The notes beneath the pieces were generated by a model. It searched no databases. It had not been told where the DNA came from and saw only the letters and a list, made by a program, of their open reading frames with translations. DNA of 64,000 bases. It comes from an uncultured Gelidibacter sp. (GTDB lineage Bacteria > Bacteroidota > Bacteroidia > Flavobacteriales > Flavobacteriaceae). The position numbers and the translations under genes are program-made. Position 1 is the first letter of the stretch. Each line of letters begins with the position of its first letter. Location: contig NZ_CANMTE010000002.1 in assembly GCF_947500795.1 (NCBI RefSeq), positions 310,001 through 374,000 on the forward strand. Direction: 5' to 3'. Shown here one piece after another: positions 1 through 64,000 of the stretch.

Positions 1-403
1 CTGTAATCCATCCTTCTTCAAATGCCTTTTCGACAATGTTTTTCTCGATGTTTTCTATGGAAACCGGATCTTCATTAATGCCTAAAACACAAGCCTCTTC
101 ACATGGAGCCGGACATAATCTACCTGTGAATTCTGGGAAGTTGTTGGTGGAATGTAAAATTTGCGCAGCCTCTTTCCAACGGCCTTTGTACACTTTATCA
201 TTAAAATCAGGAATCAAATTCCCTAAGGGGCAGCCACTATGGCAAAAGGGAATGCCACAATCCATACAGCGTGCGCCTTGTTCTTTTACTTTTTTCTCCT
301 CTAACGGAATGGTGAATTCCTTATAATTTTCCAATCGTTCTTCAACCGCTAAGTAAGGCTCGTCAACTCTCTCGTATTCTAAAAATCCTGTTATCTTTCC
401 CAT
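1..403 (-). CDS. gltD: Glutamate synthase small subunit, N-terminal part (cut by window edge)
   Basis: Only the first 134 codons are inside the window; the gene runs off the left edge. GltD passes electrons from NADPH through FAD and iron-sulfur clusters to the GltB subunit for glutamate synthesis. The visible part is the N-terminal Fe-S domain: Cys46, 49, 54 and 58 form a CxxCx4Cx3C set and Cys97, 101 and 105 a second group ([10 protein letters not shown]). These are typical ligands of the two [4Fe-4S] clusters of the GltD/DPYD family. The ATG at 401-403 gives the family-typical start [10 protein letters not shown]. It lies 34 bases after the gltB stop on the same strand, so the two are almost certainly co-transcribed. 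The identification is secure although the flavin domain is not visible. Confidence 0.95.
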
Positions 404-437
404 AGGTGTGCTCCGCGCAAACGGAAATCTTTTTCAA

Positions 438-3400
438 TTAAACAACTACTTTATTTTCTTCTTCCAATCTTTTCAAAGCTTGCTTATATTCTTCAGGCAT
501 TACCTTGATGAATTTCGGCAATTCTTTCTGCCAGTTTTCCAAAAGGCGTTGTGCCAAAGGACTCAATGTGGCATTGTAATGATTTTCGACTAGGTTTTTC
601 AATTCGGCGCCATCTTCTGCGGAAGCGACAGGCTCTAAATTCAAACCTTCCTTATTGCATTTTTTATCGAAGGTGTTGTTTGGGTCATAAACATAAGCGA
701 TGCCACCACTCATACCGGCACCAAAATTCCGTCCGACGTCGCCTAAAATAACGGCTCGCCCACCTGTCATGTATTCACAACCATGGTCGCCAATGCCCTC
801 AACAACCGCATGTGCACCAGAATTTCTGACACAAAAGCGTTCGCCTGCTTTTCCATTAATATACACTTCACCGCTGGTAGCGCCATATAAGGCTACATTA
901 CCAATGATGATATTGTCTTCTGGAACGATGGTGGATTCCTCAGGCACCTTGACACTTATTTTAGCACCGGAAAGTCCTTTTCCTAAGTAATCATTAGTAT
1001 TTCCGTTAACTACTAATGTTAGTCCTTTAGTGGCAAATGCGCCAAAACTCTGTCCTGCCGATCCTGTAAAATTGATTTTTAAAGTGTTTTCTGGTAGACC
1101 TTGTGCACCATAAATTTTAGAAATTTCATTACTTAAAATCGCTCCAAAAGCTCGATCTCTATTATTGATTTTTGATTCGATGACCGTTTTTTCCTTTCGG
1201 AATAGGGCAGGATGCGCTTGACTTATAATCTTGAAATCCAATGCTTTTTCCAGCTGGTGATCTTGTTTTTCAGTATTGTAGAGTTTGGTGCCTTCAGGCG
1301 TAATGACTTGATGTAGGATAGGTGATAAATCCAATCCTAAAGATTTGTAATGGTTAATGGTGTTGTTGCGGTCTAGTTTTTGAACCTGGCCAACCATTTC
1401 ATTGATGGTTCTAAATCCAAGCTCAGCCATGATTTCACGTAATTCCTGTGCTACGAAATACATGAAGTTGACCACATGTTCCGGTTTGCCTTGAAACTTT
1501 TTACGGAGTTCAGGGTTTTGAGTCGCGATGCCCACCGGACACGTGTTTAAGTGACACACACGCATCATGACACATCCTGAGGCTACCAAAGGTGCCGTAG
1601 CAAAACCGAATTCCTCAGCGCCTAATAAACAAGCTATGGCCACATCGCGCCCAGTTTTCATTTGTCCGTCGCACTCCAAAACCACACGATTTCTTAAATT
1701 ATTCATCACCAAAGTTTGTTGGGCTTCGGCGAGTCCTAATTCCCAAGGTAATCCGGCGTGTTTTAATGAGGTTAATGGTGATGCACCAGTTCCGCCATCA
1801 TGACCAGAAATTAGAATCACATCGCCTTTGGCTTTCGCAACCCCAGCGGCAACCGTACCGATACCGACTTCAGAAACCAATTTCACATTGATCCGTGCCT
1901 CACGATTGGCCGATTTTAAATCGTAAATCAGTTGGGATAAATCTTCTATTGAATAAATATCATGATGCGGTGGTGGTGAAATTAAACCCACATAGGGAGT
2001 GGAGTTTCTCGTTTTAGCAATATCAGGATTCACTTTAGGACCCGGTAATTGGCCACCTTCCCCAGGTTTTGCGCCTTGTGCCATTTTAATTTGAATCTCG
2101 GATGCACTTGTCAAGTAATTGGAAGTTACCCCAAAACGTCCAGAAGCCACTTGTTTTATGGCCGAGTTTTTCCAATCGCCGTTGGCATCCTTATAAAAAC
2201 GTTCTTCATCTTCGCCACCTTCGCCTGAATTGCTTTTTCCGCCAATCCGGTTCATCGCAATGGCCAAATTCTCATGCGCTTCCTTGCTAATGGAACCGTA
2301 AGACATGGCACCCGTTTTAAATCGCTTTACAATTTCTGTCCACGGCTCTACCTCAGATAACGGAATAGGATCATAATTGGTAAACTCAAACAGGCCTCGA
2401 ATGGTCATCAATTGTTTGGTCTGCTCATTGATTAAGTCGGAATATTCCTTAAACGTTGCAGGCTTATTGTTTCTTACAGATTCCTGAAGTTTGGCGACGG
2501 TTAACGGATTAAAAGCATGTTTTTCGCCATTGCGACGCCATTTATAATTGCCTCCAAATACTAAGCCTAAGTCGCCATCCACTTCGTTGTGATGGTAAGC
2601 CTGTCGGTGACGTTTTGAAATTTCTTTCTCAATTTCCCTTAAGCCGATACCTTGAATTCGGGTAACCGTATTTGGGAAATAATTAGTGACCACTGTGGTG
2701 TTCAGGCCGACACATTCAAAAAGTTGCGAGCCGCGGTAGGAGTTAAGCGTGGAAATTCCGATTTTGTTCATCACTTTAAGAATGCCCATACCAATAGCTT
2801 TGTTGTAATTCTTAATAGCAGTAATGTAATCTAAGCCATCAATATCCCGTTTTTCAATTTGCTCTTGTACAATTTCATTAACAATATATGGATTTATAGC
2901 ACTTGCGCCATAGCCAAATAACAGTGCAAAGTGGTGCACTTCACGAGGTTCAGCTGATTCAATAATTATGCTGACTTTGGCACGCTTACCTATTTTGTAC
3001 AATTCATGATTTACATACGAACAGGCCATCAATGCAGGGATTGGAGCCATTTTTTCATTTACGCCTCTATCCGATAGAATAATGATATTGCCGCCATCAT
3101 CAATCGCTTGAGATGCTGTTTTAACCAGATTTAGGAGCGCGCGCTCCAACTCATTCAAACCTTTATCAACTTCATATAGAATAGGAATCGTCGTGACTAC
3201 AAAATCAGGATTTTGAGTGTAATTTTTAATTTTATCGAGATCATGCTTGGAAATAACTGGATTTTGGATTTTCAATTTTCGACATTGATCTTCGTTAATT
3301 TTAAAAATATTAGTGTCGCTTCCTAAGGTCAAGCTGATATCCGTAATCAGTTTTTCACGAATGCCGTCTAACGGCGGATTGGTAACCTGTGCGAACAATT

Positions 3401-4943
3401 GTTTGAAGTAATTATAAAGCAGCTGTGGCTTTTCTGATAGAATGGCAATAGGTGCATCATTCCCCATAGAGCCAATAGGTTCTTTGCCTAGTTGCGCCAT
3501 AGGTTTGATGATGACGCTTAAATCTTCTTCAGTATATCCAAAAACAATTTGACGTTTTAATAAAGGATCTTCATCGTGTTTTATGTCTCCTTTTTTAGCT
3601 GGAATATCTGCCAGATGCACTAAGTTTTTCTGCAACCACGCTTGGTAAGGATGCTTGGAAACAATCGCTTCTTTAACCTCCTCATCTTTGATGATACGCC
3701 CTTGATTCATGTCTACCAAAAACATTTTGCCGGGTTCCAATCGGCCGTGATGTTCCACATTTTTAGGATCGATGTCAATCACACCAGTTTCCGAAGACAT
3801 CACCACAAATCCATCTTTGGTAACTGTGTAGCGCGAAGGACGCAAACCATTTCTGTCTAGCACCGCACCGATATAATTACCATCCGTAAACGGAATGGAT
3901 GCTGGGCCATCCCATGGTTCCATAATACAGGAATTGTATTCGTAAAATGCTTTTTTAGCGTCAGACATTTCAGGGTTTTTCTCCCATGCTTCGGGCACGA
4001 GCATCATCATGACTTCAGGTAAAGATCGGCCGGTCATCAGGAGTAATTCGACCACCATATCCATTTGTGCGGAATCCGATTTGCCGGGAAGGATGATTGG
4101 GAAGATGCTTTTGATCTCGTCCCCAAACCAATCGCTTTCCATTAATTCCTGTCGAGACAAAGTGCGGCTAACGTTGCCTCTCAAGGTGTTGATTTCCCCA
4201 TTATGACACATGTATCTAAAAGGTTGCGCCAAATCCCAAGTAGGGAAGGTGTTGGTTGAAAAGCGCTGATGCACCAAGGCCAAACGGGTCACTAATGATG
4301 GATCTTGAAGATCTTTATAATACAGCTTAATATCTTCCGGTACCAAAAGCCCTTTAAAAATAATGATTTTGGTAGATAAACTAGGTAGGTAAAAACGTGC
4401 GCTTTCTGAGAGTTTGGAAGCGTTAATATGATGTTCTGCTTGCTTTCTGGCAATGAATAATTTGAGATTGAAGTTAAATTCGTCTTGCTGTGCATCAGCT
4501 TTTCCAATAAATACTTGCTTTACGTAGGGTTCAGTCAGTGCGGCGACACTGCCTAATACACTAGCGTCTACAGGTACATCTCGCCATCCTATAATATGAA
4601 GGCCTTGTGCTTTTATATAGTGTTCGAATTTTTCGATGCAATAGTTGCGTTGGTTTTCTTTTTTAGGAAGAAATACGTTGCTTACTGCATAATCACCAAA
4701 TTTTGGTAAGCTGAAGTCGCAGTTTTTCATGAAGAAGTCGTGAGGAATATCGATTAAGATTCCGGCACCATCACCAGTTTTACCGTCAGAACTTACAGCG
4801 CCTCTATGCTCTAATTTTTCCAAAATTTCGAGCGCTTTATGAATAATGGTATTGGAGGTGTTTCCTTTTAAGCTACATATAAATCCGGCGCCACAATTGT
4901 CATGTTCAAATTCTGGTAAATAAAGTCCTTGTTGCTTCAGCAT
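438..4943 (-). CDS. gltB: Glutamate synthase large subunit
   Basis: A 1501-residue GOGAT alpha subunit, the normal full length. It converts glutamine plus 2-oxoglutarate to two glutamates. The N-terminal class II amidotransferase domain has its likely catalytic cysteine at Cys17 (DNCGAGF), so a 16-residue propeptide would be removed. The FMN/synthase domain follows in the middle (GAMSYGSIS, GEGGED motifs), with the [3Fe-4S] ligands Cys1124, Cys1130 and Cys1135 (GCVMMRVCHLNTCPVG). The C-terminal beta-helix carries glycine-rich repeats around residues 1280-1440. gltD follows directly downstream. It is the first gene after a 415-base gap, so the promoter should lie there, though I could not identify it. 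Confidence 0.97.
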   Translation of the reverse strand: MLKQQGLYLPEFEHDNCGAGFICSLKGNTSNTIIHKALEILEKLEHRGAVSSDGKTGDGAGILIDIPHDFFMKNCDFSLPKFGDYAVSNVFLPKKENQRNYCIEKFEHYIKAQGLHIIGWRDVPVDASVLGSVAALTEPYVKQVFIGKADAQQDEFNFNLKLFIARKQAEHHINASKLSESARFYLPSLSTKIIIFKGLLVPEDIKLYYKDLQDPSLVTRLALVHQRFSTNTFPTWDLAQPFRYMCHNGEINTLRGNVSRTLSRQELMESDWFGDEIKSIFPIILPGKSDSAQMDMVVELLLMTGRSLPEVMMMLVPEAWEKNPEMSDAKKAFYEYNSCIMEPWDGPASIPFTDGNYIGAVLDRNGLRPSRYTVTKDGFVVMSSETGVIDIDPKNVEHHGRLEPGKMFLVDMNQGRIIKDEEVKEAIVSKHPYQAWLQKNLVHLADIPAKKGDIKHDEDPLLKRQIVFGYTEEDLSVIIKPMAQLGKEPIGSMGNDAPIAILSEKPQLLYNYFKQLFAQVTNPPLDGIREKLITDISLTLGSDTNIFKINEDQCRKLKIQNPVISKHDLDKIKNYTQNPDFVVTTIPILYEVDKGLNELERALLNLVKTASQAIDDGGNIIILSDRGVNEKMAPIPALMACSYVNHELYKIGKRAKVSIIIESAEPREVHHFALLFGYGASAINPYIVNEIVQEQIEKRDIDGLDYITAIKNYNKAIGMGILKVMNKIGISTLNSYRGSQLFECVGLNTTVVTNYFPNTVTRIQGIGLREIEKEISKRHRQAYHHNEVDGDLGLVFGGNYKWRRNGEKHAFNPLTVAKLQESVRNNKPATFKEYSDLINEQTKQLMTIRGLFEFTNYDPIPLSEVEPWTEIVKRFKTGAMSYGSISKEAHENLAIAMNRIGGKSNSGEGGEDEERFYKDANGDWKNSAIKQVASGRFGVTSNYLTSASEIQIKMAQGAKPGEGGQLPGPKVNPDIAKTRNSTPYVGLISPPPHHDIYSIEDLSQLIYDLKSANREARINVKLVSEVGIGTVAAGVAKAKGDVILISGHDGGTGASPLTSLKHAGLPWELGLAEAQQTLVMNNLRNRVVLECDGQMKTGRDVAIACLLGAEEFGFATAPLVASGCVMMRVCHLNTCPVGIATQNPELRKKFQGKPEHVVNFMYFVAQELREIMAELGFRTINEMVGQVQKLDRNNTINHYKSLGLDLSPILHQVITPEGTKLYNTEKQDHQLEKALDFKIISQAHPALFRKEKTVIESKINNRDRAFGAILSNEISKIYGAQGLPENTLKINFTGSAGQSFGAFATKGLTLVVNGNTNDYLGKGLSGAKISVKVPEESTIVPEDNIIIGNVALYGATSGEVYINGKAGERFCVRNSGAHAVVEGIGDHGCEYMTGGRAVILGDVGRNFGAGMSGGIAYVYDPNNTFDKKCNKEGLNLEPVASAEDGAELKNLVENHYNATLSPLAQRLLENWQKELPKFIKVMPEEYKQALKRLEEENKVVV

Positions 4944-5358
4944 AATTCAGAAAATTTAGTGGTTTTTAACCTTTAAAAGTTATCTAATGTATGAGTAAAA
5001 ATTTCCGGATGAAAGCGAGGACTTCATTTTTCCGAGATTGACAATGAGAGCATTTTAAATTATGGGATGCTGAATTTGGTAGGGCACAAATTATTAAATT
5101 GTTAATGCATAAAATTTATCTAATTCCTGTTTTTGTTAAATTTTATTTAGAAGAAATTATTTTTTAGAGAATTTATTTGTTTATAAATTCACTTTTGAAG
5201 AGAATACTATAATTGTATTTTTAGTGCTGTTTTTGGAGATTTTGGAGATGTGACTGGGTAGGACATCTCTCTAAGAAAAGACAGATTTTAATCACCAAAA
5301 AACCCTCAACACATATCTTGTTGAGGGTTTAAATTTATAAATTGAGTTGCTTGTATGT
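4944..5358. other. Intergenic region between gltB and ppc
   Basis: These 415 bases are very AT-rich and contain no convincing gene. They should hold the gltB promoter and leader, because gltB is read leftward from 4943. The only clear element is the terminator hairpin at 5295-5330 belonging to ppc. I found no sequence matching the Bacteroidota TAnnTTTG -7 element upstream of gltB. Confidence 0.6.
5295..5330 (-). terminator. Rho-independent terminator of ppc
   Basis: An 11-base-pair perfect stem (AAACCCTCAAC at 5300-5310 with GTTGAGGGTTT at 5320-5330) encloses a 9-base loop. On the minus strand it is followed by a run of T (5297-5302 read in reverse). It lies 29 bases after the ppc stop codon, in the right orientation to end that transcript. 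Confidence 0.85.
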
Positions 5359-7938
5359 TTAAGCCGAATTTCTACTCGCGTTGATATTCCCAAATAATGA
5401 TCGCATCACAATTTTTTCATAAACTGCGATTTGTGCTTCATCTTTAGGCGACTCTTTTTCAAGTTCCTGAATTTTTCTCAACGCAAATTGCTGAATAGTT
5501 AAAAGCGGCAAGACTATCGATTCCCTCATATTGATGGAGGCTTTACCTGCTGGCTCTTCCTGCATCAATTCTGTATAGCCGGTTAACTTAAGAATCAAGC
5601 GTTTGGTGATGACATACTCGTCATGGATAATGTTCCAAAATTCGCCATATTCAGCATCATCAGCCATGTATTTTGTCAAATCAAAGAACGATTTTGAAAG
5701 TGACATCATACTGTTTTCAATCAGCGTTTTGAAGAAGCTCGACGTTTTGAAAAGCTGTTGTACTTTTTCGAATTCCCCTGAATCTTCATAATGTTTCAAC
5801 GCTGTACCCACGCCAAAAAATCCTGGTACATTTTGTTTGAGTTGACTCCATGACCCTACAAACGGGATGGCTCTTAAATCTTCAAACACCAAACCTTCTG
5901 ATTTTCCACGTTTAGAAGGACGACTTCCAATATTAGTCTTAGCATAATATTTTAAAGTACTCATATTCTCCAAATACGAAATGAACTTTGGATGCGCTTT
6001 AAAATCGGCGTAAGCCTTATAGCTTAGCGTTGCTAAATTACCCATCACCTCTCTATTATCCTGTTTCATTCGTAAATCAGCATCACTCAAACTGTTATGG
6101 ATACCTGAACTTATCAGTTGTTCCAAGTTGTATTGCGACGAATCTAAAGTTCCAAAATTAGAACTTATCGTTTGACCCTGAATGGTCAATTGTACTTCTT
6201 TATCCTCAATAGTTGGTCCTAAAGACGCATAGAAATTGTGCGTTTTCCCACCGCCACGAGCAGGAGGACCGCCACGACCGTCAAAGAATATAACCGTCAC
6301 ATCATATTTACGAGAAATTTCAGTAAGTCGTTCTTTTGCCTTGTAAATAGCCCAATTGGCCATTAAATACCCGCCATCTTTAGTACCATCACTAAATCCG
6401 AGCATAATGGTTTGCTTATTGCCTCTAGATTTTAAATGTGCACTGTATTCAGGATTGGTATAAAGCTCTTCCATCACCACATGCGCGTTTTCCAAATCTG
6501 TAATAGTTTCGAAAAGTGGCCCAATATCCACCGTTAATTTATCTTGGAAGGCGACCAATTTCAACATGGCAAACAATTGCATGACATGCAGCGTGCTTTG
6601 ATTGTTGCTGATGATATATCTGTTTGAAGCGTGTTCGCCATTGTTTTCTTGAATGGTTTTAATCGCTTCAATAGTCTCTAAAGTTTTCAGTGTTTCTTCA
6701 TCGGTGATTAGCGATAAATCAATTTTTCCCTTCACTTTTGAAAGGATATCTACTTGCTCCTTATCTGTAAGTTCGAAATAATTCTTAGGAAAAATTGTAT
6801 TGCCAGTTGCCAATAAAGTTTCAACTAGATTTGTAAAAACTTTTTCGTGGGCACGACTGTCCTGACGGATATCCAAGGTTGAAAAGTGGAAGCCGAAAAG
6901 ATGGATTTTATTAAGAAGACTGTTTATTTCCGAGAGGTATAACGATTGATGTTCCTCAATTATGATGTCTTTGACCGAGTTTAATTCTGCTTTGAAACTT
7001 TCGAGAGTCAAGTCAGAAGGATTACCAATCATTAACTCATACAGCTCTTTTTCGAGGACTGACATGCGTTCTTCAATATTGGTAAACGTTAGCTTTCGCT
7101 TCAATCTTCTAATATCACGATAGTAATTTTTAATAATGGTTTCCTTCAAACGTGCCGCTACCTTAAGGGTGATTTCAGGTGTTACAAAAGGATTTCCATC
7201 TCTGTCTCCTCCTGGCCAGAAACCGACATTGATGATGTTGTTATCAATCTGCTTCCCGTCAAAAATATTCTGTTGGATATAGTCATAGATATCTCCAAAC
7301 GATTTATAGAATACGTTTTCCAAGTACCAGATTAAACTGATGGCTTCATCATAAGGCGTTGGTTTTTTATGTTTAAAAAATGGCGTTTTCCCGAGTTGTG
7401 CAAGCAAATCATTAATGCGAAGCAAGTCATTTTCCTTAATGGCTTCGGTTAAATCTGTAATAATTCCCAATACTGATCCTGGGTAGAATTGTGTTGGATG
7501 CGCGGTTAAAACGATGCGAACCTTGAATTCTTCCAAATACTTTTGAAGCAATTCCATTTTATTTTCAGCCGTGACACTTTCCTTTAAACTTCTTAAAGTC
7601 CCAATCCCGTCCATATTATTGACTTTTGGGAATGCGGCATCTTCAATGGCATCAAACAACACCACTTGGCGTTCAATATATTGAATGAAGCGAAACAAGA
7701 GGTTGATCTGACTTTCCGGTGAGCGTCGCGCTTGGTATTTCTTGAAAAAAGAATTGACAATTGTTGTAGGGTCCTCACCAGCTTCAAATCCTTTCTGGCA
7801 GGTTTCATGGAACAAAGGCAGTAAGACACCGGTTTTGGTAACGGCATCAAAAGGCAAGGTCATGAAAATACCGTTATAGATTTGATATTTTGATAAAACA
7901 CTTTGATTAAATCGAGTTAATTTAGGCTGTGTTGACAT
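5359..7938 (-). CDS. ppc: Phosphoenolpyruvate carboxylase
   Basis: An 859-residue PEPC that fixes bicarbonate onto PEP to give oxaloacetate and so refills the TCA cycle in the cytoplasm. The catalytic His147 lies in TAHPTQ. A second signature is seen as GFSDGTKDGGY near residue 510. The glycine/arginine loop near residue 555 reads GRGGPPARGGG, where many PEPCs have GRGG-x-x-GRGGGP, so the second arginine glycine pair is preceded by Ala and the final Pro is missing. RAIPFVGSWSQ and the product-site region follow. Length is close to the bacterial norm (about 880). The gene stands alone, with its own terminator and a 172-base gap upstream. It sits beside gltBD, which consumes 2-oxoglutarate drained from the TCA cycle; functional coupling is inference. 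Confidence 0.95.
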   Translation of the reverse strand: MSTQPKLTRFNQSVLSKYQIYNGIFMTLPFDAVTKTGVLLPLFHETCQKGFEAGEDPTTIVNSFFKKYQARRSPESQINLLFRFIQYIERQVVLFDAIEDAAFPKVNNMDGIGTLRSLKESVTAENKMELLQKYLEEFKVRIVLTAHPTQFYPGSVLGIITDLTEAIKENDLLRINDLLAQLGKTPFFKHKKPTPYDEAISLIWYLENVFYKSFGDIYDYIQQNIFDGKQIDNNIINVGFWPGGDRDGNPFVTPEITLKVAARLKETIIKNYYRDIRRLKRKLTFTNIEERMSVLEKELYELMIGNPSDLTLESFKAELNSVKDIIIEEHQSLYLSEINSLLNKIHLFGFHFSTLDIRQDSRAHEKVFTNLVETLLATGNTIFPKNYFELTDKEQVDILSKVKGKIDLSLITDEETLKTLETIEAIKTIQENNGEHASNRYIISNNQSTLHVMQLFAMLKLVAFQDKLTVDIGPLFETITDLENAHVVMEELYTNPEYSAHLKSRGNKQTIMLGFSDGTKDGGYLMANWAIYKAKERLTEISRKYDVTVIFFDGRGGPPARGGGKTHNFYASLGPTIEDKEVQLTIQGQTISSNFGTLDSSQYNLEQLISSGIHNSLSDADLRMKQDNREVMGNLATLSYKAYADFKAHPKFISYLENMSTLKYYAKTNIGSRPSKRGKSEGLVFEDLRAIPFVGSWSQLKQNVPGFFGVGTALKHYEDSGEFEKVQQLFKTSSFFKTLIENSMMSLSKSFFDLTKYMADDAEYGEFWNIIHDEYVITKRLILKLTGYTELMQEEPAGKASINMRESIVLPLLTIQQFALRKIQELEKESPKDEAQIAVYEKIVMRSLFGNINASRNSA

Positions 7939-8110
7939 GTTGTGAAAGTTATTTGAACCTTTAAAATTACTAAAGGTAATCGTAACAAGATTACCTATTC
8001 GGTATTTTTACTGAATAAAGAAATTATTCAGCGGTACATTTAGGATATCGTAATAAACCGGACTCCTGGTAATGAAATTATAGTCTTTATAAAGTCGAAG
8101 TAGGAACCAA

Positions 8111-9922
8111 TTACGTTTTGAGCATGGTAGATAGTGATAAGGTGCCCACGACTAATAAGATTAATGATAATAATCCACCAATAATTAAAAAGTGCCTGAA
8201 TTTATAGGCGCCTGTTCCATAAATGAGCGTGTTGGTTTGATAACCCATAGGTGTGAAGAAACTAAAATTGGCGGCGAACATAACGGCAAGAATAAACGGT
8301 TTTGCCGGTAAATCTAATCCAGCGGCGAGGGTAATGGCTATAGGTGTTATAATAACGGCAGTGGCGTTGTTAGAGATAAATCCACTCATAATCATGGTAA
8401 TTCCGAAAAGCACTCCTAAAATAATAATGTTGTTCTGACCCGTAAGAAAGTCTAACAATAGCTCCGCAATCCACGTGTCTGTTCCCGAATTGTGCATGGC
8501 AATACCCAAGGGAATCATACCCGCCAATAGAAAAATAATTTGCCAGTTGACCTTTTTATAAATCTTCGATAAATTGATACAATCCGTTATAAGAAGTAAA
8601 GCTACGCCCGATAAGGTACTGGTAAGAATGGTCAAAATTCCACTTGCGGCCAAGCCGATAACCATTATTAACGCAATAAAACTAATGGCACGTTTGTAAG
8701 GATTAATCTTATAATCCTCTTCATGATGGCGCAACACCACCGTATTATCTAAAGAATATAAATGCTGTATTTCATCTTGTTTAGCTTTAAGGAGAAGTTT
8801 GTCGCCAGCTTGTAAATTGGTGTTTTTTATGATTTTTGGAAAATTGAGGCGCATCCCTTTTTGAAACTGTCTTCTATTTTGAATGCCCAATGGACGGGCC
8901 ACATTATACAGCAGATTTTTAATTTCAGAAAAGGATTTATCAATGAATTCAGATCCGGGTAAAATCAGCAATTCAATATAACTATAAGCGTTGTTCTTGG
9001 ATTTTTCGGTCTCGGTTTCATCTGAAATGTGCAATTCATTCTCATCAGTAAGGGTGAACTCGTTTTTTGGAAACGACTCATAGGCTTTAATATCGCTTAA
9101 GACAAATAGTTTATCTTGAGCTCTTAAGGTGGTATTCGGACCTGGATTGTCATTCACAATATCATCGCGAATAAGCTTCAATACACGGACATCAGGGTTT
9201 TTGTAAAATTTAGCATCAGATAATGCCGTACCAATAAGTTTGGATTCTGATTTGACAGTTAACGTAAACAGGAAGGTGTTGTCAACATAAGTTTCTGTAA
9301 GTTCATCACCATTTGTTTTTGGTAACCATCGGCTTGCAATGGTCATAAACACAATGCCTACGCCCAAAAGAATAAGGCCATAAATGCTAAATTCAAAGAA
9401 TGAAAACTGCTCTGCACCCAATTTTTTTGAAACGGAATTCACCAAGATGTTGGTTGAGGTTCCCATCAGCGTACAGCTTCCTCCAAGAATACCTGCAAAG
9501 GAGATGGGCATTAGTAATTTGGGAGCAGAAAAATTATACTTCTCTGAAAGCTGTGCAATAATTTTTATAAGAATGACGACAACGGCGGTAGTACTAATGA
9601 AAGCTGAAATGGAGGCAGCAATCATCATAAAAACTGGCACCATCAAAACGATTGGCAAGATTTTTAATCTCTTAATAGATTGGGTTAAAAGATCGATAAC
9701 GCCATTATCTTCTAGCCCAATCGCTAAAATCATGAGCATTAAAATGGTGATTGTTGCGGGGCTCGAAAACCCGCTAATCGCTTCTTCTGGTGATGTTAAT
9801 CCTGATAAAACCAATGCCACAATAATAAGAAATGCGATCTTATCAATAGGCAAAGCTTCGGTTGCAAAGAGTAGAATGGTGACTCCTAGAATGATAAACA
9901 CAAGGATGATTTCAAAACTCAT
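8111..9922 (-). CDS. SLC13-family (DASS/CitT-like) membrane transporter with RCK_C domains
   Basis: A 603-residue inner-membrane protein. The N-terminal half (about 1-200) and C-terminal part (about 405-600) are strings of hydrophobic helices typical of the SLC13/ArsB-NhaD superfamily. Between them, about residues 205-390, is a soluble region that looks like two RCK_C (TrkA-C) domains (for example DKLFVLSDIKAYE and GDKLLLKAKQDEI). This architecture is widespread in bacteria and is usually annotated as an anion (sulfate, dicarboxylate) permease. The substrate cannot be read from sequence. It begins 25 bases after the stop of the 1235-residue lipoprotein gene, so the two may share a transcript. 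Confidence 0.88.
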   Translation of the reverse strand: MSFEIILVFIILGVTILLFATEALPIDKIAFLIIVALVLSGLTSPEEAISGFSSPATITILMLMILAIGLEDNGVIDLLTQSIKRLKILPIVLMVPVFMMIAASISAFISTTAVVVILIKIIAQLSEKYNFSAPKLLMPISFAGILGGSCTLMGTSTNILVNSVSKKLGAEQFSFFEFSIYGLILLGVGIVFMTIASRWLPKTNGDELTETYVDNTFLFTLTVKSESKLIGTALSDAKFYKNPDVRVLKLIRDDIVNDNPGPNTTLRAQDKLFVLSDIKAYESFPKNEFTLTDENELHISDETETEKSKNNAYSYIELLILPGSEFIDKSFSEIKNLLYNVARPLGIQNRRQFQKGMRLNFPKIIKNTNLQAGDKLLLKAKQDEIQHLYSLDNTVVLRHHEEDYKINPYKRAISFIALIMVIGLAASGILTILTSTLSGVALLLITDCINLSKIYKKVNWQIIFLLAGMIPLGIAMHNSGTDTWIAELLLDFLTGQNNIIILGVLFGITMIMSGFISNNATAVIITPIAITLAAGLDLPAKPFILAVMFAANFSFFTPMGYQTNTLIYGTGAYKFRHFLIIGGLLSLILLVVGTLSLSTMLKT

Positions 9923-9947
9923 AACAACGCATATTTAAGCGGACTAA

Positions 9948-12900
9948 CTAGAAGCCAAATCCTAGGCCTATTTGTAAAATTGCGTCTTCTTCAGACACAA
10001 AATAACCCGCATTTACTGACAAGGCATTTAAGCTGCCAATCCAAAAACCACCACCAACTGAATTGTGCCAAGTGTCTGATGTTTCGCCTGGCATCCACAC
10101 ACGACCGTAATCAAAACCGCCAAACACACCGATGGTGATTGGTGTGACGGCTGTAATATATTCTTTTAAACGCAGTTTTAAATCTGTACTGTGATAGAAG
10201 GATGTTTTTCCTGTAAAACGTTCATTTCTATAGCCTCTCAACCCGTTGTTTCCACCTATGGATTGTCCGTGGTAGAAGTGGAAATCCTCTCCGAAATTAG
10301 TACTGATCGCTGCTTTTGAACCTAAAACCAAATCCCCAGAAGAAATTAATTTTTTGTCAAAACCGAGTTTAAAGGTCGCATATCCAAATTGATTATCGTT
10401 TAATTTTAAGTTCTTTTTGTATCCTAAAATCGCTTCTACGTAAAGTCCACGCGTTGGAAAATCTAAAGCATCGACATTTTCATATAGAATATCCGCTTCA
10501 GCACCCACATAGCTTTGGCTGTCAAAAACTGCCTTTTCATTAAAATTAGTGGAATTAAACAGTCGGTCTAAATTATTCTCCACTTTATAGTTTTCGAAAA
10601 GTGCATGTAAATGGATCGTTCTGTAGGCTATACCTGTTCTAAGTTTTAACTGCTCTACACGAGCTCTATTAAAATCCTTGTCAACGGCTTCCTCATCATA
10701 AGGCGTATCATTACCATATCCAAAAAAGTTCTCAGCAAACTTTGCACTTGTATAATAACCAAGAGCTTCAAAATCCCAATTAGGAATGATGTTGGCAAAT
10801 GTGCCCGCATATTCTAACTCTACAGCACCATATTCGAAGAAATAATTGGCAGATAAGAAGTGTTTATATCTAAAATCCTCTCCGTTAAAACCGTGGTTTG
10901 TGTAAGTGTTTTTTGCGCCAACAAATAAGCCGTCATCAGTTTTAAAGCCTAGATTTGGGAAAAACACATTTGAATTTTCCTTAAATTCTCTATAAATAAA
11001 GGTGTTAGTTTCGTAAAGCGGTGTAAAGTGCTTGGCAGGAGTTTTATTTGTAAACTCAGCTTTCTCATGTTTCCAATCGTAGACTTTCAATTTCTTACGA
11101 TTGCTGATATCAAAAACATCATCACCATAACCACCAACTAATCTGATCATAATTTCGCGGTCTCCTTCTCCTGAAACTTCAAACTTGTCATCATCATTTA
11201 AACCATAAATCCAAAGTTCTTTAGTAGCTTCTCTATCGAATGTACGTTCAAAAAATACTGGATTTGGAGCATTGGTTTTAATTCGTTTTAAAACCACTTT
11301 AGTCTTTCCTTGAGGAAGTCTTGTAATTTCGATTTTATCATCCTTATGGGTACCGTGAATAACCACTACCTGCTGCATTCTGTCGCCATAACGCTTAGCA
11401 ATGTCATGTAGATTCTTTAATCGGCCTTTTAATTTGTCCTTAATGTCCTCAGCCGTGGCATCCTGAACTTCTACAGGAAGTCTCGTGAACGCTTTATCTA
11501 TAGCTTCGTCACTCATGTTTGCTTGAATGCTTTTGGCTTCTTCCACCCAAACAGAGGCGTCATATTTATTTAAGAAAGCCATATCTAAATTGTTGCCTTC
11601 CGCATTAAACCATTTTACATTCTTAATATCGGTATCATACGACTGCCAAAAACGAACGTCCGGCAATAGCATTTTTATGATAGGAATGGCAATACCATCA
11701 AATTTTGAAAACGCGGCATCACGGTCTCTCGGGATAGGAATAAAACGGACATCATCATCGCTGATTTCATATTCCATCCAACGCCATTGGTCATGATGAC
11801 GGTCCCAATCGCCAATAAGCATATCAAACAATCGTGCGCGAATGTATGCGCGTTGATCAATTGTATATTTTTCGTCTTCGTTTAATTTTTCAAGCACATC
11901 AGTCGTACTTTCAAAGTTGACTACTTTGCCATCTTCCTTAGGTCTTGCACGATTGTAGCCTTCAAAATCTTTATGCTCATCACTTGGTCGCTCTTCAATA
12001 AAATAAAGTTGATCGCCATATTTATCGCCCAAAAATTTAAATCCAGGTTGCTTTGGTAAATAATATAATTGTGTGTCAGCATGATTAACACCTGCTGCTT
12101 TAGCGAGCGGATTAATTACTAATTGCATGTAGGGATGCGTTGTGGTAAAGAAGTCGTACACCGCAGTTTCAGGAAATGTTCCTATAAAATCCTCCTCTAC
12201 ATAGGCGATACCTGGGACTTTAAAACGCAAAAATTTCAGTGCATCTTTTTCAAGGCCTCTCATGGCATATTCACGACCTTCAGCATCCGCAAGTCGGGCA
12301 GAAAACGATTGATGACCACCACCTTTTTGGGTGATTTCCAAACCAGAATAAAGCGTGTCTAAAATGGCAATATCTGCAGTTACAGGCTTTCCAAAATAGT
12401 TGCGGTAACGGTCTCCCCAAATAAATTTGTAAAACCCGGATTTATCGAGCTTCTGTTGATCACTTGTAACAGGAACCGTTTTCGTGGTTTCTGTAAATGA
12501 CGGAATTGGGTATTCTGCTTCTTTTTCAGGGAACTTATCATTCATATCAAACGCGAACGTATCCTTTTCGGTAATGAATTGAACGTCAGATGATCCATCT
12601 TCATAGTATTTGATAATCGTAAACCCTTTTGCGCCATAGCTAAATTTGCCTTCAAAATCTAAGGATCCACCAACATTGGCAATGGTTCCGGGTGATAATT
12701 TTGTTCCAGTTCGTGACCCTAATGAACCACTTATGATTTGTCGGATATTATCACTTGCTAAATATTGTAAACTCTCTTCATGACCTGAAACAATAGTGAC
12801 TCTGTCATTATCTTGTGCCAACGAACTGATTACGGTACATAAGTAATTATAACGATGTGAATTGTCCTGCTGCATTGAAAATCCACCTAAATTCTGAATT

Positions 12901-13655
12901 TCATTTACCACAGGGCCAAGAATTGGAATCTGCATGTTTTCTGCAAAAGTGCGATGACCAGCATATTTACCATTGCTAAAAATTGGATGGTGCATCACAA
13001 TAAGAAGATTTTTTCCTCTAGAATCTTTGATAAAGCCTTCAAACTCTTCATTAAAGCGTCTTTTGGTGTTGATGTCCGTACATTTTTCATTGATGCCTTC
13101 CACGTGGTCCCAATTAATGGAAAACCAGTTAGAATCTACATATAAAATATCTAGAGTTTCATTGACTTCAACATATTCTAATGGACAAACATTGTTAGGT
13201 TTGACTTCAAAATTCTCTATCTTATTATCCTTTAAATAATCTTCAACCCATTCAATTTTTTTAGTGTTTTTACTAGCCCATTCATGATGGCCTGGTGTAA
13301 ATACCGTTTTACCTTTAAAATCTTTGGCAAGATCGAGGTGCGTTTTTATATAAGTTTCCCGTGTGTCTTTATTGGCTTTCTTCGGAATATAATCTCCAGT
13401 ATATAACAGCGTGCTATTTTTGTCAGCCTTGTCTAAATAGGACTTTAATAGTTTTTGAAGCTCCGGATTGGCGTCTACTGACTCAGTTCCAAGACCTCCC
13501 GCCACATAAAACGTATGAACAGGCTTTTTGGTTGTTGTATCAGACTTTAATGCGATTTTGGATTGCGGTTTGTACGTTGCACAAGCTGTAATTGTGGCAA
13601 TGGATAAAAGCAACAAAAATTTATTCGCAGAAAATTTAAAAGCGTTATTGATCAT
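9948..13655 (-). CDS. Lipoprotein: calcineurin-like phosphoesterase domain fused to Omp85-type outer-membrane barrel
   Basis: A 1235-residue protein beginning with a lipoprotein signal (LLLLSIATITAC, lipobox ending at Cys25). Residues about 45-330 resemble a calcineurin-like metallophosphoesterase, with LLYTGDYIP, TPGHHEW, MHHPIFS and VSGHEES in the expected order. Several metal ligands look altered: the first block is FYVAGGLG instead of D-x-H, and GNHD is GHHE. The middle (about 400-830) is unassigned. The C-terminal part (about 880-1235) is a bacterial surface antigen barrel, with GGNNGLRGYRNE (the BamA-like G-LRG loop) and a terminal Phe. The fusion suggests an outer-membrane-anchored enzyme with its catalytic-like domain outside the cytoplasm. 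A 133-base gap separates it from the upstream pigment operon, with no visible terminator. Confidence 0.82.
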   Translation of the reverse strand: MINNAFKFSANKFLLLLSIATITACATYKPQSKIALKSDTTTKKPVHTFYVAGGLGTESVDANPELQKLLKSYLDKADKNSTLLYTGDYIPKKANKDTRETYIKTHLDLAKDFKGKTVFTPGHHEWASKNTKKIEWVEDYLKDNKIENFEVKPNNVCPLEYVEVNETLDILYVDSNWFSINWDHVEGINEKCTDINTKRRFNEEFEGFIKDSRGKNLLIVMHHPIFSNGKYAGHRTFAENMQIPILGPVVNEIQNLGGFSMQQDNSHRYNYLCTVISSLAQDNDRVTIVSGHEESLQYLASDNIRQIISGSLGSRTGTKLSPGTIANVGGSLDFEGKFSYGAKGFTIIKYYEDGSSDVQFITEKDTFAFDMNDKFPEKEAEYPIPSFTETTKTVPVTSDQQKLDKSGFYKFIWGDRYRNYFGKPVTADIAILDTLYSGLEITQKGGGHQSFSARLADAEGREYAMRGLEKDALKFLRFKVPGIAYVEEDFIGTFPETAVYDFFTTTHPYMQLVINPLAKAAGVNHADTQLYYLPKQPGFKFLGDKYGDQLYFIEERPSDEHKDFEGYNRARPKEDGKVVNFESTTDVLEKLNEDEKYTIDQRAYIRARLFDMLIGDWDRHHDQWRWMEYEISDDDVRFIPIPRDRDAAFSKFDGIAIPIIKMLLPDVRFWQSYDTDIKNVKWFNAEGNNLDMAFLNKYDASVWVEEAKSIQANMSDEAIDKAFTRLPVEVQDATAEDIKDKLKGRLKNLHDIAKRYGDRMQQVVVIHGTHKDDKIEITRLPQGKTKVVLKRIKTNAPNPVFFERTFDREATKELWIYGLNDDDKFEVSGEGDREIMIRLVGGYGDDVFDISNRKKLKVYDWKHEKAEFTNKTPAKHFTPLYETNTFIYREFKENSNVFFPNLGFKTDDGLFVGAKNTYTNHGFNGEDFRYKHFLSANYFFEYGAVELEYAGTFANIIPNWDFEALGYYTSAKFAENFFGYGNDTPYDEEAVDKDFNRARVEQLKLRTGIAYRTIHLHALFENYKVENNLDRLFNSTNFNEKAVFDSQSYVGAEADILYENVDALDFPTRGLYVEAILGYKKNLKLNDNQFGYATFKLGFDKKLISSGDLVLGSKAAISTNFGEDFHFYHGQSIGGNNGLRGYRNERFTGKTSFYHSTDLKLRLKEYITAVTPITIGVFGGFDYGRVWMPGETSDTWHNSVGGGFWIGSLNALSVNAGYFVSEEDAILQIGLGFGF

Positions 13656-13788
13656 AAAATTGAATGTTAGTGTTCTAAAAGACTAAGTAAAAATACTAAA
13701 GATTTGAAAAAGTCTGCATATTATAAATTGTTTGATACATTGACGTATCCATTTAAGAATAATGTTGACTGCAATGTGGGATGCGGTG

Positions 13789-14637
13789 TTACTGCCTAAT
13801 GAAGTCGATACTCTTTTCAACCACTTTTTCTAATGGCGCTGGTGGGTGGTCGGCTTTCCAAGGATGTGAAGCGCCAAACACATGGTCGCTGTTTTCAATA
13901 GGAAAAAGGATGCTCTTCGGGTTCCAAGAATGCAAGGCTTCAGCTTCACTGAATGCAACAGATGGATCGTCTTTTGCATGAATAATGAGTTGTGGGATAG
14001 CAATTTTTTTTACGGCACTTTCTATGTGCAAGCGGTGTTCATTGGCTTTAAAATCTTCATAAAACTGATAATTATGAGGCATTTTTTGCTTTGTTCTGCC
14101 ATTGAGCACATATTTGACACCGTCTTTTTTCCATTGTTCCAGTTCTCCAGAAGTGGCGGTGCGTTTTCCAAAATCACTTACACCTGCCCAACTGATGAGT
14201 TTTGTGATGCGATGGTCTTCTGAAGCTTTAAGTGTGACAATCCCGCCACCACGCGAGTGCCCGATAAGTATAAGTTCATTAGGATCTATCTCGGCTTGAA
14301 ATGGATTGGACGTTGAGCGAAAGAAAGTGATCAGATCCTCTAAATCGTCCAATTCTTTGGAATAATTGTTTTCCGCAAAGGCGTCTAAATCGGGGAAGTC
14401 AATGGGTTGCTCCATAGTGCCGCCATTGTGCGAAAAATTAAATTTCACAAAAAATAAATCTGCTTCAGCGAATGCTTCTGCTACCAAATCCCAAGCACCC
14501 CAATCCTTAAAACCTTTGTACCCATGGCAAAAAATAACCAATGGTTTTTGAGTCCCGGTGGATTTATAAAAAGCGTCCCAAAGGATTGGCTTTTTAGATG
14601 CTCTGGTTAAGATGTTATTTTTATGGACCATAATCAC
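13789..14637 (-). CDS. Alpha/beta-hydrolase, last gene of the aryl polyene operon
   Basis: A 282-residue serine hydrolase of the dienelactone hydrolase/acyl-esterase type. The nucleophile elbow is GHSRGGG with Ser128. An oxyanion region is seen at FCHGYKG (about 36-42). The likely acid and base are in HAKDDPS and SDHVFGASHP near the C terminus. It has no signal peptide, so it is probably cytoplasmic. Two starts are possible, ATG at 14637 or in-frame ATG at 14631. It follows the CoA-ligase-like gene by 15 bases and ends the 20-gene run. A thioesterase or ester-cleaving editing role in polyene synthesis is inference; the substrate is unknown. Confidence 0.85.
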   Translation of the reverse strand: MIMVHKNNILTRASKKPILWDAFYKSTGTQKPLVIFCHGYKGFKDWGAWDLVAEAFAEADLFFVKFNFSHNGGTMEQPIDFPDLDAFAENNYSKELDDLEDLITFFRSTSNPFQAEIDPNELILIGHSRGGGIVTLKASEDHRITKLISWAGVSDFGKRTATSGELEQWKKDGVKYVLNGRTKQKMPHNYQFYEDFKANEHRLHIESAVKKIAIPQLIIHAKDDPSVAFSEAEALHSWNPKSILFPIENSDHVFGASHPWKADHPPAPLEKVVEKSIDFIRQ

Positions 14638-14652
14638 TTTAAAATTACGGTA

Positions 14653-15942
14653 TTATTTTCGTTTGTCGATAACTAGGATTGGTTTTCGGCTTAATTTAGG
14701 AAAACGTAAGGCGTCAATCTCTTTTCTATCGCACCATTCCAATTTTGGAGTTACCCTTAGTTTGGCTCTGAAATGGTCCTTAATTTGACCTAAGAGTTGT
14801 TCAGATGGTGCATGTGAAGCTATTTTAATTAAAATTTCATCAGTGCCAATGGCATTGTGACTGATTTCAATAACAAAACTCTCCAACTCATTAAAATTAT
14901 TCAGCACATTTTGCATGGCTGGCGGATATAGTGTGGTGCCTTTATACTTAATCATCTGCTTTTTTCGACCTGCAATTGGTCCGAGTCTTAGCGTATTACG
15001 GCCACACTTACATGGGTCATGGTGGGCTGTCATCATATCGCCAGTTTTGAAACGCAAAAGCGGCATCGCTTCAACGCCCAAAGTGGTAATGGTTAATTCA
15101 CCTGTTTCACCTTCTTTTACAGGATTGTTATGCTCATCCAAAAGTTCGGCAATAATGAGTTCAGGGTGTAAATGGCCACCTTGTTGTGAGCTACATTCCG
15201 TAAAGGCCGTACTCATTTCAGTAGAGGCATAGGTAGAAAACAACTCGATGTTCCAATGGGCGGTAATTTTTTTACCCAAGGTATTTAAAGTGAAATCTTC
15301 ATTCCGGATGGCTTCTCCTATACAAATGGCGCCTTTAATTCCTGATATATTTAAATCGATATCGTGTTGCTGTGCATATTCAATCATTTTCAATAAAAAC
15401 GATGGGACGACGATGAGGTACGTGGGTTGAAATTTTATGATAGAATCCCATTGCAATTCAGGAATTCCAGCGCCTACTCTTATAATTCCGGCACCCAATT
15501 TACGGACGCCTAAAAAGTAAGCCAAACCCGCCATAAAACGACGGTCCATCGTCGTCATTAACTGTAACGTATCGTCTGAATTTACACCCGCACAAGCGAA
15601 TGAAATGGCCTCATTATAGGCCAAACGCTCTAAATCGGCGTCAGTCAAAACGTAGGTTACCGGATCACCTAAAGTACCTGAAGTGGTGACATAGTCAATG
15701 ATTTTAGATTTTGGAACGCAGATAAAATCGTCATTAAATTGTTGTAAATCATCTTTTGTGGTGACGGGAATCTTTGTTAAATCCTCAAGGGTCTGAATCT
15801 CGGAAATGGAGAGTTGATGTGTTTCAAAATGCCGCTTGTAAAAAGGGGAATTTTTGGACAGATACTCCAACGTCAGCTGCAATTGAGTTTCCTGAAAGGC
15901 TTTTATTTCAGCGGCAGATTTGGTTTCTATTTCAGGAATCAT
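14653..15942 (-). CDS. PaaK-family (phenylacetate-CoA ligase-like) AMP-forming ligase
   Basis: A 429-residue adenylate-forming enzyme of about the length of phenylacetate-CoA ligase. Seen: the phosphate-binding loop VTTSGTLGDP (about 85-94), YASTEMSTAF (about 237) and RFKTGDM (about 300), plus a paired-Cys stretch CKCGR just after. These enzymes activate aryl acids as adenylates and load them onto CoA or a carrier protein. In this operon the natural candidate is the 4-coumarate produced by the ammonia-lyase at 31835-33361, the role given to AMP-ligases in aryl polyene clusters. That substrate is inferred, not shown. Its start overlaps the stop of the C45 gene by 4 bases (ATGA), so translation is coupled. 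Confidence 0.88.
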   Translation of the reverse strand: MIPEIETKSAAEIKAFQETQLQLTLEYLSKNSPFYKRHFETHQLSISEIQTLEDLTKIPVTTKDDLQQFNDDFICVPKSKIIDYVTTSGTLGDPVTYVLTDADLERLAYNEAISFACAGVNSDDTLQLMTTMDRRFMAGLAYFLGVRKLGAGIIRVGAGIPELQWDSIIKFQPTYLIVVPSFLLKMIEYAQQHDIDLNISGIKGAICIGEAIRNEDFTLNTLGKKITAHWNIELFSTYASTEMSTAFTECSSQQGGHLHPELIIAELLDEHNNPVKEGETGELTITTLGVEAMPLLRFKTGDMMTAHHDPCKCGRNTLRLGPIAGRKKQMIKYKGTTLYPPAMQNVLNNFNELESFVIEISHNAIGTDEILIKIASHAPSEQLLGQIKDHFRAKLRVTPKLEWCDRKEIDALRFPKLSRKPILVIDKRK

Positions 15943-17615
15943 TTGAGTTTTCGTTTTGATTTTTTAATATATTTTGACACCTGCTCTGCGTCCGGAAGTG
16001 TAGTGATTTCCTTAGTGGATGCGTTTTCAAAATTTTTCAGTGCGATTGTAAAATTTTTATGCTGATAATGATAACGTCCTGCAAGATAATAGGCTTTCCA
16101 ATAATTTGGATTTAATTCTGACAACTTTTGAAGTTCGGTGTCATCGAGTGTTTCTTTTTCCTTCAAGCTATGTTCTACCTTTCGTTCTAAAATGCGATAC
16201 ATTTCGTAATTTTTATAGGCTTCGGTTTCCAAAAACGGGTCTTTAGGAATATTGAATGCAGCATTGGACACCGTTACTGTGGAAGGATTACCGTCTCTAT
16301 TTTCAAAAACAGTATTCAAATCATACGCTACAAACTCACCCAATTGATACGGATTTGCAGATACCCACACTTTAAGTTCTTCGGGTTTAAACACGATACC
16401 GTGGTGAGCCAACAGTTGATTTAACGCTTTTTCATTACCGAATCCGATAGCTTTATCATCTAATCCATCTTTATTTCGTAGTACTGAAACGGCTTTTTTA
16501 GGCGTCATTTTATCCTTTTCCTCCAATAATTGTTGCATTCTATCGTAGCGGTATTGTGAATGGCTATTTTGGATGGTTTTTTTATTGCGACGGTCTTTTT
16601 TATAGGCATCACTTTGAAAATGATTGGAACATATTAATTCATCAGAATTTTCCACCTCGTACACCCCAAAGTTTTTAGGCGACACTTCAATCAACACTGC
16701 TTTTTGATCAATTGCGCTGCCCACCATAATGGCTTCAGATACGAACACCTCACGTTTTTTTGCAATGGCAATCGCTTCGTCAATGGTAGAAGCATATTGT
16801 AAAATTTCACGCGTCACAATAGAAATTGGTGTTTTTGCAACTAACGGAATTTTAGATTTTCCAGCATTTAAGGTTACGGTCAATCCTTTTTCATTCATCC
16901 CCGAAACCACCCCAATAAAGCCGCTCCAGGATATAGACATGAATTTATAACCGTGGTCAGGATTGATAAACGACACTACTTTGTCTTCAGCAAACTTATC
17001 ACCGGCATAAAAATCGAAGTTTCTACCTATTAACAATTGACCGTCCTCGGTTTTTTCATCCCAAGCGGCAAATGAGGTGCAACCTACCAAGGCTAAATCT
17101 TGCAACGCATGGCCGATATCGTGGGCGCCGTGCAGGTATAAAGCTCTTAAATACGGGGTGGCAATGGCATCAAAATCGGCAGACATATATCTTGAAATGC
17201 CATAAATCTCCGCTTTAAATTCTTCCGGTACGTGCTGGTACATTTTGCGATTGTACCAAGAGAGAAACTTTTTTAAGAATTTCTGCTGGCCTTCAGAAGG
17301 CACCATACTTTCGATTTTATCTAAAAAAACACCTTCTTGCTTATAAATAATTTCTTCGGATAAACGCCCGGAAATGAGTCCGCGTTCCAGTGCATCGCCT
17401 TCCACATAAAGTTCCCAAAGGCCTTGGGTGTTTTTGGTCAGAAAACTGTTGCCAACAACATAAGTAGAATCATTGATTTTACTGCGCTCGGGAATAGAGG
17501 CGTTGTAGCTGCTCACATCGGGAAGATTGTTGAGCGATTTCCGAATGCCACAGGACGTGAAAAACAGCGTGACTAAGCCGCAGAAAAGAAATTGTATGAA
17601 AGGATGCCTAGGCAT
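15939..17615 (-). CDS. C45-type Ntn-hydrolase/acyltransferase lipoprotein
   Basis: A 558-residue protein with a lipoprotein signal (FFTSC, lipid-attachment Cys22). The central domain resembles the C45 / acyl-CoA:6-aminopenicillanic acid acyltransferase family. The probable self-processing nucleophile is Cys179 in LVGCTSFAAW, followed by the family-typical IGRNFDFY. Autocleavage before Cys179 would release two chains, as in other Ntn hydrolases. The C-terminal ~120 residues are helical and TPR-like (LNPNYWKAYYLAGRYH). A lipoprotein location places its acyl-transfer or amide-cleaving chemistry outside the cytoplasm, where a finished polyene would arrive. It overlaps the JmjC-type gene by 8 bases. 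Confidence 0.85.
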   Translation of the reverse strand: MPRHPFIQFLFCGLVTLFFTSCGIRKSLNNLPDVSSYNASIPERSKINDSTYVVGNSFLTKNTQGLWELYVEGDALERGLISGRLSEEIIYKQEGVFLDKIESMVPSEGQQKFLKKFLSWYNRKMYQHVPEEFKAEIYGISRYMSADFDAIATPYLRALYLHGAHDIGHALQDLALVGCTSFAAWDEKTEDGQLLIGRNFDFYAGDKFAEDKVVSFINPDHGYKFMSISWSGFIGVVSGMNEKGLTVTLNAGKSKIPLVAKTPISIVTREILQYASTIDEAIAIAKKREVFVSEAIMVGSAIDQKAVLIEVSPKNFGVYEVENSDELICSNHFQSDAYKKDRRNKKTIQNSHSQYRYDRMQQLLEEKDKMTPKKAVSVLRNKDGLDDKAIGFGNEKALNQLLAHHGIVFKPEELKVWVSANPYQLGEFVAYDLNTVFENRDGNPSTVTVSNAAFNIPKDPFLETEAYKNYEMYRILERKVEHSLKEKETLDDTELQKLSELNPNYWKAYYLAGRYHYQHKNFTIALKNFENASTKEITTLPDAEQVSKYIKKSKRKLK

Positions 17616-18492
17616 CTGAATATTTTTTCTTGTAATTTTTGTTCATGCGTTTAACCATCTGCTCTTCTTTATAATCTACCCAACCTTGACCGACGGTGCG
17701 GCGCATCACATTTTCAAAAGTTCGCATAAAGACGATGTTTTTGAAGAGTTTGGCCAAACGGCCTACTTTTCTTGGAAAAGCGCGAAGGGTAATTGAAAAT
17801 CCGCCATCTAAATAGGTAATATAATGCCAATAACCGCTTGGCATATACAAGGCGTCACCGTGTTTCATGTCTACCGAAATGCCTTCTGCCAATTGCAGCG
17901 CCGGGTATTTTTCAAAATCCGGATTGTCCATATCAATCGTTTCCAGATTGTGGACGGTAAAAGGCACTTTATAGAGATGCTTGGCTTGGTCTGGCGCAAA
18001 AAGGGTGACTTGCTTATGACCGTGGAAATGAAAATGCACCAAATCGGCCAAATCCATATCATAATGAGCCAATACCTTAGAGCCTTTGCCTCCAAAAAAC
18101 ATCACTGGTAATTTCTTGAAGAACTTTAAACCAATGTCAGGATAACTGAAATCGTTCAACAACACCGGCATTTTCTGAAGCACGTTAAAGAAAAACATGC
18201 GCAAATCCGTAGGCTGCGTTTTTAGAATTTCGATATAATCCACCAACTTCATTTTTTTAGCGGGAACCACCGAGTTTTGTCGTCCTTTGGTAGGCTCATT
18301 ATTGTACAACGGCACAATCTGATCTCCCGCCAAACTTTGAATATAATCCAAATTCCATTTTTCGTAAGCAGGCCATTCTTTAGTTAGATCTTCAATTAAG
18401 ACAGGCTTTTGAGGCTTAAAATAGTGCTCAATAAAATCTTCTTTAGTGATGGATTTTACTCTGGTGATTGGTGTGGTTTTAATCGTTCCCAT
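17608..18492 (-). CDS. Cupin-like JmjC-fold protein, probable Fe(II)/2-oxoglutarate oxygenase
   Basis: A 294-residue cytoplasmic protein of the cupin_8/JmjC group. The metal triad is visible as His143 and Asp145 (AHYDMD) plus His223 (MPSGYWHYI). A likely 2-oxoglutarate-binding region lies between them. Family members hydroxylate proteins or small molecules, and the target here cannot be told. It overlaps the MMPL gene by 14 bases and the C45 gene by 8, so it belongs to the same transcript. A hydroxylation step on the polyene or its head group is possible but is inference. Confidence 0.82.
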   Translation of the reverse strand: MGTIKTTPITRVKSITKEDFIEHYFKPQKPVLIEDLTKEWPAYEKWNLDYIQSLAGDQIVPLYNNEPTKGRQNSVVPAKKMKLVDYIEILKTQPTDLRMFFFNVLQKMPVLLNDFSYPDIGLKFFKKLPVMFFGGKGSKVLAHYDMDLADLVHFHFHGHKQVTLFAPDQAKHLYKVPFTVHNLETIDMDNPDFEKYPALQLAEGISVDMKHGDALYMPSGYWHYITYLDGGFSITLRAFPRKVGRLAKLFKNIVFMRTFENVMRRTVGQGWVDYKEEQMVKRMNKNYKKKYSDA

Positions 18493-20905
18493 TTTTCGGT
18501 TTTAAAATAAGAAATTTATATAGCAAGGGCTGAATCGTAAACGTAATGAACATTGCTGACAGTATCCCAATAATAGATATACTCGCCAACGAATGCAAGG
18601 CCGGATGTTTCGCAAAAATTAAGACGCCAACGCCCAAAATTGTGGTCAAAACCGATAAAATGATGGAGGTTTTATGCGTGGTCATTGATGCGACTCCTGA
18701 TCTCATGCCGTTGGTCATAAAAATACTGTAATCTACACCCAATCCAAAGATAAAGGTGGAAATGATGATGTTAAAAATATTGAATTCCAAATGGAACAGA
18801 CCCATAATCCCGATAGTGACCACCCAAGTGATGATGATTGGAATGACGGTAACCAGTGTTAACCTCAGATTTTTATAGAACAGTAATAATAGTAGCACCA
18901 CTGCGATTAAACAATAGCCTAAGAGCTTATTAAAATCGTTTTTGAGATGCCCCAACAGGGTTTCATTAATGGCTTGACGATCGATTACCAGGGTGTTTTT
19001 GGAATTTTTAAAGGCGTCTTTTACGTGTTGAATCGTGCTGTTTTCAACATTTATGACTGAGGAAATGGTCATAAAATCCCCATCTCGCGCGATAAAATCG
19101 TCGATGGGAATTACATTCATGGTTTTGTAGGCTTCGATGCTAAGCGGCTGAAAGTCATGATATAAAAGTTTATAAAACTCTTGAAAGGTTGTTGGTTTAA
19201 ATCCGAAATTCGTACCGTTTGTAATCAACTCATCTTGGGTTTTTTGCTTGAGGTCAGCCGTCCAAAAGTGATTCCAAGTTGCAATATGATCCTGCTGGGT
19301 TTTATCAGATGCCACCAACACACCCACTGAATTGTAACTGATCAGCTTTTGCTGTTGCTCCAGTTCTTGAAGTATTTTAAAAACACCATCATTAGTTTCC
19401 AATACGTGTTGTTCATCGGTGCCAAACGCGACGACATACAAGGATTTTGAGGAGATGTTGATGAGTTTGTCCAATGCTGCTTCCGCAGATTTGATACGTT
19501 CCGGTTGAAAATTTAGGTTGGAAATATCTTTATTGAATGCCACGCGATGGAAGGTAAAGGCGCTTAATAGCAGTAGTGCTGCAATCCCGCCGATGACCAG
19601 TTTGTTTTTATGAAAGTCATACGCCGCCATGCGGTCTAAAATTGTTGACTTTGAATCCGCTTTAGAACTGCCCTTATAAGCTTGCGGAATAAAAATGAGT
19701 GCAAAAACCGAAGCGCCAATCACACTAATTGCGGCAAAAATTCCTAAATCCTGTAGGGCTTGCGAATCGACAAACAACAGACATAAAAACGCCAAAGCGG
19801 TGGTTAAACTGCTCATTAAAATTGGTTTTGAAACGCCGTCAAACAGTTCCTTGACGGTTTCATTGTTTCGAATATGGGTGAGGATGTGCAGCGAATAATC
19901 GAGCGTGACACCCAAAAGCACTGCTCCAATTCCCAATGAAATGGCAGAAATCTCTGTGCGAATGACGGATAATGTCGCAATCGCCAATAAACCACCAAAA
20001 ATGGTAGGCACAAACAAAATGATTGGGATGGTCAGCTTCTTATAAAAAACGATAAAAACCGCCATGAGCAATACCATTGCAATTGAAACTGTCAGTTGAA
20101 TGTCGCTTTTAATTTGTTTTGCGTTGGCCACCGCAATCAGCGTTCCGCCAAAATAGGAGCTTTTTACCTTGCCGGAATAGGCGTTATTTAATTCCTCTTG
20201 AAGTTGGTAAAGTTGCTCTGAAAAAACACTGTTTTCGTTAGTATTACTGCTCGGATATTTTGGGTTAATAAATAGCAAAATGTGCTGTTCATCCTTACTG
20301 ACCAGAAAGCCATCTTTAAGTGTGAATTCGTCAGAGATTCCGAGTTGTTCCAAATGTTTGATGCCCATCAGAGAAATTCCCAGTGGATCTTTTATAATCG
20401 TTTTTTTGGCGACAATCCCAGAAGGTGAAATCAATGTTTTGTAATTACCCTCGGTGATTTTCGCAATAGAATCTGGATGTAATTTGTTTGCGAGTTGTTG
20501 ATAATCGGCCTCCTTTAAAAAGAGCGGTGCGTTAGTGTAAACAAAATCTAAGGTTTCAAAAATGGTTTCGTCTTCTATGTTGCCTTGAACGTCTTTAACG
20601 TAGTCACTTGAACGCTTAGACAGTGAATCTAAAAACTCGGTCGCGTAATCGGTTAAATCTTCGGTAGAGCCATGGTCTTCCCGTTCAATATTGACGATGA
20701 TTTTGTCTGCGAACTGAACAGTGTTCAATACTTTTTGGAGTTGTTCATTTTCCGAAGTAGTTGGAATTAACTTGGAGATGTCTTCATCAAATTTCAGTGT
20801 AGAAGCCATCCAAACAAGCGCTCCAAAAACAAGGCATAGCGTAATCACAAAGACAGCTTTATGACTTTGAATACTGTTGTAGAGTTTATAAAACCATTTA
20901 GCCAT
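18479..20905 (-). CDS. MMPL/RND-family lipid exporter
   Basis: An 808-residue inner-membrane protein with the RND plan. One helix near residues 17-35 is followed by a periplasmic loop, then a block of five helices (about 255-430). The same arrangement repeats in the second half, with helices at about 440 and 660-805. MMPL proteins export hydrophobic lipids, and homologues are standard members of aryl polyene and flexirubin clusters (called ApeM in E. coli-type clusters, by my recollection). Here it most likely passes the polyene lipid to the periplasmic LolA-like carrier encoded at 22512-23147. It overlaps its neighbours on both sides. Confidence 0.9.
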   Translation of the reverse strand: MAKWFYKLYNSIQSHKAVFVITLCLVFGALVWMASTLKFDEDISKLIPTTSENEQLQKVLNTVQFADKIIVNIEREDHGSTEDLTDYATEFLDSLSKRSSDYVKDVQGNIEDETIFETLDFVYTNAPLFLKEADYQQLANKLHPDSIAKITEGNYKTLISPSGIVAKKTIIKDPLGISLMGIKHLEQLGISDEFTLKDGFLVSKDEQHILLFINPKYPSSNTNENSVFSEQLYQLQEELNNAYSGKVKSSYFGGTLIAVANAKQIKSDIQLTVSIAMVLLMAVFIVFYKKLTIPIILFVPTIFGGLLAIATLSVIRTEISAISLGIGAVLLGVTLDYSLHILTHIRNNETVKELFDGVSKPILMSSLTTALAFLCLLFVDSQALQDLGIFAAISVIGASVFALIFIPQAYKGSSKADSKSTILDRMAAYDFHKNKLVIGGIAALLLLSAFTFHRVAFNKDISNLNFQPERIKSAEAALDKLINISSKSLYVVAFGTDEQHVLETNDGVFKILQELEQQQKLISYNSVGVLVASDKTQQDHIATWNHFWTADLKQKTQDELITNGTNFGFKPTTFQEFYKLLYHDFQPLSIEAYKTMNVIPIDDFIARDGDFMTISSVINVENSTIQHVKDAFKNSKNTLVIDRQAINETLLGHLKNDFNKLLGYCLIAVVLLLLLFYKNLRLTLVTVIPIIITWVVTIGIMGLFHLEFNIFNIIISTFIFGLGVDYSIFMTNGMRSGVASMTTHKTSIILSVLTTILGVGVLIFAKHPALHSLASISIIGILSAMFITFTIQPLLYKFLILKPKNGND

Positions 20906-22097
20906 GGGTCAGTACGTTTTTGCGATCAATGATTAAGAAAAACAGATATCCTAACATGCCAAAGACGGCCGCAGAGGTTGTGGATAGGACAATGCTGCCC
21001 ACAAGATAGGCTTCAAAATGTTGCATCAAATCAAAATTCTCTTGTATACCCTCCAATGTGAAGTGGGATTCAATGCCTAATACCCAATTCCCCACTTGTA
21101 AACTCAATAAAAGCACCAAGGGGATGAATGGGGGAAAACTAATATTTGAGAATGCAAATGCGATTACTTTATTAAGACGGAGTAAAATGGCCAAGAAAAT
21201 AACAATGACCGTATGAAAGCCCCACAGTGGCGATAATCCTAAAAAGACGCCTAATGCAATTGATAATGCTTTCTTTTTAGGCGAATCCTGATGTCTTAAA
21301 AAATCTTCAAGGAAGAATCGTTTTAGTCCTTTTTTTTTTAGTTTTCTAAAAAGATTTCTGGGAGTAATGTAGAATAATCTTACAAGTAAAAACCAAGTGT
21401 ACAGTACTACCATCCTAGCAATGTCCTTAAACGGTCTGAAGTGGGAAACACGCTCGTTTAGGTCGTATAAAATTTTGATAGGCACGTGAACGATGTCAAT
21501 GCCTGCCCAATAAGATTTGACAATAGCCTCGATTTCAAATTCGAATTTTTTGGTCGCCTTCATGAATCGTATGGAGGCCATTTCTTTTATTGGATACAGT
21601 CGAAATCCGGACTGCGAATCCTGAAGTTTCAAGCCTGTAGCCGCTTTCATCCAAAAGGTTGACACGCGATTGCCTTTTGCACTTGTTGCCAAAACATCCG
21701 CATTATTCATGTTACGGTCGCCAATAATTAAGATCTTTTTATGGTCTGAAGTATCGAGTTCGGTAACAAAATTGGGAATATCTGAAGGAAAATGTTGGCC
21801 ATCAGTATCCAAAGTGATGGCATATTCAAAACCCAATTGAACAGCATGATTGAACCCGGTTTTTAAGGCATTACCTTTTCCTGCATTTTTAGGTAAATGC
21901 AATTGGATTGTTTGCGGAAACTTTTGTAAAATGTCAGCAGTTCCATCCGTGGAGCCGTCGTTGACAATAATAACATCCTTGGTGTAATCTAAAACGCCAG
22001 TAATCACCCGTTCTAAAGTTTTCTCATTGTTATAGGTGGGTAAGACCACACAACAGCGATAAGAATTTAGTTTGGATGAAATGTCTGAAAGCGTCAT
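20898..22097 (-). CDS. Family 2 glycosyltransferase fused to DUF2062 membrane domain
   Basis: A 399-residue two-domain protein. Residues about 15-235 are a GT-A glycosyltransferase, with VVLPTYNNE at the nucleotide site, VNDGSTDGT, and the metal-binding DTDG (Asp97, Asp99). Residues about 255-385 are a DUF2062-type membrane domain with several hydrophobic helices. The catalytic part is close to the polyprenyl-phosphate glycosyltransferases. In this operon it could glycosylate a lipid carrier or the pigment itself, but no sugar or acceptor can be named. The start is 15 bases after the dehydratase-like gene stop and the end overlaps the exporter gene by 8 bases. Confidence 0.88.
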   Translation of the reverse strand: MTLSDISSKLNSYRCCVVLPTYNNEKTLERVITGVLDYTKDVIIVNDGSTDGTADILQKFPQTIQLHLPKNAGKGNALKTGFNHAVQLGFEYAITLDTDGQHFPSDIPNFVTELDTSDHKKILIIGDRNMNNADVLATSAKGNRVSTFWMKAATGLKLQDSQSGFRLYPIKEMASIRFMKATKKFEFEIEAIVKSYWAGIDIVHVPIKILYDLNERVSHFRPFKDIARMVVLYTWFLLVRLFYITPRNLFRKLKKKGLKRFFLEDFLRHQDSPKKKALSIALGVFLGLSPLWGFHTVIVIFLAILLRLNKVIAFAFSNISFPPFIPLVLLLSLQVGNWVLGIESHFTLEGIQENFDLMQHFEAYLVGSIVLSTTSAAVFGMLGYLFFLIIDRKNVLTHG

Positions 22098-22112
22098 TGA
22101 ACAGGAGCGTAG

Positions 22113-22484
22113 TTAACGTTTCACAAAGGTAACATTACATTTCAAAACAGGCGTTCCGTCGTTAAAAGAAGTGTTATTTTTTATCTTCACATATTTTCCA
22201 TCTTCCTGAATAACAATATTGAATTTCAAATTGGTATTGACATTGGGGTCAACCATGGTTAAAAACTTAACATTGGATGCGGATTCTAAAAATAAGGTCT
22301 GCTGCAGGTGATTTTCCGTGAGTTCTTTGATGATTTGAAGCATCGCAACGCCAGGAGTTACAGGGAAATTAGGGAAGTGGCCTTCAAAAACCGGATGCTC
22401 TTTTTGAATTGTCACCGTTGTTTCAAAAGACTGTGCTTCATTCAATTCAGATGAGACGATAGTGTAAAAATGTTGTAAAAGCAT
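22113..22484 (-). CDS. FabZ/FabA-like hotdog dehydratase
   Basis: A 123-residue single hotdog domain. The active-site histidine is His36 in EGHFPNFPVTPG, the hallmark of 3-hydroxyacyl-ACP dehydratases. The usual acidic partner is not obvious: the position after PGVAM reads LQIIKE. In aryl polyene synthesis two dehydratase-like hotdog proteins work as a pair (ApeI and ApeP). This gene and the one at 29655-30092 are the likely counterparts, which is inference from family and context. It lies 27 bases after the LolA-like gene. Confidence 0.82.
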   Translation of the reverse strand: MLLQHFYTIVSSELNEAQSFETTVTIQKEHPVFEGHFPNFPVTPGVAMLQIIKELTENHLQQTLFLESASNVKFLTMVDPNVNTNLKFNIVIQEDGKYVKIKNNTSFNDGTPVLKCNVTFVKR

Positions 22485-22511
22485 AGCGTTTTTAGACCGT
22501 CACGTCATTTT

Positions 22512-23147
22512 TTAATTTATAAAAGCATTCTCAGAGACTGCCGCATTTACTTTACGGTTAACGAAAGTAATCAACGTGTAATCCTCATTTGGTTCAATCA
22601 ATTTTACTTCTTGTACCTCTGCATTCGACTTAGAAAATTTAAGTTCAAAAGAGGCCATAAACTTTTTCATACGTTTGTCTTTCGGAATGAATTTCACCAA
22701 ATATCCTTCGCTAATTTCAAAATAAGCCAGATCAAACTGCGTCTCGTCAAACATGTCACCTTTAATACTGTTGACAATGAGTGTGTTTAAACTTTTAAAA
22801 ATTTTATTGGTACTCAAATCGATCTTATCTTTTTTACCTTCATTGGTCACCAAGAGTTGATCATCTTTAAAGATAGCGCTATTTTTATAAGGTTTGACAT
22901 ATTCCCATTTCACCAAATTTGGTGCTTTAAATACCAATTTCCCTTCAGATGAAATGGCATTGTCCATCACACTTAAGTGTTTGGTTTGCGTAAAATCGCT
23001 TACAATGGTTTGGGTGTTTTTCGCTGTATTTTGAACCTTTGTTTTGAATTCTTTTTGTTCAGATGCTGACAATTTAGTTTGCGACATCCCACTCAGAGCA
23101 AACAAAAAGGTTAGAGCTAAAGTGAATATATACTGTTTAGTTTTCAT
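22512..23147 (-). CDS. LolA-like periplasmic lipid carrier
   Basis: A 211-residue secreted protein. I chose the ATG at 23147 because it puts a clean signal peptide at the N terminus (MKTKQYIFTLALTFLFALSG); an upstream in-frame ATG at 23159 adds four residues. After the signal come features of the LolA fold, such as FTQTKHLSVMDN, GKLVFKAPNLVKWEY and the later FIPKDKRM. LolA shuttles lipoproteins across the periplasm, and cluster-specific homologues (ApeL-like) probably carry the polyene lipid instead. It overlaps the deacetylase gene by 11 bases and shares a transcript with the MMPL exporter. Confidence 0.87.
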   Translation of the reverse strand: MKTKQYIFTLALTFLFALSGMSQTKLSASEQKEFKTKVQNTAKNTQTIVSDFTQTKHLSVMDNAISSEGKLVFKAPNLVKWEYVKPYKNSAIFKDDQLLVTNEGKKDKIDLSTNKIFKSLNTLIVNSIKGDMFDETQFDLAYFEISEGYLVKFIPKDKRMKKFMASFELKFSKSNAEVQEVKLIEPNEDYTLITFVNRKVNAAVSENAFIN

Positions 23148-23904
23148 TGAGAAGTTCATTTATAGTGACCGCTTGATAATCTTGTTTTTGAAGAACTTGC
23201 AATAAATGTTCCAAAACAGGCAAGACGTTGGATTGTTTGTCATGTAACAAAATAACCGCGCCTGGTTTGAGCTGTTTTGTAATGTGCTTAATGATGCGCT
23301 CAGGATTTTTTATGACCGTATCGAAGGACCGAATGCTCCAACCAATCACTTGATGTTCAGTAACTGCTAATGCTTGTGCTAGCTTGGGCGTGGTAACACC
23401 AAATGGCGGACGGAAGAGTGTCGTTTTCTTACTGGTTATTTTATGAATGGCATTCTCGGTTTGTTTGATTTCGTCGAGCCAATTTTCTGTCGAGTTAAAA
23501 TCGATCATCAGTTCGTGTGAAAATGAATGATTGCCAATAGCGTGCCCTTGTGCAACGATGGCTTTGAAAATTTCTGGATACCTTTCAACATTTTCGCCGA
23601 TGCAGAAAAAGGTTGCTTTGGCGTTATACTGTTTCAGAATATCCAACACTTTAAGAGTGAATTCCGGGTTTGGACCATCATCAAAAGTAATGGCGATTTT
23701 TTTTTGGGTAATCGTTGGATTTGAAGTGAACGCCTTCAAATAAAATCCCCAGCTCATATTAAAACTCCCTAAGGCCATTATCGTAAACCAAAGGATTAAT
23801 AGCACTATATACCACCACAATGCAATCCCGACCGTTGTATCGAGAATGACCAAAAGTAAAAACAGACTTATGGTGACGAAGCTGGTGATTTTGAAGTTTT
23901 TCAT
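23137..23904 (-). CDS. Membrane-anchored polysaccharide deacetylase (NodB-type)
   Basis: A 255-residue protein with two N-terminal hydrophobic helices (about 8-45) and a NodB homology domain from about residue 68. Catalytic elements are visible: Asp75-Asp76 in ITFDDGP, the metal histidines His126 and His130 (GNHSFSH), and the arginine motif FRPPFG. NodB-family enzymes remove acetyl groups from amino sugars in cell-wall or surface polymers. Its place in a polyene lipid operon suggests it edits a sugar attached by the glycosyltransferase, or another acyl group; this is inference. Both junctions overlap (4 bases with the CLF-like gene, 11 with LolA-like). Confidence 0.88.
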   Translation of the reverse strand: MKNFKITSFVTISLFLLLVILDTTVGIALWWYIVLLILWFTIMALGSFNMSWGFYLKAFTSNPTITQKKIAITFDDGPNPEFTLKVLDILKQYNAKATFFCIGENVERYPEIFKAIVAQGHAIGNHSFSHELMIDFNSTENWLDEIKQTENAIHKITSKKTTLFRPPFGVTTPKLAQALAVTEHQVIGWSIRSFDTVIKNPERIIKHITKQLKPGAVILLHDKQSNVLPVLEHLLQVLQKQDYQAVTINELLNEN

Positions 23905-24920
23905 CGTTTTAATAAGATAAAACTATGGTCGCGTCCTTTAAATTGGTTGTAAAGTAAAATGTAATTGATGTTAGATTTCGCCTCGCCTTTAAAAATTAAA
24001 GATTTTGGTAGGGCCTGACGATTTAGAATTTCATACGCGGTCCACAAGCTAAATGATGATGCTGTATAAAATTCCCCAATCAAATGTTTATAATGAAGTT
24101 CGGTAACGTTTTCAACTAAAGTAGAGACACTGTCGTAATAGGAATCAAAATTATCACCATTTCTACCGGCAATCAATACGTCAATATCAGAAGCTTGAAC
24201 CAGATTTTTATTTAGAAAGTCGTTCAACTTCAGTTGTATTGTGTTTTCCGAAGCGGTACTGCATAGGTCCATATCTACTAATTGAATAGCATTTGATTTT
24301 GCTTCAGAAGATACTACAAAAAACGATGCGCCCTCTCCAAACGGCACCTGAATGCCATTAGAATTGGCATCTTCCATATGTCTCATATGTGTAATGATTT
24401 CGATGCCCAATTCATCAACGCCACCCACTAAAATGTGTTTGGCTTCTTCTTGTTGCAAAAGTAATTGTGCATCCATCAACGCCGATTCAAAAGAGACTGC
24501 GGCATGGACATAGGTATTATTATAAGCTTTACATTTCAGTCCCAGGGCAATTTGAGCACCAACCGTGTTGTGTGTAGATTGAATAAAGGAGGTCGGTGTT
24601 AAAAATTCTTCGTCATTACCAATTATGGTATTTAAGAATTTTTCAGTGTCCTCAATACAGCCCATACCAGTTCCGGTGATGATTGCATCGGGTTGTTCTA
24701 ATTGTGCATTCTGGAGCGCCTTATTCGCAGCTGAAACACCCATTTTGACGCCGGTGGCCATACGTCGAGAGGCTGAAGGTGCTATATAGTCTTTATAATT
24801 GGGATACTGCGCAGGCACAGTATTTCCTGAGATAGGTTTCATATCTTCCAAAAACCCATCACCAGCAAAGGTGTTTTGAGCTGAAATACTTACGGCGCTA
24901 TGGAGGTATACGTTTTTCAT
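23901..24920 (-). CDS. Ketosynthase-like chain-length factor (no active-site Cys)
   Basis: A 339-residue thiolase-fold protein related to FabF. Where active ketosynthases have TACSSG, this protein reads YVHAAVSFESAL (about 137-148), so the nucleophilic cysteine is replaced, probably by Ala140 or Ala141. The downstream His motifs are also absent. It is translationally coupled (4-base overlap) to the complete ketosynthase at 24917-26107. This is the layout of KS/CLF pairs such as ApeO-ApeC of aryl polyene synthesis, in which the inactive partner sets chain length. The call of chain-length factor rests on the missing cysteine and the pairing. Confidence 0.85.
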   Translation of the reverse strand: MKNVYLHSAVSISAQNTFAGDGFLEDMKPISGNTVPAQYPNYKDYIAPSASRRMATGVKMGVSAANKALQNAQLEQPDAIITGTGMGCIEDTEKFLNTIIGNDEEFLTPTSFIQSTHNTVGAQIALGLKCKAYNNTYVHAAVSFESALMDAQLLLQQEEAKHILVGGVDELGIEIITHMRHMEDANSNGIQVPFGEGASFFVVSSEAKSNAIQLVDMDLCSTASENTIQLKLNDFLNKNLVQASDIDVLIAGRNGDNFDSYYDSVSTLVENVTELHYKHLIGEFYTASSFSLWTAYEILNRQALPKSLIFKGEAKSNINYILLYNQFKGRDHSFILLKR

Positions 24921-26107
24921 GCCTTTGAAAAAATAAGTGTGGAACAGTTGCCACCAAATCCAAAGGAATTGGACAAGATATGCTGAACCTCTTTTTTGAC
25001 CATTGAAGTTACGGGTTGTAATCCGGTTTCAGGCATTGGCGTCTTAAAATTCAGATTTGGAAAAATAGTTTGTTCTTGTAAGGCAATGATTGAAAATACG
25101 GCCTCCACTACGCCAGCCGCGGCCAAGGTGTGCCCGGTAAATGATTTTGTAGAACTGAAAGCAGGCACATTATTTCCAAATACCCGCTGCAAGGCGACGC
25201 TTTCAGAAAGATCATTATTTGGAGTTGCAGTGCCGTGGGCGTTGATATAATTGATGTGTTCAGGGTTTAATTGCGCCAATTCTAAAGCTTTTTGCATCGC
25301 TAAAAATGCACCTTCGCCATTTTCAGAAGAGGCGGTTTGATGAAACGCATCGTTGGCATTGCCGTAGCCAGAGAGATAGGCCAATACGGTTTTTTGTTCT
25401 TTGGCAATCACTTCATCAGACTCTAACACCAAATATGCTGCGGCTTCACCAAGATTTAAACCTTTCCTGTCAGCGTCAAATGGCGCACAAAGTTCATCAG
25501 ATTGAATCATTAATGTTTTAAAACCGTTGATGGTGAATTTTGATAACGCATCCGTGCCACCTACCACTACACGATCCAATTTTCCTGCTTTAATCAATCG
25601 CGCAGCCAACATAATGGCATTGGCGGCAGATGAACATGCCGTACTGATTGTGGTTACAAATTCGGTGATATGTAGCGTATCCGCTATTTTTTGAGTGGAA
25701 TCTCCTGCGTGGTGACTTTGAATGTATTTTTGTGCCTCAGGGTCTGTTGCAAATTGTTTCAAATAAAGTTCCGTCATGTCCATTCCGCCTACAGTAGTGG
25801 CTGAGATGAACCCTGTGCGGTATTTTGAAACATCGTTTATATTGGCATCTTTAAGCGCCGCTTTTGCCGCGAAAAGTCCCAATAAGCCGGTACGTGTGTA
25901 ATTGTGGTCTTCGGGAAGTTGTAATTGAGTGGTTAAATCCGCGTTTGAAAGCGACACTTCACCAACTTTAATGTTGCCCGAATGTTTGGTTTGAATATGC
26001 TTGAGCGTGGCAATGCCACTTTTTGAAGCCAATAGAGACGACTTGCTCTCTACAACGGAATGACCAATTGCAGAAATTATGCCCATTCCGGTAATTGCAA
26101 CGCCCAT
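24917..26107 (-). CDS. FabF-type 3-oxoacyl-ACP synthase, active KS partner
   Basis: A 396-residue condensing enzyme with an intact triad: Cys158 (STACSSAAN), His291 (NAHGTAT) and His326 (SFTGHTLAAAG). It would elongate the ACP-bound polyene chain with malonyl-ACP units. The 4-base overlap with the cysteine-less partner downstream suggests a KS/CLF heterodimer (ApeO-like). It is 10 bases after the ACP gene. I assign it to the aryl polyene machinery rather than housekeeping synthesis because of context; the housekeeping fabF is not in this window. Confidence 0.9.
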   Translation of the reverse strand: MGVAITGMGIISAIGHSVVESKSSLLASKSGIATLKHIQTKHSGNIKVGEVSLSNADLTTQLQLPEDHNYTRTGLLGLFAAKAALKDANINDVSKYRTGFISATTVGGMDMTELYLKQFATDPEAQKYIQSHHAGDSTQKIADTLHITEFVTTISTACSSAANAIMLAARLIKAGKLDRVVVGGTDALSKFTINGFKTLMIQSDELCAPFDADRKGLNLGEAAAYLVLESDEVIAKEQKTVLAYLSGYGNANDAFHQTASSENGEGAFLAMQKALELAQLNPEHINYINAHGTATPNNDLSESVALQRVFGNNVPAFSSTKSFTGHTLAAAGVVEAVFSIIALQEQTIFPNLNFKTPMPETGLQPVTSMVKKEVQHILSNSFGFGGNCSTLIFSKA

Positions 26108-26117
26108 AGTTTTGGTC

Positions 26118-26375
26118 TTATTTAGCTCTTTTCTCCGTAATATAATCGGCCAATACAGCCACAGATTTAAAAATCTCTTTTCCTTCTTTTGGATCTGTCA
26201 ATTGAATACCGTAATCCTTATCTAACATCACAATTAACTCTAAAGCATCGATGGAATCTAATCCTAAACCATCCCCAAAAAGTGCATCATCATCAGCAAT
26301 ATCAGCAACTGTGAACTCTTCCAAATTCAATTGCTCTATGATCTTCTCTTTCAATTCTTGTCTTAATTCGTTCAT
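26118..26375 (-). CDS. Acyl carrier protein of the aryl polyene operon
   Basis: An 85-residue ACP. The phosphopantetheine attachment serine is Ser41 in GLGLDSIDALE, matching the DSL/DSI consensus, and the protein is acidic and helical as expected. It carries the growing polyene. It overlaps the half-ketosynthase gene by 4 bases and is followed after 10 bases by the active KS. It is the only ACP I see in this operon; E. coli-type clusters have two. Confidence 0.93.
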   Translation of the reverse strand: MNELRQELKEKIIEQLNLEEFTVADIADDDALFGDGLGLDSIDALELIVMLDKDYGIQLTDPKEGKEIFKSVAVLADYITEKRAK

Positions 26376-26989
26376 GTTTTGTATAATCTCTTAATTTCGT
26401 TAGGGCTATGTGCAATAATACCATTTTCTTCTACCAAATATAAGAAAGCCTCATAATTTTTGTCATCAAAATCGACCCATCCACACAATACTTTTTCGGC
26501 TTTTTTTCGCTTTAGAAGACTCTGTGTGTTAATCCATAAATGATCGGCATTAAAGGAGTCAAAGATAAAAAAACAATTTTCAGAATGAAGTTGGTGTTTG
26601 ATGCTAATTTCGCCCATACAAATGTTGGGCAAGGTGTAGACGAAAACGGATGGACTTGGGAAAAAATTTTCAGGGTCAGCGATGGATGCTTGGTACGTCC
26701 TGTCCGTATCTAAACTGGACGCCCTGTTTGATAATATTATTGCGATGTTATGCTCAGTCTCTGCAGATAAATCAGCGTTTTTTAAAAGGACATCTGCAGC
26801 CAGAAATGCCAACTTACTCAAATGATCCATTTTGTAAAATTTGGGATAATTGGTCTTCACATGTTTTGCAGCGCTTTTTATAAATGCTGAGAATTCCTGA
26901 TTTGGACTTGAATACAGAGGTTCCCCATCTAATAAAACACTGCTGTTTTTAATGTGGCAATAGGATGATATGTGAAAGGTTGGTTCCAA
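26372..26989 (-). CDS. N-terminal ketosynthase-like half protein, no catalytic residues
   Basis: A 205-residue protein whose sequence follows the N-terminal half of a FabF-type ketosynthase (IAIILSNRASSLDTD, then a stretch equivalent to the nucleophile loop). That loop reads ENCFFIFDSFNADHLW and lacks the Cys-Ser-Ser signature. The C-terminal half with the two histidines is absent. The gene is intact, tightly spaced (6 bases from the methyltransferase, 4-base overlap with the ACP), so it looks like a kept short form rather than a decayed pseudogene. It may act as a structural or scaffold subunit; function unknown. Confidence 0.7.
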   Translation of the reverse strand: MEPTFHISSYCHIKNSSVLLDGEPLYSSPNQEFSAFIKSAAKHVKTNYPKFYKMDHLSKLAFLAADVLLKNADLSAETEHNIAIILSNRASSLDTDRTYQASIADPENFFPSPSVFVYTLPNICMGEISIKHQLHSENCFFIFDSFNADHLWINTQSLLKRKKAEKVLCGWVDFDDKNYEAFLYLVEENGIIAHSPNEIKRLYKT

Positions 26990-26995
26990 AAATTC

Positions 26996-28057
26996 TTAAC
27001 TTTTTTTACAGACAAGCATCGTATGATATTCGCCTAATGCTAAATCTTCTTTAATCGTTAATCCAGCCTTTTCAATCAATGATTCAAATACAGTAGCAGG
27101 GTACATTTTGCTGTTGCCGTTGGCCATTACTGTAAAATATAGCGAGGTGGCTTCTAGGATGAATTTTGACATCGGGAATTCCTGACGGTCTGTAAAAGTT
27201 TCGATGATGATCAATTCTGTGTGTGCATCCATAGAAGCGACACAAGTGGATAGAATTGTCAAGATTTCATCTTCAGAAAAACAATCTAAAAATTGACTCA
27301 TCCAAATGACATCCGCACCCGTTGGAATTTGAGGATTTGGTTTTAACCAGTCCATTTCCTGTCCGCTGATGCGGTTTCCAAAACCTGCATCATTAATATT
27401 TTTTAAAGCTTTATTCAATTGTCCAGGCAAATCAATAATTTTCACCTGGATATTTTCATCATAATTAAAACATTGCAAGGCAAACTTTCCGGTATTTCCA
27501 CCAATATCGAACAGAAGTTTTGGTTGATTTTTAAACACGCGTTTTAAAGCCTCTTCAAAAATACCATCCGAATAAAAATGGTCAAACTCAAACCAAGATT
27601 GCTGTTCTTTTGGCGTTAATTGCGAAAGACCTTCATAAATCGTTTTCCATTCTCCCAACTCTTTTAAGCCTGATGGTTCTCCAGTTTTGATAGCCTCATC
27701 GAGATGAAACAAGCCTTTGTAACAAATGTCGTGCGTAAAGTTGAGGTTGACGTTGACATCTTTACTGTAATTTAAAAAATAGCCTGTTTTGGTAAGTTCA
27801 TAGATGCCATTTTCGGATTTACTGACTACGCCCGCACTTTCTGAAAATTCTAATAATACACCAAGACCGTAGCGACTGATGGAAAGTTGCTCAGAAATAG
27901 CGTCAATAGTAACGCCTCCGTTATGGCGACTATCGAAAATCAGGTCAAAAACGCCCAGTTTTTTTAAGGTAACTGACGATTGGAATATAAAAGGGGCGAA
28001 GGCTATTTTTTGTGCTTCCAGCAAAGCATCGGCGGCTCTAAGTTCTTTTTTCGACAT
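26996..28057 (-). CDS. SAM-dependent methyltransferase with N-terminal winged-helix domain
   Basis: A 353-residue protein with the layout of plant-type O-methyltransferases. The first ~90 residues look like a dimerisation winged helix (KLGVFDLIFDSR, ISRYGLGVLLEF). The Rossmann SAM site is LFDIGGNTGKFAL (about 180). Later segments such as GADVIWMSQFLDCF match acceptor-side motifs. In aryl polyenes the aryl head is often methylated, so O- or C-methylation of the head group is the best guess. It sits 7 bases after a ketosynthase gene and 6 before the half-KS gene. Confidence 0.85.
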   Translation of the reverse strand: MSKKELRAADALLEAQKIAFAPFIFQSSVTLKKLGVFDLIFDSRHNGGVTIDAISEQLSISRYGLGVLLEFSESAGVVSKSENGIYELTKTGYFLNYSKDVNVNLNFTHDICYKGLFHLDEAIKTGEPSGLKELGEWKTIYEGLSQLTPKEQQSWFEFDHFYSDGIFEEALKRVFKNQPKLLFDIGGNTGKFALQCFNYDENIQVKIIDLPGQLNKALKNINDAGFGNRISGQEMDWLKPNPQIPTGADVIWMSQFLDCFSEDEILTILSTCVASMDAHTELIIIETFTDRQEFPMSKFILEATSLYFTVMANGNSKMYPATVFESLIEKAGLTIKEDLALGEYHTMLVCKKS

Positions 28058-28064
28058 AAAGGGG

Positions 28065-29210
28065 TTATGTTAATGTTCTGAAGAGCGCCACAGTGTTGCA
28101 GCCCCCAAATCCAGATGCGGTTTTTAAAAATGTTCGTAATTCTTTTGATGCGGTTTCTTTGATGATGTTCAGTGGTTTGGTGACTCCCAAAGTTTCAAAT
28201 CCCGCAGAGGCAATTAAAGTATTATGGTGTAAAGATTGCATACCAATGATCGTTTCCAATAACCCAGAAGCACCCAAAGTATGACCGAAATAGCCTTTTA
28301 AACTATTTAATGGCGCATGCTCTAATCCTAATCTGTTGAAGGCGATGGCTTCCATTTCATCATTAAATAACGTGGCTGTGCCGTGGGCTGAAATATAATC
28401 GATGGTGTGGGAATCGATGTTTGCTTCCGCTAACGCCGATTTTATACTTCGGTATAATCCTTCGCCAGTGCGCGACGGTCCAGAAATATGATTAGCATCG
28501 TTACAACTCGCTTCACCCAAAATTTCCACAGTGTCTTCAGAATGATTGTTTTTATTTGAAGTTACCAATACACTGGCCGCCACTTCGCCTAAATTAATAC
28601 CAACGCGGTTGGCATCATAAGGTTTGCTGGGAGCGTCACTTAAGGCATGGAACGAGTTAAATCCAGAAATCACAAAATCAGAAACCAAGTCTCCGGCAAC
28701 CACGAAAACTTGATCATAAATGCCTTCTTGAATGTAGCGTTTCGCAATCGCAATTGATAAAATGCCAGAAACACAAGCGTTGGAAATTACAATCGCTTCA
28801 TTTTTAAAGCCGAAATAGTTTTGGATTATTTTTCCTAATTCGCTCAGATACGCACGTTCTTGTGGAAATTGGCTCTGAGTATTTAGCACGTCGATATTTC
28901 CTTTGGTGGTAGAAATAATAAGTCCGACACGATCAGAGAGGTCAATTCCTGAAGCTTTTATAGTTTTAGAAAGTGATAACAGCAGCATCTTTTCTAAACG
29001 GGTGAAATCCTTGTTAGGTTCTAAAATTTGAAATGCAGAATTCAAGGTTTCGGTTGGGATGACGGCTCCAAAAAATGGTTTGTAAAAACGGGATGCATCG
29101 TCAACTAATTGAATGGCGCGTTTGCCTTGTTTGAGATTTTCAAAAACGGTCGCGCTGTCAAACCCTAATGACGACGTAATATTATGGTATGACATATAGC
29201 ACTTAGTCAT
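28065..29210 (-). CDS. FabF-type ketosynthase (ApeR-like)
   Basis: A 381-residue condensing enzyme with all three catalytic residues: Cys146 (SNACVSGIL), His276 (SAHGTAT) and His310 (YFGHTLGASG). It is separate from the KS/CLF pair. In aryl polyene clusters a third, stand-alone ketosynthase (ApeR) is thought to start chain elongation, which would be a fitting role, but this is by analogy. Its start overlaps the thioesterase gene by 8 bases. Confidence 0.9.
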   Translation of the reverse strand: MTKCYMSYHNITSSLGFDSATVFENLKQGKRAIQLVDDASRFYKPFFGAVIPTETLNSAFQILEPNKDFTRLEKMLLLSLSKTIKASGIDLSDRVGLIISTTKGNIDVLNTQSQFPQERAYLSELGKIIQNYFGFKNEAIVISNACVSGILSIAIAKRYIQEGIYDQVFVVAGDLVSDFVISGFNSFHALSDAPSKPYDANRVGINLGEVAASVLVTSNKNNHSEDTVEILGEASCNDANHISGPSRTGEGLYRSIKSALAEANIDSHTIDYISAHGTATLFNDEMEAIAFNRLGLEHAPLNSLKGYFGHTLGASGLLETIIGMQSLHHNTLIASAGFETLGVTKPLNIIKETASKELRTFLKTASGFGGCNTVALFRTLT

Positions 29211-29652
29211 GCAATAATCCGTGTTTTTCTTTCCAATTTTTATAAAATTCTGGCAGATTTAATGCCATATCATTCGCCTCAAAATTGGTAAACACCTGAG
29301 TGGTTTCGCCGGTGCACACTATCTTGCCTTTTTCGTTTGTAATTGAATAAGTGAACATCAATTTTGCCGCCCGCGTATTGACATAAGTCGTTTCAATGGT
29401 CGCTACTTCGCCATAACGTAACGGTAAGTGGTGTTCTAAGACTGTTTTCACAATAGGGGTTGCATATCCATACGTTTTTACATCCAGATACGTCAAGTCA
29501 AAAGCCCTACCAAAGGCTTCACGGCCTTCTTCAAAATACTTGACGTAGTGTCCATGCCAAACAATATTTAAAGAATCGACCTCACTAAACCGCACTCGGA
29601 TTTGATGTGAAATTTTCAATGAAGGCACCTCTTGTTTTTCTGACTTTCTCAT
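29203..29652 (-). CDS. Acyl-CoA/ACP thioesterase (4HBT hotdog family)
   Basis: A 149-residue hotdog protein. The catalytic-type Asp26 is in RFSEVDSLNIVWHGHY, which matches the 4-hydroxybenzoyl-CoA thioesterase/YbgC signature. Members cleave acyl thioesters; here it could release or edit the polyene chain (ApeK-like). It starts 2 bases after the dehydratase gene stop and overlaps the ketosynthase gene by 8 bases. The substrate is not predictable from sequence. Confidence 0.87.
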   Translation of the reverse strand: MRKSEKQEVPSLKISHQIRVRFSEVDSLNIVWHGHYVKYFEEGREAFGRAFDLTYLDVKTYGYATPIVKTVLEHHLPLRYGEVATIETTYVNTRAAKLMFTYSITNEKGKIVCTGETTQVFTNFEANDMALNLPEFYKNWKEKHGLLHD

Positions 29653-29654
29653 TT

Positions 29655-30092
29655 TTATTCTTTGAGCACGAGATTCATTTCGGCATTTGCAATTTCTATG
29701 TTAGCACTAAAGATAGAAAGTTTTACCGACGTCATATGCATCATATCGTAGACAATAGTGACTTCGGTTTTTAAAATCTCATTTATGGTGGGTAATGAAT
29801 GGACGTGTAATTTTTTAATAGAGGCGATAAAACCTTCTTTTACAGGTTGATTATCTGATAAATTTTTAAATCCGGTGTATAAGGCAGCGGCTTGCGCCAT
29901 ATGTTCGATTAGTCCGGTTTCTGAAAACTCATCATTCGCTACGAATAGATTGTTCTTTAAAATTGTAAAACCTGCGGTCGCTTTTCCATCGCTAAAGTCT
30001 AAAAGTGAATCGACCATAATCATGGGTTCACGATGTGGAAGCAATTTTTTTATGTCCTCTAAATCGGTAATCGGAATTTTAGGTGTTTTCAT
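29655..30092 (-). CDS. ApeP-like 3-hydroxyacyl-ACP dehydratase
   Basis: A 145-residue hotdog protein. I chose the ATG at 30092, which leaves a 14-base overlap with the acyltransferase gene; an in-frame ATG at 30113 would add seven residues. Seen: LLPHREPMIMVDSLL near the N terminus and LIEHMAQAAAL in the central helix, both typical of the ApeP family of dehydratases. It probably pairs with the other hotdog protein (22113-22484) to dehydrate 3-hydroxyacyl-ACP intermediates of the polyene. Confidence 0.83.
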   Translation of the reverse strand: MKTPKIPITDLEDIKKLLPHREPMIMVDSLLDFSDGKATAGFTILKNNLFVANDEFSETGLIEHMAQAAALYTGFKNLSDNQPVKEGFIASIKKLHVHSLPTINEILKTEVTIVYDMMHMTSVKLSIFSANIEIANAEMNLVLKE

Positions 30093-30963
30093 TTTTATCG
30101 TTCCAAAAATCATAAAAATTGAACCATTGCAACGGATATTTCTTAACCATTTGTTCTACGTTTTCGGCGTATTTTTTCAAAAGGTCGTTCATATCGCCTT
30201 TCTTATAATCAATCCATTTGGCGTATAAATGATAATGTTTTTTCGGTTCTCGCATCACATACACAAAAAGGACAGGAACATTTAGTCGGCTAGCCAAATA
30301 AAAAGGGCCTATGGGGAATTTTGCTTTTTTTCCCAATAGAGTTTCCTCCAAACATTTGGTGTTATCCATATACCGATCTCCAGCAATGCATATAATTCTG
30401 TTGTTGGCTAATGCCGCATTAATTTCAAAAATATGCGATAAATCGTCCTTTACAACAATAAAATGTGTCTCTTTTTTAACATATTGCCCTAGATAGTCCT
30501 TGATTTCTTGATGGTCTTGATCTGTAATGACAATACTTATAGAATCCTTGGATAATCTTTCCTTGAAAAAATACTGCGCCAATTCAAAATTACCAATATG
30601 TGCACTGATAAGGATGCCGCCTTTGTTCATTGCAAGTACTTCAGCGATTTTAACTTCGCCGTCAAATTCGTAGGTATAATCGTTTCTGAGGCCTGCGGAG
30701 ATCGCTATTTTGTCGATTAAAGTCTGCCCAAACGTATAATAGGTTTTATAAATGCTGATCATGGTTTTAAAACGTGAATAGTGCAATCGTTTTCTGAAAT
30801 AGTAACGTAGACCACGCACATTTTTCCCTGAAAATAAGCAGAAATAAGGTACAGGAAGGTGCATTAATGCATAGGCGGCATTAATTCCGAAATTCTTTAT
30901 AAAGAATATGAACACCTTAAAACCGAAAACTGTGCCTCTCGATTTTCCATCCCATTCTGCCAT
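30079..30963 (-). CDS. LpxL/HtrB-family lysophospholipid acyltransferase
   Basis: A 294-residue membrane-associated acyltransferase. The HX4E active site is His122-Glu127 (SAHIGNFEL), and the N-terminal third is hydrophobic. In lipid A synthesis this family adds secondary acyl chains. In aryl polyene clusters a cluster-specific member is proposed to join the polyene to a lipid or glycerol anchor. That assignment is from context, since this gene is between fabG-like and dehydratase genes rather than in a lipid A locus. Confidence 0.87.
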   Translation of the reverse strand: MAEWDGKSRGTVFGFKVFIFFIKNFGINAAYALMHLPVPYFCLFSGKNVRGLRYYFRKRLHYSRFKTMISIYKTYYTFGQTLIDKIAISAGLRNDYTYEFDGEVKIAEVLAMNKGGILISAHIGNFELAQYFFKERLSKDSISIVITDQDHQEIKDYLGQYVKKETHFIVVKDDLSHIFEINAALANNRIICIAGDRYMDNTKCLEETLLGKKAKFPIGPFYLASRLNVPVLFVYVMREPKKHYHLYAKWIDYKKGDMNDLLKKYAENVEQMVKKYPLQWFNFYDFWNDKNENT

Positions 30964-31051
30964 TATAATTGTGATGTTTAGGCTTGAAGTAAGCGCATTA
31001 ATAAAGCGACAAATTTACGCGAATTTTTCGGTTCTAAAATTCGAGTATTGT

Positions 31052-31792
31052 TTAGTGAATACCACCAGTAATTCCGATAACTTCACCTGTAATGTAGGAT
31101 GCATTTTTTGAAGCCAGAAAAGCGACCAAATGCGCCACTTCTTCAGGTTTTCCGAACCTGTTAGCAGGAATCATTTTTTTAAGAGATGCTTCATCTAATT
31201 CTTCCGTCATATCAGTTTTAATAAATCCGGGAGCCACCGCGTTTACGGTGACGTTACGTTTGGCAACTTCTTGGGATAATGATTTTGTTGCAGCAATGAC
31301 AGCGCCTTTTGCAGCCGAATAATTTGTCTGACCAGAAACACCTTTTAATCCAGAAATCGACACCATATTAATGATACGACCATAACGGTTTAGCAACATT
31401 TTTTCGATAAGTAGATTGGTGACGTTGAAGAAACCATTTAAACTAGTGTTGATGACGTCATTCCATTCTTGAGGTTTCATCCACATAAATAGTCCGTCTT
31501 TAGTGATGCCGGCGTTATTTACCAACACTTCAATAATGGCGTCAGGTTGCTGTTCATGCCAGGTATTTAAGGCCGTTTGAACACTTTCGAAATTAGACAC
31601 ATCAAATTGGATGATTTGCCCAGAGCCTCCAGCGGCTTCCACCGACTTTAAGGTTTGAAGCGCAGCTTCTTTATTGGTGCTGTAATTGATGAGAATCTCA
31701 TACTCTGAATCTTTGGCGAGTTGAATGCAAATCGCTTTGCCGATGCCTCGTGAGCCTCCGGTAATCAGAGCGAATTTTTTTGATGTAGACAT
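31052..31792 (-). CDS. FabG-like 3-ketoacyl-ACP reductase
   Basis: A 246-residue classical short-chain dehydrogenase. The cofactor loop is TGGSRGIGKA (about 11-20), NNAG is at 92-95, and the catalytic set Ser145, Tyr158 and Lys162 is present with the FabG spacing. It would reduce the 3-keto group of the growing polyene with NADPH (ApeQ-like). It follows the ammonia-lyase by 42 bases and precedes the acyltransferase by 88 bases, so it is part of the same operon. Confidence 0.92.
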   Translation of the reverse strand: MSTSKKFALITGGSRGIGKAICIQLAKDSEYEILINYSTNKEAALQTLKSVEAAGGSGQIIQFDVSNFESVQTALNTWHEQQPDAIIEVLVNNAGITKDGLFMWMKPQEWNDVINTSLNGFFNVTNLLIEKMLLNRYGRIINMVSISGLKGVSGQTNYSAAKGAVIAATKSLSQEVAKRNVTVNAVAPGFIKTDMTEELDEASLKKMIPANRFGKPEEVAHLVAFLASKNASYITGEVIGITGGIH

Positions 31793-31834
31793 AGATTAAG
31801 TTTTTTTTGATTCAGAATAGAACTACTGGAAGTA

Positions 31835-33361
31835 TCAGCCCTTTTGATTCATGAGATATGCTTTAACCGCATTCACGTAAGGATACATCACAACATCTTC
31901 TTTAAATACTGGAACAATCGCGCGAATGGCGTCATAAATTGCTCTTGTTTTTGAAGAGACAGCATCTTTTACTTCTAAATATTCAATAGCCTGAACGATA
32001 GTGATTAATTCGATCGCCAACACTTCGAACGTGTTTTCAATCACTTTTTTAGTGATTAAAGCAGCATTGGTGCCCATGCTTACGATATCCTGATTGTCAT
32101 TATTGTTGGGAATACTGTGCACATACATTGGGTTAGACAACATTTGATTTTCGGCAGTCGTTGAGGTCGCTGTAAATTGCACGCCTTGCATGCCGAAATT
32201 CAAACCAAGTTTCCCTAAGTTGACAAATGGAGGTAAAATGTTATTAAGACTAGGATTGAGTAAATAATTTAACTGGCGTTCGGCAAGCATTGACGTCTTG
32301 GTGACTACCAGTTTTAACTTATCCATTTCTAAAGACACATAATCGCCGTGAAAATTGCCGCCATGATAAACATTTTTATTTTTGACATCCACAATAGGAT
32401 TGTCGTTAGCAGAATTCGCTTCTTCAATTAGAATCGTTTCTACCTGATTGAGCGTATCTAAAACGGGACCTAAAATTTGCGGGACACAACGTAAGGAGTA
32501 ATATTCCTGGACTTTATCTTCAAAAACAGTGACATTTTGCACGGCATTATATAAATGGTGCTCGCGTTTTTTTATGAGTGTGCTATCTTTTAAATGGGCA
32601 CGCATGAGTTCAGCAATCTCGCGTTGGCCATTATGTTTTTTGGTTTGATTTAATTCAAAAGAAAGATGATCGTCATATGCTTTGACAATTTCGTTGATGG
32701 CCGATGAAGCAGTAATTGTCCAATTCAGAAGTTGACGCGTGTAAATGGTGTTGACAATACCAACCCCAGTCATTACTGAAGTTCCGTTCATTAGGGCTAA
32801 ACCTTCACGGAGATGAATAGAAATTGGTTGTAGGTTTTCTGTTTTGAAAACGTCCTCGGTGTTATGCTTTTCACCTTTATACATGACTTCACCTTCTCCA
32901 ATCAAAACAAGTGCTAAATGAGCTAGTTGTACCAAATCGCCACTCGCACCAACGCCTCCATGTTCATAAATTACGGGTGTAATATCTTTATTGATCAATT
33001 GTGCCATCAATTCGACCACCGATTTATGGACGCCGGAATTTCCTAAGCACAATGTGTTCAGTCGCGCTAACATGGCAGCTTTTACGTATAATGAAGGAAT
33101 GGGATTTCCTGTTCCAGAGGCATGACTTCTGATTAAGTTGTACTGAAGTTGTTGGCGCTCTGAATCGTCAATTTTATATTGTGCCATTGGGCCAAAACCA
33201 GTATTGACGCCATAAATGATTTTGTTTTCTGAAAAGGTTTTTAAAAATTCGAAGCTTTTTTCAACCGTTTCAAGAACATTTTTGTCAATTTGTATGGATT
33301 GCTGATCAAATAAAACGTGTTTGAAATCATCAATTCCTAGGGTTCCGTTAAGTGTGACCAT
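31835..33361 (-). CDS. Aromatic amino acid ammonia-lyase, probable tyrosine ammonia-lyase
   Basis: A 508-residue HAL/PAL/TAL enzyme. The MIO prosthetic group would form from Ala139-Ser140-Gly141 (GVGASGDLV), and Tyr50 (YGVNTGFG) is the conserved loop tyrosine. Substrate specificity is not settled by the selectivity pair alone: residues 79-80 are Ser-His, as in histidine ammonia-lyases. However, the characterised tyrosine ammonia-lyase of Flavobacterium johnsoniae has the same pair, by my recollection, and is similar overall. Deaminating tyrosine gives 4-coumarate, the known starter of aryl polyenes. It is the first gene of the operon, about 70 bases downstream of a candidate minus-strand promoter. 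Confidence 0.9.
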   Translation of the reverse strand: MVTLNGTLGIDDFKHVLFDQQSIQIDKNVLETVEKSFEFLKTFSENKIIYGVNTGFGPMAQYKIDDSERQQLQYNLIRSHASGTGNPIPSLYVKAAMLARLNTLCLGNSGVHKSVVELMAQLINKDITPVIYEHGGVGASGDLVQLAHLALVLIGEGEVMYKGEKHNTEDVFKTENLQPISIHLREGLALMNGTSVMTGVGIVNTIYTRQLLNWTITASSAINEIVKAYDDHLSFELNQTKKHNGQREIAELMRAHLKDSTLIKKREHHLYNAVQNVTVFEDKVQEYYSLRCVPQILGPVLDTLNQVETILIEEANSANDNPIVDVKNKNVYHGGNFHGDYVSLEMDKLKLVVTKTSMLAERQLNYLLNPSLNNILPPFVNLGKLGLNFGMQGVQFTATSTTAENQMLSNPMYVHSIPNNNDNQDIVSMGTNAALITKKVIENTFEVLAIELITIVQAIEYLEVKDAVSSKTRAIYDAIRAIVPVFKEDVVMYPYVNAVKAYLMNQKG

Positions 33362-33416
33362 TTAGAGCGTATTCACAAAGTTTTTTAAATAGTAGAATAA
33401 CCAGAAGTAAAGTGGT

Positions 33417-33424
33417 TATTTTTG
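33417..33424 (+). promoter_or_regulatory. Candidate -7 element for the divergent flavin enzyme gene
   Basis: TATTTTTG matches the TAnnTTTG consensus and lies 44 bases before the ATG at 33469. It is only 5 bases from the opposing element used for the ammonia-lyase operon. The two promoters would therefore compete or be co-regulated. No good -33 TTTG partner is visible. Confidence 0.4.
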
Positions 33425-33429
33425 TGATA

Positions 33430-33437
33430 CAAATGTA
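33430..33437 (-). promoter_or_regulatory. Candidate -7 element for the aryl polyene operon
   Basis: On the minus strand this reads TACATTTG, an exact match to the Bacteroidota -7 consensus TAnnTTTG. It lies about 69 bases upstream of the ammonia-lyase start. I found no perfect TTTG -33 element at the usual spacing, so confidence is moderate. Confidence 0.4.
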
Positions 33438-33468
33438 AAATAATAAATCATTTAAATCCATTTGCAGT

Positions 33469-34716
33469 ATGAAGGATGTTCAGGTTGATGTTTTGATTAT
33501 TGGTGCAGGGCCGTCAGGTTGTGTAGCTGCTGCATATTTGCATAAACAGAATATCACGGTAAAAGTGGTTGAAAAAAGTGTTTTCCCAAGATTTGTTATT
33601 GGTGAAAGTTTATTGCCACGATGCATGGATCATTTTGAAGAAGTGGGATTATTGGATGCTTTGATTGCCCAGAATTTTGAGATTAAAAGTGGCGCACGAT
33701 TTATAAGAGGGGAGACTGTCTGCGAGTTTGATTTTTCTGAAAAATATACTGAAGGATACGATTGGACTTGGCAAGCGCCCAGAGCAGACTTCGATTTTGC
33801 CTTGACAGAAGAATTGAAAAGACAAGGCGTTGACATTGCTTTTAATCAGGAAGTGGTTGCTGTGGCATTTAATGAAGATGGTTCATCTCAAACTACGGTG
33901 AAGACTGAAAATGGAGAACACTATAAGGTGCAAGCCAAATTTATTATTGATTCAAGTGGATATGGACGCGTTTTACCACGGTTATTGAATCTTGATAAAC
34001 CTTCATCAATTCCTGAACATTCGTCAATTTTCAGTCATGTTAAAGAACTAGACCGTCCCGCAGGAACGGAAGGCACTTTTATAACCTTTGATGTGCTCGA
34101 TACGGATACATGGTTTTGGGTCATTCCGTTCAGTAATGGTAATACAAGTATTGGATTTGTGGGTAAAACAGATTTTATTAAAAGTTTTGACGGTACTCCT
34201 GAAGAACGCTTAGCCCAAATGCTAAAGAAATCGTCTTATTATTATGAGCGATTTAAAGATGTTGATTTTTTGTTTGAACCTAAAATCATTCAGAATTATT
34301 CTAAATCGGTCACTCAGTTTTATGGGAAAGGCTTTGCATTAACCGGTAATAGTGCTGAATTTTTGGATCCTGTGTTTTCTTCGGGTGTAACATTTGCCAC
34401 CGAATCAGGGTTAAAAGCAGCCAAATTAATCACCAAAGAATTGATGAATGAACCTTTAGATTGGGAACAAGATTATGCGGAGTATATGAAAAAAGGTGTG
34501 TCTGTGTTTGCCTCTTACGTTAAGGAATGGTACACGGGCAATTTACAAACCATCTTTTTTGAGGGTACCGATAATAAAGACATCAAACGTCAGATTTGTG
34601 CGGTATTAGCGGGGTATGTATGGGATGAGACGAATCCGTTTGTAAAGAATCACCATCGATTGATAAAGACTGTTGCTGATGTGGTTCGTTTGGAGAAGCG
34701 TTCTGTCCACAAGTAG
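33469..34716 (+). CDS. FAD-dependent oxidoreductase of the halogenase/monooxygenase superfamily
   Basis: A 415-residue flavoprotein. The FAD Rossmann loop is GAGPSG (12-17) with IGESLLP at 44-50, and WFWVIP at 215-220 resembles the WxWxIP motif of flavin-dependent halogenases. Flexirubin-type pigments are often chlorinated or hydroxylated on the rings, and similar enzymes are found next to their ammonia-lyase genes. It is transcribed away from the pigment operon across a 107-base gap. Whether it halogenates or hydroxylates cannot be decided here. Confidence 0.85.
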   Translation: MKDVQVDVLIIGAGPSGCVAAAYLHKQNITVKVVEKSVFPRFVIGESLLPRCMDHFEEVGLLDALIAQNFEIKSGARFIRGETVCEFDFSEKYTEGYDWTWQAPRADFDFALTEELKRQGVDIAFNQEVVAVAFNEDGSSQTTVKTENGEHYKVQAKFIIDSSGYGRVLPRLLNLDKPSSIPEHSSIFSHVKELDRPAGTEGTFITFDVLDTDTWFWVIPFSNGNTSIGFVGKTDFIKSFDGTPEERLAQMLKKSSYYYERFKDVDFLFEPKIIQNYSKSVTQFYGKGFALTGNSAEFLDPVFSSGVTFATESGLKAAKLITKELMNEPLDWEQDYAEYMKKGVSVFASYVKEWYTGNLQTIFFEGTDNKDIKRQICAVLAGYVWDETNPFVKNHHRLIKTVADVVRLEKRSVHK

Positions 34717-35017
34717 ATTCCATTTGTATCTATAGTTGGAAGTTTAGTATATAATTTCTTTCCAATATTGACTATTTTACATTTTGTCGCTGCTTTCTAA
34801 TATTCTAACTAAGATAATAGATAGTCTTATGAATTGTAGGTATTTTTAAATTAATAAAAAGGACTATTTGAACTGAATTTAAAATCGCATATATTTGAGA
34901 TAGAGGTGGAAAGCGTTATGAAATAGACACTGCACTTTGTCGAAAAAAATTGATAATCGTGGGTATTTTCCAATTTCTGTATTGCTAGCGCGCTTTATTT
35001 TATATATTTACTTGATA
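34717..35017 (+). other. Intergenic region with a strong promoter before the small membrane protein
   Basis: About 300 AT-rich bases follow the flavin enzyme gene. The first 150 hold nothing I can identify, and no terminator is evident. A well-formed promoter is at 34867-34897, so the last ~110 bases are probably a long leader. A tiny reading frame (ATG at 34915, then Lys and stop) lies in the leader. Confidence 0.5.
34867..34897 (+). promoter_or_regulatory. Bacteroidota promoter (TTTG - 19 bp - TATATTTG)
   Basis: TTTG at 34867-34870 and TATATTTG at 34890-34897 are separated by exactly 19 bases, matching the TTTG/TAnnTTTG consensus for the Bacteroidota primary sigma factor. Transcription would begin near 34904, giving a leader of about 114 bases before the ATG at 35018. 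This is the best promoter match I found in the window. Confidence 0.65.
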
Positions 35018-35248
35018 ATGATAAGACTAAATAAAAAAATAATAGCGACCGTTTTCCTGCTGTTTATGGCTGTAGTTTCTGCGAAAGCTGAAATTCCTGA
35101 AGATATGCCAAAACCTCAAGTGATGAACAGTGGAACTCCACCTCCCCCTGATGGATTGCCGATTGACAACGGTTTGATCATATTGTTCGCGATTGCAATT
35201 ATTTACGGAATTTATAAAGTTCTTCAACATACTAAAAAGCCTGCCTAG
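35018..35248 (+). CDS. Small secreted/membrane protein with proline-rich segment
   Basis: A 76-residue protein. I chose the ATG at 35018 over an in-frame TTG at 34937, because it begins directly with a signal-peptide-like stretch (MIRLNKKIIATVFLLFMAVVS). After the predicted cleavage comes a short acidic/proline region ending in PPPPDGLPIDNG, then one hydrophobic helix (LIILFAIAIIYGIYKVL) and a basic tail. Small proteins with this PPPxGLPID pattern and a C-terminal helix are frequent in Flavobacteriaceae; their function is unknown. It ends 2 bases before the convergent ribE gene. Confidence 0.7.
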   Translation: MIRLNKKIIATVFLLFMAVVSAKAEIPEDMPKPQVMNSGTPPPPDGLPIDNGLIILFAIAIIYGIYKVLQHTKKPA

Positions 35249-35250
35249 TA

Positions 35251-35841
35251 TTATAATTTAAGCTCATACAGACGCTTTATGTATTTCCCCAAGACATCAA
35301 ATTCCAAATTGACAACACTATCTTCCTTTAAAGATTTAAAAGTTGTGTGTTCATAGGTGTACGGTATAATCGCTACGCTGAATTCGTTTTTCTTACTATT
35401 GACAACTGTTAAACTGACCCCGTTTACGGTTATGGAACCTTTTTCAATCGTTATATTATTTAAAGTAGGGTCATATTCGAAAGTAAATAACCAGCTGCCA
35501 TTTTGAAATTCCACCGATTTACAAACAGCTGTCTGGTCAACATGCCCTTGCACGATATGTCCATCCAAACGATCCCCAAGTTTCATGGCGCGTTCCAAAT
35601 TAACTTCCTCATTGACTTTTAATTCACTTAAATTGGTTTTCAGTAACGTTTCCCTAATAGCTGTTACAGTGTAATGGGTGTCGTTTAGAGAGGTTACCGT
35701 CAAGCAAACACCATTGTGAGCGACACTCTGATCAATTTTTAATTCAGAGGTAATGTTGCTTTTAATGGTTATGTGTAGGTTGTCATGATCTTGTTCCAAA
35801 TTAGTAATGACTCCTAAATCTTCAATGATTCCTGTAAACAT
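35251..35841 (-). CDS. ribE: Riboflavin synthase, alpha subunit
   Basis: A 196-residue protein made of two similar beta-barrel repeats. I chose the ATG at 35841, giving the canonical N terminus MFTGIIEDLG; a longer frame upstream would add 12 unrelated residues. Each half carries the lumazine-binding signature (VAHNGVCLTV near 50 and SITVNGVSLTV near 145). It dismutates 6,7-dimethyl-8-ribityllumazine to riboflavin. No FMN riboswitch is visible upstream. The gene is divergent from pdxA. Confidence 0.93.
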   Translation of the reverse strand: MFTGIIEDLGVITNLEQDHDNLHITIKSNITSELKIDQSVAHNGVCLTVTSLNDTHYTVTAIRETLLKTNLSELKVNEEVNLERAMKLGDRLDGHIVQGHVDQTAVCKSVEFQNGSWLFTFEYDPTLNNITIEKGSITVNGVSLTVVNSKKNEFSVAIIPYTYEHTTFKSLKEDSVVNLEFDVLGKYIKRLYELKL

Positions 35842-35884
35842 ATTGTCGAATAATTGGTTAAATTTGCATTTGTGCAATGGGCTA

Positions 35885-35892
35885 CAAAGATA
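35885..35892 (-). promoter_or_regulatory. Candidate -7 element for ribE
   Basis: The minus strand reads TATCTTTG here, matching TAnnTTTG, 43 bases upstream of the ribE start. A partial -33 (TTTA) lies a few bases further than the usual spacing, so this is tentative. Confidence 0.35.
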
Positions 35893-35978
35893 TGACTTTA
35901 ATGAGTATTTGAGGTTAAAGTACCATTTAGATAACTCATTATTCTCAGTGCCATTGTCAAAAGCATAAAAAAAATAGG

Positions 35979-37025
35979 ATGAAAAAAGACGAGCAAATTA
36001 AAGTAGGAATTTCCATAGGCGATTTAAATGGTATCGGGTCAGAAATTATCTTGAAGACCTTTGAGGATTCTCGAATGCTTGAGTTTTGCACACCTATTAT
36101 TTTTGCATCCATCAAAACTATGTCCTTTTTTAAAAAACATTTTGATAGCGCTATCAATTTTCATGGTATTAATGATTTGACACAGGTCATTGAAGGGAAA
36201 GTGAATGTATTGAATGTTTGGAAAGAAAATGTAGACATCGCTTTTGGTGTAGAAGATTTGAAAGCTGGAGAATACGCAATCAAATCACTAGAAAAAGCTA
36301 CTGAAGCATTAAAGAATGACGCTGTAGATGTATTGGTTACGGCACCTATTAACAAACTGACCATTCAGTCCGATAACTTTAAATTTCCAGGTCATACCAA
36401 TTACTTGGCAAAGGAACTTGGTGGCAATAGTCTTATGTTTATGGTTACTGATAAGCTTAAAGTGGGATTATTGACTGACCATGTACCAGTAAAAGATGTT
36501 CCATCGCATATTACGGCAAAGCTTATTGAAGAAAAAGTGCAAACGGTTTATGATTCCTTAGTCAAAGATTTTAGAGTGAACAGACCTAAAATAGCCGTCA
36601 TGGGCATCAATCCGCATGCTGGAGATAACGGTGTAATAGGAGAAGAAGACGATAAAATTCTAAAACCGACACTTCTAAAACTAAGAGAAAAAGGTAAATT
36701 GGTGTATGGTCCATATTCTGCTGACAGCTTTTTCGGATCTAAAAACTATCAAAATTTTGACGCCATTATCGCTTCATATCACGATCAAGGCTTAATTCCT
36801 TTTAAGACTATTACATTTGGCGAGGGTGTTAATTACACTGCCGGACTCAATAAAGTAAGGACATCGCCGGACCATGGTACTGCATTTGAAATCGCAGGAA
36901 AGGGAACTGCGGACGAAACTTCATTTAAAGAAGCGGTTTTTACTGCCATTCAGATTTTTAAGAACAGAAAGGAATATTTAGAGCTTTCTAAAAACCCTTT
37001 AAGAAAGGCGCCAAAAAAGATATAA
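35979..37025 (+). CDS. pdxA: 4-hydroxythreonine-4-phosphate dehydrogenase
   Basis: A 348-residue member of the PdxA family, which makes the precursor of pyridoxal 5'-phosphate by NAD-dependent oxidation and decarboxylation. Seen: SIGDLNGIG at the N terminus, APINK (about 115-119), the metal-binding PGHTNYLA (about 131) and SYHDQGLIPFK (about 266), and TSPDHGTAFEIAG near 290. Length fits the family. It follows ribE in opposite orientation and is just upstream of the yceD-rpmF pair. Confidence 0.94.
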   Translation: MKKDEQIKVGISIGDLNGIGSEIILKTFEDSRMLEFCTPIIFASIKTMSFFKKHFDSAINFHGINDLTQVIEGKVNVLNVWKENVDIAFGVEDLKAGEYAIKSLEKATEALKNDAVDVLVTAPINKLTIQSDNFKFPGHTNYLAKELGGNSLMFMVTDKLKVGLLTDHVPVKDVPSHITAKLIEEKVQTVYDSLVKDFRVNRPKIAVMGINPHAGDNGVIGEEDDKILKPTLLKLREKGKLVYGPYSADSFFGSKNYQNFDAIIASYHDQGLIPFKTITFGEGVNYTAGLNKVRTSPDHGTAFEIAGKGTADETSFKEAVFTAIQIFKNRKEYLELSKNPLRKAPKKI

Positions 37026-37068
37026 ACATTTTTTGTTAATAGCTTCTTTCTAATACAAATATATTTTC

Positions 37069-37076
37069 TATATTTG
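37069..37076 (+). promoter_or_regulatory. Candidate -7 element for yceD-rpmF
   Basis: TATATTTG is an exact TAnnTTTG match just 10 bases before the ATG at 37087 and 22 before the in-frame ATG at 37099. If it is used, the leader would be very short, which favours the second ATG. No TTTG is found at the usual -33 distance. Confidence 0.35.
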
Positions 37077-37086
37077 CGGGCTCAAA

Positions 37087-37638
37087 ATGAATGCGATCAT
37101 GAAGCCTTTGAAAGAGTATGATATACAGTTTGTAGGTCTAAAGTTAGGAAAGCACCATTTTGATTATCAAATCGGTAAAAAGTTCTTTGAGTATTTTGAG
37201 TATGATGATTTTAATGATGTCGATGTAAAAGTGGATTTGCTTTTTGAAAAGAAAACAACACTTTTAGAGTTGAACTTTAAAGTTTCAGGCACTGCAAATA
37301 TCAATTGTGACACCAGTAACGAGCCTTATGATCAAGAAATTGAAGGCGAATTTGATTTGGTGGTCAAGTTTGGAGATGAATATAATGATGAAAATGAAGA
37401 CATTTTAATTCTGCCTCATGGAGAGTATGAACTGAATGTAGCTCAAAACATCTATGAATTGATTATTTTATCGATGCCAATAAAACGGATTCATCCGGGA
37501 ATAGAAGACGGCACATTGCAGTCAGAAGTACTTAAAAAATTAGAAGAGTTGAGCCCTAAAGGCTTGGAAGAAAAAGAACAAACAGAGGAAATTGACCCTC
37601 GTTGGAATACATTAAAAAAACTATTAACGGATAAATAA
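37087..37638 (+). CDS. YceD/DUF177 family protein
   Basis: A 183-residue acidic protein of the DUF177 (YceD) family, which nearly always sits just upstream of rpmF and is linked to 23S rRNA maturation in some organisms. Central features are SGTANINCDTS and the acidic ILPHGEYELNVAQNIYELI segment. A second in-frame ATG at 37099 gives MKPLKEYDIQF and may be the real start. The rpmF gene starts 9 bases after the stop, as expected for an operon. Confidence 0.85.
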   Translation: MNAIMKPLKEYDIQFVGLKLGKHHFDYQIGKKFFEYFEYDDFNDVDVKVDLLFEKKTTLLELNFKVSGTANINCDTSNEPYDQEIEGEFDLVVKFGDEYNDENEDILILPHGEYELNVAQNIYELIILSMPIKRIHPGIEDGTLQSEVLKKLEELSPKGLEEKEQTEEIDPRWNTLKKLLTDK

Positions 37639-37647
37639 CAATATAAA

Positions 37648-37851
37648 ATGGCACATCCTAAAAGAAAGATTTCTAGAACTAGAAGAGATAAAAGAAGAAC
37701 ACATTACAAAGCGGTTGTTCCTACAATTGCAACGTGTCCTACTACTGGAGAAGCACACTTATTCCACAGAGCTCATTGGCATGAAGGAAAACTTTATTAC
37801 AGAGGTCAAGTGCTTATTGACAACTCAGAGAAAGAGGAAAATTTAGCATAA
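37648..37851 (+). CDS. rpmF: Ribosomal protein bL32
   Basis: A 67-residue basic protein with the bL32 start [17 protein letters not shown]. Only one cysteine (TCPTTGEAH) is present, so this is the zinc-free form rather than the four-cysteine form. It is a component of the large ribosomal subunit. It is co-transcribed with the DUF177 gene and followed by a terminator. Confidence 0.96.
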
Positions 37852-37871
37852 TTATTATGCATGCATATAAT

Positions 37872-37898
37872 AAAACGCTCAATCTTGAGCGTTTTTTT
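37872..37898 (+). terminator. Rho-independent terminator after rpmF
   Basis: A perfect 10-base-pair inverted repeat (AAACGCTCAA with TTGAGCGTTT, positions 37873-37894) is followed by a run of T through 37898. It lies about 20 bases after the rpmF stop codon. Confidence 0.85.
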
Positions 37899-38030
37899 GT
37901 GTTTAATTTTCCAAAGTCTTAAAAACAACTTAATTTGCATAATATTTGACTAGGTTTTTAGTAAATTCAATTATTATTTACTGTTTTTTGCTGTTTTTAG
38001 TCAAATTTTAGGTCATTCTAATATAAAATA

Positions 38031-39026
38031 ATGAGTAAAATCACTGCTGCAATTACTGCCATAGGTGGATATGTGCCTGAATATGTATTGACAAACCAAA
38101 TTTTGGAAACTTTAGTCGATACGAATGATGAATGGATAACCACTAGGACAGGAATTAAAGAGAGAAGAATTCTCAAAGAAGATGGCAAAGGTACTTCTTA
38201 TTTAGCCATCAAAGCCGCCCAAGATCTCATCCAAAAGAATGGTTTAGACCCTTTAGAAATAGAATTGGTAATTGTTGCAACAGCAACGCCAGACATGAAA
38301 GCTGCTGCAACCGCTGCCTATACTGCTACGCAAATAGGTGCTGTAAATGCATTTTCATTTGATTTGGAAGCCGCGTGTTCAAGTTTCTTATATGGTATGT
38401 CAGTTGCTGCGCGCTACATTGAATCAGGAAAATATAAAAAAGTCTTATTGATAGGCGCAGATAAAAACTCGTCCATGATCAACTATAAGGACAGGGCAAC
38501 CTGTATTATTTTTGGTGATGGTGCAGGTGCTGTTTTATTTGAACCAAATATGGAAGGCTTCGGACTTCAAGACGAACTATTAAAAAGTGATGGAACGGGA
38601 CGAGAGTTTTTGCAAGCCACTTATGGAGGTTCTTCTTATCCATCCACTCCAGAAGCCGTAGCGGAAGGAAAACATTTTATCTTTCAAGAAGGGAAAATGG
38701 TTTTCAAGAATGCTGTATTTAATATGGCTGACGTTACTGAGAAAATATTGGAACGAAACAATCTTGTAAACGATGATATTGCATGGTTGGTACCACACCA
38801 AGCCAACAAACGTATTATTGATGCCACAGCTAACAGAATAAACCTTGATGAAAACAAGGTCATGATGAATATCCATAAATATGGAAATACAACTTCGGCT
38901 ACCCTGCCGTTGTTATTATTTGACTACGAAAACCAACTAAAAAAAGGAGACAAATTAGTTTTTGCAGCTTTTGGTGGTGGTTTTACATGGGGGTCAGTTT
39001 ATCTAACATGGGCATACAATTCATAA
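38031..39026 (+). CDS. fabH: 3-oxoacyl-ACP synthase III
   Basis: A 331-residue ketosynthase III that starts fatty-acid synthesis by condensing acetyl- or branched acyl-CoA with malonyl-ACP. The catalytic set is Cys116 (EAACSSFLYG), His at PHQANKR (about 256) and Asn at YGNTTSA (about 286). It is followed by accB and accC. This is the usual Bacteroidota housekeeping arrangement, so I do not read it as a pigment-specific DarB. Confidence 0.93.
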   Translation: MSKITAAITAIGGYVPEYVLTNQILETLVDTNDEWITTRTGIKERRILKEDGKGTSYLAIKAAQDLIQKNGLDPLEIELVIVATATPDMKAAATAAYTATQIGAVNAFSFDLEAACSSFLYGMSVAARYIESGKYKKVLLIGADKNSSMINYKDRATCIIFGDGAGAVLFEPNMEGFGLQDELLKSDGTGREFLQATYGGSSYPSTPEAVAEGKHFIFQEGKMVFKNAVFNMADVTEKILERNNLVNDDIAWLVPHQANKRIIDATANRINLDENKVMMNIHKYGNTTSATLPLLLFDYENQLKKGDKLVFAAFGGGFTWGSVYLTWAYNS

Positions 39027-39066
39027 ACTAACTAACTAACTTTAAATATTTAAAATTCAAATTATT

Positions 39067-39543
39067 ATGGATATAAAAGAAATTCAAAACTTAATCAAGT
39101 TTGTGGCTAAATCTGGCGCGAGTGAGGTTAAATTGGAGATGGACGATATCAAAATCACCATTAAAACTGGTGGAGATGATAAAGGAGAGTCCACAACTTA
39201 TGTGCAACAAATTCCTATGGGAACAGCTCATGTTGCTCAAGCTCCTGCACCAGCAGCTGCACCAGCGCCAACTCCGGCACCTGCGGTTGATGAAAATTCA
39301 AAATATATTACTATTAAATCGCCAATTATTGGAACCTTTTATCGCAAGCCATCTCCGGACAAGCCAATGTTCGTGGAAGTTGGTACGTCAATAAAAGAAG
39401 GTGATGTTTTATGTGTTATTGAAGCAATGAAATTATTCAACGAAATTGAATCTGAAGTTTCAGGTAAAATCGTGAAAGTTTTAGTTGACGATTCTTCACC
39501 AGTTGAATTTGATCAACCATTGTTCTTAGTAGATCCATCATAA
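39067..39543 (+). CDS. accB: Biotin carboxyl carrier protein of acetyl-CoA carboxylase
   Basis: A 158-residue BCCP. The biotin-accepting Lys122 is in EAMKLFNE. An Ala-Pro-rich flexible linker covers about 57-73, between the N-terminal segment and the biotinyl domain. It carries CO2 from AccC to the carboxyltransferase to give malonyl-CoA. It sits between fabH and accC. Confidence 0.95.
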
Positions 39544-39638
39544 TATATAATCACTCCTGAATATTCGGGATCAATTCGAGAATTTCGATGTATAAACGTT
39601 GGAATTTGTGTTTTGAATAGTGAAAATTTGAAGAATTT

Positions 39639-40991
39639 ATGTTTAAAAAAATATTAATAGCCAATAGAGGTGAAATAGCACTACGTGTTATTAGAACCTG
39701 TAAGGAAATGGGCATTAAAACAGTAGCGGTTTACTCCACTGCTGATGCAGAAAGTTTGCATGTTAAGTTTGCTGATGAAGCCGTTTGTATCGGACCACCT
39801 TCAAGTAGTGAATCTTATTTAAAAATGTCAAATATCATTGCTGCTGCAGAAATAACAAACGCTGACGCCATTCATCCTGGTTACGGGTTTTTATCTGAAA
39901 ACGCTAAGTTTTCAAAAATTTGTGAAGAGCACAATATCAAGTTCATTGGTGCCTCTCCAGAAATGATTGAAAGAATGGGCGATAAAGCATCTGCTAAAGC
40001 GACCATGAAAGAAGCTGGTGTTCCTTGTGTTCCAGGAAGTGAAGGCATCCTGCAATCTTATGAGCAGACTGAGATGTTGGCAAAAGAAATGGGATTTCCT
40101 GTTATGTTGAAAGCTACCGCAGGTGGTGGTGGAAAAGGAATGCGTGCCGTATGGAAAGCAGAAAACCTTAAGGCAGCATGGGAATCTGCACGTCAGGAAG
40201 CTAAAGCTGCTTTCGGAAATGACGGAATGTATCTTGAGAAACTGATTGAAGAACCACGTCATATTGAAATTCAAATTGTTGGTGATTCTCGCGGAAAAGC
40301 ATGTCATTTATCAGAACGCGATTGCTCTATCCAACGTCGTCATCAAAAGTTGACAGAAGAAACGCCTTCGCCATTTATGACGGACGAGCTTCGTAATGAA
40401 ATGGGATTAGCCGCCGTAAGAGCTGCAGAATACATTAAATATGAGGGTGCTGGTACAATAGAATTTTTGGTGGATAAACACCGTAATTTCTATTTTATGG
40501 AAATGAATACACGTATTCAGGTTGAGCATCCAATTACTGAGCAGGTGATCGATTTTGATTTGATTAGAGAGCAAATCATGGTGGCCGCTGGCATTCCAAT
40601 CTCTGGTAAAAATTATACTCCAAAATTACATTCTATAGAATGTCGTATCAATGCGGAAGATCCGTATAACGATTTCAGACCTTCACCAGGAAAGATAACA
40701 ACACTTCATGCGCCAGGTGGTCATGGTGTGCGTTTGGATACTCACGTATATTCAGGATATACAATTCCTCCAAACTACGATTCTATGATTGCAAAGTTGA
40801 TTACCACTGCGCAAACACGTGAAGAAGCTATCAATAAAATGAAGCGTGCGTTGGATGAATTCGTCATTGAAGGCATTAAAACGACGATTCCGTTTCATAG
40901 ACAATTGATGGACCATCCTGATTATTTGGCTGGTAATTATACTACCAAATTCATGGAAAGCTTTAAAATGGAAGCACCGGTTGAAGAATAA
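39639..40991 (+). CDS. accC: Biotin carboxylase of acetyl-CoA carboxylase
   Basis: A 450-residue ATP-grasp enzyme of the expected length. Seen: [16 protein letters not shown] at the start, [10 protein letters not shown] (about 80), the ATP lid glycine loop GGGGKGMR (about 163), and [10 protein letters not shown] (about 288), with the catalytic Arg in this last motif. It carboxylates the biotin of AccB. A terminator follows directly after the stop. Confidence 0.96.
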
Positions 40992-40995
40992 CAAT

Positions 40996-41029
40996 AAAAA
41001 CTCCGAAAGTCATTTTCGGAGTTTTTTTA
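40996..41029 (+). terminator. Rho-independent terminator after accC
   Basis: The stem AAAAACTCCGAAA / TTTTCGGAGTTTTT with a short loop (41009-41012) is followed by a T run ending at 41028. It starts 5 bases after the accC stop codon and closes the fabH-accB-accC transcript. Confidence 0.85.
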
Positions 41030-41136
41030 TGCACCAAACTTGTCTACTTTTATCCTCACGTTCTGTTGATTTACAGCCGTAATTTTTATAGAGCGATTTA
41101 ATAATTCTTACTTTTATATCCTTAAATCCATTGATC

Positions 41137-42252
41137 ATGAATCTTTCTTACTGGGAAATAAAGAGCTATCTCTCCAATGTCGATTATACAATTGTTGGAA
41201 GTGGCATCGTAGGACTTAATTGCGCTTTACGATTGAGGCAACGTTTCCCAAAAGCCAAAATTCTGATTTTAGAAAGAGGTTTTTTACCTCAGGGCGCCAG
41301 TACTAAAAATGCAGGATTTGCATGTTTTGGAAGTCTTAGCGAGATTTTAGATGATCTTAAATCGCATTCAGAGGAAGAGGTTGTAAACTTAATTCAAAAG
41401 CGACGTAGCGGTTTAGATCTCTTAAGACAAACGCTATCCAATGCAGCCATCGGTTATAAACAATATGGAGGGTATGAATTATTTGATCAAAATGATGAAG
41501 GTCGTTATGAGTACTGCATGTCACAAATGGGAAAAGTAAATGCGCTGTTAAAACCTCATTTTAAGGCTGATGTATTTGAAGTTAAAGAAAATTTATTCCA
41601 GTTTATAAACATTCAAAATCTACTTAGTTTTACGCCTTTTGAAGGTCAAATTGATACTGGAAAAATGATGCGTTCGCTCACCGATTTGGTATTGAGTAAA
41701 GGCATTCAAATCTTGAATTCCGTAGTCGTAGAACATTTTGAAGAATTGAATGAAAAAATACATATCAAAACTAATTATTTCGATTTTAAAACGAAACGAA
41801 TGCTAATTTGCACAAATGGTTTCGCATCAAAACTAATTGATGTTGAAGTAAAACCTGCTAGAGCACAAGTGCTGATTACGAAGCCAATCAAAAATTTACA
41901 TATCAAAGGAACTTTTCACCTTGAAGAAGGGTATTATTATTTCCGTAATATTGATGATCGAATCTTACTGGGTGGCGGACGTAATCTCGATTTCAAAACT
42001 GAGGAAACTACCGAAATGGCCCAAACAGAACTCATTCAAAACAAATTAAAATCACTTTTACAATCGACCATTTTGCCTCATACGCCTTTTGAAATAGCCC
42101 ATAGTTGGAGTGGTATTATGGGTGTTGGCAGCACCAAAAAACCTATTGTAAAACAGTTAAGTGCCAATGTGTTTTGTGGCGTCCGAATGGGCGGAATGGG
42201 TATTGCCATAGGTAGTCATGTTGGTAGAGAATTAGCCGACTTGGTAAATTAA
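41137..42252 (+). CDS. DAO-family FAD-dependent oxidoreductase
   Basis: A 371-residue flavoprotein of the D-amino-acid oxidase/glycine oxidase family. I chose the ATG at 41137 rather than the TTG at 41131. The FAD loop is VGSGIVGLN (about 20-28), followed by the family-typical STKNAGFACFG (near 57-67) and a C-terminal GVRMGGMGIAIG. Substrate unknown; members oxidise amino acids or other amines. It is followed 80 bases later by mtgA. Confidence 0.85.
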   Translation: MNLSYWEIKSYLSNVDYTIVGSGIVGLNCALRLRQRFPKAKILILERGFLPQGASTKNAGFACFGSLSEILDDLKSHSEEEVVNLIQKRRSGLDLLRQTLSNAAIGYKQYGGYELFDQNDEGRYEYCMSQMGKVNALLKPHFKADVFEVKENLFQFINIQNLLSFTPFEGQIDTGKMMRSLTDLVLSKGIQILNSVVVEHFEELNEKIHIKTNYFDFKTKRMLICTNGFASKLIDVEVKPARAQVLITKPIKNLHIKGTFHLEEGYYYFRNIDDRILLGGGRNLDFKTEETTEMAQTELIQNKLKSLLQSTILPHTPFEIAHSWSGIMGVGSTKKPIVKQLSANVFCGVRMGGMGIAIGSHVGRELADLVN

Positions 42253-42271
42253 CATGTAGGCCGTACTTTTT

Positions 42272-42279
42272 TAACTTTG
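42272..42279 (+). promoter_or_regulatory. Candidate -7 element for mtgA
   Basis: TAACTTTG fits the TAnnTTTG consensus and lies 53 bases before the mtgA ATG. No convincing -33 TTTG at 19-21 bases upstream, so this is tentative. Confidence 0.3.
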
Positions 42280-42332
42280 CTCATCTATTCTCATAAAAAT
42301 CCAAATCAACTAACTGACCCCAAGTTTATACT

Positions 42333-43031
42333 ATGATAAAAACATTATTCAAATTCATCTTCAAACTAATCTTATGGTTTTTGGCGATTCCTTTAATTGG
42401 AGTTGTCATTTACAAATGGGTGCCCGTACCAGCAACACCGCTTATGGTGATCAGATATATTGAACAAAAACAGGCAGATGCTGAGACCGTTTGGAAACAT
42501 GATTGGGTGCCTATTGAAGAGATTTCTAAAAATTTGCAATTGGCAGTTATATGTAGTGAAGATCAAAATTTTTTGCAGCATAATGGTTTCGATATGAAGG
42601 CGATTGAAAAGGCTTTTGATAATAACAACAAAGGCAAAAAGGTTCGAGGTGCCAGTACCATCAGTCAGCAAACCGCTAAAAACGTGTTTTTGTGGCCACA
42701 ACGCAGTTGGGTTAGAAAAGGAATGGAAGCTTATGTGACATTTCTAATCGAGTTGATATGGACAAAGGAACGGATTATGGAGGTTTATTTAAATAGTATT
42801 GAAATGGGCAACGGTATTTATGGTGCCGAAGCAGCATCGCAGCATTGGTTTAAAAAATCGGCTTCAAAGTTATCGAAGAGTGAAGCAGCGGCTATTGCGG
42901 CCATCTTACCGCGACCTTTAAAATACCGCGCTAATCCAGCCACGCCTTATATTGCTGGACGTAAAAACTGGATTGTTAGGCAAATGGGATTCTTCGGAGT
43001 CTTGAATTATGAAAGAAAAGATGACAAGTAA
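42333..43031 (+). CDS. mtgA: Monofunctional biosynthetic peptidoglycan transglycosylase
   Basis: A 232-residue GT51 enzyme that polymerises lipid II into glycan strands. One N-terminal membrane helix covers about 7-27. The catalytic Glu76 is in CSEDQNFLQHNGFD, followed by GASTISQQTAKN (about 107), the second family motif. No transpeptidase domain is present, as expected for the monofunctional type. Its end overlaps the following Gre-like gene by 23 bases (11 if the second ATG is used). Confidence 0.94.
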   Translation: MIKTLFKFIFKLILWFLAIPLIGVVIYKWVPVPATPLMVIRYIEQKQADAETVWKHDWVPIEEISKNLQLAVICSEDQNFLQHNGFDMKAIEKAFDNNNKGKKVRGASTISQQTAKNVFLWPQRSWVRKGMEAYVTFLIELIWTKERIMEVYLNSIEMGNGIYGAEAASQHWFKKSASKLSKSEAAAIAAILPRPLKYRANPATPYIAGRKNWIVRQMGFFGVLNYERKDDK

Positions 43032-43482
43032 TTTGGACATAAAACAAGTGCTCTATACCCAATGTGCTGCTTTTGTAGAGGAACGCTTTACAAAAATTCA
43101 GGCTCAAATTAATGAAATTCAGGAATCGTTGACTTCGGAAACCAAAAGTAGTGCGGGTGATAAACACGAAACAGGAAGAGCGATGCTACAATTAGAGCGT
43201 GAAAAAGTTGGACAACAACTGGCTGAGATAGAAAAAGTAAAGGAGAACTTATCTAAAATTGATGTTACTATAACTGTTGACCGCATTGGTTTAGGAAGTG
43301 TGGTTTTTACTTCTCAGGCCAACTATTTTATAGCCATTAGCGCTGGTCAATTAAAATTCAATACTGATTCTTTCTATGCTATTTCACCTCATACACCTAT
43401 TGGCTTACTGCTCATGGGGAAAAAAGTGAATGACATCCTCAATTTTAGGGAACAACAATTTGTAATTAAGTCTGTATTTTAA
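43009..43482 (+). CDS. GreA/GreB C-terminal-domain-like protein
   Basis: A 157-residue protein. An N-terminal coiled-coil-like helix region (about 20-85, charged heptads such as LEREKVGQQLAEIEKVK) is followed by a segment resembling the FKBP-like C-terminal domain of Gre factors (SPHTPIGLLLMGKKVNDIL). Similar flavobacterial proteins are often labelled 3-oxoacyl-ACP synthase, which the sequence does not support. An internal ATG at 43021 is an alternative start. It may bind the secondary channel of RNA polymerase; this is inference. Confidence 0.7.
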   Translation: MKEKMTSNLDIKQVLYTQCAAFVEERFTKIQAQINEIQESLTSETKSSAGDKHETGRAMLQLEREKVGQQLAEIEKVKENLSKIDVTITVDRIGLGSVVFTSQANYFIAISAGQLKFNTDSFYAISPHTPIGLLLMGKKVNDILNFREQQFVIKSVF

Positions 43483-43612
43483 AATTTACATGGTTTTTTA
43501 TTCGTTTTTAGGGACTTAGAATAAATCTAATGCACCATTCTCTAATCATCACAGTATCTTTTTCAAACAAAACCTTTTATCTTTAGTAAAATTAATTGCA
43601 AAATAATTTTGT

Positions 43613-44749
43613 CTGAAGAATCTAGAAAACACATTTGATGTACTGATTATCGGGGGTGGATTGGCTGGACTTTCGGCGGCAATTCATCTTCATAAAAAGG
43701 GTATAAGTGTCGGACTCATTGAGAAAAATGACTATCCTAAACATAAGGTTTGTGGGGAGTATATTTCTAATGAGGTCCTTCCATATTTGAATTATTTAGG
43801 AGTCGACGTCTTTAGTTTGGGAGCGAAGAAAATTACAAAGTTTCAAGTATCTAGCGTTAAAAGTAAACTCCTGACAGCAGATTTGCCATTGGGCGGATTT
43901 GGAATCAGTCGTTACTCTTTAGATGAAGCGCTTTTTTTAGAGGCTAAAGCAGTAGGTGTGCAAGTGATTCAAGATACAGTAATGGAAGTACGGTTTTCAG
44001 ATGATAAATTTATGATAGAGACTAAAGATAATGGGAGTTATGTCGCGAAAATTACTATTGGCGCTTATGGTAAACGCACAAATTTAGACGTCAAATTAAA
44101 CCGTGATTTTATCAAAAATAAATCACCTTATTTAGCTGTCAAAATCCATGTAAAAGGTGATTTTCCTGAGGATGTAGTGGCCTTACATAATTTTGAAGGC
44201 GGTTATTGTGGCGTTTCTAAAGTAGAAGATAATAGCATTAATCTCTGTTATATTACGAATTTGGAAGCGTTTAAAAAGTTTAAGGATATTGACGAATTTC
44301 AGCAACAAGTAATGTTCAAAAACACCCATCTAAAATCCATATTTGAAAATTCCATACCTGTCTTTGACGCACCGTTAAGTATCAGCCAGATTTCTTTTGA
44401 CAGGAAATCGCCTGTGGAAGCGCATATGCTTATGTGTGGCGATTCCGCAGGAATGATCCATCCTCTGTGTGGTAATGGCATGAGTATGGCTATTAGAAGT
44501 GCTCAAATAGCTTCAGAACTTGTTCTTGACTATTTTGAAAATGCCATATCTCGAAGTAATCTAGAGATAGCTTACGCTAAAGCTTGGAATCAACACTTTA
44601 AGAACCGCTTGAAAGTGGGTCATATCGTTGCTAAGGTATTCGACCATCAGAACTTATCGGAAACAGCGCTTAGTGCACTTAAAAAAATGCCGTTTCTGAT
44701 GCCTTTTATTATCAAGCAAACCCACGGCAAACCAATGCAAATAAGATGA
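43613..44749 (+). CDS. FAD-dependent oxidoreductase, geranylgeranyl reductase-like, first gene of type III PKS locus
   Basis: A 378-residue flavoprotein if read from the CTG at 43613. The FAD loop is IIGGGLAGLSAA, and it begins before the first canonical in-frame start (TTG at 43661), so that TTG would remove part of the FAD site. Between the upstream TAA at 43604 and 43661 there is no ATG, GTG or TTG in this frame. Either an unusual CTG start or a one-base error in the A-run at 43626-43629 (which would connect to TTG 43609) must be assumed. Family motif PKHKVCGEYIS and MCGDSAGMIHPLCGNGM are intact. It overlaps the methyltransferase gene by 4 bases. In Streptomyces srs-type loci a flavoprotein hydroxylates the type III PKS product, which suggests a similar role. 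Confidence 0.75.
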   Translation: MKNLENTFDVLIIGGGLAGLSAAIHLHKKGISVGLIEKNDYPKHKVCGEYISNEVLPYLNYLGVDVFSLGAKKITKFQVSSVKSKLLTADLPLGGFGISRYSLDEALFLEAKAVGVQVIQDTVMEVRFSDDKFMIETKDNGSYVAKITIGAYGKRTNLDVKLNRDFIKNKSPYLAVKIHVKGDFPEDVVALHNFEGGYCGVSKVEDNSINLCYITNLEAFKKFKDIDEFQQQVMFKNTHLKSIFENSIPVFDAPLSISQISFDRKSPVEAHMLMCGDSAGMIHPLCGNGMSMAIRSAQIASELVLDYFENAISRSNLEIAYAKAWNQHFKNRLKVGHIVAKVFDHQNLSETALSALKKMPFLMPFIIKQTHGKPMQIR

Positions 44750-45468
44750 GTTTATTAGTAGACACTAGACATCGGACTGACGCGGAAGAACTTATGGATG
44801 ATTTTTCCATTCAGGGTCCTATGCTTACCGATGCGCTTGATAAGTTAGCAACAATAAATAAGTTTTTGGGTGGGAATGCGGTGACTATAAACGGACTTAA
44901 AACACTCTTAAAGCACCATCCAAAAGAGACTCCTATCACAATTATCGATTTGGGTTGTGGGGGCGGTGATATCTTGAGAGCGATTGCAGATTTTGGTAAA
45001 AATGAAGGATATCAGTTTCTGTTGATTGGAATCGACGCCAATAAAAATGCCACAGCCTATGCTAAAACCTTATCTTCAGCCTATAAAAATATTGAGTTTC
45101 TCGATATCGATGTTTTTTCTGAACCCTTTAAACAGATGCAATATGATGTTGCGATCAGCACATTATTTCTGCATCACTTTAAGGAGCGAGAACTGAATGA
45201 ACTCTTAAAACATCTCTTAGAAACTGCAACGTTAGGAGTCGTGGTCAACGATTTACACAGACACCGATTGGCGTATTATTTGTTCAAACTGATTACGATT
45301 CCGGTACACAATAAAATGATTATTGAAGACGGATTAATCTCCGTTTTGCGAGGATTTAAAAGAAAAGAGCTCGTTGCCTTAGCATCACAATTACATTGCA
45401 ACTACCAACTCAAATGGAAATGGGCATTTAGATACCAGTGGATTTTGAGAAGGAGGTGCGAGGATTGA
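44746..45468 (+). CDS. SAM-dependent methyltransferase of the type III PKS locus
   Basis: A 240-residue class I methyltransferase. The SAM loop is IIDLGCGGGDILR (about 66-78), then LLIGIDAN for the acidic residue and FLDIDVF. Its translation is coupled to the flavoprotein gene by an ATGA overlap. Together with the flavoprotein and the type III PKS it forms a trio matching the srsB-srsC-srsA set for methylated phenolic lipids. Methylation of a resorcinol or quinone is therefore a reasonable inference. Confidence 0.83.
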   Translation: MSLLVDTRHRTDAEELMDDFSIQGPMLTDALDKLATINKFLGGNAVTINGLKTLLKHHPKETPITIIDLGCGGGDILRAIADFGKNEGYQFLLIGIDANKNATAYAKTLSSAYKNIEFLDIDVFSEPFKQMQYDVAISTLFLHHFKERELNELLKHLLETATLGVVVNDLHRHRLAYYLFKLITIPVHNKMIIEDGLISVLRGFKRKELVALASQLHCNYQLKWKWAFRYQWILRRRCED

Positions 45469-45572
45469 GGTTTTGGGTTTGAGGTGAATGGAAAAGACAT
45501 TGAAGTTATATAAAGATTTGAGATTTCTCCGTATTAGAGTATCGGGGCAACTATTTAAAAATATCCATTAAA

Positions 45573-45599
45573 ATCAGCAGTATCAGCGTCATCAGCGTT
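45573..45599 (+). repeat. Three 9-base tandem repeats (ATCAGCnnn)
   Basis: ATCAGCAGT, ATCAGCGTC and ATCAGCGTT follow one another without gaps, 20 bases before the type III PKS ATG. Repeats of this look occur between genes in Flavobacteriaceae genomes. They could be a regulator site or an untranslated-leader element, but no function is known to me. Confidence 0.6.
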
Positions 45600-45618
45600 C
45601 CATAAAAGTATCATTATC

Positions 45619-46671
45619 ATGAAAGTAAAAATTACGGCCGTCGCCAAGCAATTACCAAAATATTCTAGAAACACTAAGGATATCATTCCCTATTTAAACG
45701 TGTGGTTGGAGGGTCAGGAAGAACGTTTTCAGCGTAAAGTGAACAAGTTATTCGAAAATGCAGGTGTGGACAGGCGGTATTCCATTATGGATGCAGAAGA
45801 AGTATTTTTGAATAGCTCTTTCGAAGAAAAAAATGACATTTACACCCGCGAGGTGATCAAATTAGGTGAACAAGCTTTGTTAAAATCCTTGGAAAAAGCC
45901 AAGCTTCAGCCTACAGATATTGATTATATTATTACGGTCAGTTGCACCGGCATTATGATTCCCTCTTTGGACGCTTATCTCATCAATCGGTTAAAAATGC
46001 GTCAGGATATCATCCGCTTGCCGGTGACAGAAATGGGTTGTGCCGCCGGAGTTTCGGGCATTATATATGCCAAGAATTTTTTAAAGGCGAATCCCAACAA
46101 ACGCGCTGTAGTCATTGCGGTAGAATCGCCCACCGCGACCTTCCAACTCGACGATTATTCCATGGCAAATATTGTAAGTGCTGCTATTTTTGGTGACGGC
46201 GCCGCAAGCGTGATCTTGTCTTCTTATGAAGCGGATTCAGGTCCGGGAATTCTCGACGAAGCCATGTACCATTTTTACGATGCGGAACAAATGATGGGGT
46301 TTAAGCTTGTTAATACGGGATTGCAAATGATTTTGGATAAAGCAGTCCCCGAAACCATTTCAAACCATTTTCCTAAAATTGTTTATCCGTTCTTAGAGCG
46401 GAATCAGATGCATATTGACGATGTTGACCATCTCATATTTCATCCTGGCGGTAAAAAAATAGTACAAACGGTGGAGGAACTGTTCGGTAGTTTGGGAAAA
46501 AACATTGATGATACCAAAGAAGTCCTTAAATTGTATGGCAACATGAGTAGCGCGACCGTGCTCTATGTGTTGGAACGTTTTATGGAACGTGACTTGCCGA
46601 AAGGCGATATCGGACTGATGTTAAGTTTTGGACCGGGTTTTTCAGCGCAACGGATTTTGTTACAATGGTAG
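45619..46671 (+). CDS. Type III polyketide synthase
   Basis: A 350-residue chalcone-synthase-family enzyme. The catalytic triad is complete: Cys141 (TEMGCAAGVSG), His275 (IFHPGGKK) and Asn308 (YGNMSSAT). Cys109 (VSCTG) is also conserved but is not the nucleophile. Bacterial members extend fatty acyl thioesters with malonyl-CoA to give alkylresorcinols or alkylpyrones. It is preceded by a 150-base gap and followed by chain-building enzymes on the same strand. The acyl donor may therefore be the ACP encoded at 49284, as in the ArsA/ArsD-ArsB hand-off in Azotobacter; that is inference. Confidence 0.93.
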   Translation: MKVKITAVAKQLPKYSRNTKDIIPYLNVWLEGQEERFQRKVNKLFENAGVDRRYSIMDAEEVFLNSSFEEKNDIYTREVIKLGEQALLKSLEKAKLQPTDIDYIITVSCTGIMIPSLDAYLINRLKMRQDIIRLPVTEMGCAAGVSGIIYAKNFLKANPNKRAVVIAVESPTATFQLDDYSMANIVSAAIFGDGAASVILSSYEADSGPGILDEAMYHFYDAEQMMGFKLVNTGLQMILDKAVPETISNHFPKIVYPFLERNQMHIDDVDHLIFHPGGKKIVQTVEELFGSLGKNIDDTKEVLKLYGNMSSATVLYVLERFMERDLPKGDIGLMLSFGPGFSAQRILLQW

Positions 46672-46710
46672 ATTACAAGAGCAGCGTTAGCATGGCAATT
46701 TAGTTTGGAT

Positions 46711-47508
46711 ATGAAAAAGGATTTTGAAGATAAAAATTATTGGGCGCTTATTTTGGGTGGCTCCAGTGGATTGGGTTTGGCCACGGCTAAGACTTTAGCC
46801 AATCACGGTATGAATATTTGTATCATCCACCGTAACCCACGCGCCCAGGAAGAGCGCATTGAAGCGGAATTCCATAGTATCCGCAACACCGGCGTGGAGT
46901 TTAAAGCCTTTAATGCCGATGCTTTTAGAGTTGAAAAGCGCAACGAATTGGTGTCAGAAATAAGCAAGCTTTGTGGTTCAGAAGGGCGCATTCGGACATT
47001 GGTGCATAGCGTAGCCAAAGGCAATTTAAAACCGATGCTTTCAGAAGATCAACCTAGATTACAAACTGACGATTTTAATTTGACCATCAATGCAATGGCC
47101 ATTAGTTTATACGATTGGACGCAAGCCATTTTTGAAGCAAAACTATTTGCTGACGATGCCAGAATCATCAGTTTTACGAGTGAAGGTAATACCAAAGCTT
47201 GGAAGAATTATGCCGCAGTTTCCGCAGCGAAAGTGACCTTAGAAGCGATTACCAGAAATATTGCGTTAGAATTTGCACCCTTAGGAATTCGGGCCAATTG
47301 CATTCAAGCGGGTATAACAGACACGGCATCTTTGAGAATGATTCCCGGCAGTGAAGCACTTAAAACGCATGCCCTAAAGAGAAATCCGTTCAAACGCTTA
47401 ACCACTCCAGAGGATGTAGCCAATGCGGTGTATCTGCTGAGTAAAGACGAGGCGCGTTGGATTAATGGCTGTGTGATTCCTGTGGATGGCGGCGAACATA
47501 TCTCTTAA
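46711..47508 (+). CDS. FabI-like SDR reductase (probable enoyl-ACP reductase)
   Basis: A 265-residue short-chain dehydrogenase. I chose ATG 46711 over the TTG at 46705. The catalytic pair is Tyr167 and Lys174, spaced Y-x6-K, the hallmark of FabI rather than the Y-x3-K of FabG (NYAAVSAAK). LVHSVAKG (about 97-104) matches the FabI VHS motif and GGSSGLGLA the cofactor loop. It would reduce the enoyl-ACP made by the following dehydratase. A ketoreductase role cannot be ruled out, since no FabG is present in this locus. Confidence 0.84.
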   Translation: MKKDFEDKNYWALILGGSSGLGLATAKTLANHGMNICIIHRNPRAQEERIEAEFHSIRNTGVEFKAFNADAFRVEKRNELVSEISKLCGSEGRIRTLVHSVAKGNLKPMLSEDQPRLQTDDFNLTINAMAISLYDWTQAIFEAKLFADDARIISFTSEGNTKAWKNYAAVSAAKVTLEAITRNIALEFAPLGIRANCIQAGITDTASLRMIPGSEALKTHALKRNPFKRLTTPEDVANAVYLLSKDEARWINGCVIPVDGGEHIS

Positions 47509-47535
47509 AAGCTTTAAATTAATCTCAGAGATTTT

Positions 47536-47991
47536 ATGATAATGGATACAGAGCACATTCTTAAACTTTTGCCCTACAAACCGCCGTTTCTTTTCGTGGA
47601 TGGACTTTCCAGAATTTCAGAAGCAGGGGCGACCGGGTACTATACCTTTAAAGAAACGGAATATTTTTATAAAGGACATTTTAGAAATCAACCTGTTACT
47701 CCTGGCGTCATTTTAACCGAGTGTATGGCGCAAATTGGTGTGGTATGCTTAGGAATCTATCTGTTAAAGGATCAAATTACTGAGAATTTTAAGCCAGAAA
47801 TCGCCTTAACCTCAAGCTTAGTGGATTTTTATCTGCCTGTTTTTCCTGGCGAAACCGTAACTGTTGTTTCAGAAAAAGTGGTTTTCCGATTTCATAAATT
47901 AAAATGTAACGTCAAACTTTTCAATCAAAAAGAGGAATTGGTTTGCAGAGGCACCATTTCAGGAATGTTAAAACCTAAAGGGAATGACTAG
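47536..47991 (+). CDS. FabZ-like 3-hydroxyacyl-ACP dehydratase
   Basis: A 151-residue hotdog protein. The active site is His48 (GHFRNQPVTPGV) with Glu62 (LTECMAQ), both as in FabZ. The N-terminal signature is PYKPPFLFVD where FabZ usually has PHRYPFLLVD. Two ATGs (47536 and 47542) are possible. It lies 27 bases after the FabI-like gene and overlaps the ketosynthase by 8 bases, so the chain-building genes form one operon. Confidence 0.87.
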   Translation: MIMDTEHILKLLPYKPPFLFVDGLSRISEAGATGYYTFKETEYFYKGHFRNQPVTPGVILTECMAQIGVVCLGIYLLKDQITENFKPEIALTSSLVDFYLPVFPGETVTVVSEKVVFRFHKLKCNVKLFNQKEELVCRGTISGMLKPKGND

Positions 47992-49252
47992 AGTTGTAAT
48001 TACGGGTATGGGGGTTGTAGCACCAAACGGTGTGGGCTTGGAAGCGTTTACTAAAGCGATTAAGTTTGGGACATCCGGCATTGCCTATCATGACAATTTA
48101 AAAGCGGCTAATTTTTCATGCTGCATTGGTGGAATTCCGCAGGTTTCAGAAGAAAAAAAACTGGAATACCTCACACCATTACAACTCCGCGGATTTAATA
48201 GCTCAGGGATTTTATATGGGTGTATGGCAGGAATGGATGCTTGGAAGGATGCCGGTTTAGAAATTGATGCGGAGAGTGATTTGGATTATGACAGCGGCTG
48301 TGTGTTTGGAACTGGAACTTCGGGGGTTGATAAATTCCGCGAAGCGATTTATAAAGTGGATGCCGGTGAAGTGAAACGCATGGGCAGTACGGTGGTCTTA
48401 CAAACTATGGCCAGTGGCATCAGCGCATATCTTGGTGGGATTCTCGGATTGGGAAATCAGGTGACTACCAATTCGTCCGCATGCACCACTGGAACGGAAG
48501 CTATTTTGATGGGATTTGAACGGATCAAAAACGGTCAGGCCAAACGAATGTTAGTGGGGAGTTGTAGTGATGATGGACCTTATATTTGGGGCGGATTTGA
48601 CGCCATGCGGGTCATGACTTATAAACATAATGATTCCCCGCAGGGAGGATCGCGACCAATGAGCGCGTCGGCAAGCGGATTTGTACCCGGAAGTGGCGCC
48701 GGTGCCATGGTGTTAGAATCATTAGAAAGCGCCTTAAAACGTGGCGCTACCATTTATGCAGAGGTCTTGGGAGGTCATGTCAACTCGGGAGGCCAACGCA
48801 ACGGCGGCACATTGACAGCTCCTAATGCGGAAGCTGTGCAACGCTGCATTGTAAGTGCTATTAAAAATTCAGGAATTGAAGCCAGCGCGATTGATACGAT
48901 TAACGGCCATTTGACCGCCACTTCAAAAGACAGTCTCGAAATTGAAAACTGGACCAAAGCCTTGGGTCGTGAAGGTGCTGATTTTCCGTATATCAACTCT
49001 TTAAAATCGATGGTGGGCCATTGCCTTGCAGCAGCGGGAAGCATTGAAAGTGTGGCAACAGTTTTGCAATTGAAGGAGCAGTTTGTGTTCCCAAACATTA
49101 ATTGTGACGATGTGCATTCTGAAATTTTAGAGCTCATTGCTGACGAAAAGATTCCGAAACAAATGCTCAATAAACCGTTGAACATAGCCGCAAAAGCGAG
49201 CTTTGGTTTTGGTGATGTTAACGCTTGTATTATCTTTAAGACTTATAACTAA
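47984..49252 (+). CDS. FabF-type ketosynthase of the type III PKS locus
   Basis: A 422-residue ketosynthase with Cys167 (NSSACTTGTEA), His309 and His346 (MVGHCLAAAG). The first histidine lies in NGHLTAT, unlike the usual HGTxT, so this is a divergent group. The protein would extend the acyl chain on the ACP encoded just after it. Overlap of 8 bases with the dehydratase gene supports coupled expression. Confidence 0.88.
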   Translation: MTRVVITGMGVVAPNGVGLEAFTKAIKFGTSGIAYHDNLKAANFSCCIGGIPQVSEEKKLEYLTPLQLRGFNSSGILYGCMAGMDAWKDAGLEIDAESDLDYDSGCVFGTGTSGVDKFREAIYKVDAGEVKRMGSTVVLQTMASGISAYLGGILGLGNQVTTNSSACTTGTEAILMGFERIKNGQAKRMLVGSCSDDGPYIWGGFDAMRVMTYKHNDSPQGGSRPMSASASGFVPGSGAGAMVLESLESALKRGATIYAEVLGGHVNSGGQRNGGTLTAPNAEAVQRCIVSAIKNSGIEASAIDTINGHLTATSKDSLEIENWTKALGREGADFPYINSLKSMVGHCLAAAGSIESVATVLQLKEQFVFPNINCDDVHSEILELIADEKIPKQMLNKPLNIAAKASFGFGDVNACIIFKTYN

Positions 49253-49283
49253 ATCTTTATACAAATTCTAGAGCCTACAATTT

Positions 49284-49535
49284 ATGAAAAACGAAGATTT
49301 AATTGCCAAATTGAAAACTATTGTCCAACCTTATGTGCAGGATGAAGACGCTTTTAATAATTTGTCAGAAGAAACAACTTTTGTGGGCGATTTAAAAATA
49401 AATTCCGCGAATTTGGTGGACATTATTTTAGATGTGGAGGACGAATTTGACATCCGCATCGAGAATGAGGAAATGGAACAAATGCTTTCCGTAAAAGCAG
49501 CTATGGCCATTGTCAATTCTAAAATCGCTTCCTAA
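49284..49535 (+). CDS. Acyl carrier protein of the type III PKS locus
   Basis: An 83-residue ACP. The probable phosphopantetheine serine is Ser41 in LKINSANLVD, an Asn-Ser form in place of the usual Asp-Ser. The rest is acidic and helical as expected. Its stop overlaps the start of the phosphopantetheinyl transferase by one base (TAATG), so the two are made together. Confidence 0.88.
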   Translation: MKNEDLIAKLKTIVQPYVQDEDAFNNLSEETTFVGDLKINSANLVDIILDVEDEFDIRIENEEMEQMLSVKAAMAIVNSKIAS

Positions 49536-50116
49536 TGATTGGTAACGATATTGTCGATTTAGAATTTGCGAAACGCAATTCCCGTTGGCAAGAACAACGC
49601 TTTTTAAACAAGTTATTCACTATTGAAGAACAGGATTTCATTCGTTCTGACGACCAGCAATTTCAAAGTATTTGGCGCTTATGGACGATGAAGGAAAGTG
49701 TTTATAAAATCACATCAAGAGCTGAGGGAAAGATCCGGTTTAATCCAACCGATTTTAAATGTATTGTGTTAGATTCTAATCAAGGACACGTCATTTATAA
49801 AAATCATTCTATAGCAACAGCTACAACAACGAATCTGAATTTTGTCCAGACTACGGCGTGTTTAAATCCGCAATGGATTTCAAAAATGTTTCAATGTTCA
49901 AGTTTAGATTATCCTACCCAACATTCTGAAAGTGTCCAACAGGCTATAAAAGCCTATGCTGCTTATAAAAATGTAGTTGACAAGTCTGTCGCAGTTATCA
50001 AAAATAGTAGAGGAATTCCGCAATTTTATATGAACGGGCATTTACAACCCGAACAGCTTTCTCTTACACATCATGGCCTTTACGGCGCGTTTGCGATTAG
50101 CGTGACAGAATCTTAA
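49535..50116 (+). CDS. 4'-phosphopantetheinyl transferase (Sfp/AcpS superfamily)
   Basis: A 193-residue enzyme that attaches phosphopantetheine to ACP. Motifs: GNDIVDLE at the N terminus (Asp5, Asp8) and WTMKESVYK (about 50-58), both family-typical. Its direct coupling to the locus ACP points to a dedicated activation enzyme, which is unusual for a type III PKS locus. It might also act on the aryl polyene ACP. It converges on the ABC gene with a 20-base overlap. Confidence 0.9.
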   Translation: MIGNDIVDLEFAKRNSRWQEQRFLNKLFTIEEQDFIRSDDQQFQSIWRLWTMKESVYKITSRAEGKIRFNPTDFKCIVLDSNQGHVIYKNHSIATATTTNLNFVQTTACLNPQWISKMFQCSSLDYPTQHSESVQQAIKAYAAYKNVVDKSVAVIKNSRGIPQFYMNGHLQPEQLSLTHHGLYGAFAISVTES

Positions 50117-51023
50117 GGAAAACTTCTGAATCAACTTCTAAAGCCGTAGGATGCTCAAATCTGAGGATTATATCCTCATGTTCAGCTTCAATTAAATAAT
50201 ACGGCCCTTTAAAATAGTTTCGAATCACTCGAGCTTTAAGATTCGATTCTTCAACAGATTGGAGTTGATGTGCATATATAATTTCGGTATTCAGCATATT
50301 TACTTCACCAAAAAAAGATGCAATTAATGGTGTTTCTGGGTTGCGATACAGCTCTTGAGGCGAATTGTTAGCGATAATCTTAGAATCGTGAATAACTAAC
50401 ATCCGATCTGCGAAACCTAACACATCTTCTTTATCATGCGTGGCCACAAGGCAAGTGATTTGCTTTTCTTTCAAATACTTAAAAACACTTCGACGTAAGG
50501 ATTGTTTCTGAAAATTATCAATATGACTAAAAGGTTCATCTAAGAGAATAATCTCCGGTTGTTTTGCTAATGCCCTTGCCAAGGCGACACGTTGCTTTTG
50601 CCCACCACTTAAAGTTTTGACCTTCGTTTTTGCAAAATCCTCTAATTCGACAACTTCTAAAAGTTCCTTAATACGCTCCTTTTTCTCTTCCGGGAAAAAG
50701 TTGGATAAGTGTTTGCCCACATTTTCTTCAACGGTGATATAAGGCATCAAATCAAATTCCTGAGCTACGTATTTCATATACTCATAACCTACAACGAGAT
50801 TGTATTTAGGGCCTAAAATTTCATTGTCTTTCCAAAATATTTGACCTTCATTTAAATCATATTCGCCGTAAATCAGTTTTAAGAGGGTCGATTTTCCCGA
50901 ACCACTTTCCCCAATAATGGAGAGGTGTTCACCTTGTTCTACCACAAACTCTAAATCCTTCAACACAGGATTTTCCGTGTCTTTGTCGTTGTATGAAAAA
51001 GTAATGTTTTTAACGTTTAGCAT
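50097..51023 (-). CDS. ABC transporter ATP-binding protein with TOBE-like tail
   Basis: A 308-residue ATPase. Walker A is GESGSGKST (38-46), the signature is LSGGQKQRVALARAL (about 139), Walker B is IILLDEP, and the last ~85 residues resemble the TOBE domain of importers of the PotA/UgpC type. No permease or binding protein lies next to it, so the partner is unknown. Its 3' end overlaps the PPTase gene by 20 bases in convergent orientation. Confidence 0.88.
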   Translation of the reverse strand: MLNVKNITFSYNDKDTENPVLKDLEFVVEQGEHLSIIGESGSGKSTLLKLIYGEYDLNEGQIFWKDNEILGPKYNLVVGYEYMKYVAQEFDLMPYITVEENVGKHLSNFFPEEKKERIKELLEVVELEDFAKTKVKTLSGGQKQRVALARALAKQPEIILLDEPFSHIDNFQKQSLRRSVFKYLKEKQITCLVATHDKEDVLGFADRMLVIHDSKIIANNSPQELYRNPETPLIASFFGEVNMLNTEIIYAHQLQSVEESNLKARVIRNYFKGPYYLIEAEHEDIILRFEHPTALEVDSEVFLKILSR

Positions 51024-51037
51024 GTTGTCTATAAAAC

Positions 51038-51074
51038 AAAACCTTTCAATCCATAGAAAAGACTGAAAGGTTTT
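51038..51074 (-). terminator. Rho-independent terminator of the prolyl oligopeptidase gene
   Basis: The arms AAACCTTTCA and TGAAAGGTTT (51038-51047 and 51064-51073) flank a 16-base loop. On the minus strand a T-rich stretch follows. It lies about 23 bases after the stop at 51097. The long loop makes it less certain. Confidence 0.65.
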
Positions 51075-51096
51075 TATAGTTTAAAAATTGATTTTA

Positions 51097-53262
51097 TTAT
51101 CCTTTAATCTTTGCCTTAGTTTTATTTGGCAAAACTTTATAACCCATGTTGTAAAGTGTGAAACCGAATATGTCAGCATATTGCTCAATGGTTTTGCTTA
51201 CAGGAGTTCCTGCACCATGGCCTGCATCCGTTTCAATTCTGATTAAGGTTGGATTCGTACCCGTTTGTTTACTCTGTAATTCCGCAGCAAATTTAAAACT
51301 ATGAGCAGGAACCACGCGGTCATCATGATCTCCAGTAGTAATCATGGTTGCTGGATATTCCACACCTTTTTTCACATTGTGAACAGGTGAATAGCCTTTT
51401 AAATAATCAAACATTTCCTTGTTGTCTTCAGATGTCCCGTAATCATAAGCCCAACCTGCACCTGAGGTAAACGTATGGTAACGTAACATATCCAACACTC
51501 CAACTGCAGGAAGTGCCACTTTAACTAAATCTGGACGTTGCGTCATGGTTGCACCAACTAATAATCCACCGTTAGATCCACCACGAATTGCTAAATAATC
51601 TGATGAGGTATAGTTGTTATCAATTAAATATTCTGCAGCAGCGATAAAATCGTCAAATACATTCTGTTTTTTCAACTGAGTACCTGCATCGTGCCATTTT
51701 TTTCCATACTCGCCACCACCACGAATGTTAGGAACGGCATATACGCCGCCTTGCTCCATCCAAACAGCATTAGCAATGCTAAATGAAGGCGTCAATGAAA
51801 TGTTGAATCCGCCGTAACTATATAAAATAGTCGGGTTCTTTCCATTCAGTTCGGTACCTTTTTTGTAGGAAATAATCATCGGAATTTTTGTGCCGTCTTT
51901 AGAGTTATAAAACACTTGCTTGCTCTCAAAATCGTCAGGGTTATATTTAATTGCAGGCTTTTTATACACTTCAGAAGCTCCCGTATTAGGGTTTAGAGCG
52001 TAAATTGTACTTGGTGTGATATAGTTAGAAAACGAAAAATAAATTGTTTTATCTTCTTTTTTACCTCCAAAACCTCCTGCGCTACCAACTCCTGGAAGCT
52101 CAATTTCTCTCACCAATTTACCATCGTAGTCGTATTGTTTCACTTGTGATACAGCATCAACCATATAACTCGCGAAAATATAGCCGCTTCCCGTAGATGC
52201 GCTCAATACATTTTCTGTTTCAGGAATAAAATCTTTCCAGTTTTCTTCACTAGGATTTGAAGCATCAACAGTAACGATTTTTTGATTAGGCGCCTTTCTA
52301 TTAGTGATTAAATATAAGGTGCTGCCTACGTTTTCCATCACCATAGTATCACTGTCAAAATCGTCTAAAATAGTAACGATTTTACTGTTTGGCTTGGATA
52401 AATCTTTCATCAACAATTTAGATCCTGAAGTAGAACTCTTAGGATAGATGAACAAATAGTTGCCATCTTCCGTAACACTTCCGCTTACATAACGGTGCTT
52501 TTCTTCAGGTGTACCGCCATAAATTAAATGGTCTTGCTTTTGGGATGTTCCTAATTTATGATAGTAAAGTTTGTGTTGATCTGTTTTAGCTGAAAGTTCA
52601 CTTCCCTTAGGTTTGTCATAACTTGAGTAGTAGAAACCGTCATTGTCTTTCCATGAAATACCACTGAATTTTACGTCAACTAAAGTGTCTTCGATTTGCT
52701 CTTTGGTTTCGATGTCCATAACGATTACTTTACGCCAATCGCTACCACCTTCTGAAATAGAATAGGCCAAAATTTTACCATTCTTAGAAAAACTAATGCC
52801 TCCCAAAGACACGGTACCATCTTTACTGAAAGTATTTGGGTCTAAAAATACCTCTTCTTTATCATCGTCATTTTTCTTTCTGTAAATAACCGATTGGTTT
52901 TGAAGGCCGTCATTTTTATAGAAATAGGTGTAATCGCCTTCAATGAAAGGAGCGCCAACTTTTTCATAGTTCCAAATTTCCTCCAAACGTTCTTTCAATT
53001 CTTGACGGTAAGGAATGTTTGCTAAATAGTCGCCAGTAACCTTGTTTTGAGCTGCTACCCACGCCCCAGTTTCCTCGCTTCTATCATCTTCGAGCCATCG
53101 GTATGGATCATTTACTTGTTCTCCAAAATAGGTATCTATAGTGTCTACTGTTTTTGTTTCAGGATAAGTCACAGCAATTGCATTGGAATTTTTAAGTTCA
53201 TTTTCGTTTTTGCAGGCGGTTATTGTAGTAAGAATTACCACTGCAAGCGCTAAGTTTTTCAT
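51097..53262 (-). CDS. Prolyl oligopeptidase family lipoprotein
   Basis: A 721-residue serine peptidase with a lipoprotein signal ([14 protein letters not shown], lipid Cys at residue 17). A seven-bladed beta-propeller covers roughly 80-410. The catalytic alpha/beta domain has Ser563 (RGGSNGGLL), Asp at GDHDDRVVP (about 647) and His682 (DAGHGAGTP). These enzymes cleave after proline in peptides below about 30 residues. The lipid anchor would place it in the periplasm or outer membrane. It is downstream of asd on the same strand but separated by asd's own terminator. Confidence 0.93.
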
Positions 53263-53290
53263 AAGTGTAAACGTGTTAAGTGTTGTGTTT

Positions 53291-53298
53291 CAAAAATA
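53291..53298 (-). promoter_or_regulatory. Candidate -7 element for the prolyl oligopeptidase gene
   Basis: The minus strand reads TATTTTTG, matching TAnnTTTG, 29 bases before the ATG. A TTTG lies 16 bases further upstream inside the asd terminator, slightly short of the usual 19, so promoter and terminator appear to overlap. Confidence 0.4.
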
Positions 53299-53301
53299 AA
53301 C

Positions 53302-53336
53302 AAAAAAGCCCCTACAAACGGATGTAGAAGGCTTTT
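53302..53336 (-). terminator. Rho-independent terminator of asd
   Basis: AAAAAAGCC pairs with GGCTTTTT, with an inner TACA/TGTA pairing and small bulges. On the minus strand it ends in a T run. It lies about 48 bases after the asd stop and overlaps the next gene's probable promoter. Confidence 0.7.
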
Positions 53337-53384
53337 TAATATTTCATTAAGAAATAAATTATACTCTAAAATGGCAACTAATCA

Positions 53385-54374
53385 TTAAAGCAGATTGTTA
53401 GCAATAAGATATTCAGCAATCTGAATGGTATTGGTCGCAGCACCTTTTCTTAAGTTGTCGCTTACAATCCATAAATTCAAAGAATTTGGCTGTGAACCAT
53501 CACGACGGATTCGGCCCACAAAGACGTCATCTTTTCCATTGGCGTAAATTGGCATCGGATACGTGTTGACGTCAGTATTATCTTGAACCACAACACCTGG
53601 GGTTTGGCTTAATAATTTGCGAACTTCAGTAACATCAAAATCATTTTCAAACTCAATGTTTACAGATTCACTATGGCCACCTTCCGTAGGGATTCTGACT
53701 GCCGTTGCAGTAACAGCGATTGTGCGATCATCAAGAATTTTTTGCGTTTCCCTAACGAGTTTCATTTCCTCTTTTGTATATCCATTTTCTTCAAACACAT
53801 CACAATGTGGAATGGCGTTTTTATGGATTGGGTAATGGTAGGCCATCTCACCTTGAATTCCTGCCATTTCATTTTCTAATTGTTTTACGGCTTTCAATCC
53901 TGTACCTGTAATAGATTGATAGGTTGAAACAATAATGCGTTTAATGCGGTATTTTTTATGAAGCGGCGCCAAAGTCATCACCAATTGAATGGTTGAACAA
54001 TTTGGGTTCGCAATAATTTTATCCTCCTTTGTAAGTTGATCTGCATTGATTTCTGGAACAACTAATTTTTTAGTGGCGTCCATTCTCCAAGCTGAAGAAT
54101 TATCAATAACGGTCGTTCCTGCTTCAGCAAATTTTGGAGCCCATTCTAAAGACGTGTCGCCACCTGCAGAAAAAAGGGCGACGTCTGGTTTACTGGCAAC
54201 AGCATCGGCTAATCCAATAACCTTATAAGTCTTATTTTTAAAAACAATTTCTTTACCCACCGACCTTTCTGAGGCAACAAGCATCAATTCTGTAAATGGA
54301 AAATTACGTTCTTCAAGAACTTTTAACATCACTTCGCCAACCATTCCAGTGGCACCAACAACAGCTACTTTCAT
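53385..54374 (-). CDS. asd: Aspartate-semialdehyde dehydrogenase
   Basis: A 329-residue enzyme that reduces aspartyl phosphate to the semialdehyde, the branch point to lysine, threonine, methionine and diaminopimelate. The cofactor loop is VGATGMVGEVM (6-16), the active Cys126 is in NPNCSTIQ, and the second site GGHSESVN (about 232) holds the catalytic His. Length matches the family. It is downstream of mscL, which has its own terminator. Confidence 0.95.
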   Translation of the reverse strand: MKVAVVGATGMVGEVMLKVLEERNFPFTELMLVASERSVGKEIVFKNKTYKVIGLADAVASKPDVALFSAGGDTSLEWAPKFAEAGTTVIDNSSAWRMDATKKLVVPEINADQLTKEDKIIANPNCSTIQLVMTLAPLHKKYRIKRIIVSTYQSITGTGLKAVKQLENEMAGIQGEMAYHYPIHKNAIPHCDVFEENGYTKEEMKLVRETQKILDDRTIAVTATAVRIPTEGGHSESVNIEFENDFDVTEVRKLLSQTPGVVVQDNTDVNTYPMPIYANGKDDVFVGRIRRDGSQPNSLNLWIVSDNLRKGAATNTIQIAEYLIANNLL

Positions 54375-54432
54375 AATAAAAAAATTTAAGGAGCTAATGT
54401 AACCAATAATTGAGCGGGGTAAAAGAAGTATT

Positions 54433-54472
54433 TTAAAAAAAAGAACCCGATTCTTTTAAGGAATCGGGTTTA
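54433..54472 (-). terminator. Rho-independent terminator of mscL
   Basis: AACCCGATTC and GAATCGGGTT form a perfect 10-base-pair stem around a 7-base loop. On the minus strand it is followed by a CTTTTTTTT run. It lies 25 bases after the mscL stop. Confidence 0.85.
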
Positions 54473-54496
54473 ATTAGAATATGAGGTGTAGCGGAA

Positions 54497-54898
54497 TTAT
54501 TTTTTTAACGCGTCTCTGATTTCTTTCAATAAATCAATTTCAGTTGGTCCTGCTGGAGCAGCTGGAGCAGCTGGTTTTTTAGTTTTATTGTAAGCTTTAA
54601 CAATTACAAACAATACGAATCCAACAATTAATAAGTTAATGATAGAATTTACCCAATTCCCGTACATAATTGCGTTTTCTGGTTTAGTAATCGTACCATC
54701 AGCAGCAATGTCAGCTGGAGATAAAACATATTTTAAGTCAGCAAAATCTACTCCTCCTGCAAAATTACCTACAATTGGCATCATGATGTCAGTAACAAAT
54801 CCATTAACCACAAGGCCAACGGCACCTGCAAGAATTACAGCAACTGCTAAATCTATGACGTTGCCTGTCATAATAAAGTCTTTAAATTCTTTCCACAT
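54497..54898 (-). CDS. mscL: Large-conductance mechanosensitive channel
   Basis: A 133-residue inner-membrane channel that opens during osmotic downshock. TM1 lies at about 14-45 with the pore-lining pattern DLAVAVILAGAVGLVV, and TM2 at about 80-105, followed by an Ala-Pro-rich linker and a C-terminal helix (IDLLKEIRDAL). Length and order match the MscL family. It has its own terminator. Confidence 0.95.
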   Translation of the reverse strand: MWKEFKDFIMTGNVIDLAVAVILAGAVGLVVNGFVTDIMMPIVGNFAGGVDFADLKYVLSPADIAADGTITKPENAIMYGNWVNSIINLLIVGFVLFVIVKAYNKTKKPAAPAAPAGPTEIDLLKEIRDALKK

Positions 54899-54974
54899 AA
54901 TTATTGTTTTTTAAGTTAGTTATTGAGAAGCTAAAGTATGAAAAATAAAGAAATGTTAAAATTTTAAGATGCTA

Positions 54975-56081
54975 TTATTTTTTTATGACCCGTTTTACAC
55001 GTTGGGATATTGCACTGATTAACTCATAGGAAATGGTATTTGCAGCATTCGCTAGATCTTCTGCAGTATGCGCGCCATCAAATATGATTACTTCATCGCC
55101 TTCTTCACAATCAATTCCTGTAATATTAACCATAATCATATCCATACACACGTTGCCCACGATGGGTGCTTTTTTGCCATCAATGATTACAAAACCTTTA
55201 CCTTGTCCGTATTGTCTTCCAATTCCATCAGCATGCCCAATAGGAATTGTCGCTGTGGTTATAGCTTCTTCACTTTTATAAGCACGATTATAGCCTACCG
55301 TTTCGCCTTTTTCAATGCGATGGATTTGGGAAATAACCGATTTCAATTTAGCAATAGGTTTGAAATTCTTATTTTCTTCTTCCGAATTTCCAAAACCATA
55401 AAGTCCAATGCCGCTCCTAACCATATCCAGATGCGCTTCAGGATAGTTTAAAATTCCGGAAGTATTGCTCAAGTGAAGAAAAGGCGCGTAATTGAAAACT
55501 TTTGTAAAGGTTTCAGTGATGGTTTTAAAAGTGCTTATTTGTTGCTCCGTAAATTCCTTTTCCTTTAAATCTTCACTTGCCGCCAAATGCGAAAAGATGG
55601 ATTTAATATGTATGGCTTCCGTAGAATTTGTTTTAGAATGTATCGTTTCAATATCTTCAAGATCAAAACCTAATCGATTCAGTCCTGTATTAAATTTTAC
55701 ATGAACAGGATAGTGCTTTTGATTTTTTTCTGTGGCAACTTCCAAGAATTCATTCAAAACTTTCCAATTATAGATGCTTGGTTCTAAACAACGCTCTATA
55801 ATAGTATGGAAACTTACCGGTAACGGGTGCAACACTAAAATAGGTTTTGTAATCCCAGCATTTCTGAGGGCTACGCCTTCGCTTGTATAGGCGACTGCAA
55901 AATAATCGACACCTAAATCTTGAAGATAAAGTGCAATATCATCAGCATCATTGCCATAAGCAAAAGCTTTTACAACCGCTAAAAATTTAGTTTCCTTTTG
56001 GAGTTTTGATTTAAGGTATTCAAAATTGTGTTTTAGAGCAGAAAGATCAATTTCGAGTACCGTTTCTTGCGCTTTAGGCAT
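54975..56081 (-). CDS. alr: Alanine racemase
   Basis: A 368-residue PLP enzyme that interconverts L- and D-alanine for peptidoglycan. The PLP lysine is Lys38, in [10 protein letters not shown], where most homologues have VVKANAYGHG. The second catalytic base is Tyr264 (VGYNRAY). [14 protein letters not shown] and MDMIMVNIT follow as in the family. Its ATG overlaps the 3' end of tdk by 8 bases, so the two are co-transcribed. Confidence 0.93.
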
Positions 56082-56721
56082 TGGGATTGTTTAATTTATC
56101 AGTAGGTTCTTTTTCAGTGTTTACCTTAATAGAGCTTGCTTTGTCTAGTGCCATCGCTTTATAAAATGCAGCACGACTCAATGGCTCATATTCGTCCACT
56201 TCGCCCAGCATCACTAAAGCATCATTTCTAGATTTTCGGTAACTGTATTGTGCTAAATTTCCGGTGCGTGTACAAATAGCATGTACTTTGGTAACATACT
56301 CGGCTGTAGCCATTAAATTTGGCATCGGACCAAAAGGATTACCCTTAAAATCCATATCTAATCCAGCAACAATTACCCTAACACCTTTGTTGGCTAAATC
56401 ATTACAAACACGAACGATTTCGTCATCAAAAAACTGAGCTTCGTCAATGCCAACCACCTCGCAACCATCTGCCAAAATAGGAATATTTGCTGCTGCAGGA
56501 ACTGGTGTAGAACGGATTTCGTTAGCATCGTGGGAGACTACCATGCCTTCATCATAACGTACATCTATAGCAGGTTTAAAGATTTCCACCCTTTGTTTTG
56601 CAAATTGTGCGCGTTTGAGACGTCTGATTAATTCTTCGGTCTTCCCCGAAAACATTGACCCACAAATAACCTCAATCCACCCAAATTGTTCTTTAGGATT
56701 TACTGTATTTTCAAGAAACAT
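56074..56721 (-). CDS. tdk: Thymidine kinase
   Basis: A 215-residue type II thymidine kinase. The P-loop is [10 protein letters not shown] (21-30) and the lid region is seen as [11 protein letters not shown] (about 95). In the zinc site, [15 protein letters not shown] has one cysteine of the usual pair and the C-terminal pair is not seen, so zinc binding is probably lost. It phosphorylates thymidine in nucleotide salvage. It is cotranscribed with alr. Confidence 0.93.
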
Positions 56722-56824
56722 TTCGTAATTTTAACACTAAAACAAAGGTCATCCTTGTTTTACTTAAAGGTGGTGTAAATTTATTAAAAATCATAAGCAT
56801 AAATTAGAATAAAAGTTAAAAGTT

Positions 56825-57565
56825 ATGAAGAAGAAGTTGGAGTCGGAATTAATGAGCATTGCACATAGAATTCTTAGATTAAAGGGGAAAGAGAACGTTA
56901 CCGAACTGCATCGTGAAACAGGTCTATTATATGAAAAATTAAGTGTTTTAAAGTTTGCCCATGAAAATTTAGAACAAGGGTTGCCTACTATTGGAGTGGA
57001 TTCTTCATTCTTTGAAATGTTAGACGTGGCGTTTAATAATGAAGTCAGTGATAATATAGAGCGTGGTGATAAAATATATGTAAATCTTGATGAAGTTGAA
57101 GATGATGGCATTATGGAGCCGGTAATGGAGAAAATTAAAGATTTGGTAGCGCAAATGCCTCATGAAACGCGTGAAGTAGATGCGCTATTTGAGGAAACAC
57201 CGCCACCAGCGGCACCTGAGCCTAAAGACCATTTTGAAGAGTTAACTGCAGGATTTAAGGATATGCCGGTTTTTGAGCCAGTTTCTGCTTCAAAATCTAA
57301 AGAACAGCTTAGAAAATCTTTAAATGATAAACTAAAACACGGCCTTAATATTGGTCTTAACGATAAAATAGCTTTTATAAAACACCTTTTTGATGGTGAG
57401 CGCGAAGATTATGAACGCGTCCTTTCACAAATCAATACTTCAAGTTCTTTTGAGGAGGCTAGAAATTTAATTCAGAATATTGTTAAGCCAGAATACAACA
57501 ATTGGGAAGGCAAGGAAGCGATTGAAGAACGTTTTATGGGTGTTATAGAAGGTAAGTTTGATTAA
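56825..57565 (+). CDS. Conserved protein of unknown function
   Basis: A 246-residue soluble, acidic protein with no signal peptide or membrane helix. The first 60 residues look helical with coiled-coil character. A proline-rich acidic linker (PPPAAPEPKD, about 130) separates them from a C-terminal helical part. Similar proteins appear next to rsmI in Bacteroidota, by my recollection. rsmI starts 3 bases after the stop, which suggests co-expression. I do not recognise a function. Confidence 0.75.
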   Translation: MKKKLESELMSIAHRILRLKGKENVTELHRETGLLYEKLSVLKFAHENLEQGLPTIGVDSSFFEMLDVAFNNEVSDNIERGDKIYVNLDEVEDDGIMEPVMEKIKDLVAQMPHETREVDALFEETPPPAAPEPKDHFEELTAGFKDMPVFEPVSASKSKEQLRKSLNDKLKHGLNIGLNDKIAFIKHLFDGEREDYERVLSQINTSSSFEEARNLIQNIVKPEYNNWEGKEAIEERFMGVIEGKFD

Positions 57566-57568
57566 TAA

Positions 57569-58246
57569 ATGAGTAAATTATATATCGTACCAACACCTAT
57601 AGGCAATCTCAAGGATATGACCTTTAGAGCTATTGAAGTTTTAAAAGAAGTTGATTTGATTTTAGCCGAAGACACGCGCACCTCCGGAAAGCTCCTAAAA
57701 CATTATGAAATTTCTACCCGTGCTCAATCACATCACATGCATAATGAGCATAAAACGGTGCAAAATTTAATAGACAAAATTAAATCAGGCACCACAGTTG
57801 CTTTAATTAGTGATGCTGGTACACCTGCAATTTCGGATCCTGGATTTTTATTGGCACGTGCCTGCATTGAACATAATATTGAAGTGGATTGTCTTCCAGG
57901 AGCAACGGCTTTTGTGCCTGCTTTGGTGAATAGCGGGTTGCCTAACGACAAGTTTGTTTTTGAAGGTTTTCTGCCGGTTAAAAAGGGCAGACAAACCCGA
58001 TTTCTCCAACTTGCTGAAGAAACACGAACCATGATTTTTTATGAAAGTCCGCATAAACTCATCAAAACGTTGGGGCATTTTTGCGAGTATTTTGGTGAAG
58101 AGCGGCCTGTCTCCGTTTCTCGCGAATTGACAAAACTCTATGAAGAAACCATCAGAGGCACCGCTAAGGAAGTTTTGGAACATTACACACAAAAACCACC
58201 AAAAGGCGAAATTGTAATTGTAGTTGGTGGGAAACCAAAAGAGTAA
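57569..58246 (+). CDS. rsmI: 16S rRNA (cytidine-1402-2'-O)-methyltransferase
   Basis: A 225-residue member of the tetrapyrrole-methylase fold. Seen: LYIVPTPIGNLKDMTFRA at the start, EDTRTSGKLL (about 34), SDAGTPAISDPG (about 80) and GLPNDKFVFEGFLP (about 125), all characteristic of RsmI. It 2'-O-methylates C1402 of 16S rRNA near the P site. It follows an unknown gene with a 3-base gap. Confidence 0.95.
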   Translation: MSKLYIVPTPIGNLKDMTFRAIEVLKEVDLILAEDTRTSGKLLKHYEISTRAQSHHMHNEHKTVQNLIDKIKSGTTVALISDAGTPAISDPGFLLARACIEHNIEVDCLPGATAFVPALVNSGLPNDKFVFEGFLPVKKGRQTRFLQLAEETRTMIFYESPHKLIKTLGHFCEYFGEERPVSVSRELTKLYEETIRGTAKEVLEHYTQKPPKGEIVIVVGGKPKE

Positions 58247-58331
58247 TTAATTCTTAATCAGCTAACATTTAGATTTTTCATAACATATTCTGACTAAAAC
58301 TTCAGTATCTTTTTAGTCTTATATAGAGCTT

Positions 58332-59690
58332 ATGAAAAAGAAACATTACAACGTATTTATAATTGGTAGTGGCGTTGCGGGTCAAACTGCGGCAGAAATT
58401 TGTGTGGAAAACAATTTGAGTGTTGCCATTGCTGATAATAGAGAATATGGAGGCACTTGTGCGAATAGAGGCTGCGATTCAAAAAGAATATTACTTCAAT
58501 TTTCAAAACTGATTTACCAATGTCAGAATCTGAAAGGTTCTGGTGTGGAAAAGCTTCCTAAACTCAATTGGAAAAAAGTCCAAAAATTTAAAAACTCGTT
58601 TTCAGATCCCATTCCGCCAAATACCGAAGATAAAATGAAAGGTATGGGGATTGATATGTACCACCAATCGCCAAAGTTTATAAGTAAAAATGAAGTTGAG
58701 GTAGAAGGTAAAGTGGTATCTGCCGATTATTTTGTGATCGCTACCGGAAACATTCCGAGACCACTTGATATTGATGGCAATGAGTATTTGAACGTCAGTG
58801 AAGATGTTTTGAACTTGAAGAAAATCCCCAAATCCATCACCTTTATTGGGTCTGGTTACATCACCATGGAGTTTGCCTGCATGTTGGCAACCTTGGGTTC
58901 CAAAGTGACCATTTTGGAACGGGCAGAAACTGCGCTGGGCGATTTTGATCAATATTTAGTGAAAAAATTGATTGCGAAACTGGAAAGCTTAGGTGTGACG
59001 TTTGTGTTTAATGCTGAGGTTACTGGGGTAGTGCAATTGAAGAAAAATAAAAAGATTTCTTACACCTATGATGGCAACTCCAAAACCCTTAAATCGAGAA
59101 TCGTTATTAATGCCACGGGTAGAATCCCTGCCATTGAAGCTTTAGAATTGGATAAAGCGGGTATTGAAGCCGATAATAATGGGATTGTCGTTAATGATTA
59201 TTTGCAAAGTAAATCCCATCCAAATGTTTATGCCTGTGGAGATGTTTCCAATAAGTCGCCGTCATTGACGCCACTTTCTGGACTTCAAGGGTATATCGTA
59301 GGGAACAATGTGGTAAAGGAGAAATCAAAAATTTTGGATGTGCCGTGTGTGCCGTCCACTGTGTTTACAACGCCAAATCTATCGTCAGTAGGCTATGGCG
59401 AAGAAGAAGCGAAGGCACGCTACAAAAATGTTAAAGGCTATCAAGGTGATACAAGTGGTTGGTATAATGCCAAAAAGGAAAACGAAGATACCTATGCATA
59501 CACCATATTAGTAAATGAACGCACCGATGAAATTGTGGGCGCTCATATTTTAAGTTCTGAAGCAAATGAAAGCATCAATGTGTTTGCGGCCGCTATTTAC
59601 AATAAAATGACTACCAAAAATTTTAAATGCATGATGATGACCTATCCTTCGTTTGGTATGGATATGAAAAAAATGATGGAAAATAAGTAA
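58332..59690 (+). CDS. Glutathione-reductase-like pyridine nucleotide-disulfide oxidoreductase
   Basis: A 452-residue flavoprotein. The FAD loop is IGSGVAGQTAAE (11-22) and the redox disulfide is Cys43-Cys48 (GGTCANRGCDSKR), with the CX4C spacing of the family. The NAD(P) loop is IGSGYITMEFA (about 176) and a third motif GDVSNKSPSL lies near 303. The usual C-terminal His-x4-Glu acid-base pair is not seen (the tail reads TYPSFGMDMKK). Its disulfide substrate is unknown; it may act on a non-glutathione thiol. Confidence 0.88.
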   Translation: MKKKHYNVFIIGSGVAGQTAAEICVENNLSVAIADNREYGGTCANRGCDSKRILLQFSKLIYQCQNLKGSGVEKLPKLNWKKVQKFKNSFSDPIPPNTEDKMKGMGIDMYHQSPKFISKNEVEVEGKVVSADYFVIATGNIPRPLDIDGNEYLNVSEDVLNLKKIPKSITFIGSGYITMEFACMLATLGSKVTILERAETALGDFDQYLVKKLIAKLESLGVTFVFNAEVTGVVQLKKNKKISYTYDGNSKTLKSRIVINATGRIPAIEALELDKAGIEADNNGIVVNDYLQSKSHPNVYACGDVSNKSPSLTPLSGLQGYIVGNNVVKEKSKILDVPCVPSTVFTTPNLSSVGYGEEEAKARYKNVKGYQGDTSGWYNAKKENEDTYAYTILVNERTDEIVGAHILSSEANESINVFAAAIYNKMTTKNFKCMMMTYPSFGMDMKKMMENK

Positions 59691-59698
59691 TCATTGGT

Positions 59699-60274
59699 AT
59701 GCAAGATTTACATCATCGCATAAAAAACTGCACGCTGTGTAAGGCCCATTTGCCATTAGGCCCACGACCTGTGGTTACTTTCAATACAGATTCAAAAATC
59801 GTAATTATTGGTCAGGCGCCAGGAACAAAAGTGCATAAATCTGGAATTCCATGGGATGATGCTAGCGGGAAGCAATTACGGAGTTGGTTAGGTGTAACCG
59901 CTGACGAATTTTATAATGATCAGAATTTTGCGATTGTCCCGATGGGCTTTTGCTATCCCGGTCGTGGAAAAGGTGGCGATTTACCACCGCGACCGGAATG
60001 TGCCCCGCAATGGCATGAGCAATTATGGGACGTGATGCCAAATGTAGAGTTGGTGCTGCTAATTGGAATGTATGCGCAAAAATATTATTTAAGGAAAGAT
60101 GCAAAGAAAACTTTAACGGAAACGGTTGATAATTTTCAACAGTACCTGCCGAGGTTTTTTCCGTTACCGCATCCTTCACCGAGGAACCGATTTTGGTTGA
60201 CACGGAATCCATGGTTTGAAAAGGAAGTTGTGCCTGAGTTGAGGCAAAAAATATATATTATACTGAGAAATTAA
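59699..60274 (+). CDS. Uracil-DNA glycosylase, Fe-S type (family 4/UdgX-like)
   Basis: A 191-residue protein. The catalytic signature is IGQAPGTKVHKSGIPWDD (about 37-54). The C-terminal half-site is HPSPRNRFW (about 164). Cysteines at 11, 14, 85 and 101 match the four ligands of the [4Fe-4S] cluster in family 4 enzymes. It removes uracil from DNA in base excision repair. It starts 8 bases after the preceding flavoprotein gene. Confidence 0.87.
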   Translation: MQDLHHRIKNCTLCKAHLPLGPRPVVTFNTDSKIVIIGQAPGTKVHKSGIPWDDASGKQLRSWLGVTADEFYNDQNFAIVPMGFCYPGRGKGGDLPPRPECAPQWHEQLWDVMPNVELVLLIGMYAQKYYLRKDAKKTLTETVDNFQQYLPRFFPLPHPSPRNRFWLTRNPWFEKEVVPELRQKIYIILRN

Positions 60275-60479
60275 CTTGGTCACTAAATAATTTTAAGATT
60301 GTTATGAATTCATTTGTTTCAAGACCTAAATAAAGTAAGTTCAGAATTAAGATAATCACGCAGCTAAACCAAACCGCGATAAACTTTAGAAATTTTAAGA
60401 TTATTTTTAGGCACTTCAGCGTATATTTTCCATTTAAATTTATTTTAATTAGTTCCATAATTAGATTATTTAGTATCAA
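60258..60479 (-). CDS. Possible small membrane protein (uncertain)
   Basis: A 73-codon frame on the minus strand with one strong hydrophobic helix (VWFSCVIILILNLLYLGL) after a basic segment. It overlaps the 3' end of the uracil-DNA glycosylase gene by 17 bases. AT-rich codons could produce such a frame by chance. No homologue comes to mind, so this is a low-confidence call. Confidence 0.25.
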   Translation of the reverse strand: MILNNLIMELIKINLNGKYTLKCLKIILKFLKFIAVWFSCVIILILNLLYLGLETNEFITILKLFSDQVNFSV

Positions 60480-60839
60480 AATAGAGTTTGTTAAAGGTGT
60501 TTCTTTAGATCAATGATTTTAAAAATTTCTTTTTATTTATGTCATAAGTAAAACTAGCATAATTGAAAATGTTCACTCGTTACAAATAATGAAAATAAGG
60601 GTTTCGTTCTGCCTTGATTATCTATGGACTGGCTTTTCACCAACTTTGTTGGGGATATTGCTTGCTATTTTCAAAGATCATATTAGTTCTTAAATGGATA
60701 GGTAAACAAAGTTTACTTTCTATATAACTTTTTTAGGTACTATTCTATTTATTGAAAATATCTACGGCTGCATTCTTGATATTATGTAGTATTTTTGATT
60801 ACTCAAATTCATTATTAAAAATCATTAAAAACTCAAAAT
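60275..60839. other. Intergenic region before the OsmC gene
   Basis: About 565 AT-rich bases. Apart from the uncertain minus-strand frame at 60258-60479 I see a 34-codon plus-strand frame (60589-60693; includes GFSPTLLGILLAIF), too short to call, and a small CCAAC/GTTGG hairpin near 60640-60655. A candidate -7 element (TATTTTTG, 60790-60797) lies upstream of the OsmC gene. Confidence 0.5.
60790..60797 (+). promoter_or_regulatory. Candidate -7 element for the OsmC gene
   Basis: TATTTTTG matches TAnnTTTG, 42 bases before the ATG. There is no TTTG at the usual -33 distance. Confidence 0.3.
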
Positions 60840-61262
60840 ATGGATCATAAAGTTATTACCCATTGGAAAGGAAATTCTCAATTTGAATCTGATAATCCAA
60901 GTGGAAAAACCCTTTTAATAGATACTTCAGAGGAAGATGGCGGCAACAATTCAGGCTTACGTCCAAAAGCGATGATGCTTTCGGCTTTAGCAGGTTGTTC
61001 AGGTTTGGATGTGGTTTCTATTTTAAAAAAGATGAAAGTTGAAATTTCAGATTTTAGAATGGATACTTATGGCGAATTAACTGAAGAACATCCTAAAACT
61101 TACCATACGGTGTCTGTAGAATATCACTTTTACGGAAAAGATTTAAATGAGGATAAAATCAAAAAAGCAGTTGATTTGTCCATTGAAAAATATTGTGGTG
61201 TTATGGAAATGTTTAGAAAGTTCGCTAGAGTGAACACGTCCATTCATTATCATAATGACTAA
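60840..61262 (+). CDS. OsmC/Ohr-family peroxide-reducing protein
   Basis: A 140-residue protein. The two redox cysteines of the family are at Cys53 (LAGCSGLDV) and Cys119 (EKYCGVM), and LRPKAMMLSAL precedes the first. OsmC-type proteins reduce organic hydroperoxides using thiols. It is a single gene between an intergenic stretch and a hairpin. Confidence 0.88.
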   Translation: MDHKVITHWKGNSQFESDNPSGKTLLIDTSEEDGGNNSGLRPKAMMLSALAGCSGLDVVSILKKMKVEISDFRMDTYGELTEEHPKTYHTVSVEYHFYGKDLNEDKIKKAVDLSIEKYCGVMEMFRKFARVNTSIHYHND

Positions 61263-61272
61263 ATTTTTTACC

Positions 61273-61306
61273 AAGACCTCACAGGTTTTCCAATTCTGTG
61301 AGGTCT
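61273..61306 (+). terminator. Perfect 11-base-pair hairpin after the OsmC gene
   Basis: AGACCTCACAG (61274-61284) pairs perfectly with CTGTGAGGTCT (61296-61306) around an 11-base loop. The T-tail (GATTTATT) is weak. It probably ends the OsmC transcript. The same kind of AGACCTCACAGG palindrome occurs between genes in other Flavobacteriaceae by my recollection, so it may also be a dispersed repeat. Confidence 0.6.
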
Positions 61307-61347
61307 GATTTATTACAAAACCATCCAACCAGAAACCTTCATGACCT

Positions 61348-63039
61348 ATGCGCTGGACTTTAAAACCAAAACCAGAGCTTTCTAAAATTAAACATTTATC
61401 TGAAGTCCTTCAGGTGGAGGATTCCATTGCTTCGTTATTGCTGCAACGTGGCATTGAAACCTACGAGGCCGCCAAAAAGTTTTTTAGACCAAGTCTGAGT
61501 GATTTGCATGATCCTTATTTAATGAAAGATATGGACAAGGCAGTTGCGCGTATTGAGCAAGCTTTTGCCAATGGCGAAAATATTCTGGTTTTTGGCGATT
61601 ATGATGTAGATGGTACTACCTCTGTGGCGTTAATGGCATCCTATTTAAAAACCCGAATCGATACGGTGGCTACCTATATACCAGATCGGTATGAGGAAGG
61701 GTATGGCGTCTCAATAAAAGGAATCGATTTTGCAGACGATAATGATTTCTCATTAATCATCGCACTCGATTGTGGCATAAAAGCCATTGATAAAGTGGCC
61801 TATGCGAATGAAAAAGGCATCGACTTTATTATCTGCGACCATCACAGACCTGGTGCTGAACTTCCAGATGCTGTAGCGATTTTGGATCCGAAACGGGACG
61901 ATTGTCATTATCCTTATGACGAATTATGTGGATGTGGGGTCGGTTTTAAATTGGTTCAGGCCTTAGCTTCAAATGAAGGCAAATCTATCGAAGATTTAAC
62001 GGAATATCTTGACCTCGTGGCGACCGCCATTGGTGCCGATATTGTCCCTATTACCGGCGAAAATAGAACCTTGGCTTATTTCGGACTGCAAGTGATTAAT
62101 GCATCGCCTCGTGCAGGAATTAAAGCAATCATTGATCAAACCAAGAAAACCGAAATGACCATAACTGATGTGGTCTTTATAGTCGCGCCAAGAATAAACG
62201 CTGCAGGACGTATGAAACATGGTAATTATGCGGTGACCTTGTTGACAGAGGAAAATGAAGTGCTTGCGCAAACCTATGCTGCACAAATTGAAGAATTTAA
62301 TTCGGATAGGAAAGAAACAGATCAACAAATAACCCAAGAAGCTTTGCTCCAAATTGAAGCGTTTAACGAGCAAGAACGTTTTACTTCTGTGGTGTATCAT
62401 GAATCTTGGCATAAAGGGGTGATTGGTATTGTAGCTTCAAGATTGATTGAAACCTATTACAGGCCAACGTTGGTGTTTACTAAAAGTGGCGATAAATTGG
62501 CTGCTTCCGCACGTTCTATTAGCGGATTTGATGTCTATAATGCCCTTGAAGCCTGTAGTGAACATATTGAACAGTTTGGAGGTCATAAATATGCCGCCGG
62601 CTTGACTCTTAAATCTCAAAATTACGAAGCATTTAAGCAAGCTTTTGAAGATGAGGTTTCCAATACCATAGACAAATCGTTGATGACTCCGGAAATCAAA
62701 GTAGATATGGCGATTGACTTTAAGGACATCACACCGAGATTTTATCGTATTCTCAAACAATTCGCGCCTTTTGGGCCAGGAAATATGGCGCCTATTTTCA
62801 TGACTGAAAACATACAGGATACAGGTTATGGAAAATGTGTGGGAGGTGACGATAAACATTTAAGAATTACCGCCAAACAAGCAAATTCTGAATCTATTGT
62901 GGGAATTGGGTTTAATTTGGGAGATAAATTAGAACTCATTACCAATAGAAAACCGTTTAAAGCAGTCTATTCCATTGATGAAAATCATTGGCAAGGTAAT
63001 GTGAGTTTACAACTGAAATTGCGGGATATCAAGCCTTAA
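61348..63039 (+). CDS. recJ: Single-stranded-DNA-specific exonuclease RecJ
   Basis: A 563-residue DHH-family nuclease. The N-terminal metal site is VFGDYDVDGTTS (Asp84, Asp86, Asp88) and the DHH motif is CDHHRPG (Asp164-His165-His166). GHKYAAGLTL near 420 belongs to the DHHA1 part, followed by an OB-like C terminus. It degrades ssDNA 5' to 3' in recombination and mismatch repair. Length is normal. Confidence 0.95.
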   Translation: MRWTLKPKPELSKIKHLSEVLQVEDSIASLLLQRGIETYEAAKKFFRPSLSDLHDPYLMKDMDKAVARIEQAFANGENILVFGDYDVDGTTSVALMASYLKTRIDTVATYIPDRYEEGYGVSIKGIDFADDNDFSLIIALDCGIKAIDKVAYANEKGIDFIICDHHRPGAELPDAVAILDPKRDDCHYPYDELCGCGVGFKLVQALASNEGKSIEDLTEYLDLVATAIGADIVPITGENRTLAYFGLQVINASPRAGIKAIIDQTKKTEMTITDVVFIVAPRINAAGRMKHGNYAVTLLTEENEVLAQTYAAQIEEFNSDRKETDQQITQEALLQIEAFNEQERFTSVVYHESWHKGVIGIVASRLIETYYRPTLVFTKSGDKLAASARSISGFDVYNALEACSEHIEQFGGHKYAAGLTLKSQNYEAFKQAFEDEVSNTIDKSLMTPEIKVDMAIDFKDITPRFYRILKQFAPFGPGNMAPIFMTENIQDTGYGKCVGGDDKHLRITAKQANSESIVGIGFNLGDKLELITNRKPFKAVYSIDENHWQGNVSLQLKLRDIKP

Positions 63040-63085
63040 TTCTATATTTTTCTTCCCATCAAACAGTAGTAATAGCAGTTTGTTT

Positions 63086-63093
63086 TATTTTTG
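63086..63093 (+). promoter_or_regulatory. Candidate -7 element for the MFS gene
   Basis: TATTTTTG matches TAnnTTTG, 59 bases before the ATG at 63153. The -33 element is not found at standard spacing. Confidence 0.3.
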
Positions 63094-63152
63094 CATTCAA
63101 TTAAATAACCTTTAAGGATGAACAATCCTGTATCTCGAAAGGACTGAAGCTC

Positions 63153-64000
63153 ATGCAGAAAGAAAAAACCAAGAAGGATCCATACGCTGCGCTTCGCATT
63201 AAGGAATTCAATATATTCTTATTAGTTCGTTTTGCACTTGTTTTTGCTTGGTCCATGCAGTTTATTGTAATTGAATGGCAAGTATATTCCATAACAAAAG
63301 ATCCGTTGTCTCTAGGTCTTATTGGACTTATGGAAATTATTCCAGCCTTGTCAATGGCGCTGTTTGCGGGACATATTGTAGATCAAAATGAAAAACGCGG
63401 CCTGCTCATCAAATGCATAATCGGGTTTTCAGTGATCAGTTTTGGATTGTTTTTACTGACTTGGCCTTTAGTAGTTGGCAACTGGTCTACCAATTCAATT
63501 CTCTACAGTATTTATGCCTTGGTGTTTATGGGCGGGTTGGTGCGCGCCTTTATCGGACCGAGTGTATTTTCTTTAATCGCTTTAATCGTTCCTAAAAAAC
63601 TATACCCAAATGCAGCTACATGGAGCAGTTCCACTTGGCAAGTAGCCTCCGTTTTAGGACCTGCATTAGCGGGCTTTAGCATCAGTTGGATTGGTGTGCA
63701 TTGGTCTATGTGCTTGATTATGGGGTTTGCATTATTGGCGTTGATCAACTTGCTTCGTATTTCTAAAAAGCCAATTTTGAATCCGAAAATCGGCGAGCCT
63801 ATGATGCAGAGTTTAAAGGAAGGCGTCAAGTTTGTATTTAAAACAAAAGCGGTATTGGGAGCCTTAACCTTAGATATGGTGGCAGTACTCTTTGGAGGCG
63901 CCATAGCTTTGTTACCTATTTTTGCACAAGATATTTTAAAAGTTGGTTCAGAAGGATTTGGTGTGCTAAGAGCAGCGCCAGCTGTAGGAGCGTTCCTAAC
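63153..64000 (+). CDS. MFS transporter, N-terminal part (cut by window edge)
   Basis: About 282 codons are inside the window and the frame runs past the right edge. The ATG at 63153 is preceded by GAAAGGA, a possible ribosome-binding site. It shows alternating hydrophobic helices (FALVFAWSMQFIVIEWQVYSI and later) and GHIVDQNEKRG in the TM2-TM3 loop, which matches the MFS motif A region. The sequence is close to the EntS/MFS_3 group of putative multidrug or siderophore exporters. Substrate unknown. Confidence 0.85.
   Translation, partial: MQKEKTKKDPYAALRIKEFNIFLLVRFALVFAWSMQFIVIEWQVYSITKDPLSLGLIGLMEIIPALSMALFAGHIVDQNEKRGLLIKCIIGFSVISFGLFLLTWPLVVGNWSTNSILYSIYALVFMGGLVRAFIGPSVFSLIALIVPKKLYPNAATWSSSTWQVASVLGPALAGFSISWIGVHWSMCLIMGFALLALINLLRISKKPILNPKIGEPMMQSLKEGVKFVFKTKAVLGALTLDMVAVLFGGAIALLPIFAQDILKVGSEGFGVLRAAPAVGAFL

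Follow-up and report, generated by a model that had tools for sequence, protein, structure and literature searches.

A conserved type III polyketide synthase locus in Flavobacteriaceae with a candidate acyl-ACP supply of discrete type II enzymes

A locus of eight genes, in which a type III polyketide synthase (PKS) is accompanied by separate chain-building enzymes, was found in a stretch of 64,000 nucleotides from an uncultured Gelidibacter sp. (contig NZ_CANMTE010000002.1, positions 310,001 to 374,000), hereafter called the window. The arrangement is not due to chance, since dozens of genera share both the co-occurrence and the gene order. From these data we infer, with a probability of about 0.62, that a dedicated acyl-ACP maker feeds the type III PKS, leading to a methylated and hydroxylated alkylresorcinol- or quinone-type lipid. 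More generally, the gene package probably makes a membrane-type phenol or quinone lipid. A dedicated feeder had been proposed in an earlier note made from the DNA letters, and the comparisons partly support it.

Gene content and the type III PKS

The eight genes are located on the plus strand at 43613–50116 and encode a flavoprotein (FAD), a methyltransferase (MT), the PKS, an enoyl reductase (ER), a dehydratase (DH), a ketosynthase (KS), an acyl carrier protein (ACP) and a phosphopantetheinyl transferase (PPTase):

43613–44749, + strand: FAD-dependent oxidoreductase, GG-reductase/UbiH-like (Pfam FAD_binding_3; NCBIfam GG-red-SF below cut-off)
44746–45468, + strand: class I SAM methyltransferase (Pfam Methyltransf_25/31/11)
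45619–46671, + strand: type III PKS, Cys141-His275-Asn308 (Pfam Chal_sti_synt_N and _C)
46705–47508, + strand: FabL-like enoyl-ACP reductase (SDR), Y169-x6-K176, start TTG 46705 or ATG 46711
47536–47991, + strand: FabZ-like 3-hydroxyacyl-ACP dehydratase, His48 and Glu62 (profile matches, conserved residues)
47984–49252, + strand: FabF-like ketosynthase, Cys167-His309-His346, GHLTAT (profile matches, conserved residues)
49284–49535, + strand: acyl carrier protein, INSA at the phosphopantetheine site, Ser41 (NCBIfam ACP models below cut-off)
49535–50116, + strand: phosphopantetheinyl transferase (Pfam ACPS), a lineage-specific part

The close packing on one strand described in the earlier note was confirmed. 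Genes overlap at the FAD/MT, DH/KS and ACP/PPTase junctions and the remaining gaps are at most 33 bp, except for about 150 bp between the methyltransferase and PKS genes and for 39 bp upstream of the reductase if its ATG start is used. The flavoprotein frame lacks an ATG and probably starts with the CTG at 43613; at the matching codon, eight of the ten related loci compared have CTG, TTG or GTG. Further ketosynthases, dehydratases and ACPs and one PPTase are encoded elsewhere in the same genome.

Both PKS domains scored above the Pfam cut-off of 27 bits (Chal_sti_synt_N 78.5, Chal_sti_synt_C 69.7). The Cys-His-Asn triad is intact, as had been claimed, and is conserved in 68 of 69 aligned PKS rows; the exception is a fragment. 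Here and below, residue counts are over the rows clustering as each family (24 to 70 rows) and not over every locus. The structure model (pLDDT 90.8) has the type III PKS fold. Among the matches listed, the closest fold was Pks11 (Z 49.9, rmsd 1.6 over 344 residues), with methyl-branched alkylpyrones in the title of its structure entry, followed by CylI (Z about 47). ArsC and germicidin synthase are absent among the best 50 fold matches listed, which is uninformative either way. The residue following MG may mark the site of ArsB Trp281, relevant to resorcinol versus pyrone formation; it is Phe in 68 of 69 rows, while Pks11 has Trp and CylI Leu. An identity as the dialkylresorcinol synthase DarB was rejected for the window PKS (NCBIfam NF053539, 29.9 bits against a cut-off of 550).

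In a tree of PKSs from the phylum Bacteroidota only, which included 25 of the 68 loci of the window PKS group, this group stands on its own and the groups track gene neighbourhood. The nearest other group differed between a quick tree, with a wrong outgroup, and a careful tree. The model alignment held 22 members of the window PKS group and seven others.

The D-x-G motif of the methyltransferase is kept in 68 of 68 homologues, and PKS, methyltransferase and flavoprotein are found together in all 63 family loci. SrsB is an ICMT-type methyltransferase. The window methyltransferase is class I by Pfam, and it is the sole methyltransferase among the eight genes, so that an adjacent ICMT-family enzyme is lacking.

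The chain-building module and its PPTase

The reductase, earlier called FabI-like, is an enoyl reductase-type SDR with a Y-x6-K arrangement (of 59 homologues, 57 have the Y and 58 the K). Its best NCBIfam model is FabL and not FabI, yet far under the curated cut-off (152.8 against 328 bits). For the dehydratase the FabZ-like label was sustained by profile matches and by His48 and Glu62, both kept in 64 of 64 homologues. The ketosynthase is FabF-like as proposed, with Cys167-His309-His346 in 64 of 64 homologues, but its score is below the cut-off (265 against 494 bits) and GHLTAT takes the position of HGTGT, the usual ketosynthase motif. It is single, a chain-length-factor partner being absent among the eight genes. 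In the ACP the phosphopantetheine site, usually DSL, reads INSA, with I, N and S unchanged across 59 of 59 homologues.

The locus thus has separate ER, DH, KS and ACP genes of its own, as the earlier note had it. Pfam and NCBIfam profiles detected no ketoreductase, malonyl transferase or ketosynthase III among the eight genes, so that a complete type II fatty acid synthase (FAS) is ruled out and a housekeeping ketoreductase must help.

The PPTase lies beside the ACP in the window genome, where two PPTases were found in total. As a defining part of the cluster it was rejected: it accompanies the cluster in 20 of 63 genomes (19 linked, one on a separate contig) and is absent in 43, and 28 cluster-bearing genomes have a single PPTase in the whole genome.

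Distribution and other gene partners

Of 199 family genomes, 63 carry the PKS (E below 1e-100); the ketosynthase (E up to 1e-95) occurs in 62, every one of them a PKS carrier (Fisher p 2.5e-51, not corrected for kinship); the carrier without a ketosynthase match is G138. In 345 phylum genomes the ketosynthase accompanies all 32 window-type PKSs and occurs in four non-carriers besides. One genus of this sample, g127, contains 16 genomes with both genes, six with neither and none with only one. Two further families in other orders carry the cluster, complete in L177 and without the enoyl reductase in L178 and L179. Pairwise identities of PKS and ketosynthase correlate only moderately (r 0.75).

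Gene order is intact in 58 of 63 family loci. In two genera (G190, G144) DH-KS-ACP is separate from FAD-MT-PKS-ER, yet retained. The ketosynthase is conserved with the PKS in relatives, as the earlier reading had been made to require. Whether all eight genes stay together was a question raised in the earlier note; they do not always, the PPTase being lineage-specific and the enoyl reductase adjoining the PKS in 55 of 63 loci. In the eight loci where the reductase is absent there, either chain saturation differs or another reductase acts. One locus (L083) retains PKS, KS and ACP without the dehydratase.

Elsewhere in the phylum, KS, DH and ACP were found in none of the 32 loci of other type III PKSs. 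The methyltransferase-flavoprotein pair lies beside other type III PKSs in nine of these 32 loci, five of which adjoin a UbiA prenyltransferase, as if the source of the tail had been exchanged. Conversely, four genomes without a window-type PKS have a ketosynthase of 48–54% identity, which in three of them adjoins genes for a GNAT-like protein and a glycosyltransferase; other products are thus within reach of the module. In one genome (L216) the same ER-DH-KS-ACP-PPTase module adjoins the flexirubin genes darB, darG and darH. Pairs of a type III PKS and an ICMT-family methyltransferase, Bps-like, were found in L182 and 14 other loci.

No further gene family present in all loci was found in the neighbourhood comparison. 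An MMPL exporter (f41) or a YceI-family gene (f16) is added in some loci; both are lineage-limited, as is f20, which has no Pfam match.

Proposed pathway, known systems and alternatives

In the proposed pathway, the lipid-tail module would consist of dehydratase, ketosynthase and specialised ACP, usually with the enoyl reductase and sometimes with the PPTase. With housekeeping steps borrowed, FabG, FabD and FabH for example, it would assemble an acyl chain on this ACP. The acyl-ACP would serve as starter for the type III PKS, which would add malonyl units and close a resorcinol-type (or pyrone) ring. Methylation and hydroxylation of the ring by the methyltransferase and flavoprotein would give an alkylhydroquinone/quinone or methylated phenolic lipid, presumably destined for the envelope. 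The comparison yields a definite and testable pathway. If true, a stand-alone type II feeder would join the known starter-supply routes of type III PKSs, and Bacteroidota might have a polyketide quinone.

Several known systems resemble parts of this scheme. As in Azotobacter arsABCD, dedicated fatty acid synthesis genes are tied to a type III PKS. There, acyl groups on the ArsA ACP domain are handed directly to ArsB and ArsC (PMC6274091) and the feeder is a type I FAS, by the title of a reference cited in that paper, whereas the window locus has discrete ER, DH and KS and a stand-alone ACP, as well as a methyltransferase and flavoprotein. The srs, pkqABC, hidABC and planctomycetal operons likewise combine type III PKS, methyltransferase and oxidoreductase (PMC9927152, PMC10896814, PMC8086630), but are described there with no chain-building genes. 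Such operons have been tied to alkylresorcinols and quinones (PMC10896814, PMC9927152), the role of the planctomycetal flavoprotein being left open (PMC10896814). In the cylindrocyclophane pathway the chain on the ACP is terminated by the type III PKS CylI, yielding a resorcinol (PMC8086630), but the feeder comprises free-standing CylB ACP and type I PKSs and not a type II set. Acceptance of acyl-ACP has been reported for CylI, Gcs/SCO7671 and ArsB/C (PMC8086630, PMC6274091). The PKS-ICMT pairs share the phylum and the combination of type III PKS and methyltransferase, but show no type II genes, have a methyltransferase of another family and form a separate PKS group. Koreenceine (PMC6498172) was compared and is unrelated.

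Similarity to the flexirubin/dialkylresorcinol genes lies in the module of L216; there DarB forms the ring, and the window PKS is not DarB. A wider reading may be entertained tentatively, in which the acyl-ACP maker is portable: DH-KS-ACP, with ER and PPTase as optional parts and the INSA ACP and GHLTAT ketosynthase as hallmarks, would plug into different ring formers of the FabH superfamily, namely the type III PKS of Flavobacteriaceae and the DarB of the flexirubin cluster. With the type III PKS it would make a polyketide lipoquinone, its ring decorated by the methyltransferase-flavoprotein pair that adjoins UbiA in other Bacteroidota. A single kind of quinone would then receive its tail by two different routes within the phylum.

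The module beside other partners in four genomes would also suit a different division of labour: acyl-CoA or acyl-ACP from housekeeping synthesis would start the PKS, while a second acyl group, produced by the type II genes, would be attached afterwards, for instance through an ester bond. The genes would then be conserved because they contribute to one end product, with no starter passed between them. There is a precedent in flexirubin, where a polyene acid is esterified to a dialkylresorcinol (PMC3992019), and CoA thioesters are general type III PKS substrates (PMC6274091). We consider this rather unlikely: the eight genes include no acyltransferase or ligase and no additional family is common to all loci, the closest folds among those listed are long-chain enzymes, and the gene set is minimal and adjacent.

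Less probable still is a flow in the opposite direction, with the PKS making a small aromatic acid from malonyl-CoA; once attached to the ACP, this acid would be elongated by KS, DH and reductase to give an aryl-alkyl or aryl-polyene chain. The optional enoyl reductase fits polyenes, and the PKS ring in the MT-FAD-UbiA loci would presumably need no fatty starter. A ligase for loading the aryl acid is absent from the set, however, and Pks11 and CylI, the nearest folds among the matches listed, act on aliphatic chains; moreover, the window itself holds a flexirubin-like cluster, and that set, in which an aryl starter is extended, comprises two full ketosynthases together with a lyase of its own for making the aryl unit. 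Very little credence is given to a conserved block inherited vertically with its genes in unrelated pathways: in the Gelidibacter-Winogradskyella lineage the neighbours on the accC and ABC-POP sides are often common too, but between lineages the flanking genes vary around a constant core, presence and absence agree within g127, and both parts are retained when unlinked in G190 and G144.

No product of this cluster type is reported in the open-access literature searched; such clusters do appear in surveys. In a survey of 2,680 genomes from Flavobacteriaceae and related bacteria, 10.74% of the predicted biosynthetic clusters were of the type III PKS class (PMC10734526). For an Aequorivita 'T3pks-arylpolyene' cluster, the PKS is said, with no data shown, to share 69% identity with its Zobellia galactanivorans counterpart (PMC6139392). 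A T3PKS cluster is mentioned for Winogradskyella bathintestinalis (PMC7615552) and listed for Winogradskyella sp. APC 3343, which has the same strain number (PMC10456417).

Composition of the type III PKS cluster

The eight packed genes claimed in the earlier note were all found on one strand of the window (G000, contig C2, 310001-374000), with the reductase classed as FabL-like:

43613-50116, +, FAD oxidoreductase (FAD), class I methyltransferase (MT), type III PKS, FabL-like enoyl reductase (ER), FabZ-like dehydratase (DH), FabF-like ketosynthase (KS), ACP and phosphopantetheinyl transferase (PPTase)

The widest junction, of about 150 bp, lies between MT and PKS; the others are overlaps or at most 33 bp, with a gap of 39 bp upstream of ER if it starts at ATG. 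A convergent ABC gene 3' of the cluster overlaps the end of the PPTase gene. The eight genes include no ketoreductase, no malonyl transferase and no KS III. A genome scan gave 97% identity between the PKS and its counterparts in Gelidibacter salicanalis IC162 and G. sediminis, which places the genome in Gelidibacter or close to it. The apparent FAD start (window 43613) is CTG in four Gelidibacter loci, the window included, and TTG or GTG occupies the same codon in five more (L100-L104; comparison L097-L104); a non-ATG start is absent in two of ten relatives (L126, L145). Judged from these codons, the non-ATG start is perhaps conserved.

A family search of the genome gave six ketosynthase-family, three FabA/FabZ-family, three ACP (TIGR00517) and two PPTase matches, the cluster contributing one to each family. 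Two KS, one DH and one ACP belong to a second type II cluster in the window. The housekeeping set is probably represented by a KS and an ACP on C2, separated by about 1 kb, together with a DH encoded in a 468-residue frame of C1; the second PPTase lies on C6 among neighbours that look unrelated by eye. The second cluster (17608-33361, -), some 10 kb away from the PKS genes, is flexirubin/aryl-polyene-like, with genes for an aromatic amino acid lyase, ketosynthases, a FabA-like dehydratase, ACP, LolA, an MMPL exporter, a glycosyltransferase, an O-methyltransferase-like protein and a lipid-A-type acyltransferase.

Conservation in Flavobacteriaceae and Bacteroidota

The family set comprised 199 Flavobacteriaceae genomes of 198 genera, two from the genus of the window. 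A PKS orthologue (56-97% identity) was present in 63 genomes, in one of them in two frames, and KS orthologues (E up to 1e-95) were confined to 62 of these (Fisher p = 2.5e-51, genomes being counted as independent despite their relatedness). The sole PKS genome lacking a KS match at this threshold, G138, has about 9 kb between ER and a partial DH close to the contig end (locus L038); the data do not distinguish decay from an incomplete assembly there. In a sample of 345 Bacteroidota genomes, 32 carried the cluster-type PKS (identity ≥64%), all 32 with KS; four more had a KS, 48-54% identical, and no such PKS. Genus g127 was represented by 16 genomes with both genes and six with neither. Three of the 32 fall outside the family, one with the whole set (L177) and two with all except ER (L178, L179). 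The earlier note had made its proposal depend on the fatty-acid genes staying with the PKS in relatives, and KS does so in both samples.

Whether all eight genes remain together, as that note asked, has a divided answer. The order FAD-MT-PKS-(ER)-DH-KS-ACP on one strand is kept in 58/63 family loci and FAD and MT accompany the PKS in all 63 genomes; ER adjoins it in 55 loci, and a PPTase is linked in only 19, and G066 has one on its other contig. Exceptions to the order are L036 at a contig end (its absent genes lie on another contig, L199), L038, the split loci L060 and L062, and L083, which lacks DH, has a split FAD and, like L038, looks interrupted or decayed. In G190 and G144 an FAD-MT-PKS-ER block is separate from a DH-KS-ACP block, and both are retained. 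The genome scan gave at least 566 relatives; in the best 80 named loci, which are the nearest relatives of the query and partly duplicate family-set genomes, full order was seen in 71, ER in 71 and PPTase in 72. In L094 the PKS is broken into two frames and the cluster seems interrupted or decayed.

The claim that the cluster has its own PPTase is true of the window and, in the family set, of a minority of the PKS-bearing genomes. The 20 genomes with a cluster PPTase have two or three PPTase matches in total; a single match was found in 28 of the 43 others, and two matches in the remaining 15. Since 43/63 lack it at the cluster, 28 of them with a single PPTase, it is an extra component of certain lineages. 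Where it is missing, a general enzyme must load the ACP, if the ACP is loaded at all.

Catalytic residues were counted in the rows clustering as each family, drawn from 68 loci. The Cys-His-Asn triad of the PKS, reported intact in the earlier note, is kept in 68/69 rows, the odd row being a fragment. Cys-His-His of KS and His and Glu of DH are present in 64/64, Tyr and Lys of ER in 57/59 and 58/59, and Ser of ACP in 59/59. At the place of the usual D-S-L motif, the ACP has I-N-S-A (last position A in 57 and S in two of 59 rows), and KS has G-H-L-T-A-T (L in 63/64, other positions 64/64) instead of H-G-T-G-T. These two fixed signatures point to a specialised ACP and KS rather than surplus copies of the housekeeping proteins.

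The fold nearest to the PKS model (pLDDT 90.8) was M. tuberculosis Pks11, at Z 49.9 and 31% identity; the title of that entry names methyl-branched alkylpyrones. Next came CylI (Z about 47, 28% identity), THNS (45.3), the type I/III hybrid Steely1 (45.1), PKS18 (44.7) and, at about 43-44, plant enzymes. Such likeness of a predicted fold to Pks11 and CylI does not prove the substrate.

PKS and chain module apart from each other

As controls, 32 loci were viewed over about 9 kb per side, contig permitting: 31 from the 71 other PKS-bearing genomes of the phylum sample and one from the family scan. The KS, DH and ACP profiles of the cluster matched in none of them; G294 and G272 carry a related KS elsewhere in the genome. 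An ICMT-family methyltransferase adjoins the PKS in 15 (six confirmed by Pfam, nine through a profile made from those six), and homologues of the window MT and FAD occur in nine, with a weak FAD match in L212. Five of these nine (L196, L200, L201, L202, L204) adjoin a UbiA prenyltransferase, Pfam-confirmed in L196 and assigned by similarity to L196 in the rest, possibly forming a polyketide-derived prenylquinone locus. Eight have none of these partners. A 58-row PKS tree with FabH as outgroup puts each of the three groups on one side of a branch; it does not resolve their order, and the outgroup and several rows have long branches.

The DH-KS-ACP module can exist without the cluster-type PKS and recurs beside another ring-forming enzyme, as four loci show. 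At L216:7976-18984, ER-DH-KS-ACP-PPTase with an INSAN motif is divergent from the flexirubin genes darB, darG and darH, each of which scores above its NCBIfam cut-off. At L217:8697-13846, ER-DH-KS-ACP has as neighbours a glycosyltransferase gene and a gene that is GNAT-like by Pfam; L218:7225-11589 and L219:7606-11856 have DH-KS-ACP, with no ER at this position and with an ACP of DSF type, beside genes resembling these by eye. The glycosyltransferases have a weak HpnB/HpnI likeness, and the three loci are perhaps a lipid-related pathway. All four genomes carry some type III PKS elsewhere, which is weak evidence because two share one genus and three one family.

Proposed role of the type II genes

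The cluster is real, widespread and conserved, and is unexplained in the literature searched. We favour, with a probability of roughly 0.6, a dedicated feeder, in which the type II set would supply the chain to the type III PKS. This would account for the genes occurring together and being kept even when unlinked, for the specialised ACP, and for the way a chain-making set seems to replace a prenyltransferase next to one type of tailoring pair (MT and FAD). The main rival, that the type II set produces a second acyl part of the product, appears unlikely. The dedicated feeder would extend the concept of a fed type III PKS by a portable type II set. Acyl-ACP is reportedly accepted by CylI, Gcs/SCO7671 and ArsB/C (PMC8086630, PMC6274091). 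Alkylresorcinols are associated with T3PKS-MT-oxidoreductase operons: when the Gimesia maris genes were expressed, the product carried one methyl group, probably on carbon, the oxidoreductase role being left open; cyanobacterial hierridins are O-methylated; and for actinobacteria it has been suggested that quinones act as alternative carriers of electrons (PMC10896814, PMC8086630, PMC9927152). Only the analogy with MT-flavoprotein operons speaks for a resorcinol or quinone head group rather than a pyrone. Surveys of Flavobacteriaceae report 0.39 T3PKS clusters per strain (Table 4, first column; PMC7440613) and T3PKS as 10.74% of clusters (PMC10734526), and their available text gives no product for a cluster of the present type. 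In certain lineages an MMPL exporter lies 3' of the PPTase (L041:13496-15733) or a YceI-family gene 5' of FAD (L040:11954-12472), neighbours hinting at a lipid product.
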